From Solen grandis (lineage: Eukaryota > Mollusca > Bivalvia > Adapedonta > Solenidae), in NCBI GenBank assembly GCA_021229015.1, contig CM037788.1, forward strand, positions 50,593,040 to 50,657,039: a stretch of 64,000 nucleotides of DNA. The letters are read 5' to 3'. A program made the translations under genes and the position numbers. Position 1 is the first letter of the stretch, and every line of letters begins with the position of its first letter. This document shows, one piece after another, positions 1 to 64,000 of this stretch. The notes below the pieces were generated by a model, which was given only the letters and a program-made list of their open reading frames with translations, ran no database searches and was not told the DNA's origin.

Positions 1-559
1 ACTTTTTCATGTGACTAGAGTCAATAAAAAGGCAGTACTTGAGATAACATATATTTTATATTCACATGCTGCAATATGGCTAATAAATAACTTCCTTAAA
101 ATAGTAAGATATCGCTTTTTATCATCATCGATCGTCATTGATCATACACCTTTTAACTCAATGTACACACACACGCACGCGCGCGCGTGCACATATATAT
201 ACTAATTTCACGTTGTATGGAATTATTCTGGCGATGAAACACTGCAATATAAATAAAAAGGGCACAAAATCAAATTAAAAATAATATTTTCATATTTCTT
301 TTATTCATTTAAACGGGGTCGGAAGAGTCAGGAATTTTTAAATTCAAAAGACTTTAAGGCAATACATGAATACAAATGAGCAAACACTCTACCTGGCTGA
401 CTCTACACTCGCGATGTTTCTCCACCTGTGATTAGCTAGATGTCGTTATTCTAATGAAAGAATGATGCAACGGCGGTAACAGCAACACAACAACAAACAC
501 TAACATACTGATACTCATGCTTTATAAATGAGAGGATTCACGCCGTATGTTCAAATCAT
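1..559. other. Intergenic, AT-rich
   Basis: No coding sequence, RNA gene or named repeat is recognisable. A short CA/CG dinucleotide run (about 163-190) is followed by a TA run. Short open frames here have no domain content. Confidence 0.6.
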
Positions 560-564
560 TTTTG

Positions 565-870
565 AAATTATTTGTTGTTTTGTTTGGGTTTAACGTCCCA
601 TCGACAGTATTTCAGTCACTCTGTCTACTTGAGACAGATAATTATAGTGCTGCCACACTGCAGTATCACGCCGAAGACATGCGGCATGATACCACACCTA
701 GTCACATTATCCTGACATCGGGCCAACCAGTACTAGAAATACTCATATATGCTTGATCGCAAGTGTGGGGCTACCAGTACAATTTTACGACTTGGTATGT
801 TACGGTCGGGGATAGAACCAAACGACCTCCCATTTCCGAAGCGGAGGTTTGCTATCTTGCGCGTTACATT
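565..870 (-). repeat. SINE copy (tRNA-headed family, minus orientation)
   Basis: Read on the plus strand, the segment opens with a TTGGGTTTAACG...CAGTATTTCAGTCA block and ends near 850 with a degenerate tRNA-like B-box region on the minus strand. The same block recurs at 48095-48412 and, reversed, at 21130-21405. The tail block also appears at about 32220-32330. The shared tail, shared body and tRNA-like head are the marks of a mollusc SINE family, perhaps RUDI/V-SINE-like, though that name is an inference. Confidence 0.6.
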
Positions 871-1504
871 TTTCTTATTGTTGAACTCATAAATGATTTT
901 ATTTCATTTTTAATCTTTTGAAAATATGAAATCAATTTTCATCGGTTTATCTAAAAGGAACTAATAATATATACTAGAATTCATTTCCTGGTCGATATAG
1001 TGTACTTTGCATTATTTACAACTATATGAAATAATCTTTGATGTCTAGCCAATGCTTTAATCTAATGGTCAACTCTGTAATCGTTTACACCAGTCGTTAA
1101 AATCGCGATAAAGCATTAAACAATGCGGTGGCAATGTTTATTTTCTCAGAATTATAGATGTGTGCAAATATTGACTTTTTTGCTTTGCTTTTAACTGACA
1201 TTTACAATTTCAATATTTCATAGATCTAATCATTCTCGAATGTTTAATCATCAATGCTGGTTAGATGTCAATATCAATGTTAGATTAAAAGAAGAGTTAA
1301 TTAGGTCCATGATAAATCACACAGGATAATAGTTCTAGCTGTAAGTCATTTAGACATTACAAGTTTTAAAGAGCTAAATAATGTTTTCTTTTCTTTTTTA
1401 TTTATTTTTTATTGAAATGATCATTAGTCTAAATTATACTGAAAATTAAATTTCCGTCTGTCTATTTTTCCGTTTTAAAATAAATCTGTGATTCCGGAAC
1501 TATT
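871..1504. other. Intergenic, nothing recognised
   Basis: AT-rich sequence without convincing open frames or recognisable repeats. Confidence 0.5.
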
Positions 1505-1539
1505 GTGCACAGTAATGTATGTTGTATACCATTGGCGCG

Positions 1540-1630
1540 ACATTAATTCGGTCCAGCAAATAACAGCTGAGGCCCCCGGGTAGAACCACCGACCTTTACC
1601 CCAAGCCAACTGGAAAGCTTCCTTACTTAA
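1540..1630 (-). repeat. SINE body fragment
   Basis: The minus strand carries a GTCGGTGGTTCTACCCGGG block that also occurs at about 26290 and, diverged, at about 55085 inside other SINE copies. Only the central body is visible here. Confidence 0.5.
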
Positions 1631-1640
1631 AAAAAAGCAA

Positions 1641-2242
1641 CGTAACCAGATCGAAATTCACAGCGTTGATAGGCTTAGAAATAGCCAATCAACATCCTCA
1701 CCCCACCCACAAAACTATTTTTAAACCCAAGGTAGGTATAGGCCTTGTATGTATTTCTTAAATTTAGGAGATTTTGACAAAGTATTTTGTTTGTTTTCTT
1801 GCACTTTTACTTGAATTAAAACATAATGCTCTTCTTATGGTAAATAGTATTTCTATCCTAACACTGAACTAAACATGTACACCTTTAACAAAAGTTTAAC
1901 ATTTATTCCACATCGATTACGAAATAAGTTGTGATAGAGACCATATAATGACTCGGGTTGCGAGCGTGTGTGGTCATTATTGTACCCGCAGACAACCTAC
2001 GTGTCTAAGAGAATGAACGTCGTTCTCGTTTATTACCTGGAGACAAACCGGGATTCCAGTGTTAAGAAGCGATGTGCATTGCCGTGTCAATTTTTGCGTG
2101 CTCAAATCATTATACAAACAGGACAACTCACTGAAATCTATTGGATTTACTACTGGGTTTATTTATGTTTTGAACTAGCAAAACATAGCGTAAAGCAGTC
2201 ACCGCCCACAATCCGCTTTGATCACGTAGGAACCATACACAC
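1641..2242. other. Intergenic, nothing recognised
   Basis: Flank of the Gypsy insertion. A 94-residue open frame (1968-2252) runs into the LTR and has no domain, so it is not called. Confidence 0.5.
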
Positions 2243-2445
2243 TATAGCTTAATTACTCCTAAGCTAAAGGGTTGATAGGCCAGAAACTGAGTTCTTACCT
2301 TGGTCTAAGTCAGTTGACACGTCGATGTTGTTAGTTTTGGTTTTCGAGTTGTAGATCTCCTAGCTGGCAAATATGGCGGGCTGAGTTGATCTGCCGGAAG
2401 TCGCTCTACGTCACACGGAGCACACAGTGTGATGACGTCACCACA
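2243..2445 (-). repeat. 3' LTR of the Gypsy element
   Basis: 203 bp, identical to 11565-11767 on base-by-base reading. As the downstream LTR it should supply the 3' end of the transcript. No AATAAA is visible on the minus strand, so poly(A) selection is unexplained. Confidence 0.95.
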
Positions 2446-2456
2446 CTTCTCCCCGT
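2446..2456 (-). other. Polypurine tract
   Basis: The minus strand reads CGGGGAGAAG immediately before the TGTGG start of the 3' LTR, the expected place and composition for the plus-strand DNA primer. The tract is short, but its position is exact. Confidence 0.7.
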
Positions 2457-2707
2457 CCTAAAAGAGACCTCACACACGTCCTGGTTGTAGGGGGTGGTAG
2501 GACGGGTCTAGGATGTGGGAGTCCTTCCGGCGTTAGAGACAGGCCTTGGGGAAGTCTGAGACAGCCCCAACTGCCCCTAATGGATCCACCATGTGGTGCC
2601 TGAGACACCTGTTGTAGTTGTCTGGGAGAGGGGCCTGAGACCCCTCCCTCGCTTCGCTTTCTGTCCCAATGAGCCTAGGGCGGCCCAGAGGGACCCCCAA
2701 AAGTGAC

Positions 2708-5019
2708 CTACGAGTCAACCGAGGCCGGGGGCCTACGGTCAACGTACAGGCGCTCAGCATTAGCTGAGGCCTGTCTAAGGAGTTCTATCCAGGGAACTCC
2801 CAACACCTCTCCGATCCGGGCCGCCGTCATCCCAAGGAGAGCTGGGGTCGACCGCTTGTAGCCGCTGGGCGCGAAGTACGGGCTGTCCGTCTCCAGCAGC
2901 ATACGGGTCTTGTCCATCCCCTTGAGTGCCTCCAGTTGGCCAGGGTGCTGGAACTTGGCGGCGACGGCGGTGACTCCGAAGTAGGTGTTCGGGAAGAACT
3001 CCAGCCACTGGTCCATCACAGCCTTGGTGCCGGTGAAGCAGTGGAGATGTATCAGTCGCTCCCGTCCAACCACAGAGTGGGCTGCCAACTGGAACAGAAG
3101 AGACAGGATTGCCTCATCTGCGACGGGGTCTGGCTCCTACAGTGCAACACCAGCACATGGCGGGGCTGCAGGGCGGAGAGCAGTGTCTGGAGCTTCCAGA
3201 TCTGGTTGGCCCAAGTGGAGGGATCCTCACTACGGTCTAGGCCAACCTCTCCTAATCCGACCACCTGCGGCTTAGACAGGAGGTCCCTCAGGGTCTTGAG
3301 GTCCGCTGGGGATGCCTTTTGCTTCGGGTGGAGCCCTATAACAATCGACACCCCCTGGTCCGTCCACAGCTGGAGTTGATCTTCAGTGGGGTAGGTCTCT
3401 GGGTCGCAGAAGACACCAGTGACCCGTTCGACGACCACCTCATATGGCTCCGCTGCAGCGCGATGCCGGCAGATCTTCTGAAGAGATGGCTCTTTAATCC
3501 CCAAGTCCCTCATGGTCCTGTCGAGGTGACAGTGGCTGTCGAAGGCCTTGGGCATGGACGGCAGCAGGTCCAGTTCAGCCCGCGTGAGGCTGAACTGCTT
3601 CCTAAGACTCTCCGCTTGATGGGGCTCTAGCATGGAGATCAAGAGAGTTAGAGATCTCCAGTGGAGCAGGGCTGTTAGGTGGTTGCCGCTGGCTCTCACC
3701 TTCAGGTCCTCGGGCACTGAGACTCCGAGTCCCTGGCAGAGGTCCCCCATCGAAGTCCTCAGCTGAGCTGACGGCTCCTCCTCTGAATTTAGGGCCATAA
3801 GGTCCAGGTACGCCACCAAGTCCGTGAGGGAGCTGTGGTGTCCCAGAAGCCACCGGGCCACGATCTTCAAGGCTCCAATTCTCCGGCAGGAGATATCGTC
3901 CCCGTCAAAGGCTAGCTGGAACACTCCAGGGATGTGCTCCGCAAAGGCGTGTGATGCGGAGAAATCCCCATTGCATCCCCTCACTGGACACCTCCGGTGC
4001 TGAGCAACCTTTGGTGCTGGTGGTGGCGGGGCCTCCGTCACCTGGCGAACGTAGGGCCGCTTCGCCTCAGGCCGGTAGCTGTAATCCCTAGGTGGATGAG
4101 CCTTCCGCTTCTGAGGGTCGGGACGGCGTTCACGCTGGCGCTGACCAGCCCCGTCTCTGGACTGGGCGTAACGTCCGTGGCCAGACTTGTCCTTGGGATT
4201 ATGACGATCCCTGGGCTGGTCATCGGGACGGCGGTCCTCCTTCGTCGTCGTTGCTGAGCAACGCGGCACCTCCTCTGTTGGGGGCTTCTCCTCGTCTTTC
4301 CTGGGACGGGCCCTTCGCCTCCTCCTCCTCCTCTGCGTCGTCAGCTTCTCAGGGGCAGGGTCAGACAACACCTTGGCGTATGATGGCCTGGCAGATGTTG
4401 AGGCGACGACCGGCGGGGTTGGAGTCTCCGCAACAGAAGTTGGGGTCTCTACAACCGGGGCTGCAGTCGTCACAGTTGCTGGGGCCACCACGGCGGTTTC
4501 CTCAGGTGGTGGGCGTTGCTGACCCTTCACGGGGCTGACAGGTTTGCCTCTACGGGGGGACGAGCCCGGAGTACTCCCTAACAGAGAGTCCTCGACGCCC
4601 GTATCCACCTCCATATCGGCTACTGACGCCAGGAGACTGTCATCAGGGTCCTTAGAACCCACGTTTCCAGCTCCGGCGTCAGCCTTCATGGTCTGTAGAG
4701 CAGGATCGCTCTGCAGACGGACGTCAGTGCTGGGCTTGGCTGGCTCGTCGGACCACTCCGCCATCTTGACCTTTGGCAGAGCACAGACGTTCCGACTTAT
4801 CCAGCTTCGGCTCCGGAACTGGAGGGAGTCCAGTGCACGGGCGAGCTCCAGCAGCCACACCTCGGATCCACGGGATTTCCCGAGCTCCACCTGGTCACTG
4901 AGAACCTTGGTGGCCTCATTGGAATCCCCTGACCCCGTCACTAGCTGAGCCAGCTTCAGGGCAGGAACCAAGGCGCGTCGATCGGTCTCCTTGCGGATGG
5001 ACTGCAAGGGGTCCGTCAT
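2708..5019 (-). CDS. ORF3: disordered basic region, zinc-finger-like motif and TatD-type nuclease (frame broken near 3125)
   Basis: Starts at ATG 5019, 30 nt after the integrase stop; a longer in-frame reading would need a TTG. Numbering from that TTG codon at 5037, residues 1-130 are unrecognised, 150-340 are Pro/Thr-rich and then strongly basic (an Arg run near 236-246 could be a nuclear localisation signal), and 350-368 hold a C-x4-C-x7-H-x4-H zinc-finger-like motif. From about 495 a TatD metal-dependent hydrolase domain begins: HxH in DSHCHLD (H502, H504), a metal-ligand Glu in GLGEVGLD (E597) and a His in LHCRS (H632). The frame then breaks at a run of four G (3125-3128). The remainder (2708 to about 3124) continues the same domain in the next frame with LHCFTG and LLETDSPY, so all family metal ligands are present. 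TatD proteins are 3'-5' DNA/RNA exonucleases. The vertebrate relative TATDN2 also has a long disordered N-terminus. The role in the element is unknown. Confidence 0.88.
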
Positions 5020-5042
5020 ACCTGTAACAGAAAGCAAACATA
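5020..5042 (-). promoter_or_regulatory. Candidate 3' splice site before ORF3
   Basis: The minus strand reads TTTGCTTTCTGTTACAG directly followed by GT and the ORF3 ATG. It is a pyrimidine tract plus CAG, close to the metazoan acceptor consensus, placed where a spliced subgenomic RNA for ORF3 would need it. Confidence 0.55.
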
Positions 5043-5048
5043 AACCCC

Positions 5049-6180
5049 TTAGCGTACCCGCCGATGACAGTCACTGCACTTATATTTATCAATGTCCAAA
5101 GCATCAGTTGGCGTGATGTCAACACAAGAGCCATGGTACCATTCCTGGCAATAATCACATTGAATCATAAAGCGGCGCTGCCAGGGCTTCCGGCAAGAGC
5201 AATAGACCCTATCATCACCTCTAGCGGGCTTCGAAACCTCGCCTGGGTTTTTCTTCCAGTGTGCAATCCACTGAGGGATCTCACGGTCTCTGCAAAGTTT
5301 GAGACGGTCGTGGTTAGCCACAAAAACAGAGTTCCTGAGCTTGACCCGGAAAAGATAGGAGGACAGTTTTGCAACAATCACTCCAGGCCCTTTCCATTGA
5401 GGGGACAGTTTCTTACACTTGCCCTTCAGCACAGCAGTATCGAGGAGGTAAACTGAGTCACCTACCTCGAAGTTTCGTTCCATGATGCGGAGGTCATAAT
5501 TGCGTTTCATCTGTTTGGATGTCGCCTTCATGACCTTTCGGGCGGTTTCATGAGCTCTTTCCATTGTGGAGGTGAGCTCTTTCACGTGCTCCTCCGGGGA
5601 CAGGTGCTTACCCCTGGGGAGGGGAAACATCAAATCCGCCGGGGTACATACTTCTCTCCCCAACATCATCTTGTTGGCTGTGAAGCCAGTCATACGGTTT
5701 ACTGATGCTCTGAGGGCACCTGCTATTTGCTGCAGATGTAAGTCCCACTGTTTTTGGGATTTGCCCACAAAACAGCGAACTGCGTCCATGAGGGTGCGGT
5801 TATAGCGCTCCACCTGGCCGTTGGAGGAGGGCCGGTAGGGCGTTGTCCGCGCCTTGTGGATCTCTAGGACTCTGCAAAGCTCTCCGAAAAGCTTTGACTC
5901 AAAGTTGCGGCCTTGATCTGAGAAGACCTGGAAAGGATTTCCAAATCTTGAGAAAAAGCCATCGACCGCTGCCCTTGCAGTATCCTCTGCGGACTGACTA
6001 GGCACTGGGATGCACTCCACCCACTTGGTGAATTGATCGACAATCATAAGCACATGCTCGTTTCCCCGAGGCGTCTTGGGAAGAGGCCCCAGGAAATCGA
6101 CATGCACTCTTTCCATGGGCGATCCTGCCTGATATTCGGTCATGGGGCATCTACCCTGGCGGCAGTCTTTTTGTTCTGAT
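5049..6180 (-). CDS. Integrase catalytic core with C-terminal PHD finger (part of Pol)
   Basis: This frame continues Pol after a break at the G run 6144-6147. Numbering the frame from 6236, the DDE triad is D47 (HVDFLGPLP), D107 (FSDQGRNFES) and E143 (GQVERYNRT), the normal rve core. After the basic C-terminal domain (motif LSPQWKGP, then a region ending NHDRLKL) the last 50 residues form a C4HC3 PHD finger: C346, C348, C360, C363, H368, C371, C387, C390, with Trp366 two residues before the His. The block FMIQCDYCQEWYHGSC closely resembles PHD fingers of the KDM7/PHF8 class, which read H3K4me3. Chromodomains are common in this position in chromoviruses, but a PHD finger is unusual. A role in steering integration to active promoters is inference. 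The upstream HHCC zinc finger lies at the end of the preceding frame. Confidence 0.93.
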
Positions 6181-8935
6181 TGCACTGAGCACAACCAGCC
6201 ACAAAGTTGGTGATGTCTTTCCCCATACCATACCAAGCAAACTTCTCCTTCATTCGGTCGCGAGTGCGACTCTCACCCTGGTGACCGGCAGAAGGGAGGT
6301 CATGGTTCAGTTCCATGGCCTTCACCCTCATTTCTACTGGCAGCAGGAGTCGTTTCTCCTCAGAATGCTTATCAGATTGATAGAGCACCCCGTCGATCAA
6401 AGACAAACTCTCCCTATTTAGCCAGTAGGACTTGGTGGCTGGGCTAGAACGAAAAAGAGCTGATGAATCAGGCACCTTCTCATCCTCCAGCCAGTCCAGC
6501 ACAAGACCCAAGTCACTGTCTCTGCGCTGCGCCTCCCGTAAATCGGACACAGTGAAGCCCCAACTTTGTGGGGTATCACTAGGTGGATCCGGGCAGGGCT
6601 TTCCGTCCTTCCGAGCTGAGTCCAGGTCCCCAAGGGGAGGATCACTGGTCCTGGGCCTGCCCCGGGTCGCTACTAGATTCACACTGGCCACCTTACCCTC
6701 TAGAGAACACCCCGCAGCGTCCCACGGAATCTCCTCCAGAAATCCAGCCATTGTGGTCACATCCACTGGATCTACAGCGTCTCCCGGGCCCCAAGCCCCC
6801 TTAAGGTCGCACTGTGACATGCAATCCTCAACGGTACTAAAAATCAGATCCTCTGAGAGATACTGATTACCACCTGGTTCTACGACCGATGCAATGCGCG
6901 CCGGCTTGCCACCCGCACTCATTGGGCTTTCACCTTCGACTGTGTTACCGCGGATGCTCCTGGCCATGGCCTCTTGACTTCTGAGAACGGCACTATTCAC
7001 CTCGAGCTGAGAAACAGCACAAGGGATAGGCCTATTGTTACCAGTTACCAAGGGCACAGCCTCATCCACTTGCTCGAAAAACCCCTCCCACTTCGCGTGG
7101 GCGTTTGAGCAATATTTACAGCCACCACAGGGCAAGTCCCCTGGCTTGACTCCTACTTCAAATGCCTTGCATGTCTCCCCATTTAAGGGGATCCGTGACA
7201 GTGCATCAGCGTTTGAATGGTCCTTGCCAGCCCGGTGCTGCAGCACCATATTGTACTGAGACAGCTCTTCAAGCCATCTCGCCAACTGCCCCTGCGGTTC
7301 CCGAAAGTTCACAAGCCACCTTAAGCTAGAGTGGTCAGTACGCACCACGAATGGCCGCCCCAGCAGATAGTGCCTAAACTGTCTAGTAAAGCGCACGACT
7401 GCCAAGAGTTCCTTTCGGGTAACACAGTACCTCCTCTGCTCCTTGGTCAAGGCATAGCTTCCATAAGCTATTACCTTTTCCTTGCCATCTTGCACCTGAA
7501 TTAGCTCAGCGCCTATGGCCAGGTCTGACGCGTCCGTATCCAGAATGAAGGGATCAGTCTGGTTAGGCAATGCCAACACTGGTGGTGAGATTAAACTCTC
7601 CTTCAATGTAGCAAATGCGTCTGCCTGCTCTGGGCCCCAGACAAACTGATGTTTGCCCGTGACAGCATATAGTGGAGCGGCTACCTTAGAGAAATTCTTG
7701 ATGAATCCCCTGTGGTAGTTTACCAGCCCCATGAACCTCTCAACGTGCTTGGCACAGTCTGGGACTGGCCAATTTTTTACCACAGCTATGTCCTGTTCGG
7801 ACACAGCCAGGCTATCGCCGCTGACTTGCCGGCCCAAAAACTCCACCTCTTTCTGAAAAAAGGTACATTTCTTGGGTTTCAGCTTCATCCCGTGGTTGCG
7901 GAATCGCTGAAGTGCCTCCCTAAGATTGGCCATGTGATCCTGGAAATCTCTACCCAGCACTACCACGTCGTCGAGGAATGCCAGGACAGTTTTCCAATTC
8001 AGACCTCTGAGGATCAAATTCATGGCCCTAGCGAAGGTCGCCGGGGCCCCACACAAGCCAAATCCCATGCGGGCATGCTCAAAAAGGCCATACCTTGTGA
8101 TAAAGGCGGTCTTTTTCTGATCCTCATCACGGATCCGCAGCTGGAAGTAAGCTGAGTTAGCGTCAAGTTTCGAAAACCAGACACTACCAGCCAACGTGTC
8201 TAGACAGTCATCAACCAAGGGCAGAGGGTAAACGTCTTTGACAGTCACCTCATTCAATGCCCTATAGTCGATGCACCATCTTACTGTCCCGTCTCTCTTG
8301 CGGATCAGAACGGGCGCTGAGGCCCAGTCTGATGTCGACTCCTTGATAACGCCGGCTTTGAGCATCTTTTTCAAGTGCTCTTCTTCCTCGCCAGCAAAGC
8401 ATGCAGGGGTTCTCCGCACTCTCTGCTTGACGGGCTTGGCATTACCAGTGTCGATGGTGTGTTCGATCCCCGTGAAGTCGCCGAGATCGAACTCATCTTT
8501 GGCAAAGACGTCCTGGTACTCAATTAGCAATTGAGCTAATTGGACCTGTTCGCCTTCACTGAGGTTGGTGCACGAGTCCCGGTACACCTGTTGAAGGTGC
8601 TCCGGTATAGCACTGCCATTACCATGAGATAATGACATGCCCCCATGCACTTCCATGGACTGCACCTGTGGCACCGAGATTTCCTCAGTACAGTCAGTGT
8701 CGTCCATTATCTCCCTAATTGGGTATGCCCGACCGACCTCACTGCCCTTTTTCACAATGCGATAGCAGTCAGTGGGGTTAACCAGGCACACCACTGGCTC
8801 CGAGGCACTCTGACGTAGGGTACTAGGCATCAGCAATTTGGACTGGACTAGTGGTTCAATGACATAGTCAGACAACTGAGTGTCCACCTTGCATGAGACT
8901 TTGGCAACCGAATGAGGGGTATGACACGTCGCTTA
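6140..8935 (-). CDS. Pol: reverse transcriptase, RNase H and integrase HHCC finger
   Basis: The frame is open from about 8935, just after a stop, and overlaps the end of the protease frame by roughly 90 nt. Counting from codon 8887, RT spans about 195-355 with D242 (FSKLDANSAYF) and the FLDD box at 304-307 (D306 and D307, a common variant of YxDD). RNase H spans about 445-565 with D452 (DTDASD), E493 (RKELLA), D518 (RTDHSSL) and D561 (NADALSR). After a poorly conserved linker with a CGGCKYC cluster, the end of the frame carries the integrase HHCC finger (H and H in LNHDLPSAGH, then CAQC). The stop at 6140 separates it from the DDE core, which follows in another frame. All catalytic residues look intact, consistent with a young element. 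Confidence 0.96.
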
Positions 8936-9486
8936 GCAACAGTGACACGGGACACTATGGGGCCCTCCGAGGAATCCACATCAAGAGAGATGTGCATCCC
9001 ATCAAAGAGGAGTATCCCTTTTCCCATATCCAGTACCGCGCTCCCAATACCATGCAGTATGTCAAACCCCAAGAGCATTTCCTGCTCTATCGGAGCAACA
9101 TACACATTCTCCTTGTACCACCTATGACCAATCCGCATTCTGACCGGGCCGACCACAAACGCAGCCATAGACAATTGTCTACCTGCCGTCAAGAGTTTGG
9201 CATCTCGAATTTTCTTAGGCTTGTGCTTTAGCCCATGGTAGACTTTATCTGAGATAAGAGTCACCTGAGCTGCTGTGTCCACCACCGCTGTGATGGGGAC
9301 ATCCCCTATCTGCACCCTCATTGTGTATTGGGTAGCAGAGGACACCTGATTGGCGTAGATGGTTTCGGGGGCACTTACCTTTTGCTGGCTCTTCTGTGTG
9401 GAACCAGTGGCCACTCTAGCAGGGTTGATGCAGGTCTTGACTTTGTCTGCGGGTCGGGCCGGGAATGACCTACCTTTTCCTCGACC
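8848..9486 (-). CDS. Retropepsin-type aspartic protease (Pro)
   Basis: The frame opens just behind the Gag stop (about 9486), in a +1 register to Gag. A GTG at 9414 is only a nominal start; expression as a Gag-Pro fusion is more likely. The active-site motif is VVDTAAQVTLIS, that is D-T-A rather than the usual D-T/S-G, followed downstream by LLGFDIL, which matches the second conserved block. The domain spans about residues 25-130 counted from 9414. The last 90 nt overlap the Pol frame. The junction with Pol sits at a run of four G on the plus strand (8916-8919). Confidence 0.88.
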   Translation of the reverse strand, partial: GRGKGRSFPARPADKVKTCINPARVATGSTQKSQQKVSAPETIYANQVSSATQYTMRVQIGDVPITAVVDTAAQVTLISDKVYHGLKHKPKKIRDAKLLTAGRQLSMAAFVVGPVRMRIGHRWYKENVYVAPIEQEMLLGFDILHGIGSAVLDMGKGILLFDGMHISLDVDSSEGPIVSRVTVAKRRVIPLIRLPKSHARWTLSCLTMSLNH

Positions 9487-9490
9487 CTCT

Positions 9491-11032
9491 CTAGTTTAAC
9501 GACTTGCTTGGGGCTTTGTCGTTAAGCTTAGGGCAATCTCTCTTGAAGTGCCCTACCTCATCACACTCAAAGCAGCGCGGAGGGCCTGTTGGCCTATTAG
9601 GACGTCGCGGCCGTCCACGGCGCAATTTTGACTCTAGATCCTTGATCGCCTGTTGGATCTTAGAGTCCACGTCCTCAGCTGATACCGTGCGTGGGGACTG
9701 AGCCGCCACAGCAGACACACACTCGGATGCCTTCTTTTTTCCCTGAGGCTTGCCAAAAAGCACCGCGCTCACTTCTTGGCACCGGCGTACTAGCCTCTTA
9801 GCCTCAGGTAGGGACTTAGGGGCTTGAATACACACCTGTTGTCCCACAACTTTGTCATGTAGGCCCAAGCAGAACCTTGAGACCACCTCAGAGGTCACAA
9901 AGTGCTCTGGTAGGCCCCGGAAAGCCTTATCGCCGAGGGTGAGGACCTTATCTTCCCATTCATCCAGGGTTTCCCCTGGCGCCTGGGAGGCAGCTGCGAA
10001 CTGAGCCCGCAGTGCTTCAGGTGGGTCGACTCCCCCATAGCGGTCTTCCAGCTTCCGCATGACTTGGCCGAAAGCCATATCCTGACTACTCCCCGTGATG
10101 AGGTAGTAGTAGTCCAGTGCTTTACCTGTGAGGCAGAACACCAGACAGTCCAGGAGTTCACTCTCGGTTCTCTCCCCTTTAGACATAATCCACTTGAATT
10201 TATGCTTAAAGGAGGACCAGTTTGTATGGCCATTGAACCTAAGGTCCTTTGGCAACGACCTCTCCAACTCTCGGACCCAATATGACTGGTCGGACCTGTT
10301 TGTGGGAGCTGGTGTCGAACACCACTCCTCCCCCGAGTCCTCCGAGTCCTCAAACCTAATCTTCCTGCGGGGCGTGGCTGGCACCGCCGGAGTAATAGGG
10401 GACTCCCCCCAGTCAATATCTCTCCTAAGAGGCTGGATATCCTCTGAGGTCACGAGTTTGGCTTTTGGCTGAGCCAAAATGCCCTTTTTTACTGGTTTTG
10501 GCTCTGAGACCTCCACCATAGATTTGACAGTAGGTTGCGGCTGGGAGTGCAAAGCCTCACGCTTCCCCTGTTGGGTTAGCAGAGTGGCCATGCTCTCGAC
10601 CAAGCCCACCATCCTGTCCCACTCCCTCCTCGAAGGTTGAAAGTCCACATCTGAGTCAGAATCTGAGTTCGACTCAGGGTATTCCACGTCCACTTCCGGT
10701 TTGGAAGCTAACATGTGTGGCTTTAGATCCGCCACTGCACCTAGGGGCTCCTGCTCACTGACAGAAGAGCCCTTCCAAGTATGACGACTAAGGCTATGCA
10801 GCAAGTTCTGAGAACTTGCCTCCACCTTAATCAAGTCCTTGTTGGGCATGAAATCCAACCGCTCAAGCTCACTTGATGTGAACGAACGGCGGATAACTGT
10901 TTCAAGCAACCTGTGGTCAAGGTTACCCGAGCTCGCACGCAATGCAACTATTGCATCAGCAAACACGGGCCCAACCCCAGAAATCGCCTGCAGTTCTGCC
11001 GCAGAAGCAAAATTGACAAATACCGTTTCCAC
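9491..11032 (-). CDS. Gag polyprotein with N-terminal helix-hairpin-helix motif and CCHC zinc knuckle
   Basis: 513 residues from ATG 11032. Residues 6-35 (ASAAELQAISGVGPVFADAI) match a ComEA-type helix-hairpin-helix, a non-specific DNA-binding motif with the hallmark GVGP. The middle is acidic/Ser-rich and then basic. About 250-420 is a retrotransposon capsid-type region (WVRELERSLPKDLRF... and LDEWEDKV). A CCHC knuckle lies at C487, C490, H495, C500 (C-x2-C-x4-H-x4-C). The stop at 9491 is preceded by TTA-AAC codons, forming GTTAAAC with the base before them; that heptamer is a known -1 slippery sequence in some viruses, but Pro is not in the -1 frame, so it does not explain Pro expression. 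A G4/C4 run lies at 9510-9513. Confidence 0.93.
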   Translation of the reverse strand: METVFVNFASAAELQAISGVGPVFADAIVALRASSGNLDHRLLETVIRRSFTSSELERLDFMPNKDLIKVEASSQNLLHSLSRHTWKGSSVSEQEPLGAVADLKPHMLASKPEVDVEYPESNSDSDSDVDFQPSRREWDRMVGLVESMATLLTQQGKREALHSQPQPTVKSMVEVSEPKPVKKGILAQPKAKLVTSEDIQPLRRDIDWGESPITPAVPATPRRKIRFEDSEDSGEEWCSTPAPTNRSDQSYWVRELERSLPKDLRFNGHTNWSSFKHKFKWIMSKGERTESELLDCLVFCLTGKALDYYYLITGSSQDMAFGQVMRKLEDRYGGVDPPEALRAQFAAASQAPGETLDEWEDKVLTLGDKAFRGLPEHFVTSEVVSRFCLGLHDKVVGQQVCIQAPKSLPEAKRLVRRCQEVSAVLFGKPQGKKKASECVSAVAAQSPRTVSAEDVDSKIQQAIKDLESKLRRGRPRRPNRPTGPPRCFECDEVGHFKRDCPKLNDKAPSKSLN

Positions 11033-11539
11033 AACGGGGCTGTGGCCACAGTATTGTCATCAGCAGACATGGCGCCGGTCAGGGAAGAGTGTGTTCTACT
11101 CATTCATCCCACCCAAACTTACAATCAAGTATAAAGTTTGTGACTGACAAAGGAAGCTGCGGAAATGAGTCCCGCGCACCCCTATCACCGTCGGAGCAAA
11201 CAAATAAAAAAAACACACACACGAAAGGACTACAAACAAACCTAAATAAAGTTAGATAACAATAAATAAAGCTTGAATGTGAAACAAACTGTGCACCGGA
11301 ACTGAGCTCCGCTTGCCGTTTGCCGGACAAGAGTCTACGGAAACCAAGAGATTTCGACGCAAAACTCACAAAAAGGGAAAAATACGCAACAGTATTCCTC
11401 GCAGAGTGATCCGCGTAGAACAAAAGTTGATATTTCTACCCTACACTCTGCCTGTGAAACGTACTCAAAGCGAAAATTGGCTGAGCCAAATCCGCCGAAT
11501 TTCGTTTCAATGGTAGCGAGCAAACAACGGTTAAAATAC
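11033..11539 (-). other. 5' leader of the Gypsy element
   Basis: About 510 nt between primer binding site and Gag start. No domain-bearing ORF is visible. It presumably carries the packaging signal and part of the 5' UTR (inference). Confidence 0.5.
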
Positions 11540-11563
11540 GTTCGAAATTAACCGCTGCCACCA
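11540..11563 (-). other. Primer binding site, tRNA-Leu type
   Basis: One base inside the 5' LTR the minus strand reads TGGTGGCAGCGG, complementary to the 3' end (CCGCTGCCACCA) of eukaryotic tRNA-Leu(AAG-type), followed after a few mismatches by TTCGAAC, which also fits the T-arm. The first 12-13 bases match exactly. Confidence 0.75.
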
Positions 11564-11564
11564 A

Positions 11565-11767
11565 TATAGCTTAATTACTCCTAAGCTAAAGGGTTGATAG
11601 GCCAGAAACTGAGTTCTTACCTTGGTCTAAGTCAGTTGACACGTCGATGTTGTTAGTTTTGGTTTTCGAGTTGTAGATCTCCTAGCTGGCAAATATGGCG
11701 GGCTGAGTTGATCTGCCGGAAGTCGCTCTACGTCACACGGAGCACACAGTGTGATGACGTCACCACA
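11565..11767 (-). repeat. 5' LTR of the Gypsy element (promoter)
   Basis: 203 bp, identical to the 3' LTR. On the minus strand it contains, in order, a perfect CRE palindrome TGACGTCA (11755-11762), a second TGACGT half-site, an ETS-type ACTTCCGG (11716-11723), a CGCCATATTTG YY1-like site and a splice-donor-like CCAAG|GTAAGA (cut between 11621 and 11620). No TATA box is visible. The promoter assignments rest on motif resemblance only. Confidence 0.93.
11619..11625 (-). promoter_or_regulatory. Candidate 5' splice site in the LTR
   Basis: CCAAG|GTAAGA on the minus strand is close to the metazoan donor consensus. Paired with the acceptor before ORF3 (5022) it would remove gag-pol and produce a subgenomic ORF3 mRNA, as retroviruses do for env. 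The same sequence is present in the 3' LTR. Confidence 0.45.
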
Positions 11768-13839
11768 ACACCATACACATTTATATTTTCTCCATATCAA
11801 GTTTGTCCGATTTTATCGTCCAATGAAATGCTTGCATTTCGTTTAAAATTTGATGATTATTTTTGCTGGTTGTGTTGGCCCACCCGTTAAATAGACGCAG
11901 ACCATTGCCCAAACGATTACTTGTTAGTCTAGGTATTATAATATTGTCATAAGAAATCTATCCTATATACAACTTAGGGGCGGATAGGACATAGGGACCA
12001 GTTCAAATACAATTTCGATGTGTTTTCTTTTCCTTCTTTTGTTGTTGTTGTTGTTGGTTGTGGTGGTGGTGGTGGTGTTTGTGTGTGTGTTCTACCTAAA
12101 AAATAAACAAATTGCGATTCGGTAATGGATTTTTCTAATTACTGACTGTCTTCGGGAATACTCGCCAATGCAAAATAAGTAAACAGGGAGAGTATATTAA
12201 AATCAGTACAAAATACTAAATAGCAAGATTTGATCAACATTTTCAGTGCGTTTAACTGTTATTAAATGACACTACCAAAGCATCCCCGTGAATCCGGATT
12301 AAAACACGCGAGATAAATAAAAAACACAAAAATACCACCACAAAACCATATATCGGCCAACTTTTCACAATGCATAGAATAATAATAATATTAATATCTT
12401 TATTTTTAGAGGATAACATATTTGGCAATGCCATTCTTCCATATGGTCCTCTTGACAATAATATAATACAAGCTGTTGGTATGTAAAGATGGGGGAAAAT
12501 ATCACTAACATGATAAATGATGATGAAAATTATTCAAAGTAAGTATTATACGGCCAACAGCTCTGAATTAAAACTCTTATTTAGGCACTTCGGCGCCAAT
12601 TTCCCCCTTTTTTTCCTTATAGTCCTTGCTAGCTATTAAATATATCTTAATTCAAAATTGAACTATTCCCAGATTATTTGTTTTGGCTTTTTATTTTGAC
12701 AGGGAGTTTTATATTATAAAAGATCACTTAAATTTTCAAACTTTTTCTCTTACATTCTTTAAAGACTTTGCTTAATGCCTAGCCAACGATGGCAATTGGT
12801 AATTATAAAACAAAAAAACCTGAATAATTATTTTATTACATAGAATAAAACAGCTGATGTAATGGTTATGTGATAAACAGAATCTAATATGTAACAGAAA
12901 ACGACCGAATTTACGCGAAACAGCACTTTTATATAGGGCATCAGGTAATACCAGACATGTATTAAGTTTTGGGCATTAAGTAGCTAGCAGTGAACATCCA
13001 GCTGTCGTTTATGGAGTAACATGTTACCTGAAAAACATTAAAAAACAATTGACCTGTAAACAACTGGCTGTCGTTAAGTCACCCTGAATTAAAAAAAAGA
13101 TTTTGGTTTCAGGTCTTAATTTTTTCAAATAGATCGATCTATTTTGTACATAGAAAATTGAAATAAATTACTTTCCGAGCTACATGGTGTATCAAGGGGA
13201 GATAATCTGAAAACATATTTCGTTTAAAAATTATCGGTGATTCTTCAAGTCAACGCAACTAGTCTTATACATATGTTTGCATTGAAGTCCAGTGGTCGTG
13301 CACGATCCTACTTGTTTCCAACAATAAGGCATTGTCGTGCATTCGGAAAAATGGTAAATTGTATCTTCATATGAAATCCATATTTGAAACTTGTAACCTG
13401 ACATTACCGACATTACTCACTTGAGCAAGAATCTGTTGACTTGACCTGATATTCGCACCGATGTACTTCATACTAAATTCACAACCGTTAAATTGATTCC
13501 GTGACGGCCTCTATTAAAGATGACAGCATACACCATTAAATATTTTTGTAATGTCTAAACAAAGGTTATTTTATGTGATCGTAAAGTGTTGATTATAATG
13601 TGCTATTTATGATGAATCATTAGTGTTTTAATCACTAAATATTATAGTTATTATAGTTAATTACATTCAATCAATAATTTATGCATTGTAGCAGGGTCTC
13701 TATATAGAAATATCAATATAACAGTAATGTCAATACCTGTCTTCAGATCTTTCATTCAACACTCATATGTCCAGAAAACATCAAATGTCAACAAGACCCA
13801 GGGCTTTTTATTCTAAAATCACATAAAAAATAAAAATGT
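11768..13839. other. Intergenic, AT-rich
   Basis: Nothing coding is recognisable. A (GTT)n/(GGT)n/(GT)n compound microsatellite lies at about 12040-12090. Confidence 0.6.
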
Positions 13840-13847
13840 CAAATCTG

Positions 13848-13925
13848 TGGCTTACAAAACCTTGGTCCGGCCACAGGACGAGTACTGTTCTATCATTTGG
13901 TGCCCCTATACAAAGACCAAGGCCA
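13848..13925 (+). mobile_element. Short CR1-like LINE fragment
   Basis: The plus strand encodes LVRPQDEYCSIIWCPYTK, resembling the conserved LVRPxLEY...W.P motif near the C-terminus of CR1/jockey-type reverse transcriptases. The reading is lost on both sides, and an A/T homopolymer of about 34 bases (14057-14090) follows. The fragment is too short to place in a family. Confidence 0.45.
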
Positions 13926-14052
13926 TAAATTATTAAAAAAATGTTTGTTTGAAGTGCTCCGACCCTGAATTTCAGAGTTGGGTAGGTAGGTAGGTCTTTG
14001 TTTTTATTTTCAAATGAAAAAAAATATTGCCAAAAGTGTTGTTCTTTTTTTT

Positions 14053-14094
<42 letters not shown>

Positions 14095-14099
14095 CCCAA

Positions 14100-15240
14100 C
14101 ATACACAGGGTAGAATGGTACAGTGGAGCACTTTGATAGGTTAAGCGCAACTACTCCCCTGTCACAAGTGTTACAGAAATGCAAAAGAATCTTGGCTGGA
14201 GATCCCTTGAACATCGCAGATATGTCTTCAACCTCATTATGTTTTCAAGATAGTCCATAATTAATATTGTAGCAATTATTTATCCATCCTATATACAGAG
14301 GCCTACCAGACTCACTAGACACATGCTCCCCCAAAGTTTCTTAAAAGTACAAGTCATCTGATTACCACCAATTTTTAATGGTCCTTCTGTCTCTCATGTG
14401 TATGTTGCAGACCTGCCTGCAAGTCATCTTGACCATTTCAAACTCTGAAACTGGCAGTGTAATGTTTTTATAAATCCCACCCCCCCTCAAACAAACTTTG
14501 TTGTGGAGGAGTGGGGGTGTATACTATACTGGAATTGCATTGTTCATCTGTCTCTCTGTAGAAACAATCTTGTACGTTCTTCATCTGGCTTGAATTTAAT
14601 GAAACCTCAAAAATTAAAAACTAGATGTGCATAATGTTGGCACATTTGGGTCAGATGAATTATCACAGAGTTATAGCCCTTTATTTTAAGCTAGCCTATA
14701 TAATGTGCATACATTTTTGTCCACACTTATGTCCAAAACTATTGACTTGAACTAAATGAAACTTAATAGGACTGATCAGTACCAAGTATAGTTGTGCATA
14801 TTATCAGCACATTTCATCAGAATGTTTTATCACAGAGTTATGGCACTTTGTTTAATTAGTGATATTTAATTAGTGATAATGAACTTTTGTCTGGAGAATA
14901 GCTTGAAACTGTCAGAAGGATTTACATGAAACTTAATAAATGATTAAATAGCAAGTAGTTGAAGTGCCTTGTAAATTTTAACAGTCTTTTCCCTTCTTTT
15001 TATCAGTAACACATTTTAAAAAGACTAAATATTTAGTGTTCTAATCACACTTTTCTTTGACTGAACTGAGGATTCCCTATACTGACAGTTGGGAATGAGT
15101 TTATATACATAAATACAAAATGGAAATTTTTATATACTGATTTGTGAAATTATTATAGCCTAGCATGGACAAATATTATATATGGACAGTAATTAACTTG
15201 CAAGAACTGATTTTAGAGTAATTGAGTACTCAGTTTTTTT
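14100..15240. repeat. Degenerate tandem units, otherwise no feature
   Basis: From about 14530 to 14990, three diverged units share phrases such as AATGAAAC...CTAATA, GCACATTT..TCAGA and ATCACAGAGTTATxGC, spaced by about 170 bp. They resemble the internal repeats of the elements at 15251 and 28704, but no termini are visible. The rest is AT-rich without signal. Confidence 0.4.
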
Positions 15241-15250
15241 TTTTAGATTT

Positions 15251-16358
15251 TTAGCTCGACTATTCGAAGAATATGAGAGCTATTGTAGTCGCCCTTGCGT
15301 CGGCATTGCAGCTTTTGGTTAAAGTTTTGCATGCAAGTTACTATCAACCTTATATCTCAATAACCTTTTATGGTATTGACTTGAAAGTTTATAAATATGC
15401 TCAGGGCCATCAGACAACCAAGGTAGATAACTCTTGATGGAATATATTACAAATTATGGCCCCTTTTTAACTTAGAAATTTTGGTTAAAGTTTTGCATGC
15501 AAGATACTCTCATGCTTATGTCTCAGTATCAAGGCATGCGATTGATTTAACACTTTAATATGTTTAGGGGTATCATACTTTCATGGTAGATACTCTTGAT
15601 GGAATATGTTACAAATTATTGCCCCTTTTTAATTAAAATTTTGGTTAAAGTTTTTCATGCAAGGTACTTTCATGCTAATATCTCAGTATCCAGGCATGGG
15701 ATTGATTTGAAACACCTTTAATATGTTTAGGGGTATCATACTTTCTAGGTAGATAACTTTTGATGGATATATTACAAGTTATGGCCCCTTTTTAAACTTA
15801 GAAATTTTGGTTAAAAATTTGCATGAAGGTACTTTAATATCTTAGAGTCCTGGGATTGATTTTAAATATCTTTAATATATTTAGGGGTATCATACTATAA
15901 AGAAAGATAACACTTGATGGAATATATTAAGAATTATGACCCCTTTTTAACTTAGAATTTTGGTTAAATTTTTGCATTCAAGCTACTATCCAGCATATAT
16001 CTCAGAAATTGTTTGTGGAATTGACTAGAACGTTAAGGAATGTCTTCATGGGCATCAGAAAATTAAGGAGGATAACTTTTGGACAGAATTTTATACAAAT
16101 TATGGCCCTTTTCTAACTTGGATTTTTGGTTAAAGTTTTGCATGCAGTGTTATTGTGCTTATGTCTCAGTAACTAGGCATGGGATTGATTTTAGACATCA
16201 TAAAAATATTAAGGGGTATCAGTCTATCAAGGTATATCATTTTTGACTATTATTTTGTACAGGGTATGTGAAAGGGCAAGAATTGAAATAGATTTCATTT
16301 GATTTACCAACAAGCATTTTGAATAGTCGAGCGTGCTGTCCTCTGACAGCTCTTGTTT
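15251..16358 (+). mobile_element. Non-autonomous element with internal tandem units and 3' hairpin (Helentron/pearl-like)
   Basis: The 5' end carries AGCTCGACTATTC (15253-15265), whose inverse GAATAGTCGAGC lies at 16321-16332. It is followed by a perfect hairpin GCTGTC-CTCT-GACAGC (16335-16350) and the end TCTTGTTTTT. Between lie about six diverged units of about 150-160 bp (phrases TTTTGGTTAAAGTTTTGCATGCAAG and AATTATGGCCCCTTTTTAA). Subterminal inverted repeats, a 3' hairpin and central tandem repeats are the plan of Helentron-derived elements such as oyster pearl. The class is inferred from structure only. Confidence 0.6.
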
Positions 16359-17020
16359 TTATGACATGTGGCTTTCTTATTGGGATGATTAGCATTAAAA
16401 ATTTTAAAAAAATATAAAAAAAAAACTAAAAAAAAAACAACAAAAAAAACACTGGGGAAATCATAAGATAATGAAAATGTTTTAGGTGGTATATATCATA
16501 GAAGGTTTCAAATCTTTCAAATCACCATTAAAATTATAACAATACAAATTTCATTAAAATTCTTTTTTTTTTTTTTATTATTGGAAAAAAAAACTTTTTT
16601 ATTGGGAAAATATTTTTTTTTTAAATGTAATTTTTAACTTGGGAAAACAAGTAAATTTACAAAAAAACACAAATAAAACAAAAAACCAGTTATTTGTGTG
16701 TTGCAACCCACCCTCAGGGTTTGCACAAACTTCTAAACTGGAGTTCTCACAACAGGACTCCAATGATGAGGTAAAGTATTCCTATTTACCTGACCAGCTC
16801 CTATATAAGTAATTACTATATATAGGAGGACCACAAGTTTTTTGGCAGATCACTGTCAAGGATTCCAGGTGAGAACCCTGACTCAGTAACATGCTTAAGC
16901 CAAGAAAAAAAAATTGTGTTTTGAGCAAAAAAGGTAGGGTCAGGATTGAGTTTTTCTTTTAAAATCCATTCATATCAGTGAATGAATCATGGAAAATGGT
17001 GGCCTCAAAATGGCTGCTCA
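16359..17020. other. Intergenic/intron, low complexity
   Basis: A- and T-rich with several homopolymers (16420-16450, 16561-16625). Nothing coding is visible. Confidence 0.5.
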
Positions 17021-17250
17021 ACCCTTTCCCTCATATAGACTTATTTTGACGCACTCAGTGGGTACCACATAAAGCCTGATCTGCAGAAAACCAGTTAAAC
17101 CTTACCAAATTTAAGTACAAAATCCTCATTCCCAGACCACTGAGGAGCAGCGAACAGCATAAAACCTGATCAGCCTGCGAGTTACTCGCAGGCTGATCTG
17201 GTTTTATGCTGTTTGCATAGGTCTTTTCATGGTGTTCTCTATGAAGGAAA
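17021..17250. repeat. MITE-like repeat with long perfect-type hairpin
   Basis: At 17153-17213 two 29-nt arms pair with one mismatch around a 3-nt loop (left arm starts AACAGCATAAAACC, right arm ends GGTTTTATGCTGTT). The flanks look like the body of a dispersed repeat. Function unknown. Confidence 0.55.
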
Positions 17251-17412
17251 GGGTTAAAAGGACCGCTAAAAACTTTAGGGTCAGCTGGTTTTTGCGAGGT
17301 AGGGTCAGGTTGCCCAAAACACCGTATTTTTTTTTTTAGGCCTTATCATATTCTAATTTAAATTGTTCTTATATTTTGCACACATCACTGATTATATGTT
17401 CTCTGAATTCAG

Positions 17413-20400
17413 GCGTCAGAAGCAAAACGAGCTAAATTATCAGATGAAGAGCGTGAGAGCAAGCTAGGTCCACTGAAGACTCAAGGTTGGACCATGGTCA
17501 GTGGAAGAGATGCGATCTACAAGGAATTTTTGTTCTCAAACTTTATACAGGTAAAGCAAAAATATGATACAATACCTACTGCAAAATCTTAATGTCTGAT
17601 GAAAACCACCTGCTGCTCTCACACAGTCCCAAATTCCTTGTGATAGCTTGCACGAGTAGCACTCACCAATCCAACTTATGTTGTGATTTAGATGTGGTTG
17701 CAAGACACTGGTTGAAATTCTCATCTGTTTATTGTTGCGAATATAGCAATATGCTTCTAAAATTCTCAAGAAAGGCATACTCTTTAATTTTCTCAACATA
17801 TTTATAAACTTCAAATTAAGGTATTGATGCCTAAACCCCAACATCAGAAAAATGGCCTAGAAGATATTTTTCACTTCTGTCTATTGTCACTCTTTTTTTT
17901 TTTTTTTTTTTTTTTTTTGGAGGAGGCAGGAACAGTACAAGTGAACTGGACACCATTGTCCACTCGATATCACAGCCAGCCTTATCAGTTAAAGGTTTCT
18001 TTTTAATAGGGCAAACATACCTTTATCTTACTGAAATTTTTCTTTGTCCTATATAGGGATTTCATATTGGGACACATGCTTATTTCTAGATGGCTTCTCC
18101 TGGGTCAGACATTGTGACCCTTTCAAAGTTGAAATCTCCTTTTCTCAAAATTACTAGTACATTCTTGGATTTTGGTTTCTGTCTTACAGGTCTTACAAGT
18201 TTTTGTTTTTTTTGTGAGTTAACATATTCACAAAATATGTAGAAAAAGGCCTGTCATAATTTCACTTACAGATAGATGACCTTTTTATCTTAACTATACA
18301 GAGTATGTCGAGCTATTCTACTCACCCTGGTGTCTACGACATTGTCAGCTTCACACCTTGGTTAAAGTTATCTCTGTAACCTTCTATGCTTATTGATTTG
18401 ATATATCAATATGGTCTTCAGAGGGATTAAACAAACAAGTTTTGATACAAATTATTAGGACTTAGAAATTTTGGTTAAAGTTTTTATCCATGCAACATAC
18501 TATCATGCTTTTATTTCATCAGTCATTCACAGGATTTACTTGAAACTTCTTTTATGTGTTCAGAGGCATCAGAACATCAATTAGATAACTCTTAATTGAT
18601 TTCATTGTAAATAATGGTTCCTTTTGAACTTAGAAATTTTGGTTAAGTTGTGCATGCAATATACAAGGATGCATACATATTAGTCGTATTAGTAACTTAC
18701 TATGCTTATTGATTTAATACTTCACTAAGGTCTTCATGGGCATTAAACAAAGATGTTAGATAACTTTTTCCTACCCAAGTTTATGTAAAATCAAGTGACC
18801 CCTGGGCGGGACCAGTTTCGACCCCAGGGCCATGTTGTGAACAAATATGGTAGATGTTGACTCGGCCATGTTAAATTTAAACCAAATATCTTAACTATTT
18901 TTATGCCCCCCTTCGAAGTGGAGGGGGTATATTGCTTTGCTCATGTCGGTCGGTCGGTCCGTATGTCCGTCGGTAGACCAGACCTTGTCCGAGTGATAAC
19001 TTAAGTTCTATTTGACCTTTAAGTCTCAAACTTCATGTGGTTGTTGCTCATGATTAGTAGATGACCCCTATTGATTTTGGTGTCATTACCTCAAAGGTCA
19101 AGGTCACATGTTGTGTATGTATAATACCAGACCTTGTCCGAGTGATAACTTAAGTTCTATTTGACCTTTAAGTCTCAAACTTCTTGTGATTGTTGCTCAC
19201 AATTAGTAGATGACCCCTATCGATTTTGGTGTCATTACCTCAAAGGTCAAGGTCACAAGGTTGCATTTGTATATATGTTTGATGACTTGGCCTTGTCCAA
19301 ATAAAAATTTGTCCTATTTCAGACTATATGTGGTTGTTCCTTATAATGAGTAGATGACCTCTATTGATTTGGGTGTCAACATCCAAAGGTCAAGTTCACA
19401 ATGTCACATGTTGATATATTTTCATTATATAAATGTCTTGCCCAAGTGATAACTTCTATTTTATTTTTACTCTTAAGGTCCTAACCTCATGTAGTTGTTG
19501 CTTATAAATGTAGAAAACCCTGTTTTCAAATTAATAAGTTGGATTCTTATAAATATTTTGTATGATTTAAGCACTGTCTGACTAATAACTCAAAATCTCA
19601 TTGTGTCTGGTTTTATTTCAGTAAATGTTTAGTTCCACATTTTAGCACATTATATTTTCACTCAAATTGTTGAAGTTTGAGAATTTTTTGTGACAAGCCA
19701 ACATTATGAAGGCAAACTCCTTGCATGTAATATAGCTATATACATATTATGGCATATGAGGGGGGCATATATGTTTCACAAACATTTCTTGTTTATACTC
19801 AATAATGACCTTTTTGGACTTAAAATTTGCTAATAACACCTTGTGTGATTGTTAAGGTTTCATATTATGTGTCAGAGCTTAAACACCTTCAGTGATATTT
19901 AAAGTTTTGATTACAATATATCCAATATAGGTGGCTTTTCCTTTAAGGAATACATGAACCTTCAAATGTTCTCCATTTAAAGACAGAAAAAATTGGAACT
20001 TGGGAAAATAAGAATGTCCATGGAGGATATATCAAGAATTTTAATACATGTGTAATATATAAATGTTCAAAGTGACTCACTACTTATTTGAAGTGAACTT
20101 TATTTATAAAATACAAAAATATAGCCAATACTACCGATGTACCTTCTGTAGATGTACTGCTTATACCTCAATTCCTCAAGATCCTTTTTTGCGCAAAATT
20201 TCCCATTAGAAAGTTGTGTGCAAATTTGGGGAAATGAAGAAAAGAAATCTCCTGGTTAACATATTCACACATCCTACCAGTAACCTTTGCTGAAATTTTA
20301 AACTCATATTTACAAATTTAAATGTGAAATTAGTTCTGATACTTATCTATATGTTTTACTTTTATCAGTTTTAGATGTCATTAAATTCATTTCAGGCATT

Positions 20401-22827
20401 CGGCTTCATGAGTCAAGTTGCGCTGCAGGCAGAAAAAATGGACCATCATCCAGAATGGTTTAATGTCTACAATAAGGTAATATTTTAGTTAATGTCTAAC
20501 AGAAACATGTAGGTTGCAGTTATAACTTGGTTGTAATGTGAATTGATTATACATAGTCTATGGAACCATAAGGTTACATTCCTTGCGGCACATGTCCATG
20601 GCTAGGTAATACATAGTCTTGTGTCCTTGGCCAGGTAGCATGTTGTTTATCCATGGCTAGGTAGCTTGTGGCTCAGTATCCATGGCCAGGTAGCTTGTGG
20701 CTCAGTATCCATGGCCAGGTAGCTTGTTCTTTAGCCATGGCCAGGTAGCTTGTGGCTCAGTATCCATGGCCAGGTAGCTTGTAGCTCAGTATCCATGGCC
20801 AGGTAGTTTGTGGCTCAGTATCCATGGCCAGGTAGCTTGTGGCTCAGTATCCATGGCCAGGTAGCTTGTGGCTCAGTATCCATGGCCAGGTAGCATGTTC
20901 TTTATCCATGGCCAGGTAGTTTGTGGCTCAGTATCCATGGCCATGTAGCTTGTGGCTCAGTATCCATGGCCAGGTAGTTTGTGGCTCAGTATCCATGGCC
21001 AGGTAACTTGTGGCTCAGTATCCATGGCCAGGTAGTTTGTGGCTCAGTATCCATGGCCAGGTAGTTTGTGGCTCAGTATCCATGGTCAGGTAGCTTGTGG
21101 CTGCATTGTCCATGGCCAGGGAATGTGTGTTTACCAAACTGCCAATGGCAGTTTTGATCTCTGTCCATGATATACCAAATTTGTGAAAAAAGGCACTGGT
21201 ATATATATATCCCCTTTAAGTTGGTGCTCAGCATATAAGGGTAGTTCTAGGACTTGTTGGCCCGGTGTCCAGATAATGTAACTGGGTGTGGTATTACGCC
21301 AATTGTCTACAGCGTGAAACTGCAGTATGACAGCATTATGTCTCATGTGGACAGAAGTCCCCAAATAATTGAAATACTGTTGATGAGATGTTAAACTGAC
21401 ATGAACATGGATGGCCAGATGAATGAGAACTTGAGAAGTTAATAATAGCAATATACTAAATCCCTAAATCCCTATTATTCATGTAATATTCTGTACTCTG
21501 GTAGAGTGTAATTATACCTGTAGTGAAACTGAAATTTATGGTTTAATGATGTATATCAGGTGTGTTGTATGAGCATATATCATTGCTTTATGTATGCATT
21601 GTTGCATGTCATGACTGATCTTTGACTTGACTTGACTATTTGAGTTTACAGTCGCTTCGACCTTGACTGATCTATACATTTATGTTAATCTTCAATCATT
21701 TGAACATGGAAATAGCATATAAACTATTTACAACCTTGTGTCATGTGACCCAGTTTTGTGGAGATGGATATAAAACAACATGAATAATAAATTGTCATTA
21801 GAAGTATTTATAGAATCATTATGTATTCCTGTTCCTCCTCACGTGATCGAACATCTAGAATCATTATGCTATGGTTGACTGATTAGCATCACTCATTGTT
21901 GTTATAATGTTTGCCTGCTCAATATTAGGTGGCTGTGCAATAGTTAGGAAAGACCTGGAACCAGCACAAAGTCAGGTCCACATCATTTGTAGAACCAGTC
22001 TGGTACAAATTGGGGGAAACGCTTCCAAGGACAAGTTTATATGATTAATTCTTGTGATATCTACAATCTGCCTTTGACATTTAAAGTGGCACAGGACAGT
22101 TATATTGCGGAAACTTCATGCACAACAACATGTGAATTTATTAGTTTTATAACTCTACATAAACAAATCACATGACACTCGGCATCAATTGGGTCCTGGC
22201 CTTGACTCCATTTGGCAGTGGATGTCTTATCTGTTGCTGCATGCGTTCGGGCATAAATGCTTATCAAGTTATGTATGATCTTGGGTTCAAACTTCAATGT
22301 CATACCCAAATCTACTGTACATTGAATTTATCCCTCTATGTCCTATACACACATTGGCAACAGAGTAGACCCAGAGCAGAAACTTCTGAAAAGAGCTCTT
22401 TGATCAGCGCCTCCTCTGTCTCTGTTTGCTCATACAGTATTGTTGGTCAGATTTACACAGTCTGAATGGCAAAGATAATGCATCATTTCATATACCTTTT
22501 CAAGTTCTGCAAAATAATTTTGATCATGCCATAAATTTATATATGAATACTCAGTTACTGTATTGGTGAAATAACGGGTCTAATTTGAGCTTGAAAATCT
22601 TCGAGAACATGGGATCTGAAATAAGGTAAAATTATGTCCGTAGTCAAGGAAAAATATTTATTAGACTTTCTATTTCCATATAAAGCCCTGGAAGGAGGAT
22701 TTGTGGACTAAAATTTGTTTTCATCATACAGGTACAGGTCACGCTCAGCACCCACGACTGTGGGGGATTGTCCGAGAGAGACGTCCGCCTGGCCAACTTC
22801 ATCGAGAAAGTCGCCAAGTCGTCCTAG
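17413..22827 (+). CDS. PCBD: Pterin-4a-carbinolamine dehydratase (PCBD/DCoH), exons 2-4
   Basis: Three coding exons, all with GT..AG borders and phase 0: 17413-17550 (46 codons), 20396-20476 (27 codons) and 22732-22827 (31 codons plus stop). They give 104 residues, about the full family length less a few N-terminal residues. The first exon with the ATG is very short in this family and was not found. Diagnostic blocks are [35 protein letters not shown] and [15 protein letters not shown]. The active-site histidines of DHHPEW and the later STH are intact. The enzyme dehydrates 4a-hydroxytetrahydrobiopterin in cofactor recycling for aromatic amino-acid hydroxylases, and in vertebrates the protein also binds HNF1. 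A poly(A) signal follows at 22992. Whether it is PCBD1- or PCBD2-like cannot be decided here. Confidence 0.95.
17551..18300. other. PCBD intron, first part
   Basis: AT-rich intron sequence with a poly(T) run (17890-17918). No gene or clear repeat. Confidence 0.5.
18305..18790 (+). repeat. Degenerate copy of the 15251-type tandem units
   Basis: Contains TGTCGAGCTATTCTACTC and repeats of CTTAGAAATTTTGGTTAAAG and GCATGCAATATAC, as in 15251-16358, but much diverged and without the 3' hairpin. Confidence 0.45.
18903..19797 (+). mobile_element. Second Helentron/pearl-like non-autonomous element
   Basis: The 5' ATGCCCCCCT (18903-18912) has its exact inverse AGGGGGGCAT at 19759-19768. A perfect hairpin ATGTTT-CAC-AAACAT (19771-19785) and the end TTCTTGTTT follow. 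Inside are three units of about 170 bp (phrases CAGACCTTGTCCGAGTGATAAC and AAAGGTCAAGGTCAC). The architecture is the same as at 15251 although the sequence is unrelated. Confidence 0.6.
19798..20395. other. PCBD intron, no further feature
   Basis: AT-rich intron up to the acceptor TTCATTTCAG before 20396. Confidence 0.5.
20590..21118 (+). repeat. 29-bp minisatellite in a PCBD intron
   Basis: About 17 copies of a 29-bp unit built on CCATGGCCAGGTAGCTTGTG plus GCTCAGTAT. Central copies are nearly identical and the edges more variable; a few copies lack the CTCAGTAT part. Such homogeneity suggests recent expansion and likely length polymorphism. Confidence 0.9.
21130..21405 (+). repeat. SINE copy inside a PCBD intron
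   Basis: Reverse complement of the body at 565-870 and 48095-48412: shared blocks around GGTGCTCAGCATATAAGGG, CCAGATAATGTAACTGGGTGTGGTAT, CTGCAGTATGACAGC and TTGAAATACTGTTGATG..GTTAAAC. It should not be read as a gene although it leaves a 106-codon open frame on the minus strand. Confidence 0.65.
21406..22731. other. Rest of the last PCBD intron
   Basis: At 21622-21700 a TGACTTGACTTGACTATTTG..GTCGCTTCGAC segment corresponds to the SINE tail seen at 55165-55205 and 62895-62990. Otherwise nothing recognisable. Confidence 0.45.
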
Positions 22828-22991
22828 TCAGCACACCTGCTATAGGCACTTCTGCATCAGCATATGAGGTCAAGGTCACGTGATACAGTTTCTATAGCAA
22901 CATGAAGTGAAGGTCGCATCAAATGACAAGTTGAAAAGACTACATGTCTTCACTTGGATATATGATTACCGTAACCGTGGAATGTTATATG

Positions 22992-22997
22992 AATAAA
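22992..22997 (+). terminator. Poly(A) signal of the PCBD gene
   Basis: AATAAA 165 nt after the PCBD stop codon, followed by T-rich sequence. Confidence 0.7.
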
Positions 22998-23029
22998 TGT
23001 TTTTACATTAGGACCAGGATTTGGGCTCT

Positions 23030-23648
23030 GATTCATCAATCTCTTGAATATATTTTAGAAACTAGATAAAAAAAATAAAAATCACTATCCCCATTTTTAT
23101 AAGTGAATTTCTGAACACACTTCAGAAAAAAAGATAAGTTATTAAAAATGCAATTCTAGTTTACAAGTTTATGTATATAAAATATATATAGATTTAGTAT
23201 TCAGGTCACAGGAAATTTGTATTCCTTGAGCCTTAAGTTTTAAATATAGACTTAGAATATGGATAAATTAGGACCGTGTGTGTGTGTGTGTTGTTACTGT
23301 TGATGCTGTATTATGTCACATAACCACTGTGCCTCTGTAATCTCTATAATCAAAATTTTGTGGATGTGATATCTCAGGGGGGTGGGGCTGTTTTGGGGTG
23401 AGGTTATGCTTTGCTTTAGAAGTGTATCAGTGTATATGCAGGATTTGGAAGCTTCCAGAATATCTGTAACATGCTTTGTCAGAAGAATGCATTTATTACC
23501 CCCCACTTCACAATATGAGGTAGGGGGCTAAATAGGAATCCCATGCATTGTCCTGTTCTTATAAGGAGATGAATAGAGAATCCTTGGGGAATAGCAATGA
23601 AACTTTTTACACATATGGACAAAAGAGCCATCACTAGTTAAAGGTACA

Positions 23649-23683
<35 letters not shown>

Positions 23684-26240
23684 GTTCTTCTGAGAGTTAT
23701 GGCTTTATGCCCTCTCCTAGTCCTATTTCAGAAATTTGTGCTTTTGATATTTTTTTTTTAAAAATATAATATTAAGTCAAGGCAGTATAGTGAGGGTATT
23801 TAATCACCTTGAGTGATGGCCGTAGGTGTGAGGTGTGTATTAAACCTGTATGTTTTGTCTATAACATATATTTGTTGGTTGAAGGTCATAATCCTGTCTA
23901 TTTGTTGTTGAGTGTTGTGTTGTAATATACATTGTAATATGTAGGAAAATGCCGAAAAAATAAGACTGTTGTGGTTGTAGGAAACGTACATGAGGAGACA
24001 GAAATAAAATGTATTTAGACTCTTATAACACTATTTCTCTTAAGGATGATCACTTTTGAAATAAAACATCTTAAGATATTACTTAACCTCGGTCAAATGT
24101 AAATCCAAGTACTTCTGATTTATTTAATCCTAAATTAATTATAAAAAATGGGAAAAAAATTATAGAATTTTTATAGCATTTGGGGAAAACCTTTCTTCTC
24201 AAAATATACTGGCAAAAAAAAAAAATACTTAAGTTGCCTTTCAGTATGGCCCTTAGAGAGGAATATTGTATCCTCATATTTTGTTGTTGGAAATTCAAAA
24301 TTTATACTATTCAATCATTTCTCAAATTCTTATTTTGTTGTAACTGATTATTTGACTGTCAGGTCTTCATGAAAAAATATCAGACATTATTTTCATATAT
24401 AAGGTAGTGATGTTTGATTCTTTGATGCAAATTTTGGCCATGTTTAGGTAACATCAAGGCATTGTTATTCATGGCGTCATGGTCCAGTTGTGATGTTCAG
24501 TGACTGGATCCAAAGGTTATGATTTCAATCTCTTCTAATTGTGAGAATGTTTCAAGTCCTTTCCAGGTGCAAAGTACTGGTCCAACCCAAAAACTGTTGA
24601 TAGGGATGAATAAAAGTTTGCTTCCCAATGAATGTAAAAGAAATAAGATGTTCAGGTGAACAAACTAGGGCTTTTGTCCTCTAATTGCTCTCAGTACCAG
24701 GGACATTTGTAAGTTATCACTACCTAAATATTTTTTATACTTTTGTATTCTTTCATAGCTGGACTGTGATACCCAACAGACCTTATTAGACCAGGGTCTG
24801 TTGTCACATTACAGTGGTGAACATCTTATTTACCAGACATAGGGGACAATAACTTTACATATCTTTTATCAGAAAATTATGAATGTAAAGCGTAAATAGT
24901 CCATATCAAAATAAAAACTGATTTTTCACTTTAAGTGAAAAAAAAATGAATTAAGATATATTTTGACAAACCATTGAGATTACCTGTATAATCCTCTATT
25001 TTGTGCATCTTTATTGGTTTTTAGTACATTTACATGACTTATGAAACCCTATAGGGTTACCTTTTGGTTGCACATTTGATCTCCTGAAATTTGTAGGTAT
25101 TATTATGAAGTCACATTCCATTGTTAATAGCTTTATTGGACTAACCTTGGTGCATCATATCATGTTGTTTTTATGTTTACCAGTGTGTATGTACATTAAG
25201 CAGGTTAGCAAGTTTGACATTTTCTGTCCATATTTTTTAAGTATCGTATGTTACTTACAACATATGCAATTTTTTACTCTTTTTCTTTTTTTTTTACAAA
25301 ATTTATATGTGCTAAATTTATAAATCATATATAGGGTAGTTATAGCACTGGCCCAATATCAGTACAATGTGACTGGTTGTGATATTGTACTATAGATGTG
25401 TGTGCTGCTGCTATGGTCTGCTTATCTCTACTGTTGATATTCTACGGCACTTGAAAAACGCCTCACCTTGGAAATATGTTGAATATTTTGACAATTTTAG
25501 ATTATTTAGAAATATAATGAGTGGTATATTTCAACAAACAATGGATGGTTGTTTTATGTCCTACTTTTGTTTATCACTAATGAAAATCTGAGTTTAAAGA
25601 AGGGATCAACCTGTGAATTTATAAATGAGGCATTTTTTTAATGTCCTGGAGTATATTTGTGATGCCTGATATACTGGTATCGAGTGCTATGTTACATACA
25701 TCGATTTTTTATTTGTTTAAATTCCAATTATCGATATTTTGACATTTAAATGATAAAAAGATAGTGTGATTTTTTTAAGGCATATTTGTTAAGGATAAAA
25801 TGTAGAAAATAAAAGCAAACAAACCCTTATAACTGGTCATTTGCTTTTATGTTTACAAGCATATATTTGTATTGTAATACATAGAAATTACATGTTGCAA
25901 AAACACTGCAATATAGTGTGGTAAATATTGCAACAACGTCTAAGCTATTGCTTTGTTTTTCAGTACCTTTTTGCCTGCAATACACCGTACCAATTGTATA
26001 TCAAATGGAAACCATTTAGGTCTTAGCAGTTCTGCTTAATATGAATGGTGCATTTTCTTACTCTTTAAAAATGAAATTAAGACAAAAAAAAACAACAACA
26101 ACAGACTAGTTTAATCACACACATATATTCTTCACCAAACTTGCTTACCTGCTTTAATTATCAATAAAATAAAGTACCTGTGAAATGACTGTTTTTTGCT
26201 ATTATTTATTAAACCCATACATAACTAAATCTGATCATTA
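23030..26240. other. Intergenic, AT-rich
   Basis: Microsatellites (GT)n at about 23277-23291 and (TC)n at about 23651-23681. Scattered short open frames of 60-72 codons lack any domain or codon signal. Nothing else is supported. Confidence 0.55.
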
Positions 26241-26244
26241 AGTC

Positions 26245-26410
26245 CCTCACAGCTGCCGGTTTGAAACCCGGTCTGGTCACTCGATAGGCCGGTGGTTCTA
26301 CCCGGGTCATGTCTTCTGCCTATACTGTACATGACCTGGACATGGCTATGTGATTACAAGAAGACCGCCTGTAAGTATTAAAGTAATACTTCACGGTAAA
26401 TGATGCTTGA
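26245..26410 (+). repeat. SINE body
   Basis: Carries GGTTTGAAACCCGG (B-box-like) and CCGGTGGTTCTACCCGGG, which are shared with the SINE pieces at 1540 and 54945. Confidence 0.5.
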
Positions 26411-26599
26411 ATCTCTCCTTCACAGAGAGCAGCCTGTTTTTGAAAACGGATAAAAATGTAGTTGGTTAAATTGAGACTGTTAATGAACAATATAAACCAT
26501 TTGATTTATTAAGCTACGTTCTTTGTATGTTTTCATTCATAAATAGTTATGATCACACACCGACATGCTCGTAAAACATGAGAAACACGCTCGACACGC

Positions 26600-27630
26600 C
26601 CCACTCTACACTCGCATTATATGAAGACAACGTCAGTCGTCCGTCGTCAACAATTTACTTTAAACAACATCTCCTCTGAAACCGCTGGGCAGAATTTGAT
26701 TAAATTTGGCAGGGATGTTCCTTGGGTAAACCTTCACAAAAGTTGCCAAAAATAAACTTGATCCATGGGGAAATTGGTTGCCATGGCAACGGAAAGAAAA
26801 AAATGAAATCATCTCCTTCAAAACTACTAGCCAGATTTCAAAATATTTTGGTACAGATTTTCCTTGGGTAACTCTCTACCAAGATTGCTAAAATTATTCC
26901 GATTGGAAAAAAACATGACCGCCAGGGGCGGGGCTAATTTGCCTTATATGTATATAGTGAAATCTTTAAATTACATCTCCTCTGAAACCGCTGGACAGAA
27001 TTTGATTATATTTGGCAGGGATGATCCTTGGGTGAAGCTTCACAAAAGTTGCTAAAATGATTCAGATCCATAAAAAAACATGGCCGCCAGGGGCGGGGCT
27101 AATTTGCCTTATATGTATACAGTGAAATCTTTGAACGACATCTCCTGAAACCGCTGGACAAAGTTTGATTAAATTTCGCAAGGAGGATCATTTGGTGAAG
27201 CTTCACAAAATTTGCTAAAATTATTCTGATCCGTAAAAAACATGACCGCCATAGGCGGTGCAAATTTGCCTTATATGTGTATAGTGAAATCTTTAAATGA
27301 CATCTCCTCTGAAACCGCTGGACAGATTTTGATTTAATTTGGCAGGGATGATCCTTTAGTGAAACTTCACAGAAGTTGCTAAAATTATTCCGATCCATGA
27401 AAAATATGGCTGCAAGGGGCAGGACTTATTTGCGTTATATGTATATATTGAAAACTTAAAATGACCTCTCCTCTGAAACTGCTGGACAGAATTTGATAAA
27501 ACTGTGCAGGGATCATCTCATTCAAAACTACTGGCCAGATTTCAAAATGTTTTAATACAGACTGTTGTTCCTTGAGTAACCCTATACTCAGGTGAGCCAT
27601 CCAGGGCCATGATGGCCCTCTTGTTTTTAA
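26600..27630 (+). mobile_element. Third Helentron/pearl-like element, 5' end unclear
   Basis: Five to six units of about 150-165 bp with phrases ATCTCCTCTGAAACCGCTGG, CAGAATTTGATTAAATTTGG and GGGGCGGGGCTAATTTGCC. The 3' end has a perfect hairpin AGGGCCAT-G-ATGGCCCT (27603-27619) directly followed by CTTGTTTTT. The inverse of the 3' subterminal part is not visible at the 5' side, so the 5' end is truncated or diverged. Confidence 0.6.
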
Positions 27631-27709
27631 ACGATTCTACAGAAAGTAAAATCGCTGATGAAAACTCTCTCGTTGGCACCGATAATGTCCTTCCTGAGGT
27701 TTTTGGTGT

Positions 27710-27741
<32 letters not shown>
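27710..27741 (+). repeat. (GT)n microsatellite
   Basis: About 15 consecutive GT dinucleotides. It produces low-complexity open frames in several registers that are not genes. Confidence 0.95.
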
Positions 27742-27742
<1 letters not shown>

Positions 27743-27764
27743 ACAGGGGTATCCGGAGAAAAGC

Positions 27765-27865
27765 CATGTACCAAACATGGACATCGACCTGGGATTGAAT
27801 CCGGGTTTCACAAGCATTAACCACTGCGTTATCTGGACACCCAGTCAACTGATGTACAGGGGCTC
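27765..27865 (-). repeat. tRNA-like SINE head
   Basis: The minus strand reads GTGTCCAGATAACGCAGTGG, then TTAATGCTTGTGAAACCCGG and ATTCAATCC: an A-box-like and a B-box-like block spaced as in a tRNA gene, but without a plausible cloverleaf anticodon arm. Confidence 0.5.
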
Positions 27866-27869
27866 TCGT

Positions 27870-28558
27870 AAATCAGTGTGAGTGAAACATTTATGCCATT
27901 TTCGGGAAACCCTTTTTCAGTTTTTTTCAAATGTCTTAATGGATTTGAATCATGGATTTTATATGTGAAAACAGGTATGTTAGCAATTAATGTTTTATTG
28001 ATAGATAAGCAAGTATTTATATATCCATTTGTCAAAGTATCCATTTGTAGAGCCTCAATCATCTGAAAAGAATAAAACAGATCATGTTTATCAGCCTTAA
28101 GAAAATTATTAACATTTCGACTTCGGCCGAGTTTATATAGATATCTATTTATTTTAACATGCTTAAGCGCCTGAAATCACTCTTGACTGTACACACTCCT
28201 TTACAGAGAGCAGTCGACTTTTCGAATATGTATATTTAAATGTATACCAATGGTATTTTGTATTATGGCTTCCAACGATTGGCATTTATCAGCATCTTCA
28301 TCTAAATGTTTCACTATATATGCTACTTAATAGTTATTATTTAGTAATATTATGCGCGGATCCAGAGGGGTGGGGGTAAAGACTCATGGGAGGTTTCCCT
28401 TCCTCTTCCAAGCCCTTTACTAAAACTCCTTCGTTCGAGCTCCACCTACAATACATAGTGCCAGGTAATATCCAAAATTATGAACAATATAACGCGTTTC
28501 ATCATGCGTGTTTTATGAAATATTTCAGTAAATGACCAGGCTGGCATGAATAGAAACC
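27870..28558. other. Intergenic, nothing recognised
   Basis: AT-rich, no coding signal. Confidence 0.5.
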
Positions 28559-28561
28559 TTA

Positions 28562-28700
28562 TGGGTGCCGTGGGTAGCGTAGTGGGAACGCATCTCGCTT
28601 CTCATCAGTGCGTCCCGGGTTCGATTCCTGGTCACGTACGTGAGACGGTACAGCGGTCGCCCATCTAGACACGTGGGTTTTCTCCGGAATCTCCGGTTTT
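28562..28700 (+). repeat. tRNA-headed SINE
   Basis: GTGCCGTGGGTAGCGTAGTGGGAACG...CCCGGGTTCGATTCC carries A- and B-box promoter motifs of a tRNA-derived SINE. It is followed by a body with GTGGGTTTTCTCCGGAATCT and abuts the element at 28704. Confidence 0.6.
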
Positions 28701-28703
28701 TTA

Positions 28704-29726
28704 TACGCCGCCGGGGGCGGTCGTATATTGGCGTCATCTTCTCCGTCTGTCCGTCCGTCCGTACTTCCATATCTTATGAACGCAACTCCTCCTTTGTTTC
28801 TGAATGAATCTTTTCAAAACTTGGTCAATGCCATAACTATAATGAGTAGATGTGCATGAAGTGGCGATTTTCCGGTTCATTGATTTTTACAAGATTTGTG
28901 TCCCTTGAAACTTAGGCTCTGTAGCAAATTGATATTGCAGCCTTGTGAACGCAACTCCTCCTACATTTCCGAATGAATCTTTTCAAAACTTGGTCAATGT
29001 CATAACTATAATAGGTAGATGTGCATGAAGTGGCGATTTTCCGGTTCATTGAATTTTACAAGATTTGTGTCCCTTGAAACTTAGTTTCTGTAGCTGATTG
29101 ATATTGCAGCCTTGTGAACACAACTCCCCCTACGTTTCTGAATGAATCTTTTCAAAACTTGGTCAATGTCATAACTATAATGGGTAGATGTGCATGAAGT
29201 GGCGATTTTCCGGTTCATTGATTTTTACAAGATTTTTGTCCCTTGAAACTTGGTCTCTTTAGCTGATTGATATTTCAGCCTTGTGAATGCAATTCCTTGT
29301 ATGTTTCTGACATAATTTTCAAAACTTGGGCAATGTCATTACTATACTGGGTAGATATGCACAAAGCAGGGATTTTGATGTCATCAATATTTGCAATAGT
29401 TATGCCTTTCTAAACATGGTCTCTTGAAAACACAGCTCAAGTTTCTAAACAGGCAAAGTGCATAAAGCAGGGATTTTCTGGTACAGTGATTTTTGCAAGA
29501 GTTATGCGAAGAAAGAAAAAAGGATTCATATTGAACTGCTATTTGACCTACTTTCATATTGGAAGCAATTTTAGGGTTCTATCTCTGTTCAGCTAAATTA
29601 ATTGGTCTTACAGACTTCATTATGAGCTTATGCTTACAGAAATGTTAAAAGCAATAATGAAAAGGACCCTCTTGGTCTTTATATTTTGTGGCGGGGTATA
29701 TTGTGGCATCACTGGCATTCTTGTTC
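28704..29726 (+). mobile_element. Fourth Helentron/pearl-like element with 169-bp units
   Basis: The 5' ATACGCCGCC (28705-28714) is nearly the inverse of GGCGGGGTAT at 29690-29699, and the element ends TTCTTGTT near 29725. Inside, four units begin with GAACGCAACTCCTCC or variants at 28778, 28947, 29116 and 29285, an exact 169-bp spacing. The last unit and the region after it decay. Confidence 0.6.
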
Positions 29727-29862
29727 CAACAATAATGATCACATCGAGAGTGATTAACCTAAGTTGTGATAATTTGTTTTGTAATCGATGTAAAATAAAT
29801 AAAGGAGTTAAAATTCCTGGTTCCGCATGGTTCAATATACTGAAAACCAGGCAGATACAAAC

Positions 29863-32800
29863 CTAGCACTTGAGGGTGTCCAGATTGCCAATTGGAACAC
29901 TGTCTGTTCCAACCTGGTTCCCGAGATGGTCTGCACAAAAGCACACGGAACCAATACATTTATAATTGGCGTAGTTTCCGTTCGGTTCGCAGTAGAACAT
30001 CTTGCCAATCAGACCGGTCTGCATGTAGTCGTACTGGTCCCGTGCACATTCTGGGAGAAGAAATATGGTTAAATCACTCTAAACTTCTACCAGACTCTGT
30101 ATGCAGAGCATACGCCCAAGAAAAGAGGTCGTTTGATAACCGGTCGTAACAAAGATCGTAAACGTGTACGCTGGAATAACTCCCTTGCTAAGCGCTTCAT
30201 ATGAAATTTCCAGAATTTATTGCCCAGGTCCCATGTTCTCGAAAATGAAATTGTACTTAGATTTGATTTCCATACTTATACAAACTATGCCCAATAGGGG
30301 AGCTGAGTATGAAACTAAAAATTGGGCCTGAGTATTTTCGAGAACACGGGACCAGGTGTCAAAAATAGTGACGGTAATGTCTCACTAAATGCGGTAGAAT
30401 GTCACTTGTGTACTGTAGTGCGGTAGTACTCTATTTGTTTGTCTCACGTAGTCTTAAATGAGAACAATGTTGAACAAACTGTAAGCTAACAATGTTGAAC
30501 AAACTGTAAGCTAACAATGTTGAACAAACTGTAAGCTAAGACAACGTGATTTTTTTTATATTTTTCCCAAGTTTAGAAATGTATACATGCAGTTCCATTC
30601 TAGGCTAAACAAAATAAAAGCAAAGGAAAGAAGTGTTGACATTCTTACTGAAAAAAAAATGCACCTAACATCATTTAGTTAAAGTACAATATACTCAGTC
30701 ATTATAGCAAAGTTTTCGTGACATCAAGATACTAATTAATAAAAAAGTTGTATCAACCTTGCGACCGACGTTACTCTTTAAAACTTAGGAACTCCTTTGA
30801 ACGACAACACGGTTTGCTGTTAATCCGAATGAAAAGGTGATATTGCTAATTCATCATTACTGATTATAGTGACCTTTCAAATTAGGACAACAAGAAAGTT
30901 CATGAGTAGTTACAATAACACGCTAAGCCCGTTTGTACGACGCAGTGTCTTAGAAAGTCAATACTCGATAGACTCAATGGCTCCTTTAAAAGAAAAAAAA
31001 ATTTTCCTGTTGCGTTCGATATAGACGTATATTGCATGATGCTACGGTCATGGTTAGAGAATGCCAAAATATGGCCCAGAACCTCTTTGGAACTTACTTA
31101 ACTTTGACTATTTACATCTAAATATTAATATATTTAATTCAAAATATTTACAAAAATCATTTAAAATACATATCAATCTGCATGCATGTTTAGTATTTAC
31201 ACTTTGATACTATACAATCAATATTTATAATGTATTATTTTGTAACTATTATTCAGATTATCACATACACGACACTTAGAACGATTAATATTAATGATGA
31301 ATATTCTATGTATGAGACTCAAGCCATATGCATGAGCGGGAAGAAATATGATCCATTCGTTAGTAATTTGAAGTTTATGTGTTCGAATTACTTTGCAATG
31401 TGTCACATAAATAAAGTATCCAACTACTACTATCTCTTTTCAACTTATTCGTATGTCAGTAGTGTATTAATCAACACAGAGAAATGATACTAAACAATCA
31501 TGGCAACTCATAATTAATTCTTAATTACACTTTTTGTTTTACGTAGGTGACGGCGCGAGGTGACAATAGGTACACGTTAGGAGTGACTTACGACAATCCA
31601 TGTTGTCCCCGGTTTCCCAGCGGTTGACCATGTAGTTGAGGGCTGTTCCATTCTTCGTCACACAATATGCCCTGAATACAAATAAATATCTTGAAGGTGT
31701 CCAATTCAGAATGGTCACATATTTGCAGGAGAATTCTCATGTTTATAATGTAATTCAGAACATCCCATCATAACATAATGAACCGATTACGTCAAGAGTG
31801 TCATAGGTAACAGACATGATTCTTAGCTATAAATAGATTATACAATCATCAATAATATCAAATGTTAATAACATTCAGTCACAAAGGAAAGCATAATCCT
31901 AGACAACCACGTGCTAAAATTTTATATATATAAACATTCCCGGTGTTCACATTTGGTATCAAAATATAGGTTAATCTGTGTAGTCCCTACGAGTGCAACT
32001 GCATGGATGGTATCAATATACTTTGATAGTCTGTGCTGAAAGTTTGACAATCATTGATTGACTGGTTACAAGTAACACGGCACATTTTTGACTGAGAATA
32101 CATGTAAACGTCCTGTAGGCTGAATGGTCAATTTGTCGGTCCAGTAACCATTAGGTCGTGGGTTCGAACCACGGTCACGACATACCAAAAGCCGTTAAAC
32201 TGAGTTCGGGGTCTTAGTTGGAGGTCGCTATATGACTGAAATACTGTCGCAGCGAAATAAACTCAAAAAATCAATCAATCAATACAGCTGACTGAGATAC
32301 TTTTTATAGACGTTAAACCCAAACAAACAATAATAGGATGCACTTACATTGTCTTGCAAGAACTACGTATACATGAAAGTAAAGATGTATTTTTATGAGG
32401 ACTGACAGCGCATTAAAATGTGCAAGAGGACACCTGAATTTAGTCATGAGAATTGTTAATATATTCTATATAACTTGCTGACAATGGTTAAGTTGATGAC
32501 CGCTACCTCTCATTGACTCGTATTGACGCAGTGGCAAGCAATACAGACCTAGATCAGACAAAGTTGCCAAACAAGGTCTTCACACTTTGATCATATAATA
32601 CTGCAGTGTAGCTAGATTTTGCAAAGAAAAATGCATTTAAAATTCAGTAAATTAAGGTAAGATACCTGTAATGGTTCCGCTACATTTTGGACCACTTAAC
32701 CTCTACCAAGATAATCAAGTACTCTAGTGAAACATTAAGAAACTTTGGTTATCTCCGTAAAAGGCCATGAGGTCCGAAATGTAGCGGAACCATTACAGGT

Positions 32801-33011
32801 ATCTTACCTTAATATCCGTCGAGTTGATGCGTAAATATTTATGATGTAAAGTAACTTCTGTGGGTAGCTACGAGTACTCACTGAGAGCCTGCGAACTGCA
32901 TTCCGAGGTAGTCGCCCTGGACATCACAGTGGGGTTTCTCAAGACCCAGGAGCGGGAACTGGGAGGCCGAAAGACGGGCGTTCACTTCCGCCAGTTTCTG
33001 GGCACAGGGAC
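29863..33011 (-). CDS. Thyroglobulin type-1 domain protein, at least three 3' exons
   Basis: Minus-strand exons 33011-32882, 31671-31592 and 30050-29863 (stop TAG 29865-29863) join in matching phases (2, then 1). Domain 1 begins at PCAQKLAEVNARLS, has PHCDVQGDYLGMQ and AYCVTKNG, and ends at NMDC. It lacks the third and fourth cysteines together, which form one disulfide in this fold, so the loss is coordinated. Domain 2 has all six: QCARDQ, FYCEPNGNY, KC, VCFC (the CWCV position) and the final LKC just before the stop. Type-1 domains are extracellular and often inhibit cysteine or aspartic proteases (thyropins). The 5' end with the signal peptide is missing, perhaps beyond the gap at 34915. 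A candidate 15-nt microexon lies at 34324-34310. Confidence 0.88.
30051..31591. other. Intron of the thyroglobulin-domain gene
   Basis: Holds three exact copies of a 25-bp unit starting AACAATGTTGAACAAACTGT at 30463-30537. Otherwise AT-rich without features. Confidence 0.6.
32110..32330 (+). repeat. tRNA-headed SINE, complete
   Basis: Head with GTAGGCTGAATGGTC..., B-box GTGGGTTCGAACCACGG, short body, and tail GACTGAAATACTGTCGCAGCG followed by a CAAT-rich 3' end and GTTAAACCCAAACAAACAA. The tail is the family signature shared with 565-870 (inverted). Confidence 0.65.
32652..32812. mobile_element. 161-bp MITE with TTAA target
   Basis: Flanked by TTAA on both sides (32652-32655, 32809-32812). 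Inverted repeats begin GGTAAGATACCTGTAATGG and run about 35 bp with very few mismatches. A TTAA target suggests a piggyBac-type mobiliser. No coding capacity. Confidence 0.75.
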
Positions 33012-34914
33012 CTGGCAACACTCACCCGGAATAGAATGCAATTGCAGACATGGTTTTAAGGAGGAATGTAAAAAATGGTTACCTAACGTTTTAATGCCAA
33101 TATAATTAATTCGGCCATTTTATTATTAAAATATCATATTTGTGGAAAAAAAACTCGATAGGAATTCATCGTCATACAGTCTCTTCAAATAGACAAATCG
33201 TACTTCCATTTGTCACAACAAGGTCAAGGACCCCTTCCTTCAATGTTATTTTCGTTGCCTAATGTGTGAAATGTTAATAAGCAAAGCAGATTAATATAAT
33301 TAATTAGAACTTGTGATTATTAGAATATCGTATTTGTGTGTAAAATAAGCCAATTGGGATGGATCTGATCCTGTTTCATCAGTTATTATATCTCTCTTCT
33401 TGCTGATTTATGGTATTACATGTATTACTAGTAAACAAACTAACTACATATGTATAAGGACTCGGGGTCCACCTTAATGCTATATACTAATGTCAAAGGG
33501 TCAGACATTGATATATTTAGATGTTCACGGTCAACTGTATCAAACATATGGAAGAAAAACATCTTGTTTTCTAGATATTTACTCTACCCAGATACTGAGT
33601 TCGTCGACACTGACTTCCTGGGTTGACCAGGTAATAGCGCATTAGAAGTTCTTGAACAATTAACATTACTTGAATTAATCTTAAATTGAACATTCGTAGC
33701 TGTTCACCAATGAAAACGATAAACGTAAGCACATGAACCTTGCTAATTCAAATATTTTTATTCAATAGCCTTCGACAACATATCGGGCGGTGATACACTG
33801 ATTTTGCGTAAAAATGTCAATTCTGACAAAAATAGTTACTGCATGAACTCGCAACCCCCGGATTAATTAAAATAATTAATTAAAATAGAATCTTCAATGT
33901 TTTCCGTAGGGAAAGTAAGTTAAAATATATCTTTGTTATAACTCTTTTCATTTACGTGTCGACCAAAGGCCTTTATCAAAATATAAACAATTTTTGCTGA
34001 CACTTCATAATTTCCTGTAACCATAACAGAATAGTATCATTATGCAAGAAATGCCGTTGTACAGGATATGATGTCATAACATAAATGTACATGACATTAC
34101 ATCGCAAATTAGGAATCATCATATACTATTGCAGACTGGAAATTAGATAAAATTATGTATAGGTTAATGTTTGTTATCGAAGGTTTAACAAATTAAACCG
34201 CTCAAGCTATTTTTTAAGAAGCAAGAATGGTAAAATTCGTCCCTAAATATTCAAATATTACTTAGCGCTCAGTACGGATGGTAGAGATGGATAAAGATCA
34301 TTACTTACCGAGCTCTCTCTTAACTGGATGAAAAAAGGAAATATAAAGTTTAATACAAAGAATACATACCTTCCTTTGGTTTTGTTAAGATTGTTTATAC
34401 ATTTCATAGGACTATTTTATTGCATACATTTAATGCGTATCAAATAAATGCATTATAAAAATGAATGGGTATAGCTGGTAATAACTTGAGAAAAATGAAA
34501 ATCGATATTGACCTAGAAACAAGAGTTATGTACATGTATATGAAAATGTCCAAGTTGTTAGAACTTTCCCAAGTCAACGTAAGTTAAAAACTGTTATAGA
34601 AAAGCGTATAAGGCAGGGTATAATAGATTATTTCTCGCATGTTTTCACTATTTAATTGCCTTTGTTTCGTTTTCGATAGCGCTCTTTCGTCATCGTAAAT
34701 ATGTCACATTTTAAGATATTACTAAATAATGGTGATTTTTAATAAAACGATTTCTATGCATATGTGTTAAATGTAAATTTTGTTTGTATCATTTTATAAA
34801 TTAAATATGTAACTTGATTGTATATATGTGTATATGTTATGCTCTTCAGTTTTTGGAGGAAATAAATGTTTTCTATTCTATATCAAAGTACAACTTAAAT
34901 TGCCACCAGGGAAT
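33012..34914. other. Presumed intron/intergenic up to the gap
   Basis: AT-rich. The only supported point is a possible 15-nt microexon of the thyroglobulin-domain gene at 34324-34310 (minus): a strong pyrimidine-rich acceptor ending TTTTTTCATCCAG, 15 nt, then the donor GTAAGT. Its phase fits the exon at 33011. Confidence 0.45.
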
Positions 34915-35014
34915 NNNNNNNNNNNNNNNNNNNNNNNNNNNNNNNNNNNNNNNNNNNNNNNNNNNNNNNNNNNNNNNNNNNNNNNNNNNNNNNNNNNNNN
35001 NNNNNNNNNNNNNN
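34915..35014. other. Assembly gap, 100 N
   Basis: Exactly 100 N, the usual placeholder for a gap of unknown size. The sequence to the right starts in the middle of a viral capsid gene, so its beginning and the other core genes of the element are not in view. Confidence 0.99.
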
Positions 35015-36059
35015 AAACATCCACAGTAAATAATTTCTTCCACAACTTGTTTAGCAGTATTGATGTGTACCTGAACAACAAACTGATCACCAATAATGCT
35101 GACACATATGCGTACCGGGCCTACATTGAGAATTTGCTGTCTTATTCTACGGACAGTAAATCAACACAGCTCTACGCTACGGAAATGTGGAGTCCTGACA
35201 CGGCGGGTCATATGCAAGCGCATACAGTTGCGGGAGGTAATGAAGGATATAGAAAAAGAAGAACACGTATCCACCAGAGTCGTGTTCTGGAAATGTGCGG
35301 ACGTCTGCATTTAGACCTGTGTTTGCAAGACAAGTACCTTCCCAATGGTGTAGAGATACGACTGCGACTCAACAGAACCCCAGTCAGTTTTTGCCTGTTT
35401 GGAGAAGAGGCAAAAATCCAGTTAATTCAAGCTGGATTCAATGTTCGGACTGTTGACCTGTTACCCGTAGTGGCCAACAACTTAAACCAGACCATCGCTC
35501 AACATGGCATGAAGATCCCAATTCGCCGAGCTGAGGTAAAAACTTTCACCATTCCTGCAGGCCAACGATCAAAGATCGAAGATCATTTATTTCAAGGACA
35601 GTTGCCCAAACGTATCATTCTGGGTCTGGTAAAGAATACAGACATGAACGGTGATCTGGCAACCAACCCATTTGATTTTCAACATTTCAACTTGTCTAAG
35701 TTAGAAGTCAGTGTAGACGGAAAGACGACACACAACTTGCCGTTCCAGCCTAACTTTCCCACAGGAGAAATTTTGAGATCATACATGTCCCTGCATCAAG
35801 CCACGGGATCACTCGGTTTAAACCGCTCCATGGGTCTGACAATGAACGATTACATGCAGGGGTACACACTGTGGGGCATTGACTTAACGCCAGATCAAGG
35901 ATCAGAAAGGGACAGCTGCATCCTATAAAAACGGGAAACTTGCGAATCGAGGTTCAGTTTCGTGCAGGTCTTGGTGACCCCATCAATGTGATTGTGTATG
36001 CCGAATACGACAGTCAGATAGAGATTAACGGGTTCAGAGAAGTCATCACAGACTATTAA
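35015..36059 (+). CDS. Polinton-type major capsid protein, 5'-truncated by gap, one frame break
   Basis: The frame is open from the gap edge (VNNFFHNLFSSIDVYLNNKL...YAYRAYIENLLSY) to a stop at 35926-35928. It matches the F54H12.2-like family annotated in many invertebrates, the double jelly-roll major capsid protein of Mavericks/Polintons. The family C-terminus continues in another frame from about 35912 (blocks GNLRIEVQF and INVIVYAEYDSQIEI) to the stop TAA at 36057-36059. The break sits at the AAAGGG run 35906-35911. About 345 residues are present, and the N-terminal part is lost in the gap. Its role is the main virion shell. Assignment as major rather than minor capsid protein rests on memory of the family. 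Confidence 0.82.
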
Positions 36060-36061
36060 CC

Positions 36062-36514
36062 ATGAGCAAATCAGGACAACAGCTGGCCAAACAACTGTAC
36101 GAAGAAATCTACAACTTGAATAGGCGAAACGATATGGTAAAGAGTTTGAACCAGCATGTGGTGCATGAACTGCAGACACACCTCTTTGATATCGCGAAAG
36201 AAAACTGTTATGGTTGCATTGTTGATCATCCCAGTCAGACCCAACATCCCATATGTTTGTTTAGCAGCAAAAGTGAGTGGGTCGAGATGTTTCTGAACAG
36301 TGCATTAAAAAAACTGGACATGTATCAAGTGATGGAAAGATGGTACGCTGAACTACAAAACATGGATCTCACACGCGCTGAGAAAGCTGATGCTTATCAG
36401 ATGTGGGCAAATATAAAGGCTAGTGTAGATACGAACAAGATCACACCATTGGAAGCTTTTGAGTGCGAATGGGCAGGACGCATTAAACAAGATTGGGAAA
36501 ATGGAAACGATTGA
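36062..36514 (+). CDS. Conserved small Polinton-type protein with Cys/His cluster
   Basis: 150 residues, starting 3 nt after the capsid stop and overlapping the protease start by 14 nt, so the three are arranged like a co-transcribed late block. Mostly helical and charged. A CYGCIVDHPSQTQHPIC cluster (residues about 50-66; C-x2-C...H...H-x2-C) could bind zinc. Proteins with this DHPSQxxH motif accompany capsid genes in Maverick-like elements. Function is not known to me. Confidence 0.6.
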   Translation: MSKSGQQLAKQLYEEIYNLNRRNDMVKSLNQHVVHELQTHLFDIAKENCYGCIVDHPSQTQHPICLFSSKSEWVEMFLNSALKKLDMYQVMERWYAELQNMDLTRAEKADAYQMWANIKASVDTNKITPLEAFECEWAGRIKQDWENGND

Positions 36515-37100
36515 GTTGCAGTATATTTTGGATCATTCACCAATTCTAGCTCCCTTGAATGCCGTGGTATGTGCTAAAGATCAACTACCACAACGTAGAC
36601 CAGAGACTGTAAAAGCTTACATAGTGAATACCCACAATTCGACTCAACCTGGTGAACATTGGGTGGTTGTGTTTTTCAACGATAAATCGACTTACTACTT
36701 TGATTCGTATGGACAAAAACCACTCCATTGTGACATTCAACGTTTCTTGGAAAGACATGGACCCTATACATGGAATCTCATGAGACTTCAAGGATACAAC
36801 ACGTTTGTGTGTGGAGCATATTGTTTGTTTGCTTTGCATTTTCTTGTTCGAGGATGTGATTTAACACGGGTGTTTAGAGCTATATTCCGGACAGAGGATC
36901 AACCTCACTTCAATTTGAACGATTCCAATGTGGGATGTTGGTTTTACCAGAACTATTCAGAACTGTACAAACGTGCAAGAAGACAAGTGTGTAATCAGCA
37001 CCAACAAACATGCACAGCTAAACATCCACCAAAGTTTGGAGATGGTCGTGCGTGTTTTGAATTACTGACGAATAGTTTGGACCCATTCTACTTTCATTAA
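36501..37100 (+). CDS. Adenovirus-type cysteine protease (Polinton PRO)
   Basis: The ATG at 36501 overlaps the previous stop (ATGGAAACGATTGA), giving 199 residues. A longer in-frame start inside the previous gene is less likely. Key blocks: GEHWVVVFF (catalytic His), YYFDSYG (acidic partner), LQGYNTFVCGAYCLFALHFL (oxyanion Gln region and nucleophile Cys in CGAYC). These are the hallmarks of the adenain/ULP-like maturation protease found in Polintons. Its likely job is cleaving capsid precursors. The C-terminus ends NSLDPFYFH. An AATAAA follows at 37195. Confidence 0.88.
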   Translation: METIELQYILDHSPILAPLNAVVCAKDQLPQRRPETVKAYIVNTHNSTQPGEHWVVVFFNDKSTYYFDSYGQKPLHCDIQRFLERHGPYTWNLMRLQGYNTFVCGAYCLFALHFLVRGCDLTRVFRAIFRTEDQPHFNLNDSNVGCWFYQNYSELYKRARRQVCNQHQQTCTAKHPPKFGDGRACFELLTNSLDPFYFH

Positions 37101-37194
37101 AGTGTTATGTACTTGTTGTTCATAGTGCTTGCATTGTTCATATTGTTTGTTCATATTGTTTGTTCATATTTTGTTTGCAATGTTCATAGAGTTC

Positions 37195-37200
37195 AATAAA
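37195..37200 (+). terminator. Poly(A) signal after the capsid-protease block
   Basis: AATAAA 95 nt after the protease stop. Before it lies a run of TTGTTCATA repeats. The signal converges on the stem-loop of the minus-strand RING gene 82 nt further on. Confidence 0.7.
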
Positions 37201-37281
37201 AGACTAAAACTGATTTGATTTCTTGTTGTTTATCTTACACATTAACAATTGTGATATATTCCCTCTCGAATATAGTTTGAT

Positions 37282-37297
37282 GGCCCTGAAAAGGGCC
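37282..37297 (-). terminator. Histone-type 3' stem-loop of the RING gene
   Basis: The minus strand reads GGCCCT-TTTC-AGGGCC, preceded by an A-rich AAAACGG context and followed 15 nt later by GAGAGGGA. It starts 35 nt after the RING stop. The 6-bp stem and TTTC loop match the replication-dependent histone mRNA 3' end. Confidence 0.8.
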
Positions 37298-37331
37298 GTT
37301 TTTGGTTTTTGTGATCCTGAATTACTCGGAG

Positions 37332-37595
37332 TCACCCTACTAACTCTGAATAATCAGGGTCAAACCATATACCATAATAGGCTGAACGCACTGTAGGCCC
37401 ATGTTTAGCGAAAACACAGGCAGGCCAGGCATACACTTGATAGGGTGCCCTACAAAACGGGCACTTCTGAAGCCGTGCGAAGCATCTGACGCATACAATG
37501 TCCTGACATTGACACTGGTTTATGTGATATATATCCTCCTCCCTCTCCTCTAAACACACACCACACTTTTCGAACCAGAGGTTTTGTTCAGACAT
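37332..37595 (-). CDS. Small RING-finger protein
   Basis: 87 residues from ATG 37595. A RING-type zinc arrangement runs CGVC (11-14), CQC, CVRC and CPFCRAPY, with His in YHIN; the CPFC end is typical of RING E3 ubiquitin ligases. There is nothing else in the protein. A TATATAAG box lies about 30 nt upstream on the minus strand (37625-37632), and a histone-type stem-loop follows the stop. Small RING proteins in DNA viruses often degrade host restriction factors; a similar role here is inference. Confidence 0.78.
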   Translation of the reverse strand: MSEQNLWFEKCGVCLEEREEDIYHINQCQCQDIVCVRCFARLQKCPFCRAPYQVYAWPACVFAKHGPTVRSAYYGIWFDPDYSELVG

Positions 37596-37841
37596 TGTGA
37601 TTTCATTCTTCTTCTTTAAAAAACACTTATATAGTTATGAAAAAAAGTAGGTCAGTAGGTCAATCCATCCCCAAATGTCAAGGCCGAAGACAATGCTATC
37701 CAACTTAGGTCAAGGTCGAACTTGAATCATTGGATGGAAATAACGTTCTCTGATTGGTGTACGCTAACAGTAGAAAGTAGGTCAATCCGCCTCAAGACTA
37801 TAAAAGCACACTGCATCGTATCATAATCCTACTACCCAACC
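37596..37841. promoter_or_regulatory. Divergent promoter with AGGTCA half-sites
   Basis: Two TATA boxes face outward: 37625-37632 for the RING gene and 37799-37806 (TATAAAAG) for the plus-strand gene at 37842. Between them are four AGGTCA half-sites (37648, 37656, 37707, 37779), a TCAAGGTCG overlapping the third, and an inverted CCAAT box (GATTGGT near 37752). The block from TAGGTCAATCCA to TCAAGGT is repeated in the promoter at 38990. AGGTCA and TCAAGGTCA are nuclear-receptor sites in animals; use here is inference. Confidence 0.6.
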
Positions 37842-38315
37842 ATGGAAAGCTACGTAACTTCTGATCTCGTTAACAACGCCATACAGGCTGCTGATTTGTA
37901 TGAGCTGACGACAGCTGCTAACCAGGCATCAGTGTCGTACACTCCGACTCCGGTGTACCAACCCAGCTACCAACCAACGTATCAACCTCAGCCTCCACCA
38001 CACCAGCAGCAACCAGTACAGCAACAACAACCAGTGCAACAGCAACCGGCAGCGCAGCCAGTAAATAATGTTGGACAATCTATTCTGAGGGAACTCAAAG
38101 AGGTGAACAACAACCTCATCAAATTGCAAAAGAGAATGGTAGAAGTGGAATGCCGTATCAAAATGAAAACAGACAAGCTGGTGGTGCCTATCACTTTCAC
38201 TCCGGAAAATGTGGAAGCATCCAACAAACGTCCGCATGATGGTGGATCCCATTCTAAGACTGGACTTGGAGCCCATTGTAAAGACATACAAAATTGCAAA
38301 AAGAGTAAGAAGTAG
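37842..38315 (+). CDS. Unknown Pro/Gln-rich protein with coiled-coil segment
   Basis: 157 residues; the ATG at 37842 lies 36 nt behind the TATA box in a good context (ACCATGG). Residues 1-30 look helical, 33-75 are a Y/P/Q-rich low-complexity stretch (YQP repeats, then QQQPV repeats), 80-108 form an amphipathic helix (LRELKEVNNNLIKLQKRM) likely to coil, and the tail is basic (KKSKK). No family recognised. It is flanked by the shared promoter and by a histone-type stem-loop 18 nt after the stop. Confidence 0.72.
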   Translation: MESYVTSDLVNNAIQAADLYELTTAANQASVSYTPTPVYQPSYQPTYQPQPPPHQQQPVQQQQPVQQQPAAQPVNNVGQSILRELKEVNNNLIKLQKRMVEVECRIKMKTDKLVVPITFTPENVEASNKRPHDGGSHSKTGLGAHCKDIQNCKKSKK

Positions 38316-38332
38316 AGAAAAAAAAAAACAAC

Positions 38333-38348
38333 GGCCCTTTTCAGGGCC
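38333..38348 (+). terminator. Histone-type 3' stem-loop
   Basis: GGCCCTTTTCAGGGCC, preceded by A10-CAAC and followed by AACCCAGATGTCTCGAAAGGAC. The purine block GAAAGG is about 15 nt after the stem, as in histone genes. Confidence 0.85.
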
Positions 38349-38416
38349 AACCCAGATGTCTCGAAAGGACATATTTTTACAATTGTCAAACCAAGTAAAT
38401 AAAAGTATCAAACGAA

Positions 38417-38713
38417 ATGAATTCATGCCATTCGTTTTCAGACTGTGCTATGGATAAGTCACATATAACTAGCGACTGCATATCTGACATGGACAAAATA
38501 GAAGCCCGACACCAACGTTCGCTTAAACTACAAGCCCGATACCAACGTACGCTTAAAATAACAACAACACTCAGGAGTATCATAGACAAATTGAGTGCAT
38601 GTTACTTTCATGAACTATACTACGATGATATCTTAAATATCATTGAAGCACATTTCATCACCATAGAACATGTTGAATACCTGCTGAAGAAACTCACAGA
38701 CGATCATGAGTAA
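38417..38713 (+). CDS. Small unknown protein between two stem-loops
   Basis: Up to 98 residues; the true start may be ATG 38417 or the later ATG at 38450. Helical, charged sequence (SIIDKLSACYFHELYYDDIL..., HVEYLLKKLTDD) with two imperfect RHQRSLKLQ/RYQRTLKI repeats at 31-48. No family recognised. No full TATA box lies upstream, only AATAAAAGT at about 38398. A stem-loop starts 28 nt after the stop. Confidence 0.6.
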   Translation: MNSCHSFSDCAMDKSHITSDCISDMDKIEARHQRSLKLQARYQRTLKITTTLRSIIDKLSACYFHELYYDDILNIIEAHFITIEHVEYLLKKLTDDHE

Positions 38714-38740
38714 CCACTACTCTGTGAAAAAAAAAACAAC

Positions 38741-38756
38741 GGCCCTTATCAGGGCC
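38741..38756 (+). terminator. Histone-type 3' stem-loop
   Basis: GGCCCTTATCAGGGCC: the same stem as the other copies with one loop change (TATC), followed by AACCCAAATGTCTCGAAAGAG with the purine block at the same spacing. Confidence 0.8.
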
Positions 38757-38989
38757 AACCCAAATGTCTCGAAAGAGAATATACCTCAATTGTCACCATT
38801 ATTTTCAAATTCCATTCAAATTTTCTTTCATTAAAAATATGATCCAATGTTTTATAAAAAATGTTACAAAAAGTTTACAAAAATGTTACAAAAATGTTAC
38901 AAAAATAAAAATGTTACAAAAAAAAAAGTCATCACTACTACAAATTCGGCTTGAAATGTTTTTAATTTTACAGCAATTCTGATATGTCA
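38757..38989. other. AT-rich spacer
   Basis: Contains several ATGTTACAAAAA repeats (38860-38930). No gene. Confidence 0.5.
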
Positions 38990-39110
38990 ATACAAAAGTA
39001 GGTCAATCCACCCCAATGTCAAGGCCAAAGGCAATGCTATCCAACTCAGGTCAAGGTTAATTAAAATTTTGGGGAAACATCAAGGCTATAAAAGCGCACC
39101 GCATCAAGCA
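38990..39110 (+). promoter_or_regulatory. Second copy of the AGGTCA/TATA promoter
   Basis: Repeats the upstream module of 37640-37720 with few changes (GTAGGTCAATCCA, ATGTCAAGGCC, GCAATGCTATCCAACT, AGGTCAAGGT) and ends with TATAAAAG at 39087-39094, 43 nt before the ATG at 39137. Two AGGTCA half-sites at 39000 and 39048. Confidence 0.65.
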
Positions 39111-39136
39111 TTCAGTCATATTCTCGCTGCACAACC

Positions 39137-39399
39137 ATGGAACAAATTCAGCAACTGAGTGAATTTATCCACGAATTGATGGGGTTGATCGAACGACAAC
39201 GCAATGAGTGGAGACAACAGCAAGACCATATTGCAGAATACCATCTGGTTTTGTCAAACAATATGTAGAACAATGTGCAGAACAACAGATGATGCAACGC
39301 GATGAACATGATGCCTATATGCTCATGGAACATCAGGAGATGTTGAGACAACAGCAACAAGATGAAGATGAAGATCATATGTTCATAGAACAACATTAA
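39137..39399 (+). CDS. Small Gln/Glu-rich coiled-coil protein, frame broken
   Basis: The first frame starts at ATG 39137 (ACCATGG context), reads MEQIQQLSEFIHELMGLIER... and stops at 39268. A second, overlapping frame (open across 39208-39399) carries on in the same style (YVEQCAEQQMMQRDEHDAY, then EMLRQQQQDEDED). Promoter before and stem-loop after suggest one gene with a frame break between about 39208 and 39268. The stop at 39399 is about 100 nt before the stem-loop; in between are GATGTCACCGAAA repeats. No family recognised. Confidence 0.5.
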
Positions 39400-39500
39400 A
39401 GATAAAACGATGTCATCGTAATCAGTGACGATGAACACGATGTCACCGAAACCAAACACGATGTGGACAATGTCACCGAAATCTAAAGAAGAAACAAAAC

Positions 39501-39516
39501 GGCCCTTTTCAGGGCC
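39501..39516 (+). terminator. Histone-type 3' stem-loop
   Basis: GGCCCTTTTCAGGGCC followed by AACCCAAATGTCTCGAAAGGAC, then TTTACAATTGTCA. The same 60-nt context surrounds the copies at 38333 and 38741. Confidence 0.85.
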
Positions 39517-39574
39517 AACCCAAATGTCTCGAAAGGACATTTTTACAATTGTCATTTTTACAATTTTACATAAA

Positions 39575-39685
39575 TCTGTTTTCATATAGAGTACCATTCG
39601 GTACTATAGATTCTGTTTTCATATAGAGTACCATTCGGTACTATAGATTCTGTTTTCATATAGAGTACCATTCGGTACTATAGAT
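39575..39685 (+). repeat. Three perfect 37-bp tandem repeats with hairpin core
   Basis: Three exact 37-bp units starting TCTGTTTTCATATAGAG (39575, 39612, 39649). Each holds AGTACC-ATTC-GGTACT, a 6-bp stem with 4-nt loop. Confidence 0.92.
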
Positions 39686-39862
39686 TTGGTACCATAAGTA
39701 CCAAAAAAAAAAAAAAAATTTATGGTACCACGGTACCATAAAAAAAAAAATTTATGGTACCTTGGTACCATAGTGCCACCCTATACTACTAACAGCAATT
39801 TGGTACCATGCTTACATTGTATGCATTGCGATAAAACAGGGGTGCAACCGCTTGCACCCTGC
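39686..39862. repeat. GGTACC palindrome cluster and hairpin
   Basis: Two 20-bp palindromes, TATGGTACC-AC-GGTACCATA (39721-39740) and TATGGTACC-TT-GGTACCATA (39753-39772), separated by A/T tracts, then GGGTGCAA-CCGC-TTGCACCC (39840-39859). Together with the 37-bp iterons this looks like a replication origin or an element end (inference). Confidence 0.8.
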
Positions 39863-39879
39863 AGAAAGTCCATTTCATT

Positions 39880-40610
39880 TTCGCCCCATGATTCCATTTG
39901 AACCATGTATGTAACCAAGTGTCCTTATCTCATACCAATTTAACATTGTATTGGGCCAAATATCAATATATAATACGGGTTAAAATTTAATTGAACCGGG
40001 TTAACCGAATCATCAATGTATCAATCCAAGGCAGCATTATATGATTTCATTTTTACATTTTATTGAACCAAAAATCCTTTATGTGATTCCGGTCGAACCA
40101 TGTATTGAACCAATTGCCCTTATGGTATACCAACTTAATAATATATTGGACCAAAAAGCAATATACGATATGGATTCATCATGCAGACTGAGAAAAATCT
40201 GAGCTACTATATTGTATCCTGATCAAAAATAGCAAGTAAGGCTTACTTCTGTATTGATAGAAACTGTATCAATTTGAAGATTCTATTTCAATTAATTTAG
40301 ATCACGGAGGTACATAGATTGACTAGTGATAAACTGGGCAAGCCTGCCTTTTTAAAGGAAATTTTATATTTTTTTAGTCTGTTTGTAACACACATTTGTT
40401 CCCTTCCATGAGACCCCATGCTTACATTTTATGAAAACTGCACTGTGCCCTCGCTGTGTATCAAATTACACAAATTACACGCAACTGTGACTGAACTTTG
40501 TAAAGGAATATGCAAAATGTTCGTCTCTCGATCATGTGGGCAATACAAGATTTTTTGGAGAAATTATTCAAGAAAAAGAAAAAAAAAAAAAAGAAAAGAA
40601 AAAGAAAAAA
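39880..40610. repeat. Degenerate direct repeats, then no feature
   Basis: A GAACCATGTAT..AACCAA..TATACCAA..TATTGGxCCAAA pattern occurs at about 39898-39985 and again at about 40092-40175. It may belong to the virus-like element or to the flank. 40180-40560 shows nothing, and 40565-40615 is an A/G-rich low-complexity tract. Confidence 0.4.
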
Positions 40611-40620
40611 AAAATCGATG

Positions 40621-41944
40621 TACGAGGGTCATCCAGAAATGAATGAGAGTTGCTTAATTACGTAAAAACTAAGTGTTACTCACAAAATCTCTTCAAAGTC
40701 CCTCAATATAATCTCCCGCGGATGCTATAGTCGACTCCCATCTTTTTGGCAGATCCCGAACTCCCGTTGCTAGGCAACCTTTGTTGATGTCCCTAACGAC
40801 CTCATTCACGGCGACATATAGTTCATTCAAATCATCATATTGGACTCCTCGTAGTGGTTCTTTAGGTTTTGGAAACAGATCGTAGTCGGGGTGGGTGGGG
40901 AACTTAAGTCTGGTGAATATGGCGGGTGATTAAGAACTTCCCAGTGGTACCGCTCGAACACGTCCCTAACAACGCCGGACTTGTGCGGCGTGGCGTTATC
41001 ATGCAAAATTAATGGCGTCACCTGTAAAAGTTCCGGTCGTTTGCGGCGTATCGTTGGTCGAAGAATTTTAGTCAAATACCACTCATAGTACTCTTTATTA
41101 ACCGTGCTTCCATGTTGAACTCTGTGTGTTGTCAAAACGCCGTAAATATCGTAAGCGAATATCATAAACATCTTTGGACAGTTCATACTGCGGCGATATT
41201 TCACAGGTCTTGGCGAGTTTGGAGTATGCCTATCAGAGCTTTGGCTTTTCAATTCTGGCTCAAATGACCGGATCCATGTTTCGTTGATAGCAACCACTCT
41301 ATTCAGCATCATTTCACCTTCCTCTGAATATCTATTCAACAATTCAGTGCAAATTTGAACACGTTTGCCTTTTTCAGTTTTTGAGAGTGCGTGCGGCACC
41401 CACCGCGCGGCGATCTTTCTCATGCCTAAATTCTGCGTCAGAATTACATGAACGGAAATCTTACGTATCCCCGATTCATACGAAATTTCCTCGCATGTAA
41501 ATCGTCTATCAGAGTTGAGAAGTTGAGCAACAAGTTCGGTGTTATCGGCGTCTGTAACTGTCACCGGCCTACCGGAGGAGGGCTTCTTGTAAGACTCTTG
41601 CCGTCCATTATTGAAATCCATCACTCATCTACAAATAGTGCTAAATCCAACAGCACATGTCGGGTCATCTGGAATGCATTAAATATTTCAGTCGCTTTCT
41701 TTCCGCGCCTACTCCCTATCTTGATAAACGCATAAATTTCTTCTCACGTCAGCGCGAACGCATCGTCCGCTATTGCGTTGTTTGATATGACGTCATCAAA
41801 AAATGACATAACGCCACGATGCTTATGAACACGTGCGCTTACGCGCAAAGAGTTAGTTTAGTTACGTGCCAAGTTTTGTGGCTTTATGTTGTTTCAATCA
41901 AAAGTTACAAACTAACTCTCATTCATTTTCGGATGACCCTCGTA
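40621..41944 (-). mobile_element. mariner-type DNA transposon, decayed
   Basis: Terminal inverted repeats of about 31 bp begin TACGAGGGTCATCC at 40621 and, inverted, end at 41944; one or two mismatches between them. Flanked by TA, and 1.3 kb long, both usual for mariner. The transposase inside is on the minus strand and broken. Confidence 0.88.
40700..41740 (-). pseudogene. mariner transposase pseudogene
   Basis: The longest open part is 41624-40827. It contains SSGRPVTVTD, VAINETWIRSFEPE, LILHDNATPHKSGVV and HPPYSPDLSS, blocks of mariner transposases. The first catalytic aspartate (DETW in active copies) is Asn here. The C-terminal block reading DYDLFP lies in another frame after a C4 run near 40900. 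The N-terminal helix-turn-helix part (about 41740-41635) is open in another frame ending in a stop. It is therefore not functional as written. Confidence 0.85.
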
Positions 41945-42519
41945 ATTGTTAACATCACAAATACGAAATGAGGCGTTATATAATTCTTGCCCATAAAAAC
42001 ACCCAACGGCATTTATTTTTATGTATAAATGCCATATGGTATTGAAAGTATCAGTGAAATGTTGGAGTGAAATATTTTTTTCCATGCCAAATGAGTTATA
42101 AGGAAAGTTTAAAAATAGTTTGCAAACAAGTTCTCGCAACTTACATAAATCACTCTCTATGACAAGGATTGCCGCGTTTGTGATCAGTGTTGTGGAGGAA
42201 ACTGTGATTCCTAAAAACCTAAAAACCTAAAAAAATAAAATAAATAAATAAATCCACGTGTATGTATTTATAAACAGCTTATCATGTCAAGTTCTAACCA
42301 GGTATCGAAAGAAGGGACGCACGCTATTCAGAAACCATAACTCTGCCGGCGTGTATCTGAATGTCATGCAGCAGTTGCTTCCCTTTATCACTTGGCTGCT
42401 TTACATTTACGTAAAATAATGTTGTTTTTATAATTATATATACTGTAACATAAAATACACAGTTTATTTGCATGTTCAATTACATGTTTTAGTATTTTTA
42501 ACAAGATTTTTTAAAGAAT
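41945..42519. other. Intergenic, nothing recognised
   Basis: AT-rich, no coding signal. Confidence 0.5.
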
Positions 42520-42524
42520 AAATA

Positions 42525-43110
42525 GAATGGCGAATGTCGTCCGGGCGGGCAGGAATCACTTCGTTTCCGGAGGATAACTTTTGTTTGGAAGGAGAAATAT
42601 CTACCATATTTGGTCAGTAGTTAGGTTACATTAAGAGGAAGGCTCAGATTGTTTTCTGTGTAGATGAAGTCATGGTCAAGGTCATTGTGACAAAATATGC
42701 CCGTCTGTTTTTCCATCCTTCCATCACATTTCTTGTCCGGACCATAATTGTGTCATTTATTAATGAATTTTAAAATTACATGCCACAAATGTTCACCATC
42801 ATTTCACCATCATTAGACGATATGCAGAGCGCAAAACCAATGTCCTTAGCTTTAAGGTCGAGATCACACTTAGAGGTCAAAGATAAAAAATGGGAGTATT
42901 TTTATAATGTCCGGTCCATAACTTGGTCAGTTATTGATGGATTTTATATTTACTTGGCACAAATATTCATCATCATGAGACGATATGCAGCGCGTATGAC
43001 CTAGACCCTTAGCTCTAAGGTCAAGATCACACTTAATAGGTCGGAGGTAAAAATGGGATCTGTTTTTTTGTGTGTGTGCCTGGTCTGAAAGTTTATCATT
43101 TTAGAATGTT
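42525..43110 (+). repeat. Tandem-unit repeat, third architecture family
   Basis: About three diverged units of about 175 bp with GTCCGGxCCATAAxTTGG, GCACAAATxTTCA..ATCAT and GACGATATGCAG, plus GGTCAAGGTCA phrases. It resembles the unit-bearing elements at 18903 and 28704, but no 3' hairpin end was found. Confidence 0.45.
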
Positions 43111-44142
43111 GGAATGATTTTTATACAAATATGACATGTCACATACAAAATGAGTTGGTATTTAAAGATTTTTATTAGATATTGCCCTTTGATGATTTTT
43201 TTTTACTTAACCTTATCTAGAAATGTCCCAATCTTCAAAACCCATCAAACACTGGCATCATCGTTTCTTGACAAACAAACATTCAGGGAGCATCACCCGC
43301 CTCCAAAGGTTTTTGGTATCACTTAGGTTTCTTCTAGAGCGTTCCATCACTGTTTTTCATTTTAATTCTTGGAACGAAATCGCCAGTGGCTGAGTTGCCT
43401 CCCTTCGCAAGCCTTTCATTTAAGTTTATGCATTCCAAAAATCAAGCTTTGAACTAGAATTTTTGTATGAAAAATCTTGTTTTCGTGGTATTGCCAAGTC
43501 TTGTTTTGTTTTACTTAATTGTTGGATAATTTACAATATGTCTTTAAGTAAAAGATTTCCACATTTATCCCTGTGACTTGTAAGTAGGGTTTAAGAATTA
43601 GATCAAATTGCATACTTTTTATCTTAGTCTATATTTATTTGAGATATGACATATACTCGTATAACTACCTATTAACGTGCATATTTTAAAATTAAAGATT
43701 TATTGTCAATCACATTCTCATTTCGGCGAAGTTGCAATCGGGAATCTGTGATGAATGGTGATGGGTGTCACCGGAAATAACAAAACTTGCAATTACGGAT
43801 ATATTTGTTAGCTCATCACTTTTGATTCAAATTTAAGTAAGTAGGTAAAAGGATTGCCAATGATGTTAGTTCTTTTCTTTTTTAAATCTCTGGTATGATA
43901 CTGATTGATTTTTGTAAATCTATAAAATGAAAAAGTATTGCAACCCGGGGTAATACGAGAACCCTAAAATAAGTAAAATAGATATTCATTATTAGTGATT
44001 CATGTGGTATTATCAGTATTATCCAAACTCAGAAAATGAATGGTTGCTTTTCTATAATTTTATACTATGCACACGCAAACTTTATGTATATAAATATTTC
44101 CACCGACTCTTATTGATACATGAATGTTTTGTTATTTTTCAG
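43111..44142. other. Intergenic or intron upstream of the sulfotransferase exon
   Basis: AT-rich. No coding exon is recognised, up to the acceptor TTGTTATTTTTCAG at 44129-44142. Confidence 0.5.
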
Positions 44143-45233
44143 TGGAACTTGAAGGAAATGACAATGGCAAAAGCGCAGAGATGGCTAAACGAGTGGAACA
44201 CCTGAAACATGTTTGCTCTCATCAAAGGCTTTGGCGTACACGGCCCAAGCAACAAGGCGGCCTTTTTTATATAGCAGAACAATATAAGCTGAGTTACTGC
44301 AGAGTGGCAAAGGTTGGGAGCACCTTTTGGACCCAGGTCTTTCTTATGCTTGCTGGGATTAAACCGGAAGTTGGTACGACAAGTCTAGAATCTATTCTTG
44401 AAATGCCCAGGGATGAGTCGCATCAGCTGATGAAAAAATACAAAAACATAACAATGCATATGAACGACAAACGCGTTCATCAAACTACAAGCTTCATGGT
44501 AAGTAGGAATCCATATTCCAGACTGTTTTCTGCATACGTCGACCAGATATACCTTCCAAATAAATGGCGCGTCGCAGTAAATATGGTGGAAGGTAATCGC
44601 AAAGCAAAGTGCGGAAGTGACGTCACATTTGGAGAGTTTCTTCTCAGTATTTCAACGAGACTGGTCGCTGGAAAGAAAGTGGACCTACACTGGTCGCCCA
44701 TTTTTTCGATATGTTCTCCCTGTAAGGCTGGAATTGACATATTAGCAAAGCAAGAAACATTTAATGATGACGCGGACTACATTTTGGCAGTTGCAGGTGT
44801 CAGTGAAACTATGCGCAATAAGATATCTCATGCAGTGCGGGATACATTTGTTGAAACATCGATTCAGACCCTTGTTCACACGTACGTTTCAAAAGGTTTT
44901 GATATCAAAACAGGCTGTGTGACGGACAAAGTAATAGCGGAGAGAATTTGGAACGCGTTTCAGATTAAAGGTTACATCCCGGACGCGGTTAAATTTCCCA
45001 AAACCAAATTTGACAAAATACCCGAAATTGGTCTTGAAGAATATTTAAAAAACACAATATTTGAGGAAGTAGGCGATCGTATAATGTCATCAGATGAGAG
45101 AAGCAAACAGAGAAAAAAATGGGAGAAAAAGTTTTGGAAGGACATTCCAAAAAGTACCCTTCGCAAGGTTCGGGATGCCTATTACGAGGATTTTTACACA
45201 TTCGGCTACGATCTAGATATCGGTAAAATGTAA
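44143..45233 (+). CDS. Carbohydrate sulfotransferase (Sulfotransfer_2 family), last exon
   Basis: A single large terminal exon after a strong acceptor, entering with 2 nt of a split codon, about 362 residues, stop at 45233. The 5'-phosphosulfate loop is CRVAKVGSTFW (Lys, Ser-Thr) and the 3'-phosphate site is FMVSRNPYSRLFSAYVDQ (Arg, Ser), both intact. Downstream blocks GSDVTFGEFLL, DLHWSPIFSICSPC and DADYILAV fit the HNK-1ST/CHST8-14 group of Golgi type II membrane sulfotransferases, which sulfate chondroitin/dermatan or other glycans using PAPS. The N-terminal membrane anchor must be on an upstream exon that I could not find. The exact acceptor sugar cannot be assigned. Confidence 0.9.
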
Positions 45234-47575
45234 CAGATACAGATTGTCTCCCCTTTTTACCCTTTGAATTTGTCCTGCTTTCCGGAGTGAATGAAAACTA
45301 CTGCAATGTCCGTGAAAGTTATTCATGAGGAGGACGCGTCATTCCTTAGCTAGCCATCATACTGCATATATACTACCATTAAGGTAATTCATCCATTATT
45401 AACATAATAATAATCATGGTCCTTCAAATGCTTAAAAGACTTCAGCGCAAATTTTAGCATCCAACGGGTTATATGCTGTTTCGCTCTAAGTCTCTTTAAA
45501 GGCTTGCATTTACTATAAGATACCCGCGATCACCTGATGGTCCATGGTCACAATCTAATGATGGATGGGTTACCTTAAGCATTTCGTTTGTGCCACAACT
45601 CCTTCTGGAATGACTGTTTTGGTAATGCATCCGATTAGAAAGGTTCACCGGCTCTACTTACCCGATCGACTTTATTTTCTCTCTATTACCATTCTAATTC
45701 CTTTACATAAATCATTAAATATGTTCATAAAGCAATATTTTCAAAATGACTTTTATCAGAAGTACAGGTACACGTTTTTCGCTTTTTTAATCAATTTTAT
45801 GTTTAAGCGATGTCATGAAATTGTCTTTGTCAATAAGATATCCTGACTTTGGCATACTATTTGAAAATATGTTTAATCATTTTTATAACAAAAAATAATC
45901 GGTACCCCACCTACCCTGTTTTTATTCCGAGATGCCAGTGGAAAACCAACAACAAATTTTACGCCTTGTTTTAAATGGTCAGAACTTCAGCATAGATTTA
46001 CACTTTGGAGGAGTACACGCAGTATTTTATCCTATATATACTTATCATCAGGTATCATGAATAAGGTTAAAGAGATTTTCCGACACACGATGTCTAAGAC
46101 TTAATTATAGATGAACATGTAAAAAACCAACAGTTATTGATGATAAGGAAAATATCTACTTTGTCATTCTTCAAATCTGATAAGTGCCTATGACGAGAGA
46201 GATGTGTTACCATTATCTGGTAAACAATCTTTTTAATTTGAGGGTGTCAGAACACCTTGCTAAGATAATGACATCAGACGTTCTGTTTTTGAGTGTTAAT
46301 TTGTGTGTATTTATATGTCTTTTATCGTTTTCGATTGTCTATACCTCACGGTATATTTTTGACGGTGTCACATAAACGAACAAGACTTGAAATTAGCATT
46401 TAACCGTAACCTGCTGAAGTTATAGAGAAAAAAGGAAGGAGAGGATACTATTTTGATTCAATCATTGAAAATAATAAAAAAAAAAAAGATAAATAAATAA
46501 GATAACACACACACACACATACACACACACCAAAAACGCGCTTCTAACAAAAAAAAAAGGTATAGAAAATAGTTTAGTTCCCCCTCCATTAAACAATACC
46601 ATCGAACATACCATTAAACATATCCTCTAGAGTTGTTTTTAATATATTCTTTCCATTTTAAATGATCAAAATCGTGTTTCAATATTTTAATAGTTTTGCC
46701 AGAAAACCACTTCCTGTAAATGGTTAGAAGTGAGTTCTAACTAAAAAAAAACGTGATCATTGTATATCATTTTTGCTGGATAATTTCAAAGTTTTCCTGA
46801 CACCGTGTCAACTAATTAAGGAAAATCTATGCGTTTATTGATCATCAATGAAAAAATTGCTATATTCATTCTGATAGTCATCCATGATAGTCATCCATAT
46901 TGTTAATAATAATTTGGAAAATAAAGTAATAATAAGGAAAAAATAGGAAAAGTGTTGATATTTAAAAAACAAAAAAGATTTGTCGACCTATCGATGCTTT
47001 TCTGGTGATGTTAGAAGAAACAAACAACTTTTTTGCCTAATTTAAAGACAAGAAAGATATAGATATTTCAAACTATTTTCCAACTTAACCCATTTGTTGT
47101 TTATACTTTGCAATAAAATTATTTCTCTTCAACGTGGTCTTCAATGTGGTCTCCATAAAAAACTTGACATCCAAAAAAAAATATATAATGTTGACGATGT
47201 TTAAAAAGTAGTTACTTACATAAAACGTTATCAAATACTTTACTGGCATCATAGAAACTAATAACACAACAGGTTCACAAATTTGATTATCCACTGTTTA
47301 CGTTGGTAACCAGTGGGTTTGCCTGGAATAAAACCTGACTGAGATGTACACCATTATGTAATTATGTATAAAATAAACCAATACCAGGGAATATGTAACA
47401 ACGCTTTTATGTCACAGCGCTTTACACCACACGACATTCGACTTTATAGCTCGCAATTGTCAAGTGTCTACCGGTGTCTCCACAGTGATAGAGAAATGTT
47501 TTATAATCGCTACGTTAAAAACAGTGACATTATTGAAAAAACCTACTATAACACAGACTGATGACTAGCCCACGA
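45234..47575. other. Intergenic, AT-rich
   Basis: A (CA)n run at about 46507-46530. No gene signal. Confidence 0.55.
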
Positions 47576-47577
47576 GT

Positions 47578-47735
47578 TGACACATGATATTTGCGCGCTA
47601 CAATGTCGCGTGTCGTGTCGCATTGTCGTCTATCGCGTTGCATTGTCGTGCGTCGTTTTATAATGCCGTGTGTCGTGATTAAACTGTAACACGACACACG
47701 ACAATTCCACGACATTTGCGCGCTATAATAAGAAT
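47578..47735. repeat. MITE-like repeat rich in TGTCGTG
   Basis: Starts with ATTTGCGCGCTACAATGTCG and ends with ACATTTGCGCGCTATAATAA. Inside, TTGTCGTG-type phrases alternate and an 11-bp inverted repeat CGTGTGTCGTG/CACGACACACG surrounds a 12-nt loop (about 47669-47703). The CG content is unlike the flanks. Confidence 0.6.
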
Positions 47736-48094
47736 GAAATGTTGCAAACGTATCAACAACACTCACTGAACGTCTCATTTCGGAGTGAAATGGTCTATTC
47801 CACCTTTCTTATAAGAATACAAAACTATTTAATTTGATAATTAGTATTGTCAGTTTATAATGTGATATATATGTCAGTTGAGTCATGTATCTAAATACTT
47901 AAAGAAACAGGAATGGCGAAATGTGTTTCCACTTTGTTTAAGAATTAAAGTTCTTCGTGTTTAAAGTTGTTTGGGAATTCGAGAATGACTGTTGTGGTAT
48001 CATATACAATTTCAATAAAAACTCGTGCTGCTGATTTGCTGATTAACACATTCTGATGCTTTGTAAATAAACTCGGTTTGATGATTTGTGAATA
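47736..48094. other. Intergenic, nothing recognised
   Basis: AT-rich, no coding signal. Confidence 0.5.
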
Positions 48095-48412
48095 AATTTG
48101 TTTGTTTTGTTGGGTTTAACTACCCACAATAGTTCAGTCATTTAGAGATGATGTCTACTTGAGACAGATATACCGGTAGTGCTGCCATAATGCAGTATCA
48201 CGCCGTAGATATGTGGCATGATACAACACCCAGCCACATTATCCTGAAACCAGGTCATCAAGTCCCGGAACTACCCTTATATGATGAGCGCCAAGAAAGG
48301 ACGCTATACCAGTACCTTATTTTACGACTTTGGTGGTATGTAGCGGCCGGAGATCGAACCCACGTCCTCCCGATTCCATGACAGACGCTCTAACCACTCG
48401 GCCACCGGAACC
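48095..48412 (-). repeat. tRNA-headed SINE, full copy
   Basis: On the minus strand it begins GGTTCCGGTGGCCGAGTGG (A box) with GTGGGTTCGATCTCC (B box), then the body shared with 565-870 and 21130-21405, and ends in the GTTAAACCCAACAAAACAAA tail. It is the best copy of the family in the window. Confidence 0.75.
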
Positions 48413-51400
48413 ATTATAAATTTGTAGTGTCATGTTGTCTTTTCTATCAATTTCATTCTATCCAGTTGTTACCAAGCTTGCAAAAGTCTAACTTAGTTCG
48501 TATAATAGACATATATGAAATCATATTGTTAGATACATCATACAAAGTTACTTAATTAAAAGTAATATTGCGTCTATGGCATTGTTTAAGTTTTAAGGCG
48601 AAAGTCTATATAAATGAAAATATCTTACGTTAAAAAGTCCTGAAAGTATTGACTTCAAATGCTATACCAATTCTTAAAATTCTGGTTTGCTTCAGGGCCA
48701 ACTTATGGTAAAATATATGCATATCAATACGCGAAAGGTGAGAGATATGTTTATTCACAATCGTCAGGCTGGATTTGGTTACCCATTTGGAGAAAGCACT
48801 TCAATTCTCTTCTCGGGAACACTTCAGCTTTAAAGACATCGAGCATTGAACAAATAAACAAGCCACCAAAACAGATATATCCCAGTCATCAAATGTCAAA
48901 GAAAAGTAACTATTGACAGCAAAGTTAAAGTGCAATTTATACAGCTTTTCACTGGTGAAACCGATGCGTATATATTTGAGGCTGTTGAGGCGTCACGATA
49001 ATGAAGTAACTTGAAAATAGCACAGGTCGATTGCAATTCCAAGTCAAGTAAGGAAACGTATTTCTTTTCCAAAGAACTCTATACTTTGCTTGAATGTCAA
49101 AGATATAAATTAGCAAATAATATATTAAACGATATTTCAGGAGGAGACCAAGCGTCAACAAAATGGAGAATTATTAATCTCCTAAAATTATTTCATATTT
49201 TGGAAACAACGATATATAATCCGTAAAACAGTGCGTGTGTGATTTTTTTCACATTGTAACACGGCCTAGGTAGTTTTCTGTTGAAAAGTACTCATATTTC
49301 CACCGCACACTTTTTAGTAGGCGGAATTTCCACGCCCATGCAATAGCTGATGAAAAATCGTGCATTTATCCAGATAACCGCACAGTAATGAGGAACCATA
49401 ATCGCACAGTTGGTTAACAAATATCTGCACAGTTATGACGGCACGACCTTTAGGTGGTCCTTATTATCACTAAGTGAGCGGAATCCAAATGAAATATTTC
49501 TCCACTTGCCCCCCCCCCCTTTTTTTTGGGAGGTCAAAACGGCATTTTTTTTTTAAATTAGACAAAAACAAAAATAAACGAATAAAAATAAACGAATAAA
49601 AATAAATGAAGTAGAAATTAGCAATGTGGCCTTACGACGTCGTACATAAGGTTATTATAAACAGTCACAAGTAGCATATTTGCCTTGATTCGGAGAAGAA
49701 AACTGCAACTGTTGTCAGATGTACAGGATTTCCAAACATACGGGAAATCATTCAGAGTGCGTGAGAATGTGTTTGCTGTCAAGAAATGTACATCATGTGA
49801 TGTTTTCCCAAATATTTGAAACTAGTATGGTCACACTGAATTAGAGACCTTTTGAGAATATGGAAGAAAATCTATCTTGTGAGTAGAAAAGATTTTCCGT
49901 ACTGTCCATTGTCAAACCTAACAACTATAACAGACTATTAGCACTTATTCAGTACGTCAGTCTCTATTCAAAGGTACTGGTCTATCTGTTCAGAATGTAC
50001 CGAAATGTGAGGGTTTGTTTCGAAAGAGTTATTGATTAGTTAAAAGGAATTTTCCTTTTACTGATTGGTCATTTTCATGGGGTTTCTTTTGATACCCAAA
50101 GCGCTCAACATTTGGGATCATCTGCATAAAAAATCACGAGACCGTAGTACCGCCTCTTTTCCTACATTTGGCGATGTTACAAGACATATATTGCACTGGC
50201 CTCACTCGTGATCTTGATTAACCCGCCCACATACATTCGTGGGCATGCGCATGCATAAAACAGACCCAGTGAAAATAAAACTTGCACATTAATGATCCGT
50301 ATTGTTTATTCATTTGCTTTAAAATATTTGCAATTGATTTTGTAATCACAAACCTTCTTTTTATTACTTAGACGCATCAAAAATGTATGTATGTAGGTGC
50401 AGGTTTTCTTATTTTCAGCAAAATGAATATAAAGAGACGATATTTTTCATTTAATATAATTTGACTTAGCATGCATGCACTTGATTATAAATATAGTATC
50501 ATACATGAAGTTGAATCTCACAGTGAAATTATGTAGTTCAATGCTATTATAATGCTATTCCATTAATTGTATCTAGGGCGAATGTTAATTAAGGCTGATT
50601 CTTTTTATATCAATCAATTAATTCCCGGAGCTATTCTTCGTTGGAAAACAGGATGTCTAGTAGACTTCGAGAGGAATACTCGTCGGAAACAGTCCCTGGG
50701 GATCGGCTTTGCTGGAACACTGAAATCACAAGTGACCTTAAGTTTCTGCTTAAATTCATTTATTTTTACATTGATTAAAAACTTGGTCTTATATCTTAAC
50801 GCCTGAGAAGGCTATTAAATATACTTGACCAAACAGGGTTCGAACCCTAAAGATCTGGAACCGAAGTCATAAATGCATGGTACCGCAAAGTGATCTTGCA
50901 TTTAATTTAAATGATCACTGAAAATCGTCGAAAACAATTAAAGGATTACGCCGGTGACTTCAACAAAACAGGTTAGGTGTCCAAATGCATCGGGACAAAA
51001 TATAATGTTTTGTAGTAAAGTGCCCCTTCATCTGACTTTCAAAAGTCTTAAAACCTAATCTTCTTTCTATACAGAAAACAATATTTTACAATAAAAAATA
51101 ATTATGTTCGGTGGGTCCAGGGTGGGACGATTACAGGAAGTGAGAGAAACACATGGTAAGATACCGGCGACCTTCTGAATTCGAAACATTACGTGTATAT
51201 GATTTTAATCAAATTGAATACGTACAGTGAATTCACTTTTCTACAATTTTAACTCAGTTTGAATTTCCGTCCTAAGCTGTTGACAAATGGTTGACATTAC
51301 TACTAACAGTCGCAAGCAAGTTCGAAACAAATTACTCACCATTCAAAGAAATAAAACAAACATTCCAGAGTCTAACCCTAGCATCATTGATACGATATAA

Positions 51401-52111
51401 TGTGTAAAGGAGAGATTCGCGCAGACTCGATTAAAAATTTAAATTTGATCAGTTGTTTTGTGCATTTTCGTATCTTTCTTTTTAAAAAGTGTTTTCTAGA
51501 ATTAATGAGAAGAATGCAAAAATGAATTAATGAAAATATCAATTCAGATTTGTTTGTTACTCAGTTCAAAGTTCATATATACACGATTGTAGTAATATAT
51601 AAACCTACTCCATGTATGGTGTTTATTTTGTTGCAAGATTCAATATTTTCATTCAAAGGCAAATATGCATAATTATTTTTAAAAATGAGAAGCATTATTT
51701 TTGTCGTTAGGGAGGGGGGGCATATTTGTGAATAAAAATACAGCCATAAGAAGTGAAGAAAGTAAGTGCTGTTCTTTCATTTTTTTTCACTATTTTAGAG
51801 AAGTTCCGGCACTTAGCATTGGAAAGGTAATAGTGAGGGCAAAGGTCAAAATCCTACATATCAATATACAGAGTATTTGGGATATGGATAAATTTGTGGA
51901 TATGTTTTATTTGGAATTATTTGCCTAATCAAAGGTGATATTGAGTGTCATAGTAAACACAACGCAACTACATATTCACGTAGATTTCTTTTGCCATAGA
52001 TCAGGATGTAGATCTATTTTACATTTTGACCTCAGTCATATTGGAGGTTTTTGTGTCATTGAATATTGAACCGCCTGACGGACGAAACAGTTTATTTGGA
52101 ATGAAACTCAC
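48413..52111. other. Intergenic, AT-rich
   Basis: A poly(C)/poly(T) tract at about 49509-49528, an AAATAAACGAATAAA repeat near 49570-49610, and a possible SINE relic with CAGGGTTCGAACCCTAAAG near 50836. Short open frames (60-85 codons) show no domain. Confidence 0.55.
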
Positions 52112-52384
52112 CATCTTCCGGTCTCAGCATCAAGGGGCGGTTAGGATTACCTAACAAGCGTAACACATATTCTCTTTGAAATCTTCTTGAAATTTTTGCA
52201 CTTGGGCGTTTCCCTATCCGAGGATAATCGTTGTCTTTACTGTCGGTGAAGAACATCCCGTAGGCGTTGGGAAGCAGAAGAACTATGAGATATATCCAAA
52301 GACATAATAGTGTCTGTGCTCGTGGTTCCATTGTGTGTAGTTTACTGGAACATACGCACATACAGGTACTCATTTTATGCTAAC
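52112..52384 (-). CDS. Candidate neuropeptide precursor, first coding exon
   Basis: On the minus strand an acceptor-like CTATCTCACCAG is followed by ATG 52373 and an in-frame ATG at 52331. From the latter, a classic signal peptide runs TLLCLWIYLIVLLLPNAYG. It is followed by MFFTDSKDNDYPRIGKR: a Gly amide donor plus Lys-Arg cleavage site, predicting a 14-residue peptide ending PRI-amide. A further RR lies in KISRRFQREY. The exon ends at 52112 with donor GATG|GTGAGT, so the precursor continues on an exon not identified. C-terminal PRX-amides occur in several protostome peptide families; I do not recognise this one. Confidence 0.55.
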
Positions 52385-54944
52385 TGGTGAGATAGTTTGT
52401 TCTATCAGAGAGATGAAATCTACACTGTAAGTGATAAGGGTCTACCGGGACTACCTTTTTACTTATTAAGGAAATGTTCATTCCAGTATTTACTAATTTC
52501 TTTAAATGACAAACACACACATGGACTAATCCGTGTATGAATAAGATCGAATTCATAGAATAGTTTCATTCTTTCGTCTTCAATTAGCCTAGAATAAAAA
52601 GAAAATTTGGTCGTTTTGGGTGGATATTGAGTGTTTTTCCTCACCAAGTGATAAAATTTTCACACGCGCTACGCTCTCGTTTGTATCACTATTCCATATC
52701 AATTCAAATTAAACAAACATCCACTATTTAACTTACAAATCAATTGTTGAAAGATAATTTATCTATGTTTTGGAAATACTATAAGAATATTTAAGGGAGT
52801 TTGAACGAGTAATTTCTGAATTATTTCACATACCGTTACTCGTTGCTACTTAAGACTTGAGATGTTTAGTAGTGATTCAATTTTCGTGAAAAAGAAAATA
52901 TAAAATAATACTGACATATTGTAAACTATCACAAATGGTACATAATGTGCAAATATAATCTGTAGAATAACACAGTTAAACACATTGAAGATGTTGATCA
53001 AATTACGCGATTTAATATTTTAAATGGATGTCAAAATATTCTCATTGCTTACATTTTGCATTAGTGGGTATTCCCGAAGACAATCTGTAATAGGAAATAA
53101 TTTGAATCTGAAAACCTTCGTCGAATCACAATTTGTTTATCTGCTACGTCATCAATTTAAGCACTCGTGATGCGTTAACGGAGACATATGGAATGTTTAT
53201 GGAAAATTGAAGAGCATATGCGGAATATGCAAATTAGTTGTTTTTGTAAACAATTGAATGATCTTTAGTAACATATTTCTTCTTATTTATGCATTGTAGT
53301 AAAGTTGTCGTTAACGAATATGCACACATTGCATCTCGTAAAAATATCTGTAGCACACATTTACCTTTTTTTTGTCCGAAGAATATACACTGCTTTTGGA
53401 AGCATAATGGGCCTTTAACATATATGAATTGTAAATCTCGTTTAAGATAAGAGAACTTCAAAATATCGCTGGTGGCTGAAATATGTAAAATCCCAAGCTA
53501 ATAAATTAGTTTCATTTCTAAATACTGTTAAAGTATATTTAAATCATATTTTCAGAGTATGTTATCACAATTCGAAAATGCTAATGTATTCTATAAATCC
53601 AAATGAAACGCTATCACGTATTTACGAAAAACAATAACAACAAAAAAGCATATACCTTTCATTGATCTTGGAGCAAATGTTTACATAATTATCCTTAAAA
53701 TTATTAATGATTCACTTTCTACATTTACATGTAAATGTTAAAAAAACCGTTTACCAACCCATTCTTGTTCTTGAATTTAAGCTTTTTTTCATTGAATCGG
53801 TTTGCCAAAATTGCAATAAACCCTTAAACGTGCAAAGACAATCTTCTTAGATCACGTGTGTGTTTTCGGAGGTCATTATAATGTGACCAATATCCAAGAA
53901 GAACTCGTAACTGTTTCATTAACATTATCGTTTAGTTTGAGGAAAACTCATGTAAGAACTTTTTTTTGCTACAGATTATTTTACATTCACATTGTAACGA
54001 GTATAGATTAAAAGAGAATTACATTGCCTTACAAGACAATTGGATTGCTTGTTTTGGGTTTTGATCATTCCCATTAATTGCAATGCAATTATAGTGGTCA
54101 TACAATACTTAAAGCAAATAAAACTGATATATTTCGAAAAGATTTCATACATTAAAGTCACAAAAACATGATTGAATATTTTCCTTTGCAACTAAGAAGA
54201 AAAACAGTGAAGATTGTCTAGCAAGATAACCAATTGCATACCTGTCAATTAATTGTTAGCTATCATGCAATATTTGACAAATTTATGGCCAATCAGAAGT
54301 TCTAAAAACTAAAATTTATCAGCGATCTATTTTAAAAGAACACTTTCTTTTTTTATTTTACCTTGTACAAAACAGAATTTTACAGATTGATATATTTGAT
54401 AAAATAAAAAAAATCACAAATCAAGAGTGACTTCTAAGTCGAATAGCATCTATTATGACATTTCTCTAGACAACAGAAGCCTACGGTCGATACACTCACT
54501 ACGATCTTCTATTGTCTATAGAAATATCTTAATTTATGCTTTATCCTATACGCACCAGCATCACAAACACATGAACTAAATGTGTCACATAATGATATAT
54601 TGCAGAAAAATGTACCTTTTTTTTGTTTTGCAGAAAAGCCTTTCATTTACTGCTTCCTTCTGTATTGCTCTCCTAGATTATTTTCCAGCCACTGCTAATT
54701 TGCAATATGGCATGGCGCTTTTATAACTTCGGATATTAGTGTTTTTATATTACTGATATTCAGTGTAGTTTAATAAAAATATATAAAGACATATTAAGAA
54801 AACATTATTATTAAAGATTGTCTTACTCCCATGTTAGTACTCATGTTACTTATGATTTTGGTTTCCATCTCAAAATTGAAATATCACTATGGACTTTATT
54901 ATCAAGGCAGGGAATCACGTGATAACGCTTACTGATATGACAAT
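52385..54944. other. Intergenic, AT-rich
   Basis: No gene, RNA or clear repeat seen. Confidence 0.55.
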
Positions 54945-55212
54945 ATGCACTGCAATGCAGTGGCCGAGAGGGTAAAGTCACTGACTTTAACACTCACTCA
55001 GCCCCTCACCGTGTGGGTTCGAATCCCGGCATGGTCATTCGGATTTTCATGTGAGGAAGCCTTCCAGCTGGCTTGCGGTAGGTCGGTGCTTCTACCCGGA
55101 TGCCTCCGTGCATTCGGGGGTCTTCCTCCACCTGAAATAAGCTGGAAGTCGCTACATGATTGAAATAATGTCGAAGCGACGGTAAACTTAAAAAGTCAAG
55201 CCAAGTCGCACC
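54945..55212 (+). repeat. tRNA-headed SINE, full copy
   Basis: Head AGTGGCCGAGAGGGTAAAG (A box), B box GTGGGTTCGAATCCCGG, body with GGTCGGTGCTTCTACCCGG, and tail CATGATTGAAATAATGTCG...GGTAAACTTAAAAAGTC. Same family as 32110 and 48095, but with the longer body variant. Confidence 0.75.
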
Positions 55213-55846
55213 CGACGCAGACTGGAATATTGTTATCGGCTTTACCTTATTTTTTGTCTTTATGCCAATAGTTTTCTCAAACACTCAAAAATTCGAAAGT
55301 TTTGTTTTTTTTAATTTTGGCTTTTTTTGCGGGTAACACGCACGCAAATTTTGTATTTGTAATGTGAAAATGGTGATTTAAGTGCTAAGTAATGCAGAAA
55401 GGAATCATTATATAACTTTATTTGAAAAAGCAATTTTTTTTGCATATTTTGAATTTTAACTGCTTGCTTTCTTTTATTGATTAAAAATGGAAAAAGTGAG
55501 CAGCTTCATACAAGGAAAATACATGAAAAGTTTCATCAACTTTGAAGCAATAGTTTTGAAGGAGAAAGAAAGTGTTAAATTGAAAAATTGAAGAAGCACG
55601 ACGGACACGTGGCGATCACTTTGAGCATTTGGTACTAAAGTGGGCTAAAAACCGCAAAATGAACTTGGTCAATTTTAAAAAATAAATCTTGAAATGATGA
55701 AACAAAGCTAATCTGCTGAACTGTAAACTATATAACAATTATTTCACTCTCATTGGAACTGAAATGATTTTTTTTATCATGTCATGAAATATAGTGAATA
55801 TAAAACTAGAATTGCAAGAATAACGTTCTTTATCGAAACAACTAAA
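55213..55846. other. Intergenic, nothing recognised
   Basis: AT-rich. Confidence 0.5.
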
Positions 55847-56770
55847 CTATAAGTCATATGAACTTTTGTCAGTTAGAATTTTAATTGTTCCATTTTTGTC
55901 GCTCTTTTGTCTACACAAACCAAACCAGTACCTATACACTTTGCTGCAAGCACATCTATGCGATTTTACATCACTATGGGTATCCATATGGTCTTTCAGA
56001 TAATATTTATTTTTGTATGCTCCTCCGTAGGTGTCACACTTGTAATTTGGTGCTTCTTGAATCTTGGCATGTTCCTTAAGATCACTCTTCGTTGTACATG
56101 AATAAAAGCAGAGCTCGCATTTTTTCTGTTTTCTTTTCTTTATTGTGAACAGAACATCTATAAGATAAAAATAAGCACACATACACATTTCTTTTATTTT
56201 CTAATGTCTCAATGGCATTGTCCAATTTGTTTAATGTTATTTAGTAGTCATTTTGTACATGTAAAAAGGAAATTCTACAATTGAAGATATAGTAACTGCG
56301 CCTTTCTTCCTAATTAGTGCAAGCTTGTTTTGATACATAGTCCTTGGTTTGAGTTTTTATTTAAACGTGTAAGAACGTCATCTTTTTGTTCATCAAAATT
56401 GGCGGATTTTGTTTATCAACACACTATTCCGAATCTGTCTTTGATATTTAACATATAGCAATTTAAACAATTTTTCTATACAAAAATGCAGAAAAATCCT
56501 TAAAAATGTTAAATCAAGAGTGTTTTTTTTTCAGAATTCAGTAATAAAATGACTATGGGAACTTATATAAATGTCAATACATAATTAATATTTACCTGTG
56601 ACGTTGCAGATTTGCTGGGCTATAAAATATTTTTTCCGCAACGATTATAGGGTCCTGTCCCTAGATATCTTTTTGTGTGGTCAGAAAGTCCTGTGCGAGA
56701 ACGAAACATTTGACCGCATTTGTAACAAACTGTGCCTCCACTTGAACCTTCCATATCTGGAATACCACAG
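55847..56770 (-). CDS. Degenerate C2H2 zinc-finger gene, two exons
   Basis: Minus-strand exon 56770-56596 (acceptor GTACAATTGCAG, donor CACAG|GTAAAT) encodes CYKCGQMFRSRTGLSDH and, in another frame after a run of six A, a second finger-like segment with SPANLQRH. Exon 56157-55847 (acceptor TTTTTATCTTATAG) encodes CELCFYSCTTKSDLKEH and YKCDTYGGAYKNKYYLKDHMDTH, then a third remnant and a stop. Several zinc ligands are replaced (for example Tyr for Cys in CDTY). Breaks at A6 runs in both exons could be assembly errors, but the lost ligands argue for decay. Zinc-finger proteins of this kind bind nucleic acids. Confidence 0.55.
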
Positions 56771-58499
56771 CTGCAATTGTACAATATGTCAAAAAAAAAT
56801 AAAGTGAATTTCTGACATGAGTTTTAAGTTAATTTTATTATTTCCTTGGAATATTTCACCTTCGTTAAAATACAATAAAAAACGATTTGTTTATCTGTAT
56901 CAATAACAAGTTAAATGCTGTTTCTTTTAGACACTGAATTCGATTCCCTCCAAATTTGTATCTTAACAAGAAAAAAAAGAACTATGTGACCTTTCTAAAG
57001 TTCATTAAAGTGAAACGTCGCAAGCTTCTAACAGTGTAGTCCTGATTGATCTATTAATTTATTTACACATTGCTTCTATTTTCCAATATCACTAACCAAA
57101 CTGAAAAACATATTCGGCAAGACAAAACAAAAAAATGCGCAAAAATGTCAAATCTTTAGGCATAAATATGCACTTCACAGACTTTGGGCTCAATACAACA
57201 TATTCTATGGCACTATTTTAAAAAAAACTATGAGTTGTTATTATCGTTAATAGTCTCATATAGATAATACACCCTGGTACAAATTGTGTTTTTCCGTAAT
57301 TTACAGTTTTCGACAGAAAATATAATTCCAGCAACCATGTCTTACTTTCATATTATTAACACTTTTTTATTTTAGCTATCAATTAGCCCATTTATTCTCC
57401 CCGTTATTGGTGTTAGGGGGTCGGGGATCCATCCCCGTAAACACCTCACAAGCAAACACACAAAATTATGAACACAACATATTCAACAGAAATGGTATTT
57501 GATGATTGGTTAACCCAACTTATAAGATTATCTATATTTGTATCAAATACCGTGGGTTCTGGACAAATTCACTACAGAATATTTGCTTTTGTTTGTGACT
57601 CTTTGGTATTTGTAATACAACATATTTGAACCAATATACACATCAGTGAAAATTCCTACTCTTGGCAGCCATCTTGAATGACAAATTCAAGGGATTTTTT
57701 TTTTAATAAATTACAGGATTAGAAATTTCATTTTCTTATAATTTAAGCTCTTGAAATTCATTTTTAGGATAACATTTTCCTATAATATGTATATAAGAAA
57801 AAAAGAAAATAAATGCCAAGTAAAAAACAAGGTATGGGTTCATATTTCAATAAAATAAACGGTGTAACTTTTTGGGTATAAAGCTTTTATCTTAAAATTC
57901 ATTAAAATATTACTTTCATATTAAAAATGATTAATTAATGCTGTTCAAATTGACATTAATTTCAGTATAATAGACTGGAAAATAAAAACGCAGTGGTAAT
58001 TTAAAAACAGCAAGTATTCTCAACTTTTGGCCTGCATTAACTTATGTCCCTAGAGATGGCCAAAACGTGTCTTATCAGTGCCTGTGACATAACACAGAAA
58101 CTATGCATTAAAAATAAATAATAATATTAAATAAATGCAAGTGGTTCTAGCTAGATATTAAAATCGAGAAAAAGAAAAGTGAACAAACATTTTTTTAGCT
58201 CACTTATTTTCTACCACGTATACATTATTTTAGAAAAAGGATTAACACTATAGTCATATTATTTTTATTGGGTATTGTTTGTAAATCCGGTGTATCAATA
58301 ATACAAATTTGTAAATTATCAATGTTCTAATTAGATAAAATGGATAATGGTGGCTTCTAAAACCTTATAAGCTTAGAAGCACAAAAATAAGCGTTTCTTC
58401 AACATGAAAAATAATTAAAAAGGACAACTGTTTCTCTTCCTAACCTCTTTGGCCATATCAACAAACAGGAATTAGTTATATGACTGTCTTTGGGTGTGG
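56771..58499. other. Intergenic, AT-rich
   Basis: No coding signal. A small hairpin region with GGGGATCCATCCCC at about 57423-57436 is flanked by GGTGTT/AACACC. Confidence 0.5.
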
Positions 58500-61400
58500 T
58501 TATACTGAACAGAGGGAGGGATTTGTAGCATATATGTTTTGTCAGAAAAGGATCATATTTAATCATACTTATTATCGATACTCAACATTGATAAATAGGT
58601 GTTTGTATTTTTCCCATGAGGCTTCAAATATAGCACTTTGGAAGTTTTTCATGGTATTGTATTTTTCAATTTGATAATAAGAAATAATATTATTCATAAA
58701 CAGGTCAACTGATGGCATCTGATTTTTCATTTTGCAACAGTACACAAAATACTTTGCTTGCAGCAGTATGTTATTTATACATTTATCCTGAGTAAGACTA
58801 CCAAATAGAACCTCACACGCATTCCATTCTTCAATATCAATATTACATTTATTTTTATAAGATTTAACAATTGTGTCCAAATTTGAGAGCTCACTTCACA
58901 ATTCCAGAATAGATGCATCAATGTTTCAAGGGCAGTTTTACAAAATGTACATGTATCCTCTGTATTTATATTCATTTTAGTGAGTAAGTAATTTGTGCCT
59001 AGAATTCTATATTTTAGTCTATATTGAACCATATCAATTTAAGATCTTTTGTTATCTTGAACACATTATCATAGAATGGTTTATTTATTTGGGTATTTAT
59101 GAATGCATCATTAAGTTGAGATAAATCATTCATCCATTTTTGTAAGATTTTGGATACTCCTGAATATTTAGGATCTGTCTATAAATTTATTTACATCCTT
59201 TATCATTATTAAAAGGAGCAATAGGTAATGGTATAGGGGAATGAAGGTTTTTTTAATAGTAAATGGTTAAATTACTTTTCTCAATGTAGTTTTTAATCGC
59301 AGCAAGCAAACCATTGTATGCAATAAAATTGTTCTTATTCTGAAATTATTTATGAATTCTCTATAACTATAAAATTCAGACCGAGCTTATAAGATTCTCT
59401 AAAAAGATTATCCCTGCTGCAAGCAATCTTTTATAACTCAGACCTTAATATCTTGGTTATACCTTAAATTGAGTAAATAAACTTCTTCATCATTCTTTGG
59501 ACTTGTCTTTAATATCACAATTAAATAGCTATTTAAAACTGTTCTTGATGTAGTTTGTTTTTATGAAATCAGTACCATATTTATGTAAATGTTTAATAGA
59601 TGGACAGGTACATTCCACAACATAAATGAATTTATTTACATCTGATATTGATTTCTAAACCAGGTAGCTTTTAAGCTATGCATAAATGTTTTATATCAAT
59701 CACTTTCAAACCACCATACTTATACTCTTGATCAATAACGTTACGCTTGATTTTATCATTTAAGTTTTTCCATAGAAATTTAAAAACAACATATTTTGTG
59801 TAGTGTTTATTTTTTCTAAAGATGGTATTCCATGAATAACGTGATTGAGTTTTGAAAGAGCAAGAGTTTTGATTAGCAGATGGTGATATCACTCTATTTG
59901 ACCAATTTGCAAATAGCTGTTTTATTTCCTCAATTTTAGAATCGTAATTTATATTAACCATCTCTGATAAGTCTGTAGAAAAATTTTATACCAAAGACTG
60001 TAAAATTAGATTTTTCCCCTACTAAATTGAATTCTGGACAAAGTATTACCTGACTTTATTTACGTGATCCTATCCATATAACTTTTGTTTTATCTGTGTT
60101 GATATTAAGGCCGGAGATTCTTCCACAGAATTTTAAAACTGACATTGTGTTTAATAAGGAATCACTTGTGCCATCTTAAGTTAAACTAATGTCATCTGCA
60201 TATTGTGACACTAAATATTCTTGTCCATTTGTTTTTATCCTTTTTATGTCATGGTTACTCCTTAATAGAATTGCAAGTATTTCTGGACAGAGAATGAATA
60301 GGTAGGGTGACAAAACATCTCCTTGACGACAGCCCCTCTGCAAGCTAAACCATTCAGATATGTAACCATTTATTATAACACATGATTCTTCATTGGTATA
60401 AAATAAAGCTACCCATTTTCTCATTGAAGATCCAAAATTAAAAGATTCTAAAACTTTAAACATAAAACTCCATGATATAGTATCAAAAGCTGCTGCAAAG
60501 TCAATTAATAACAAAAGTCCTGGAATATGTTTGTTTTTTTTCTGTATAAAACATAATATCGTACAATAATCTTACATTTGAAACCATAAGTCCCCCAGGT
60601 AAAAATCCAGTTTGATCTTCATTGATTATATTCCAAGTACATTTTTATACGAAAAGCTATTGATGCTGAGACTATCTTGTATGATACATTTAGTAAAGAA
60701 ATAGGTCTCCAATTTTTTAGAAAAGGTATTGTCTTTATTTCCTTTAGGTATACAATGTATAACTCCGTGTTTCTGTGTTATAGAAATGTTTCTCTCGTGA
60801 AAGCATAATTTATGGATCTGACTAGAAATATTTCTATATCACTCAAGAAAAATAATTAAAAAAAAAACATCATTTCCAGGACTAGTGTTATTAGACATTT
60901 TATTCAAACTTCTTAGCATTTCGGAATGTGTAAAAATCCCATTCTGAAAATTTTGGAACCATTGTGTTATTAAACAGTTCATGTAGGGAGATTTCTTCTA
61001 TCTCATTTGAGTTATATAAGTTTTGGTAATGTTGTTTAGTCTCTAACAAGGTTTCCTCTTGAGTATATAATTGCTGTCCTGTTTGAGTTGTATGTGTATT
61101 CATGAATTTTGCAACAAAATTTATATTTTCTAAATTGCAGTAGTATTTTGTAGGGTTTTCATCCTCTTGAATCCATTTTGCTTTTGATCTAGTAAAAACA
61201 CCTTCCATTTTTCTTTCTCAATTCTAGAAGTTCTTTTCTCTTACTATCTAACATGTCATGATTTATGTTTGTTTTTCAATTTTCTCAATCTGTTTTAAAA
61301 TATTATTTTCTTTATCATAGGAAATAGTTTCTCCCCTAATAGCTAGAAGCAATGAGTCAAAGAAAAATTGATTATTAATGCTGAAAGCTAAGTCTTGCAA

Positions 61401-62161
61401 AGGGACTTCATCAATATCATTAATATTGAATTTTTAAATTTCCAGTAGCAATTGCCCTTTTTAAACTTTCCAAATGCTAGAGACATATAGATTAGTGAAT
61501 GATCTGTACGGTTACCTGGTAATATTTTTGTTGTTGCAACATCTGTAAACAGAGTTTCAGATATAAGAAAGAAGTCTGACCTTAGTTTTTAATTGGATTT
61601 CTCCGGAACCATGTATACTCTTTATTTTCAAGCTGATTTTTTTCCAGCAATCAATAAAATTATAACTCAACTTTGATTCCATTAATTGTTCTCTAGCTAG
61701 CATTAGGATTATTTAAATTAACGAAATTAAATAAGTCCATATCTGGATTAAGTATAAGATTAAAATCACCTGCAAGAATAAAAAGGTCATTCTCATATTT
61801 AGCCATTCTATCCTTTAGGTCCTGGTAAAAGGCTGGAGTATCCCTATTTGGTCCATAAATATTAATCAAAGTGACATTTTTGTTTGCAATTTAAAACAAT
61901 ATATTATCATTTTTATCACGTTCTATATTTACTTTACAATCAAAATCATTGTTGATAAAAATTGCAACTCCTCTAGATTGACTGGTAAAATTACTAAAAA
62001 AAACATTCATATTCCCATTGACTTCTAATAATCTTTTCCTCTACTTCAGGAAAGTGGGTGTCTTGTAACATGCATATAGAATATTTCTTACATTTAAGAA
62101 AGTTTAGTAGATCCCTTCTTTTATTTTTGTCACCTAGACCTTGTGCATTCATACTAGTCAT
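58500..62161 (-). mobile_element. L1/Tx1-like LINE ORF2, decayed
   Basis: Minus strand. It starts at ATG 62161 (MTSMNAQGLGDKNKRRDLL) with an AP-endonuclease-type region (blocks INIYGPNRD, ILAGDFNLIL, RTDHSLIYM) to about 61450. A linker with SKAKWIQEDENPTKYYCNLE (about 61170) follows, then the reverse transcriptase (DFAAAFDTISW, RGCRQGDVLSPYLFIL, YADDIS, 60514-60176) and a C-terminal zinc-binding region (CTFCKTALETLMHLFWNC, near 58930), ending about 58572. Many stops and frame changes make it non-functional. The NAQGL and SKAKWIxEGExPTKYF-type blocks suggest the L1/Tx1 group. No ORF1, target duplication or poly(A) tail was identified. Confidence 0.85.
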
Positions 62162-64000
62162 TATTACTTAGTTATTCATATCCAAACATAAAGTTTGAAC
62201 TTACAAACTTTTGAAGCCTTATATTTGGAAGCATGCACTTTACTGGACTGTACCAATATTCTGATTTAATATGTATATGAAGAAATATATTACTACAAGT
62301 ACAACAAATACCCTCACACCACCCTGCACAACCACACCCGACTTTACTTCTAAACTGATAAATTTCCAACATCAGAAGGTTTTTTTAGCTGCAAGATGAG
62401 AATGGCCCTTGGGATAATACTGAATGTATAGAAAATAAACATGTATAGAACAAAGTAATTAGTTGAAACTCTGGTGATCACACATACTACATTGCAATAA
62501 CAACCATACAGTGACAATACAATCAGACACATTCAAACATGTCAAACCAAGCTTTCTAGGCATGTTTGGTTACATGTAAAAAACAACAACAAACATTCAC
62601 AATCTTTTAAAATATATCTAGTCTATGTCTAAGGTTTTTAATTAACTTAAGAAGTTGTTAAAAAAACTAAATCCATAAGTTATCGTACTTTCTATATATT
62701 ATTAAAAAAACACACATTTTGTTGTTGTTTTTGTTCACTTTTAGTTAGCAGTAAAATATACAATAATAATAATACTTAACACTCATTGGTAAACAAGAAG
62801 GTAACATCCAACAACCTCATAGTCCTTTGGAATTTGAAAACCTTTCTCGAACCTAGAAACAGACAGATTTAACCACAAAGAGACGTTTTCACATAAAAAT
62901 GACTTGACTTGAATATTTAAGTTTACCGTCGCTAAATAACAACCTGATACATTTATATGTTCCATGATTTAACCTTGACGAGACTGAAAAAGTGATATGG
63001 TTATTCCAAGGTTAAAACCTGGAAGGGACTCAAATAAATACTAAATAGATACCTTTGATTGCAAGGGTGAAATTTTACAAGACCGTATCATACTTGAGTG
63101 AAAATTCCTATAAACAACTTATAGATATCATACACATAACCAGCATATATTTTCTAAATTGACCTTACCAAAACACCTACCGTAATCGAAGTGATTGCTA
63201 AAAGATCATTATTATTTTTAAATCTAACCTTACCAGACACATACCGTAATCAAAGAGATTGCTATGATAGAAAGAGCTTCTTTCTAACTCACCTTGGACG
63301 CCACCATGACAATCTTAGTCAACAGGCGTTTGTAATGAATCATATAGAGGCTAATGCGGAAGTTCCCGGCGCCACGTAACCTCTGCATACAGGGTTTCTT
63401 CAACAGTGAAACCAATCAGGGGACGTTTGTATGCTCGGTCCGTAATAAATATACACATTGTAAATAGAATGGTGCCCCCCTCCTCACAAGAGAGAGAGAG
63501 AGAGATAGAGAGAGAGAGAAAATTATACGGTGGCGCACAGGAAGCCACAATCATTCGCTAAGCTATACAAAATTGTATTCGATATTTTTGGTTTATTTTT
63601 AGTTGTTTGTTTTTTTTAAATATTATTTATTTTTTTCAAGTTTATTTTCAAATTATTGAATGTGTATTGGAGCTGTCAGATCGTTATCAAAATTGAATAC
63701 TGATTAAGATTTATATTGAAACAGATAAATACAACTGCTAGATCACCGCTAGATTATATTTCTGAGTCATGCAGGGGCGAATATAAAGTGTATCCCCTAT
63801 TTGAATTGCTCGAGAGTCCAGTGATGTCTGTATTTCCGTTCACAACAATCTTTCTACTGTTTTTCAATAGCGCTATGATTTTGCCCTCATCTGACCACAC
63901 CGTAATCTACTGTTTCAAGCTCCTTCGTTTTTCCAATGAGTTTTGCATTCTGGTGTGTCAGATCTGCCTTATTTACAATCAGTGATCCTTTCAGCTTCCT
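62162..64000. other. Intergenic, AT-rich
   Basis: A SINE-tail relic (TGACTTGACTTGAATATTTAAG..CCGTCGC) at about 62900-62990, two short direct repeats with CTTACCAxACACxTACCGTAATC near 63165-63260, and a (GA)n microsatellite at about 63489-63520. No gene supported. Confidence 0.55.

Follow-up and report, generated by a model that had tools for sequence, protein, structure and literature searches.

The Locus and Its Genes

Within the window, by which we mean the whole 64-kb stretch of Solen grandis DNA that was analyzed, a virus-like element is present as a capsid-protease block and a group of accessory genes (Table 1). A gap of 100 Ns at 34915–35014 cuts the element, and the capsid fragment starts after this gap. 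The fragment shares 78.5% identity with residues 85–382 of a relative, P0053, and, in another frame, 72% identity with residues 374–431. Compared with the capsid, the 15–18 residues left of the gap beat 300 shuffles in two of six relatives and did not in the other four. A capsid search returned 655 relatives, 120 of which were listed, 11 of these with an organism name; among the matches listed, six of the 11 named ones are from Mercenaria mercenaria, the best of these at 70% identity, which points to a clam as the likely host. The predicted model of P0053 (pLDDT 87) matched double-jelly-roll capsids of virophages, adomaviruses, a MELD virus and giant viruses in BFVD, where the best E value belongs to a bracovirus protein but with a TM of 0.40, and capsids of iridovirus, Sputnik, PBCV-1 and mavirus in the PDB. 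The PF21738 model matched one of 45 capsid relatives. The 78.5% identity to P0053, together with the predicted fold of that relative, identifies the element's product as a double-jelly-roll major capsid protein.

Table 1. Features of the element, in order of position within the window.
Feature	Position	Strand	Remarks
Major capsid gene, lacking its 5′ part at the N gap	35015..36059	+	Reading frame shifts within about 35883–35910
150-residue gene between capsid and protease	36062..36514	+	ORF; Pfam and PHROG gave no substantial match
Adenain-type cysteine protease gene	36501..37100	+	52 relatives; Peptidase_C5 in 11 of 23 aligned members
AATAAA of capsid-protease block	37195..37200	+	94 nt after protease stop
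Purine block TCGAGAGG, candidate histone downstream element	37262..37269	-	12 nt past hairpin
Histone-type stem-loop of RING gene	37282..37297	-	Exact match; RF00032 34.8 bits, above gathering score
RING-type gene, 87 residues	37332..37595	-	ORF; three RING models match, all below curated cut-offs
Shared promoter region of divergent RING and Pro/Gln-rich genes, 246 bp	37596..37841	.	TATA-like boxes on both strands
Pro/Gln-rich gene, 157 residues	37842..38315	+	ORF; no Pfam match up to E 0.1
Histone-type stem-loop of Pro/Gln-rich gene	38333..38348	+	Exact match; RF00032 31.7 bits
Purine block TCGAAAGG, candidate histone downstream element	38361..38368	+	12 nt past hairpin
98-residue gene	38417..38713	+	ORF; Pfam matches weak, all below cut-off
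Histone-type stem-loop of 98-residue gene, loop TATC	38741..38756	+	Exact match to W pattern; RF00032 28.8 bits
Purine block TCGAAAGA, candidate histone downstream element	38769..38776	+	12 nt past hairpin
Promoter region of Gln-rich remnant	38995..39137	+	Resembles Pro/Gln-rich promoter; TATAAAA at 39087
Gln-rich gene remnant, frame-broken	39138..39486	+	Stops in every frame
Histone-type stem-loop of Gln-rich remnant	39501..39516	+	Exact match; RF00032 31.0 bits
Purine block TCGAAAGG, candidate histone downstream element	39529..39536	+	12 nt past hairpin

Within the protease family, the Peptidase_C5 model matched 11 of 23 aligned members and not the window's own protein, and residues H53, D68, Q97 and C104, which we take to be catalytic, are invariant. 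Because capsid and protease genes stand side by side, the element appears to be a Maverick/adintovirus-like relic. No protein-primed polymerase B, retroviral-type integrase or terminal inverted repeats were recognized by eye among the ORFs of the window, in which the N gap cuts the element. With its capsid and Gln-rich frames broken, the copy seen here is a relic.

The accessory genes are assigned to the same element on grounds of closeness, as 181 nt of gap-free sequence separate the RING hairpin from the protease stop. A homology search found no homologue of the RING protein, which counts against the histone-type reading developed below. Stops occur in all three frames of 39138–39500, leaving no intact Gln-rich ORF. 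In the three intact accessory proteins Pfam detected no histone domain, in agreement with the original prediction that none of the encoded proteins is a histone. The region shared by the divergent genes contains TATAAAA at 37799 (plus strand) and TATATAA at 37633 (minus strand), and repeats D6, D7, D8 and D17 are common to the promoter regions of the Gln-rich remnant and the Pro/Gln-rich gene. To call the four hairpin-ended genes early genes is a guess.

Sequence of the Hairpins

The sequence GGCCCT-TWTC-AGGGCC occurs exactly four times in the window, at 37282 (minus strand) and at 38333, 38741 and 39501 (plus strand), so that an exact pattern search agrees with the copies originally predicted. 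The loop is TATC in the copy at 38741 and TTTC in the remaining three. A pattern search allowing up to three mismatches gave eight matches against 0.29 expected (100 shuffles); these come from the same four sites, each counted on both strands because the hairpin is palindromic. No other perfect 6-bp stem starting with GG and enclosing a loop of 4 nt whose first and third letters are T was found on either strand of the 64 kb. Each hairpin consists of a perfect 6-bp stem and a 4-nt loop, with a computed folding energy of -9.9 kcal/mol per 16-mer.

When the whole window was scanned against 4227 Rfam families, four matches had E values below 0.001. All four were to Histone3 (RF00032) and correspond to the four hairpins, with scores of 34.8, 31.7, 31.0 and 28.8 bits (E values for the whole window of 2.4e-06, 3.4e-05, 6.4e-05 and 4.1e-04, respectively); the sole further match in the window up to E 1 was to a microRNA family (E 0.049). 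The RF00032 match takes in the loop and the flanks. One hairpin of the four (34.8 bits) passes the Rfam gathering cut-off of 34 bits and the other three fall below it, which is a point against the histone-type reading.

According to the available text of PMC7807067, GGCCCTTTTCAGGGCC is among 12 sequences used to locate the stem-loops of human histone transcripts, and the TATC form is absent from those 12. As bases that matter for binding by SLBP, the accessible part of PMC6827988 singles out the U-A pair that closes the stem and a U at the first and third positions of the loop; all four hairpins have them. On the 3′ side, the stem is followed by AACCC in three copies and by ATCAAA in the RING copy. 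The predicted fit to the metazoan histone 3′ stem-loop thus stands as regards the RF00032 matches, the 6-bp stem, the UWUC loop and the A-rich 5′ side, and fails as regards an ACC directly after the stem, which is found in none of the four. Because of these AACCC and ATCAAA flanks, the hairpins are histone-like and not proved to be the same. Covariation says nothing here since the stem is invariant among the four copies, which also counts against the histone-type reading. Taken together, sequence and place mark the hairpins as being of the metazoan histone 3′ type.

Purine Blocks and Comparison of the Copies

In all four copies a constant distance of 12 nt separates the hairpin from the start of the motif TCGARAGR. 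A purine block downstream of every hairpin had been foreseen at about 15 nt, and is thus present throughout with a slightly shorter spacing. The sequence CAATTGT, which includes the palindrome CAATTG, follows 29–31 nt after the hairpin, again in four of four copies. Compared with the other three copies, the RING copy is identical at 16, 15 and 16 of 16 hairpin letters and at 7, 6 and 7 of 8 letters of the purine block, with 3, 3 and 3 of 12 letters identical in the spacer. The three plus-strand copies are 86–90% alike across 59 nt, a likeness that makes them duplicates and not independent occurrences, and that counts against the histone-type reading.

A weak second hairpin was found in the single folds of all four copies, but also in 14 to 31 of 200 shuffles, and an alignment fold of the four copies gave the first hairpin only. 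The second hairpin, weak as it is, takes in the purine block, which has to stay single-stranded if U7 is to pair with it (a point against).

Placement and Poly(A) Signals

Three hairpins follow a stop codon on the same strand, at distances of 34 nt (RING), 17 nt (Pro/Gln-rich) and 27 nt (98-residue gene), and the fourth lies 14 nt 3′ of where one frame of the Gln-rich remnant closes. In a placement test, a random site in 35015–39785 counted as a success if it fell at most 40 nt after a same-strand stop ending an ORF of at least 80 residues. The chance of success was 0.047 per site; three of the four hairpins succeeded and the Gln-rich one failed, giving a P of about 4e-4 if the copies are independent, which the three similar plus-strand copies are not. 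The claim that each copy sits just downstream of a same-strand ORF accordingly holds for the RING, Pro/Gln-rich and 98-residue genes (17–34 nt) and not for the Gln-rich gene, whose frame is broken.

The capsid-protease block is followed by AATAAA, in line with what had been proposed, with the signal 94 nt past the protease stop. AATAAA is also found 49 nt past the Pro/Gln-rich hairpin and 147 nt past the 98-residue hairpin, which is a point against the histone-type reading and makes a back-up poly(A) site possible at these two genes. The nearest same-strand AATAAA lies 1690 nt from the RING hairpin and 2717 nt from the Gln-rich hairpin.

Related Loci

Queries of IMG/VR with the capsid and protease matched 43, 21 and 42 stretches, none of which was confirmed. 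The same kind of query in a prokaryote genome collection yielded one locus, L001, on a 3.6-kb contig filed under an Escarpia laminata endosymbiont, which is probably animal DNA. This locus encodes a capsid with 37% identity over 228 residues, a protease and, on the opposite strand, a 277-residue ORF that has no Pfam match and carries a DTDS motif, which we take as reminiscent of polymerase B. AATAAA follows its protease, none of the accessory genes is present, and the locus contains no such hairpin and no Histone3 match up to E 5. Because L001 is without the accessory genes, it neither supports nor refutes histone-type ends.

An exact 22-mer of the stem-loop had no match in IMG/VR, and two degenerate stem-loop patterns had one match each (L002 and L003). 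Both were rejected and attributed to chance, L002 scoring 18.9 bits inside a 779-residue ORF and L003 scoring 27.5 bits in antisense orientation within a 280-residue ORF. The score of L003, a chance match picked by pattern from the whole collection, is close to the 28.8 bits of the weakest copy in the element (a point against). Since the patterns are strict and partly miss the flank variants of the RING copy, these IMG/VR scans are no proof of absence.

Proposed Mechanism and Alternatives

The hairpins probably ended the mRNAs of the accessory genes by way of the host SLBP and U7 snRNP, and we consider this the most likely reading of the locus. The accessory genes of an endogenous Maverick/adintovirus-like element would then have been ended through the histone 3′-end pathway. 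From the sequence features we infer that SLBP would bind the hairpin, that U7 snRNP would pair with the purine block and that cleavage would occur after the hairpin; the resulting messages are predicted to carry no poly(A) and to be most abundant during S phase, which may have served an element replicating in dividing cells. Counting G-U pairs, a U7 5′ end with UCUUUCGA is predicted to be able to pair with each of the four blocks. For histone mRNAs, the available text of PMC7807067 describes binding of SLBP to the stem-loop, base pairing of U7 snRNP with the downstream element and cleavage by CPSF-73; the message has no tail and is produced in S phase. Stem-loops are present on histone mRNAs of the bivalve Lucina pectinata (PMC6210712, available in part), suggesting that a clam host would have the pathway.

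The hairpin could instead be a palindrome of the element's own that merely resembles a histone stem-loop and acts as a binding site for an element protein, as a signal for replication or packaging, or as a transcription stop. A perfect GC-rich palindrome found in four copies, only within the element, and followed by the CAATTG palindrome and the weak second hairpin, would suit such a role. We nevertheless regard it as rather unlikely, given that the loop, which is asymmetric, has TWTC on the sense strand in every one of the four copies, that the sites come after stop codons and that the RF00032 match covers the loop and the flanks. It is also unlikely that the hairpins acted alongside poly(A), with most of the mRNA tailed, as in human H2A.X: such an arrangement is suggested by the AATAAA signals 49 and 147 nt past two hairpins and has a precedent in the dual 3′ ends of H2A.X, stem-loop and polyadenylated (PMC7807067, available text), but the RING and Gln-rich hairpins have no same-strand AATAAA within 1.6 kb and 2.7 kb, respectively.

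Very improbable, in our view, is that the hairpins are inert and derive from a histone-like 3′ end caught by chance and then duplicated in a decaying element. Three copies are indeed similar over 59 nt and two genes are broken, yet the RING copy has diverged in its spacer, little in its purine block and not in its hairpin, and all four stems are perfect. The preferred reading, use of the host SLBP/U7 pathway, could extend to a broader proposal that we hold at even chances: an animal DNA virus lineage may have taken over the histone 3′-end system, with accessory genes ended by SLBP/U7, virion genes by poly(A), and S phase timing the viral programme.

Comparison With Known Systems

Histone-type 3′ ends are regarded as a mark of histone genes. 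If the SLBP/U7 reading is true, the element would be a case of viral use of this machinery for several genes that do not encode histones. It would then link the life cycle of a Maverick-type element to S phase and offer a natural test of what the histone 3′-end machinery needs. The hairpin with a purine block at 12 nt can also be used as a key with which to search animal genomes for elements of this kind.

In the literature covered, which has subscription papers mostly outside it and includes sources available in part, no virus or transposon was found reported to end its own non-histone genes in this way. No paper joining the histone stem-loop with Polinton was found, the accessible text of those on Polinton with stem-loop contained nothing on histone-type ends, and the name F54H12.2, after which capsid genes of Mercenaria and other bivalves are labelled F54H12.2-like, gave no literature match. 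An adintovirus paper (PMC11071296) mentions histone-like proteins and, in its accessible part, no stem-loop; histone gene clusters are also treated in the available part of PMC5011920.

Like replication-dependent histone genes (RF00032 plus downstream element), the genes of the element combine a 6-bp stem, a UWUC loop and an A-rich 5′ side with a hairpin 14–34 nt after the stop and a purine block 12 nt further on, and they are compact, intronless and equipped with TATA boxes. They differ in being non-histone genes of a virus-like element, and in having AACCC or ATCAAA instead of a direct ACC. With animal Maverick/Polinton elements and adintoviruses the element shares the double-jelly-roll capsid family and the adenain-type protease in tandem, whereas the literature covered yielded no description of histone-type 3′ ends in those groups.

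Among the literature found, the nearest reported case is a viroid loop with the same sequence and another role (PMC6827988, accessible part). Loop 27 of potato spindle tuber viroid, a subviral RNA, is identical to the loop of the histone stem-loop; it is without the extended stem that SLBP needs, serves trafficking and not 3′ ends, and belongs to a plant pathogen RNA whose host has no known SLBP. Human H2A.X resembles the element in joining a stem-loop and a downstream element to a later poly(A) site (PMC7807067, available text), and differs from it in being a histone gene of the host.

Sequences 3' of the stem-loops

Folding places a weak second hairpin across the purine block, the candidate histone downstream element, 3' of each of the four stem-loops. 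The stems of these second hairpins differ between copies, and 14 to 31 of 200 shuffled sequences fold equally well. All four copies also carry the motif CAATTGT 29-31 nt 3' of the stem-loop. A short way 3' of the last stem-loop, 39575-39772 contains three identical 38-nt units at a 37-nt spacing as well as long palindromes, and these repeats and palindromes perhaps represent the end of the element.

Neighboring genes and related contig

Other genes and mobile elements of the window are listed with the 3' features below; TatD-type DNase frames adjoin the first retroelement within its interval, on the same strand.

Features 3' of the stem-loops and other genes and mobile elements
Feature	Position	Strand	Remark
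Retroelement (reverse transcriptase, RNase H, integrase zinc finger, zinc knuckle)	2708-11056	-	
CAATTGT	37245-37253 (approximate)	-	3' of stem-loop
Second weak hairpin	37255-37274	-	around purine block
Second weak hairpin	38356-38372	+	around purine block
CAATTGT	38379-38387 (approximate)	+	3' of stem-loop
Second weak hairpin	38767-38778	+	around purine block
CAATTGT	38786-38795 (approximate)	+	3' of stem-loop
Second weak hairpin	39522-39542	+	around purine block
CAATTGT	39545-39553 (approximate)	+	3' of stem-loop
DDE_3-type transposase ORF	40827-41621	-	match below curated cut-off
Sulfotransferase family gene	44124-45233	+	
Second reverse transcriptase, fragment	60176-60571	-	

A Maverick-like capsid-protease block is also present on contig L001 (L001:1-3607), which is assigned to the MAG of a tubeworm endosymbiont but is probably animal DNA.

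Motifs with possible resemblance to known systems

AGGTCA occurs four times in the promoter region shared by the divergent RING and Pro/Gln-rich genes (37596-37841, 246 bp) and twice in 38760-39137 (378 bp), in both cases on the plus strand only, among 53 occurrences on both strands of the 64 kb. We take these repeats to resemble nuclear-receptor half-sites. The 98-residue protein contains FHELY (encoded at 38606-38620), which may resemble CR1, the motif with which adenovirus E1A binds Rb.
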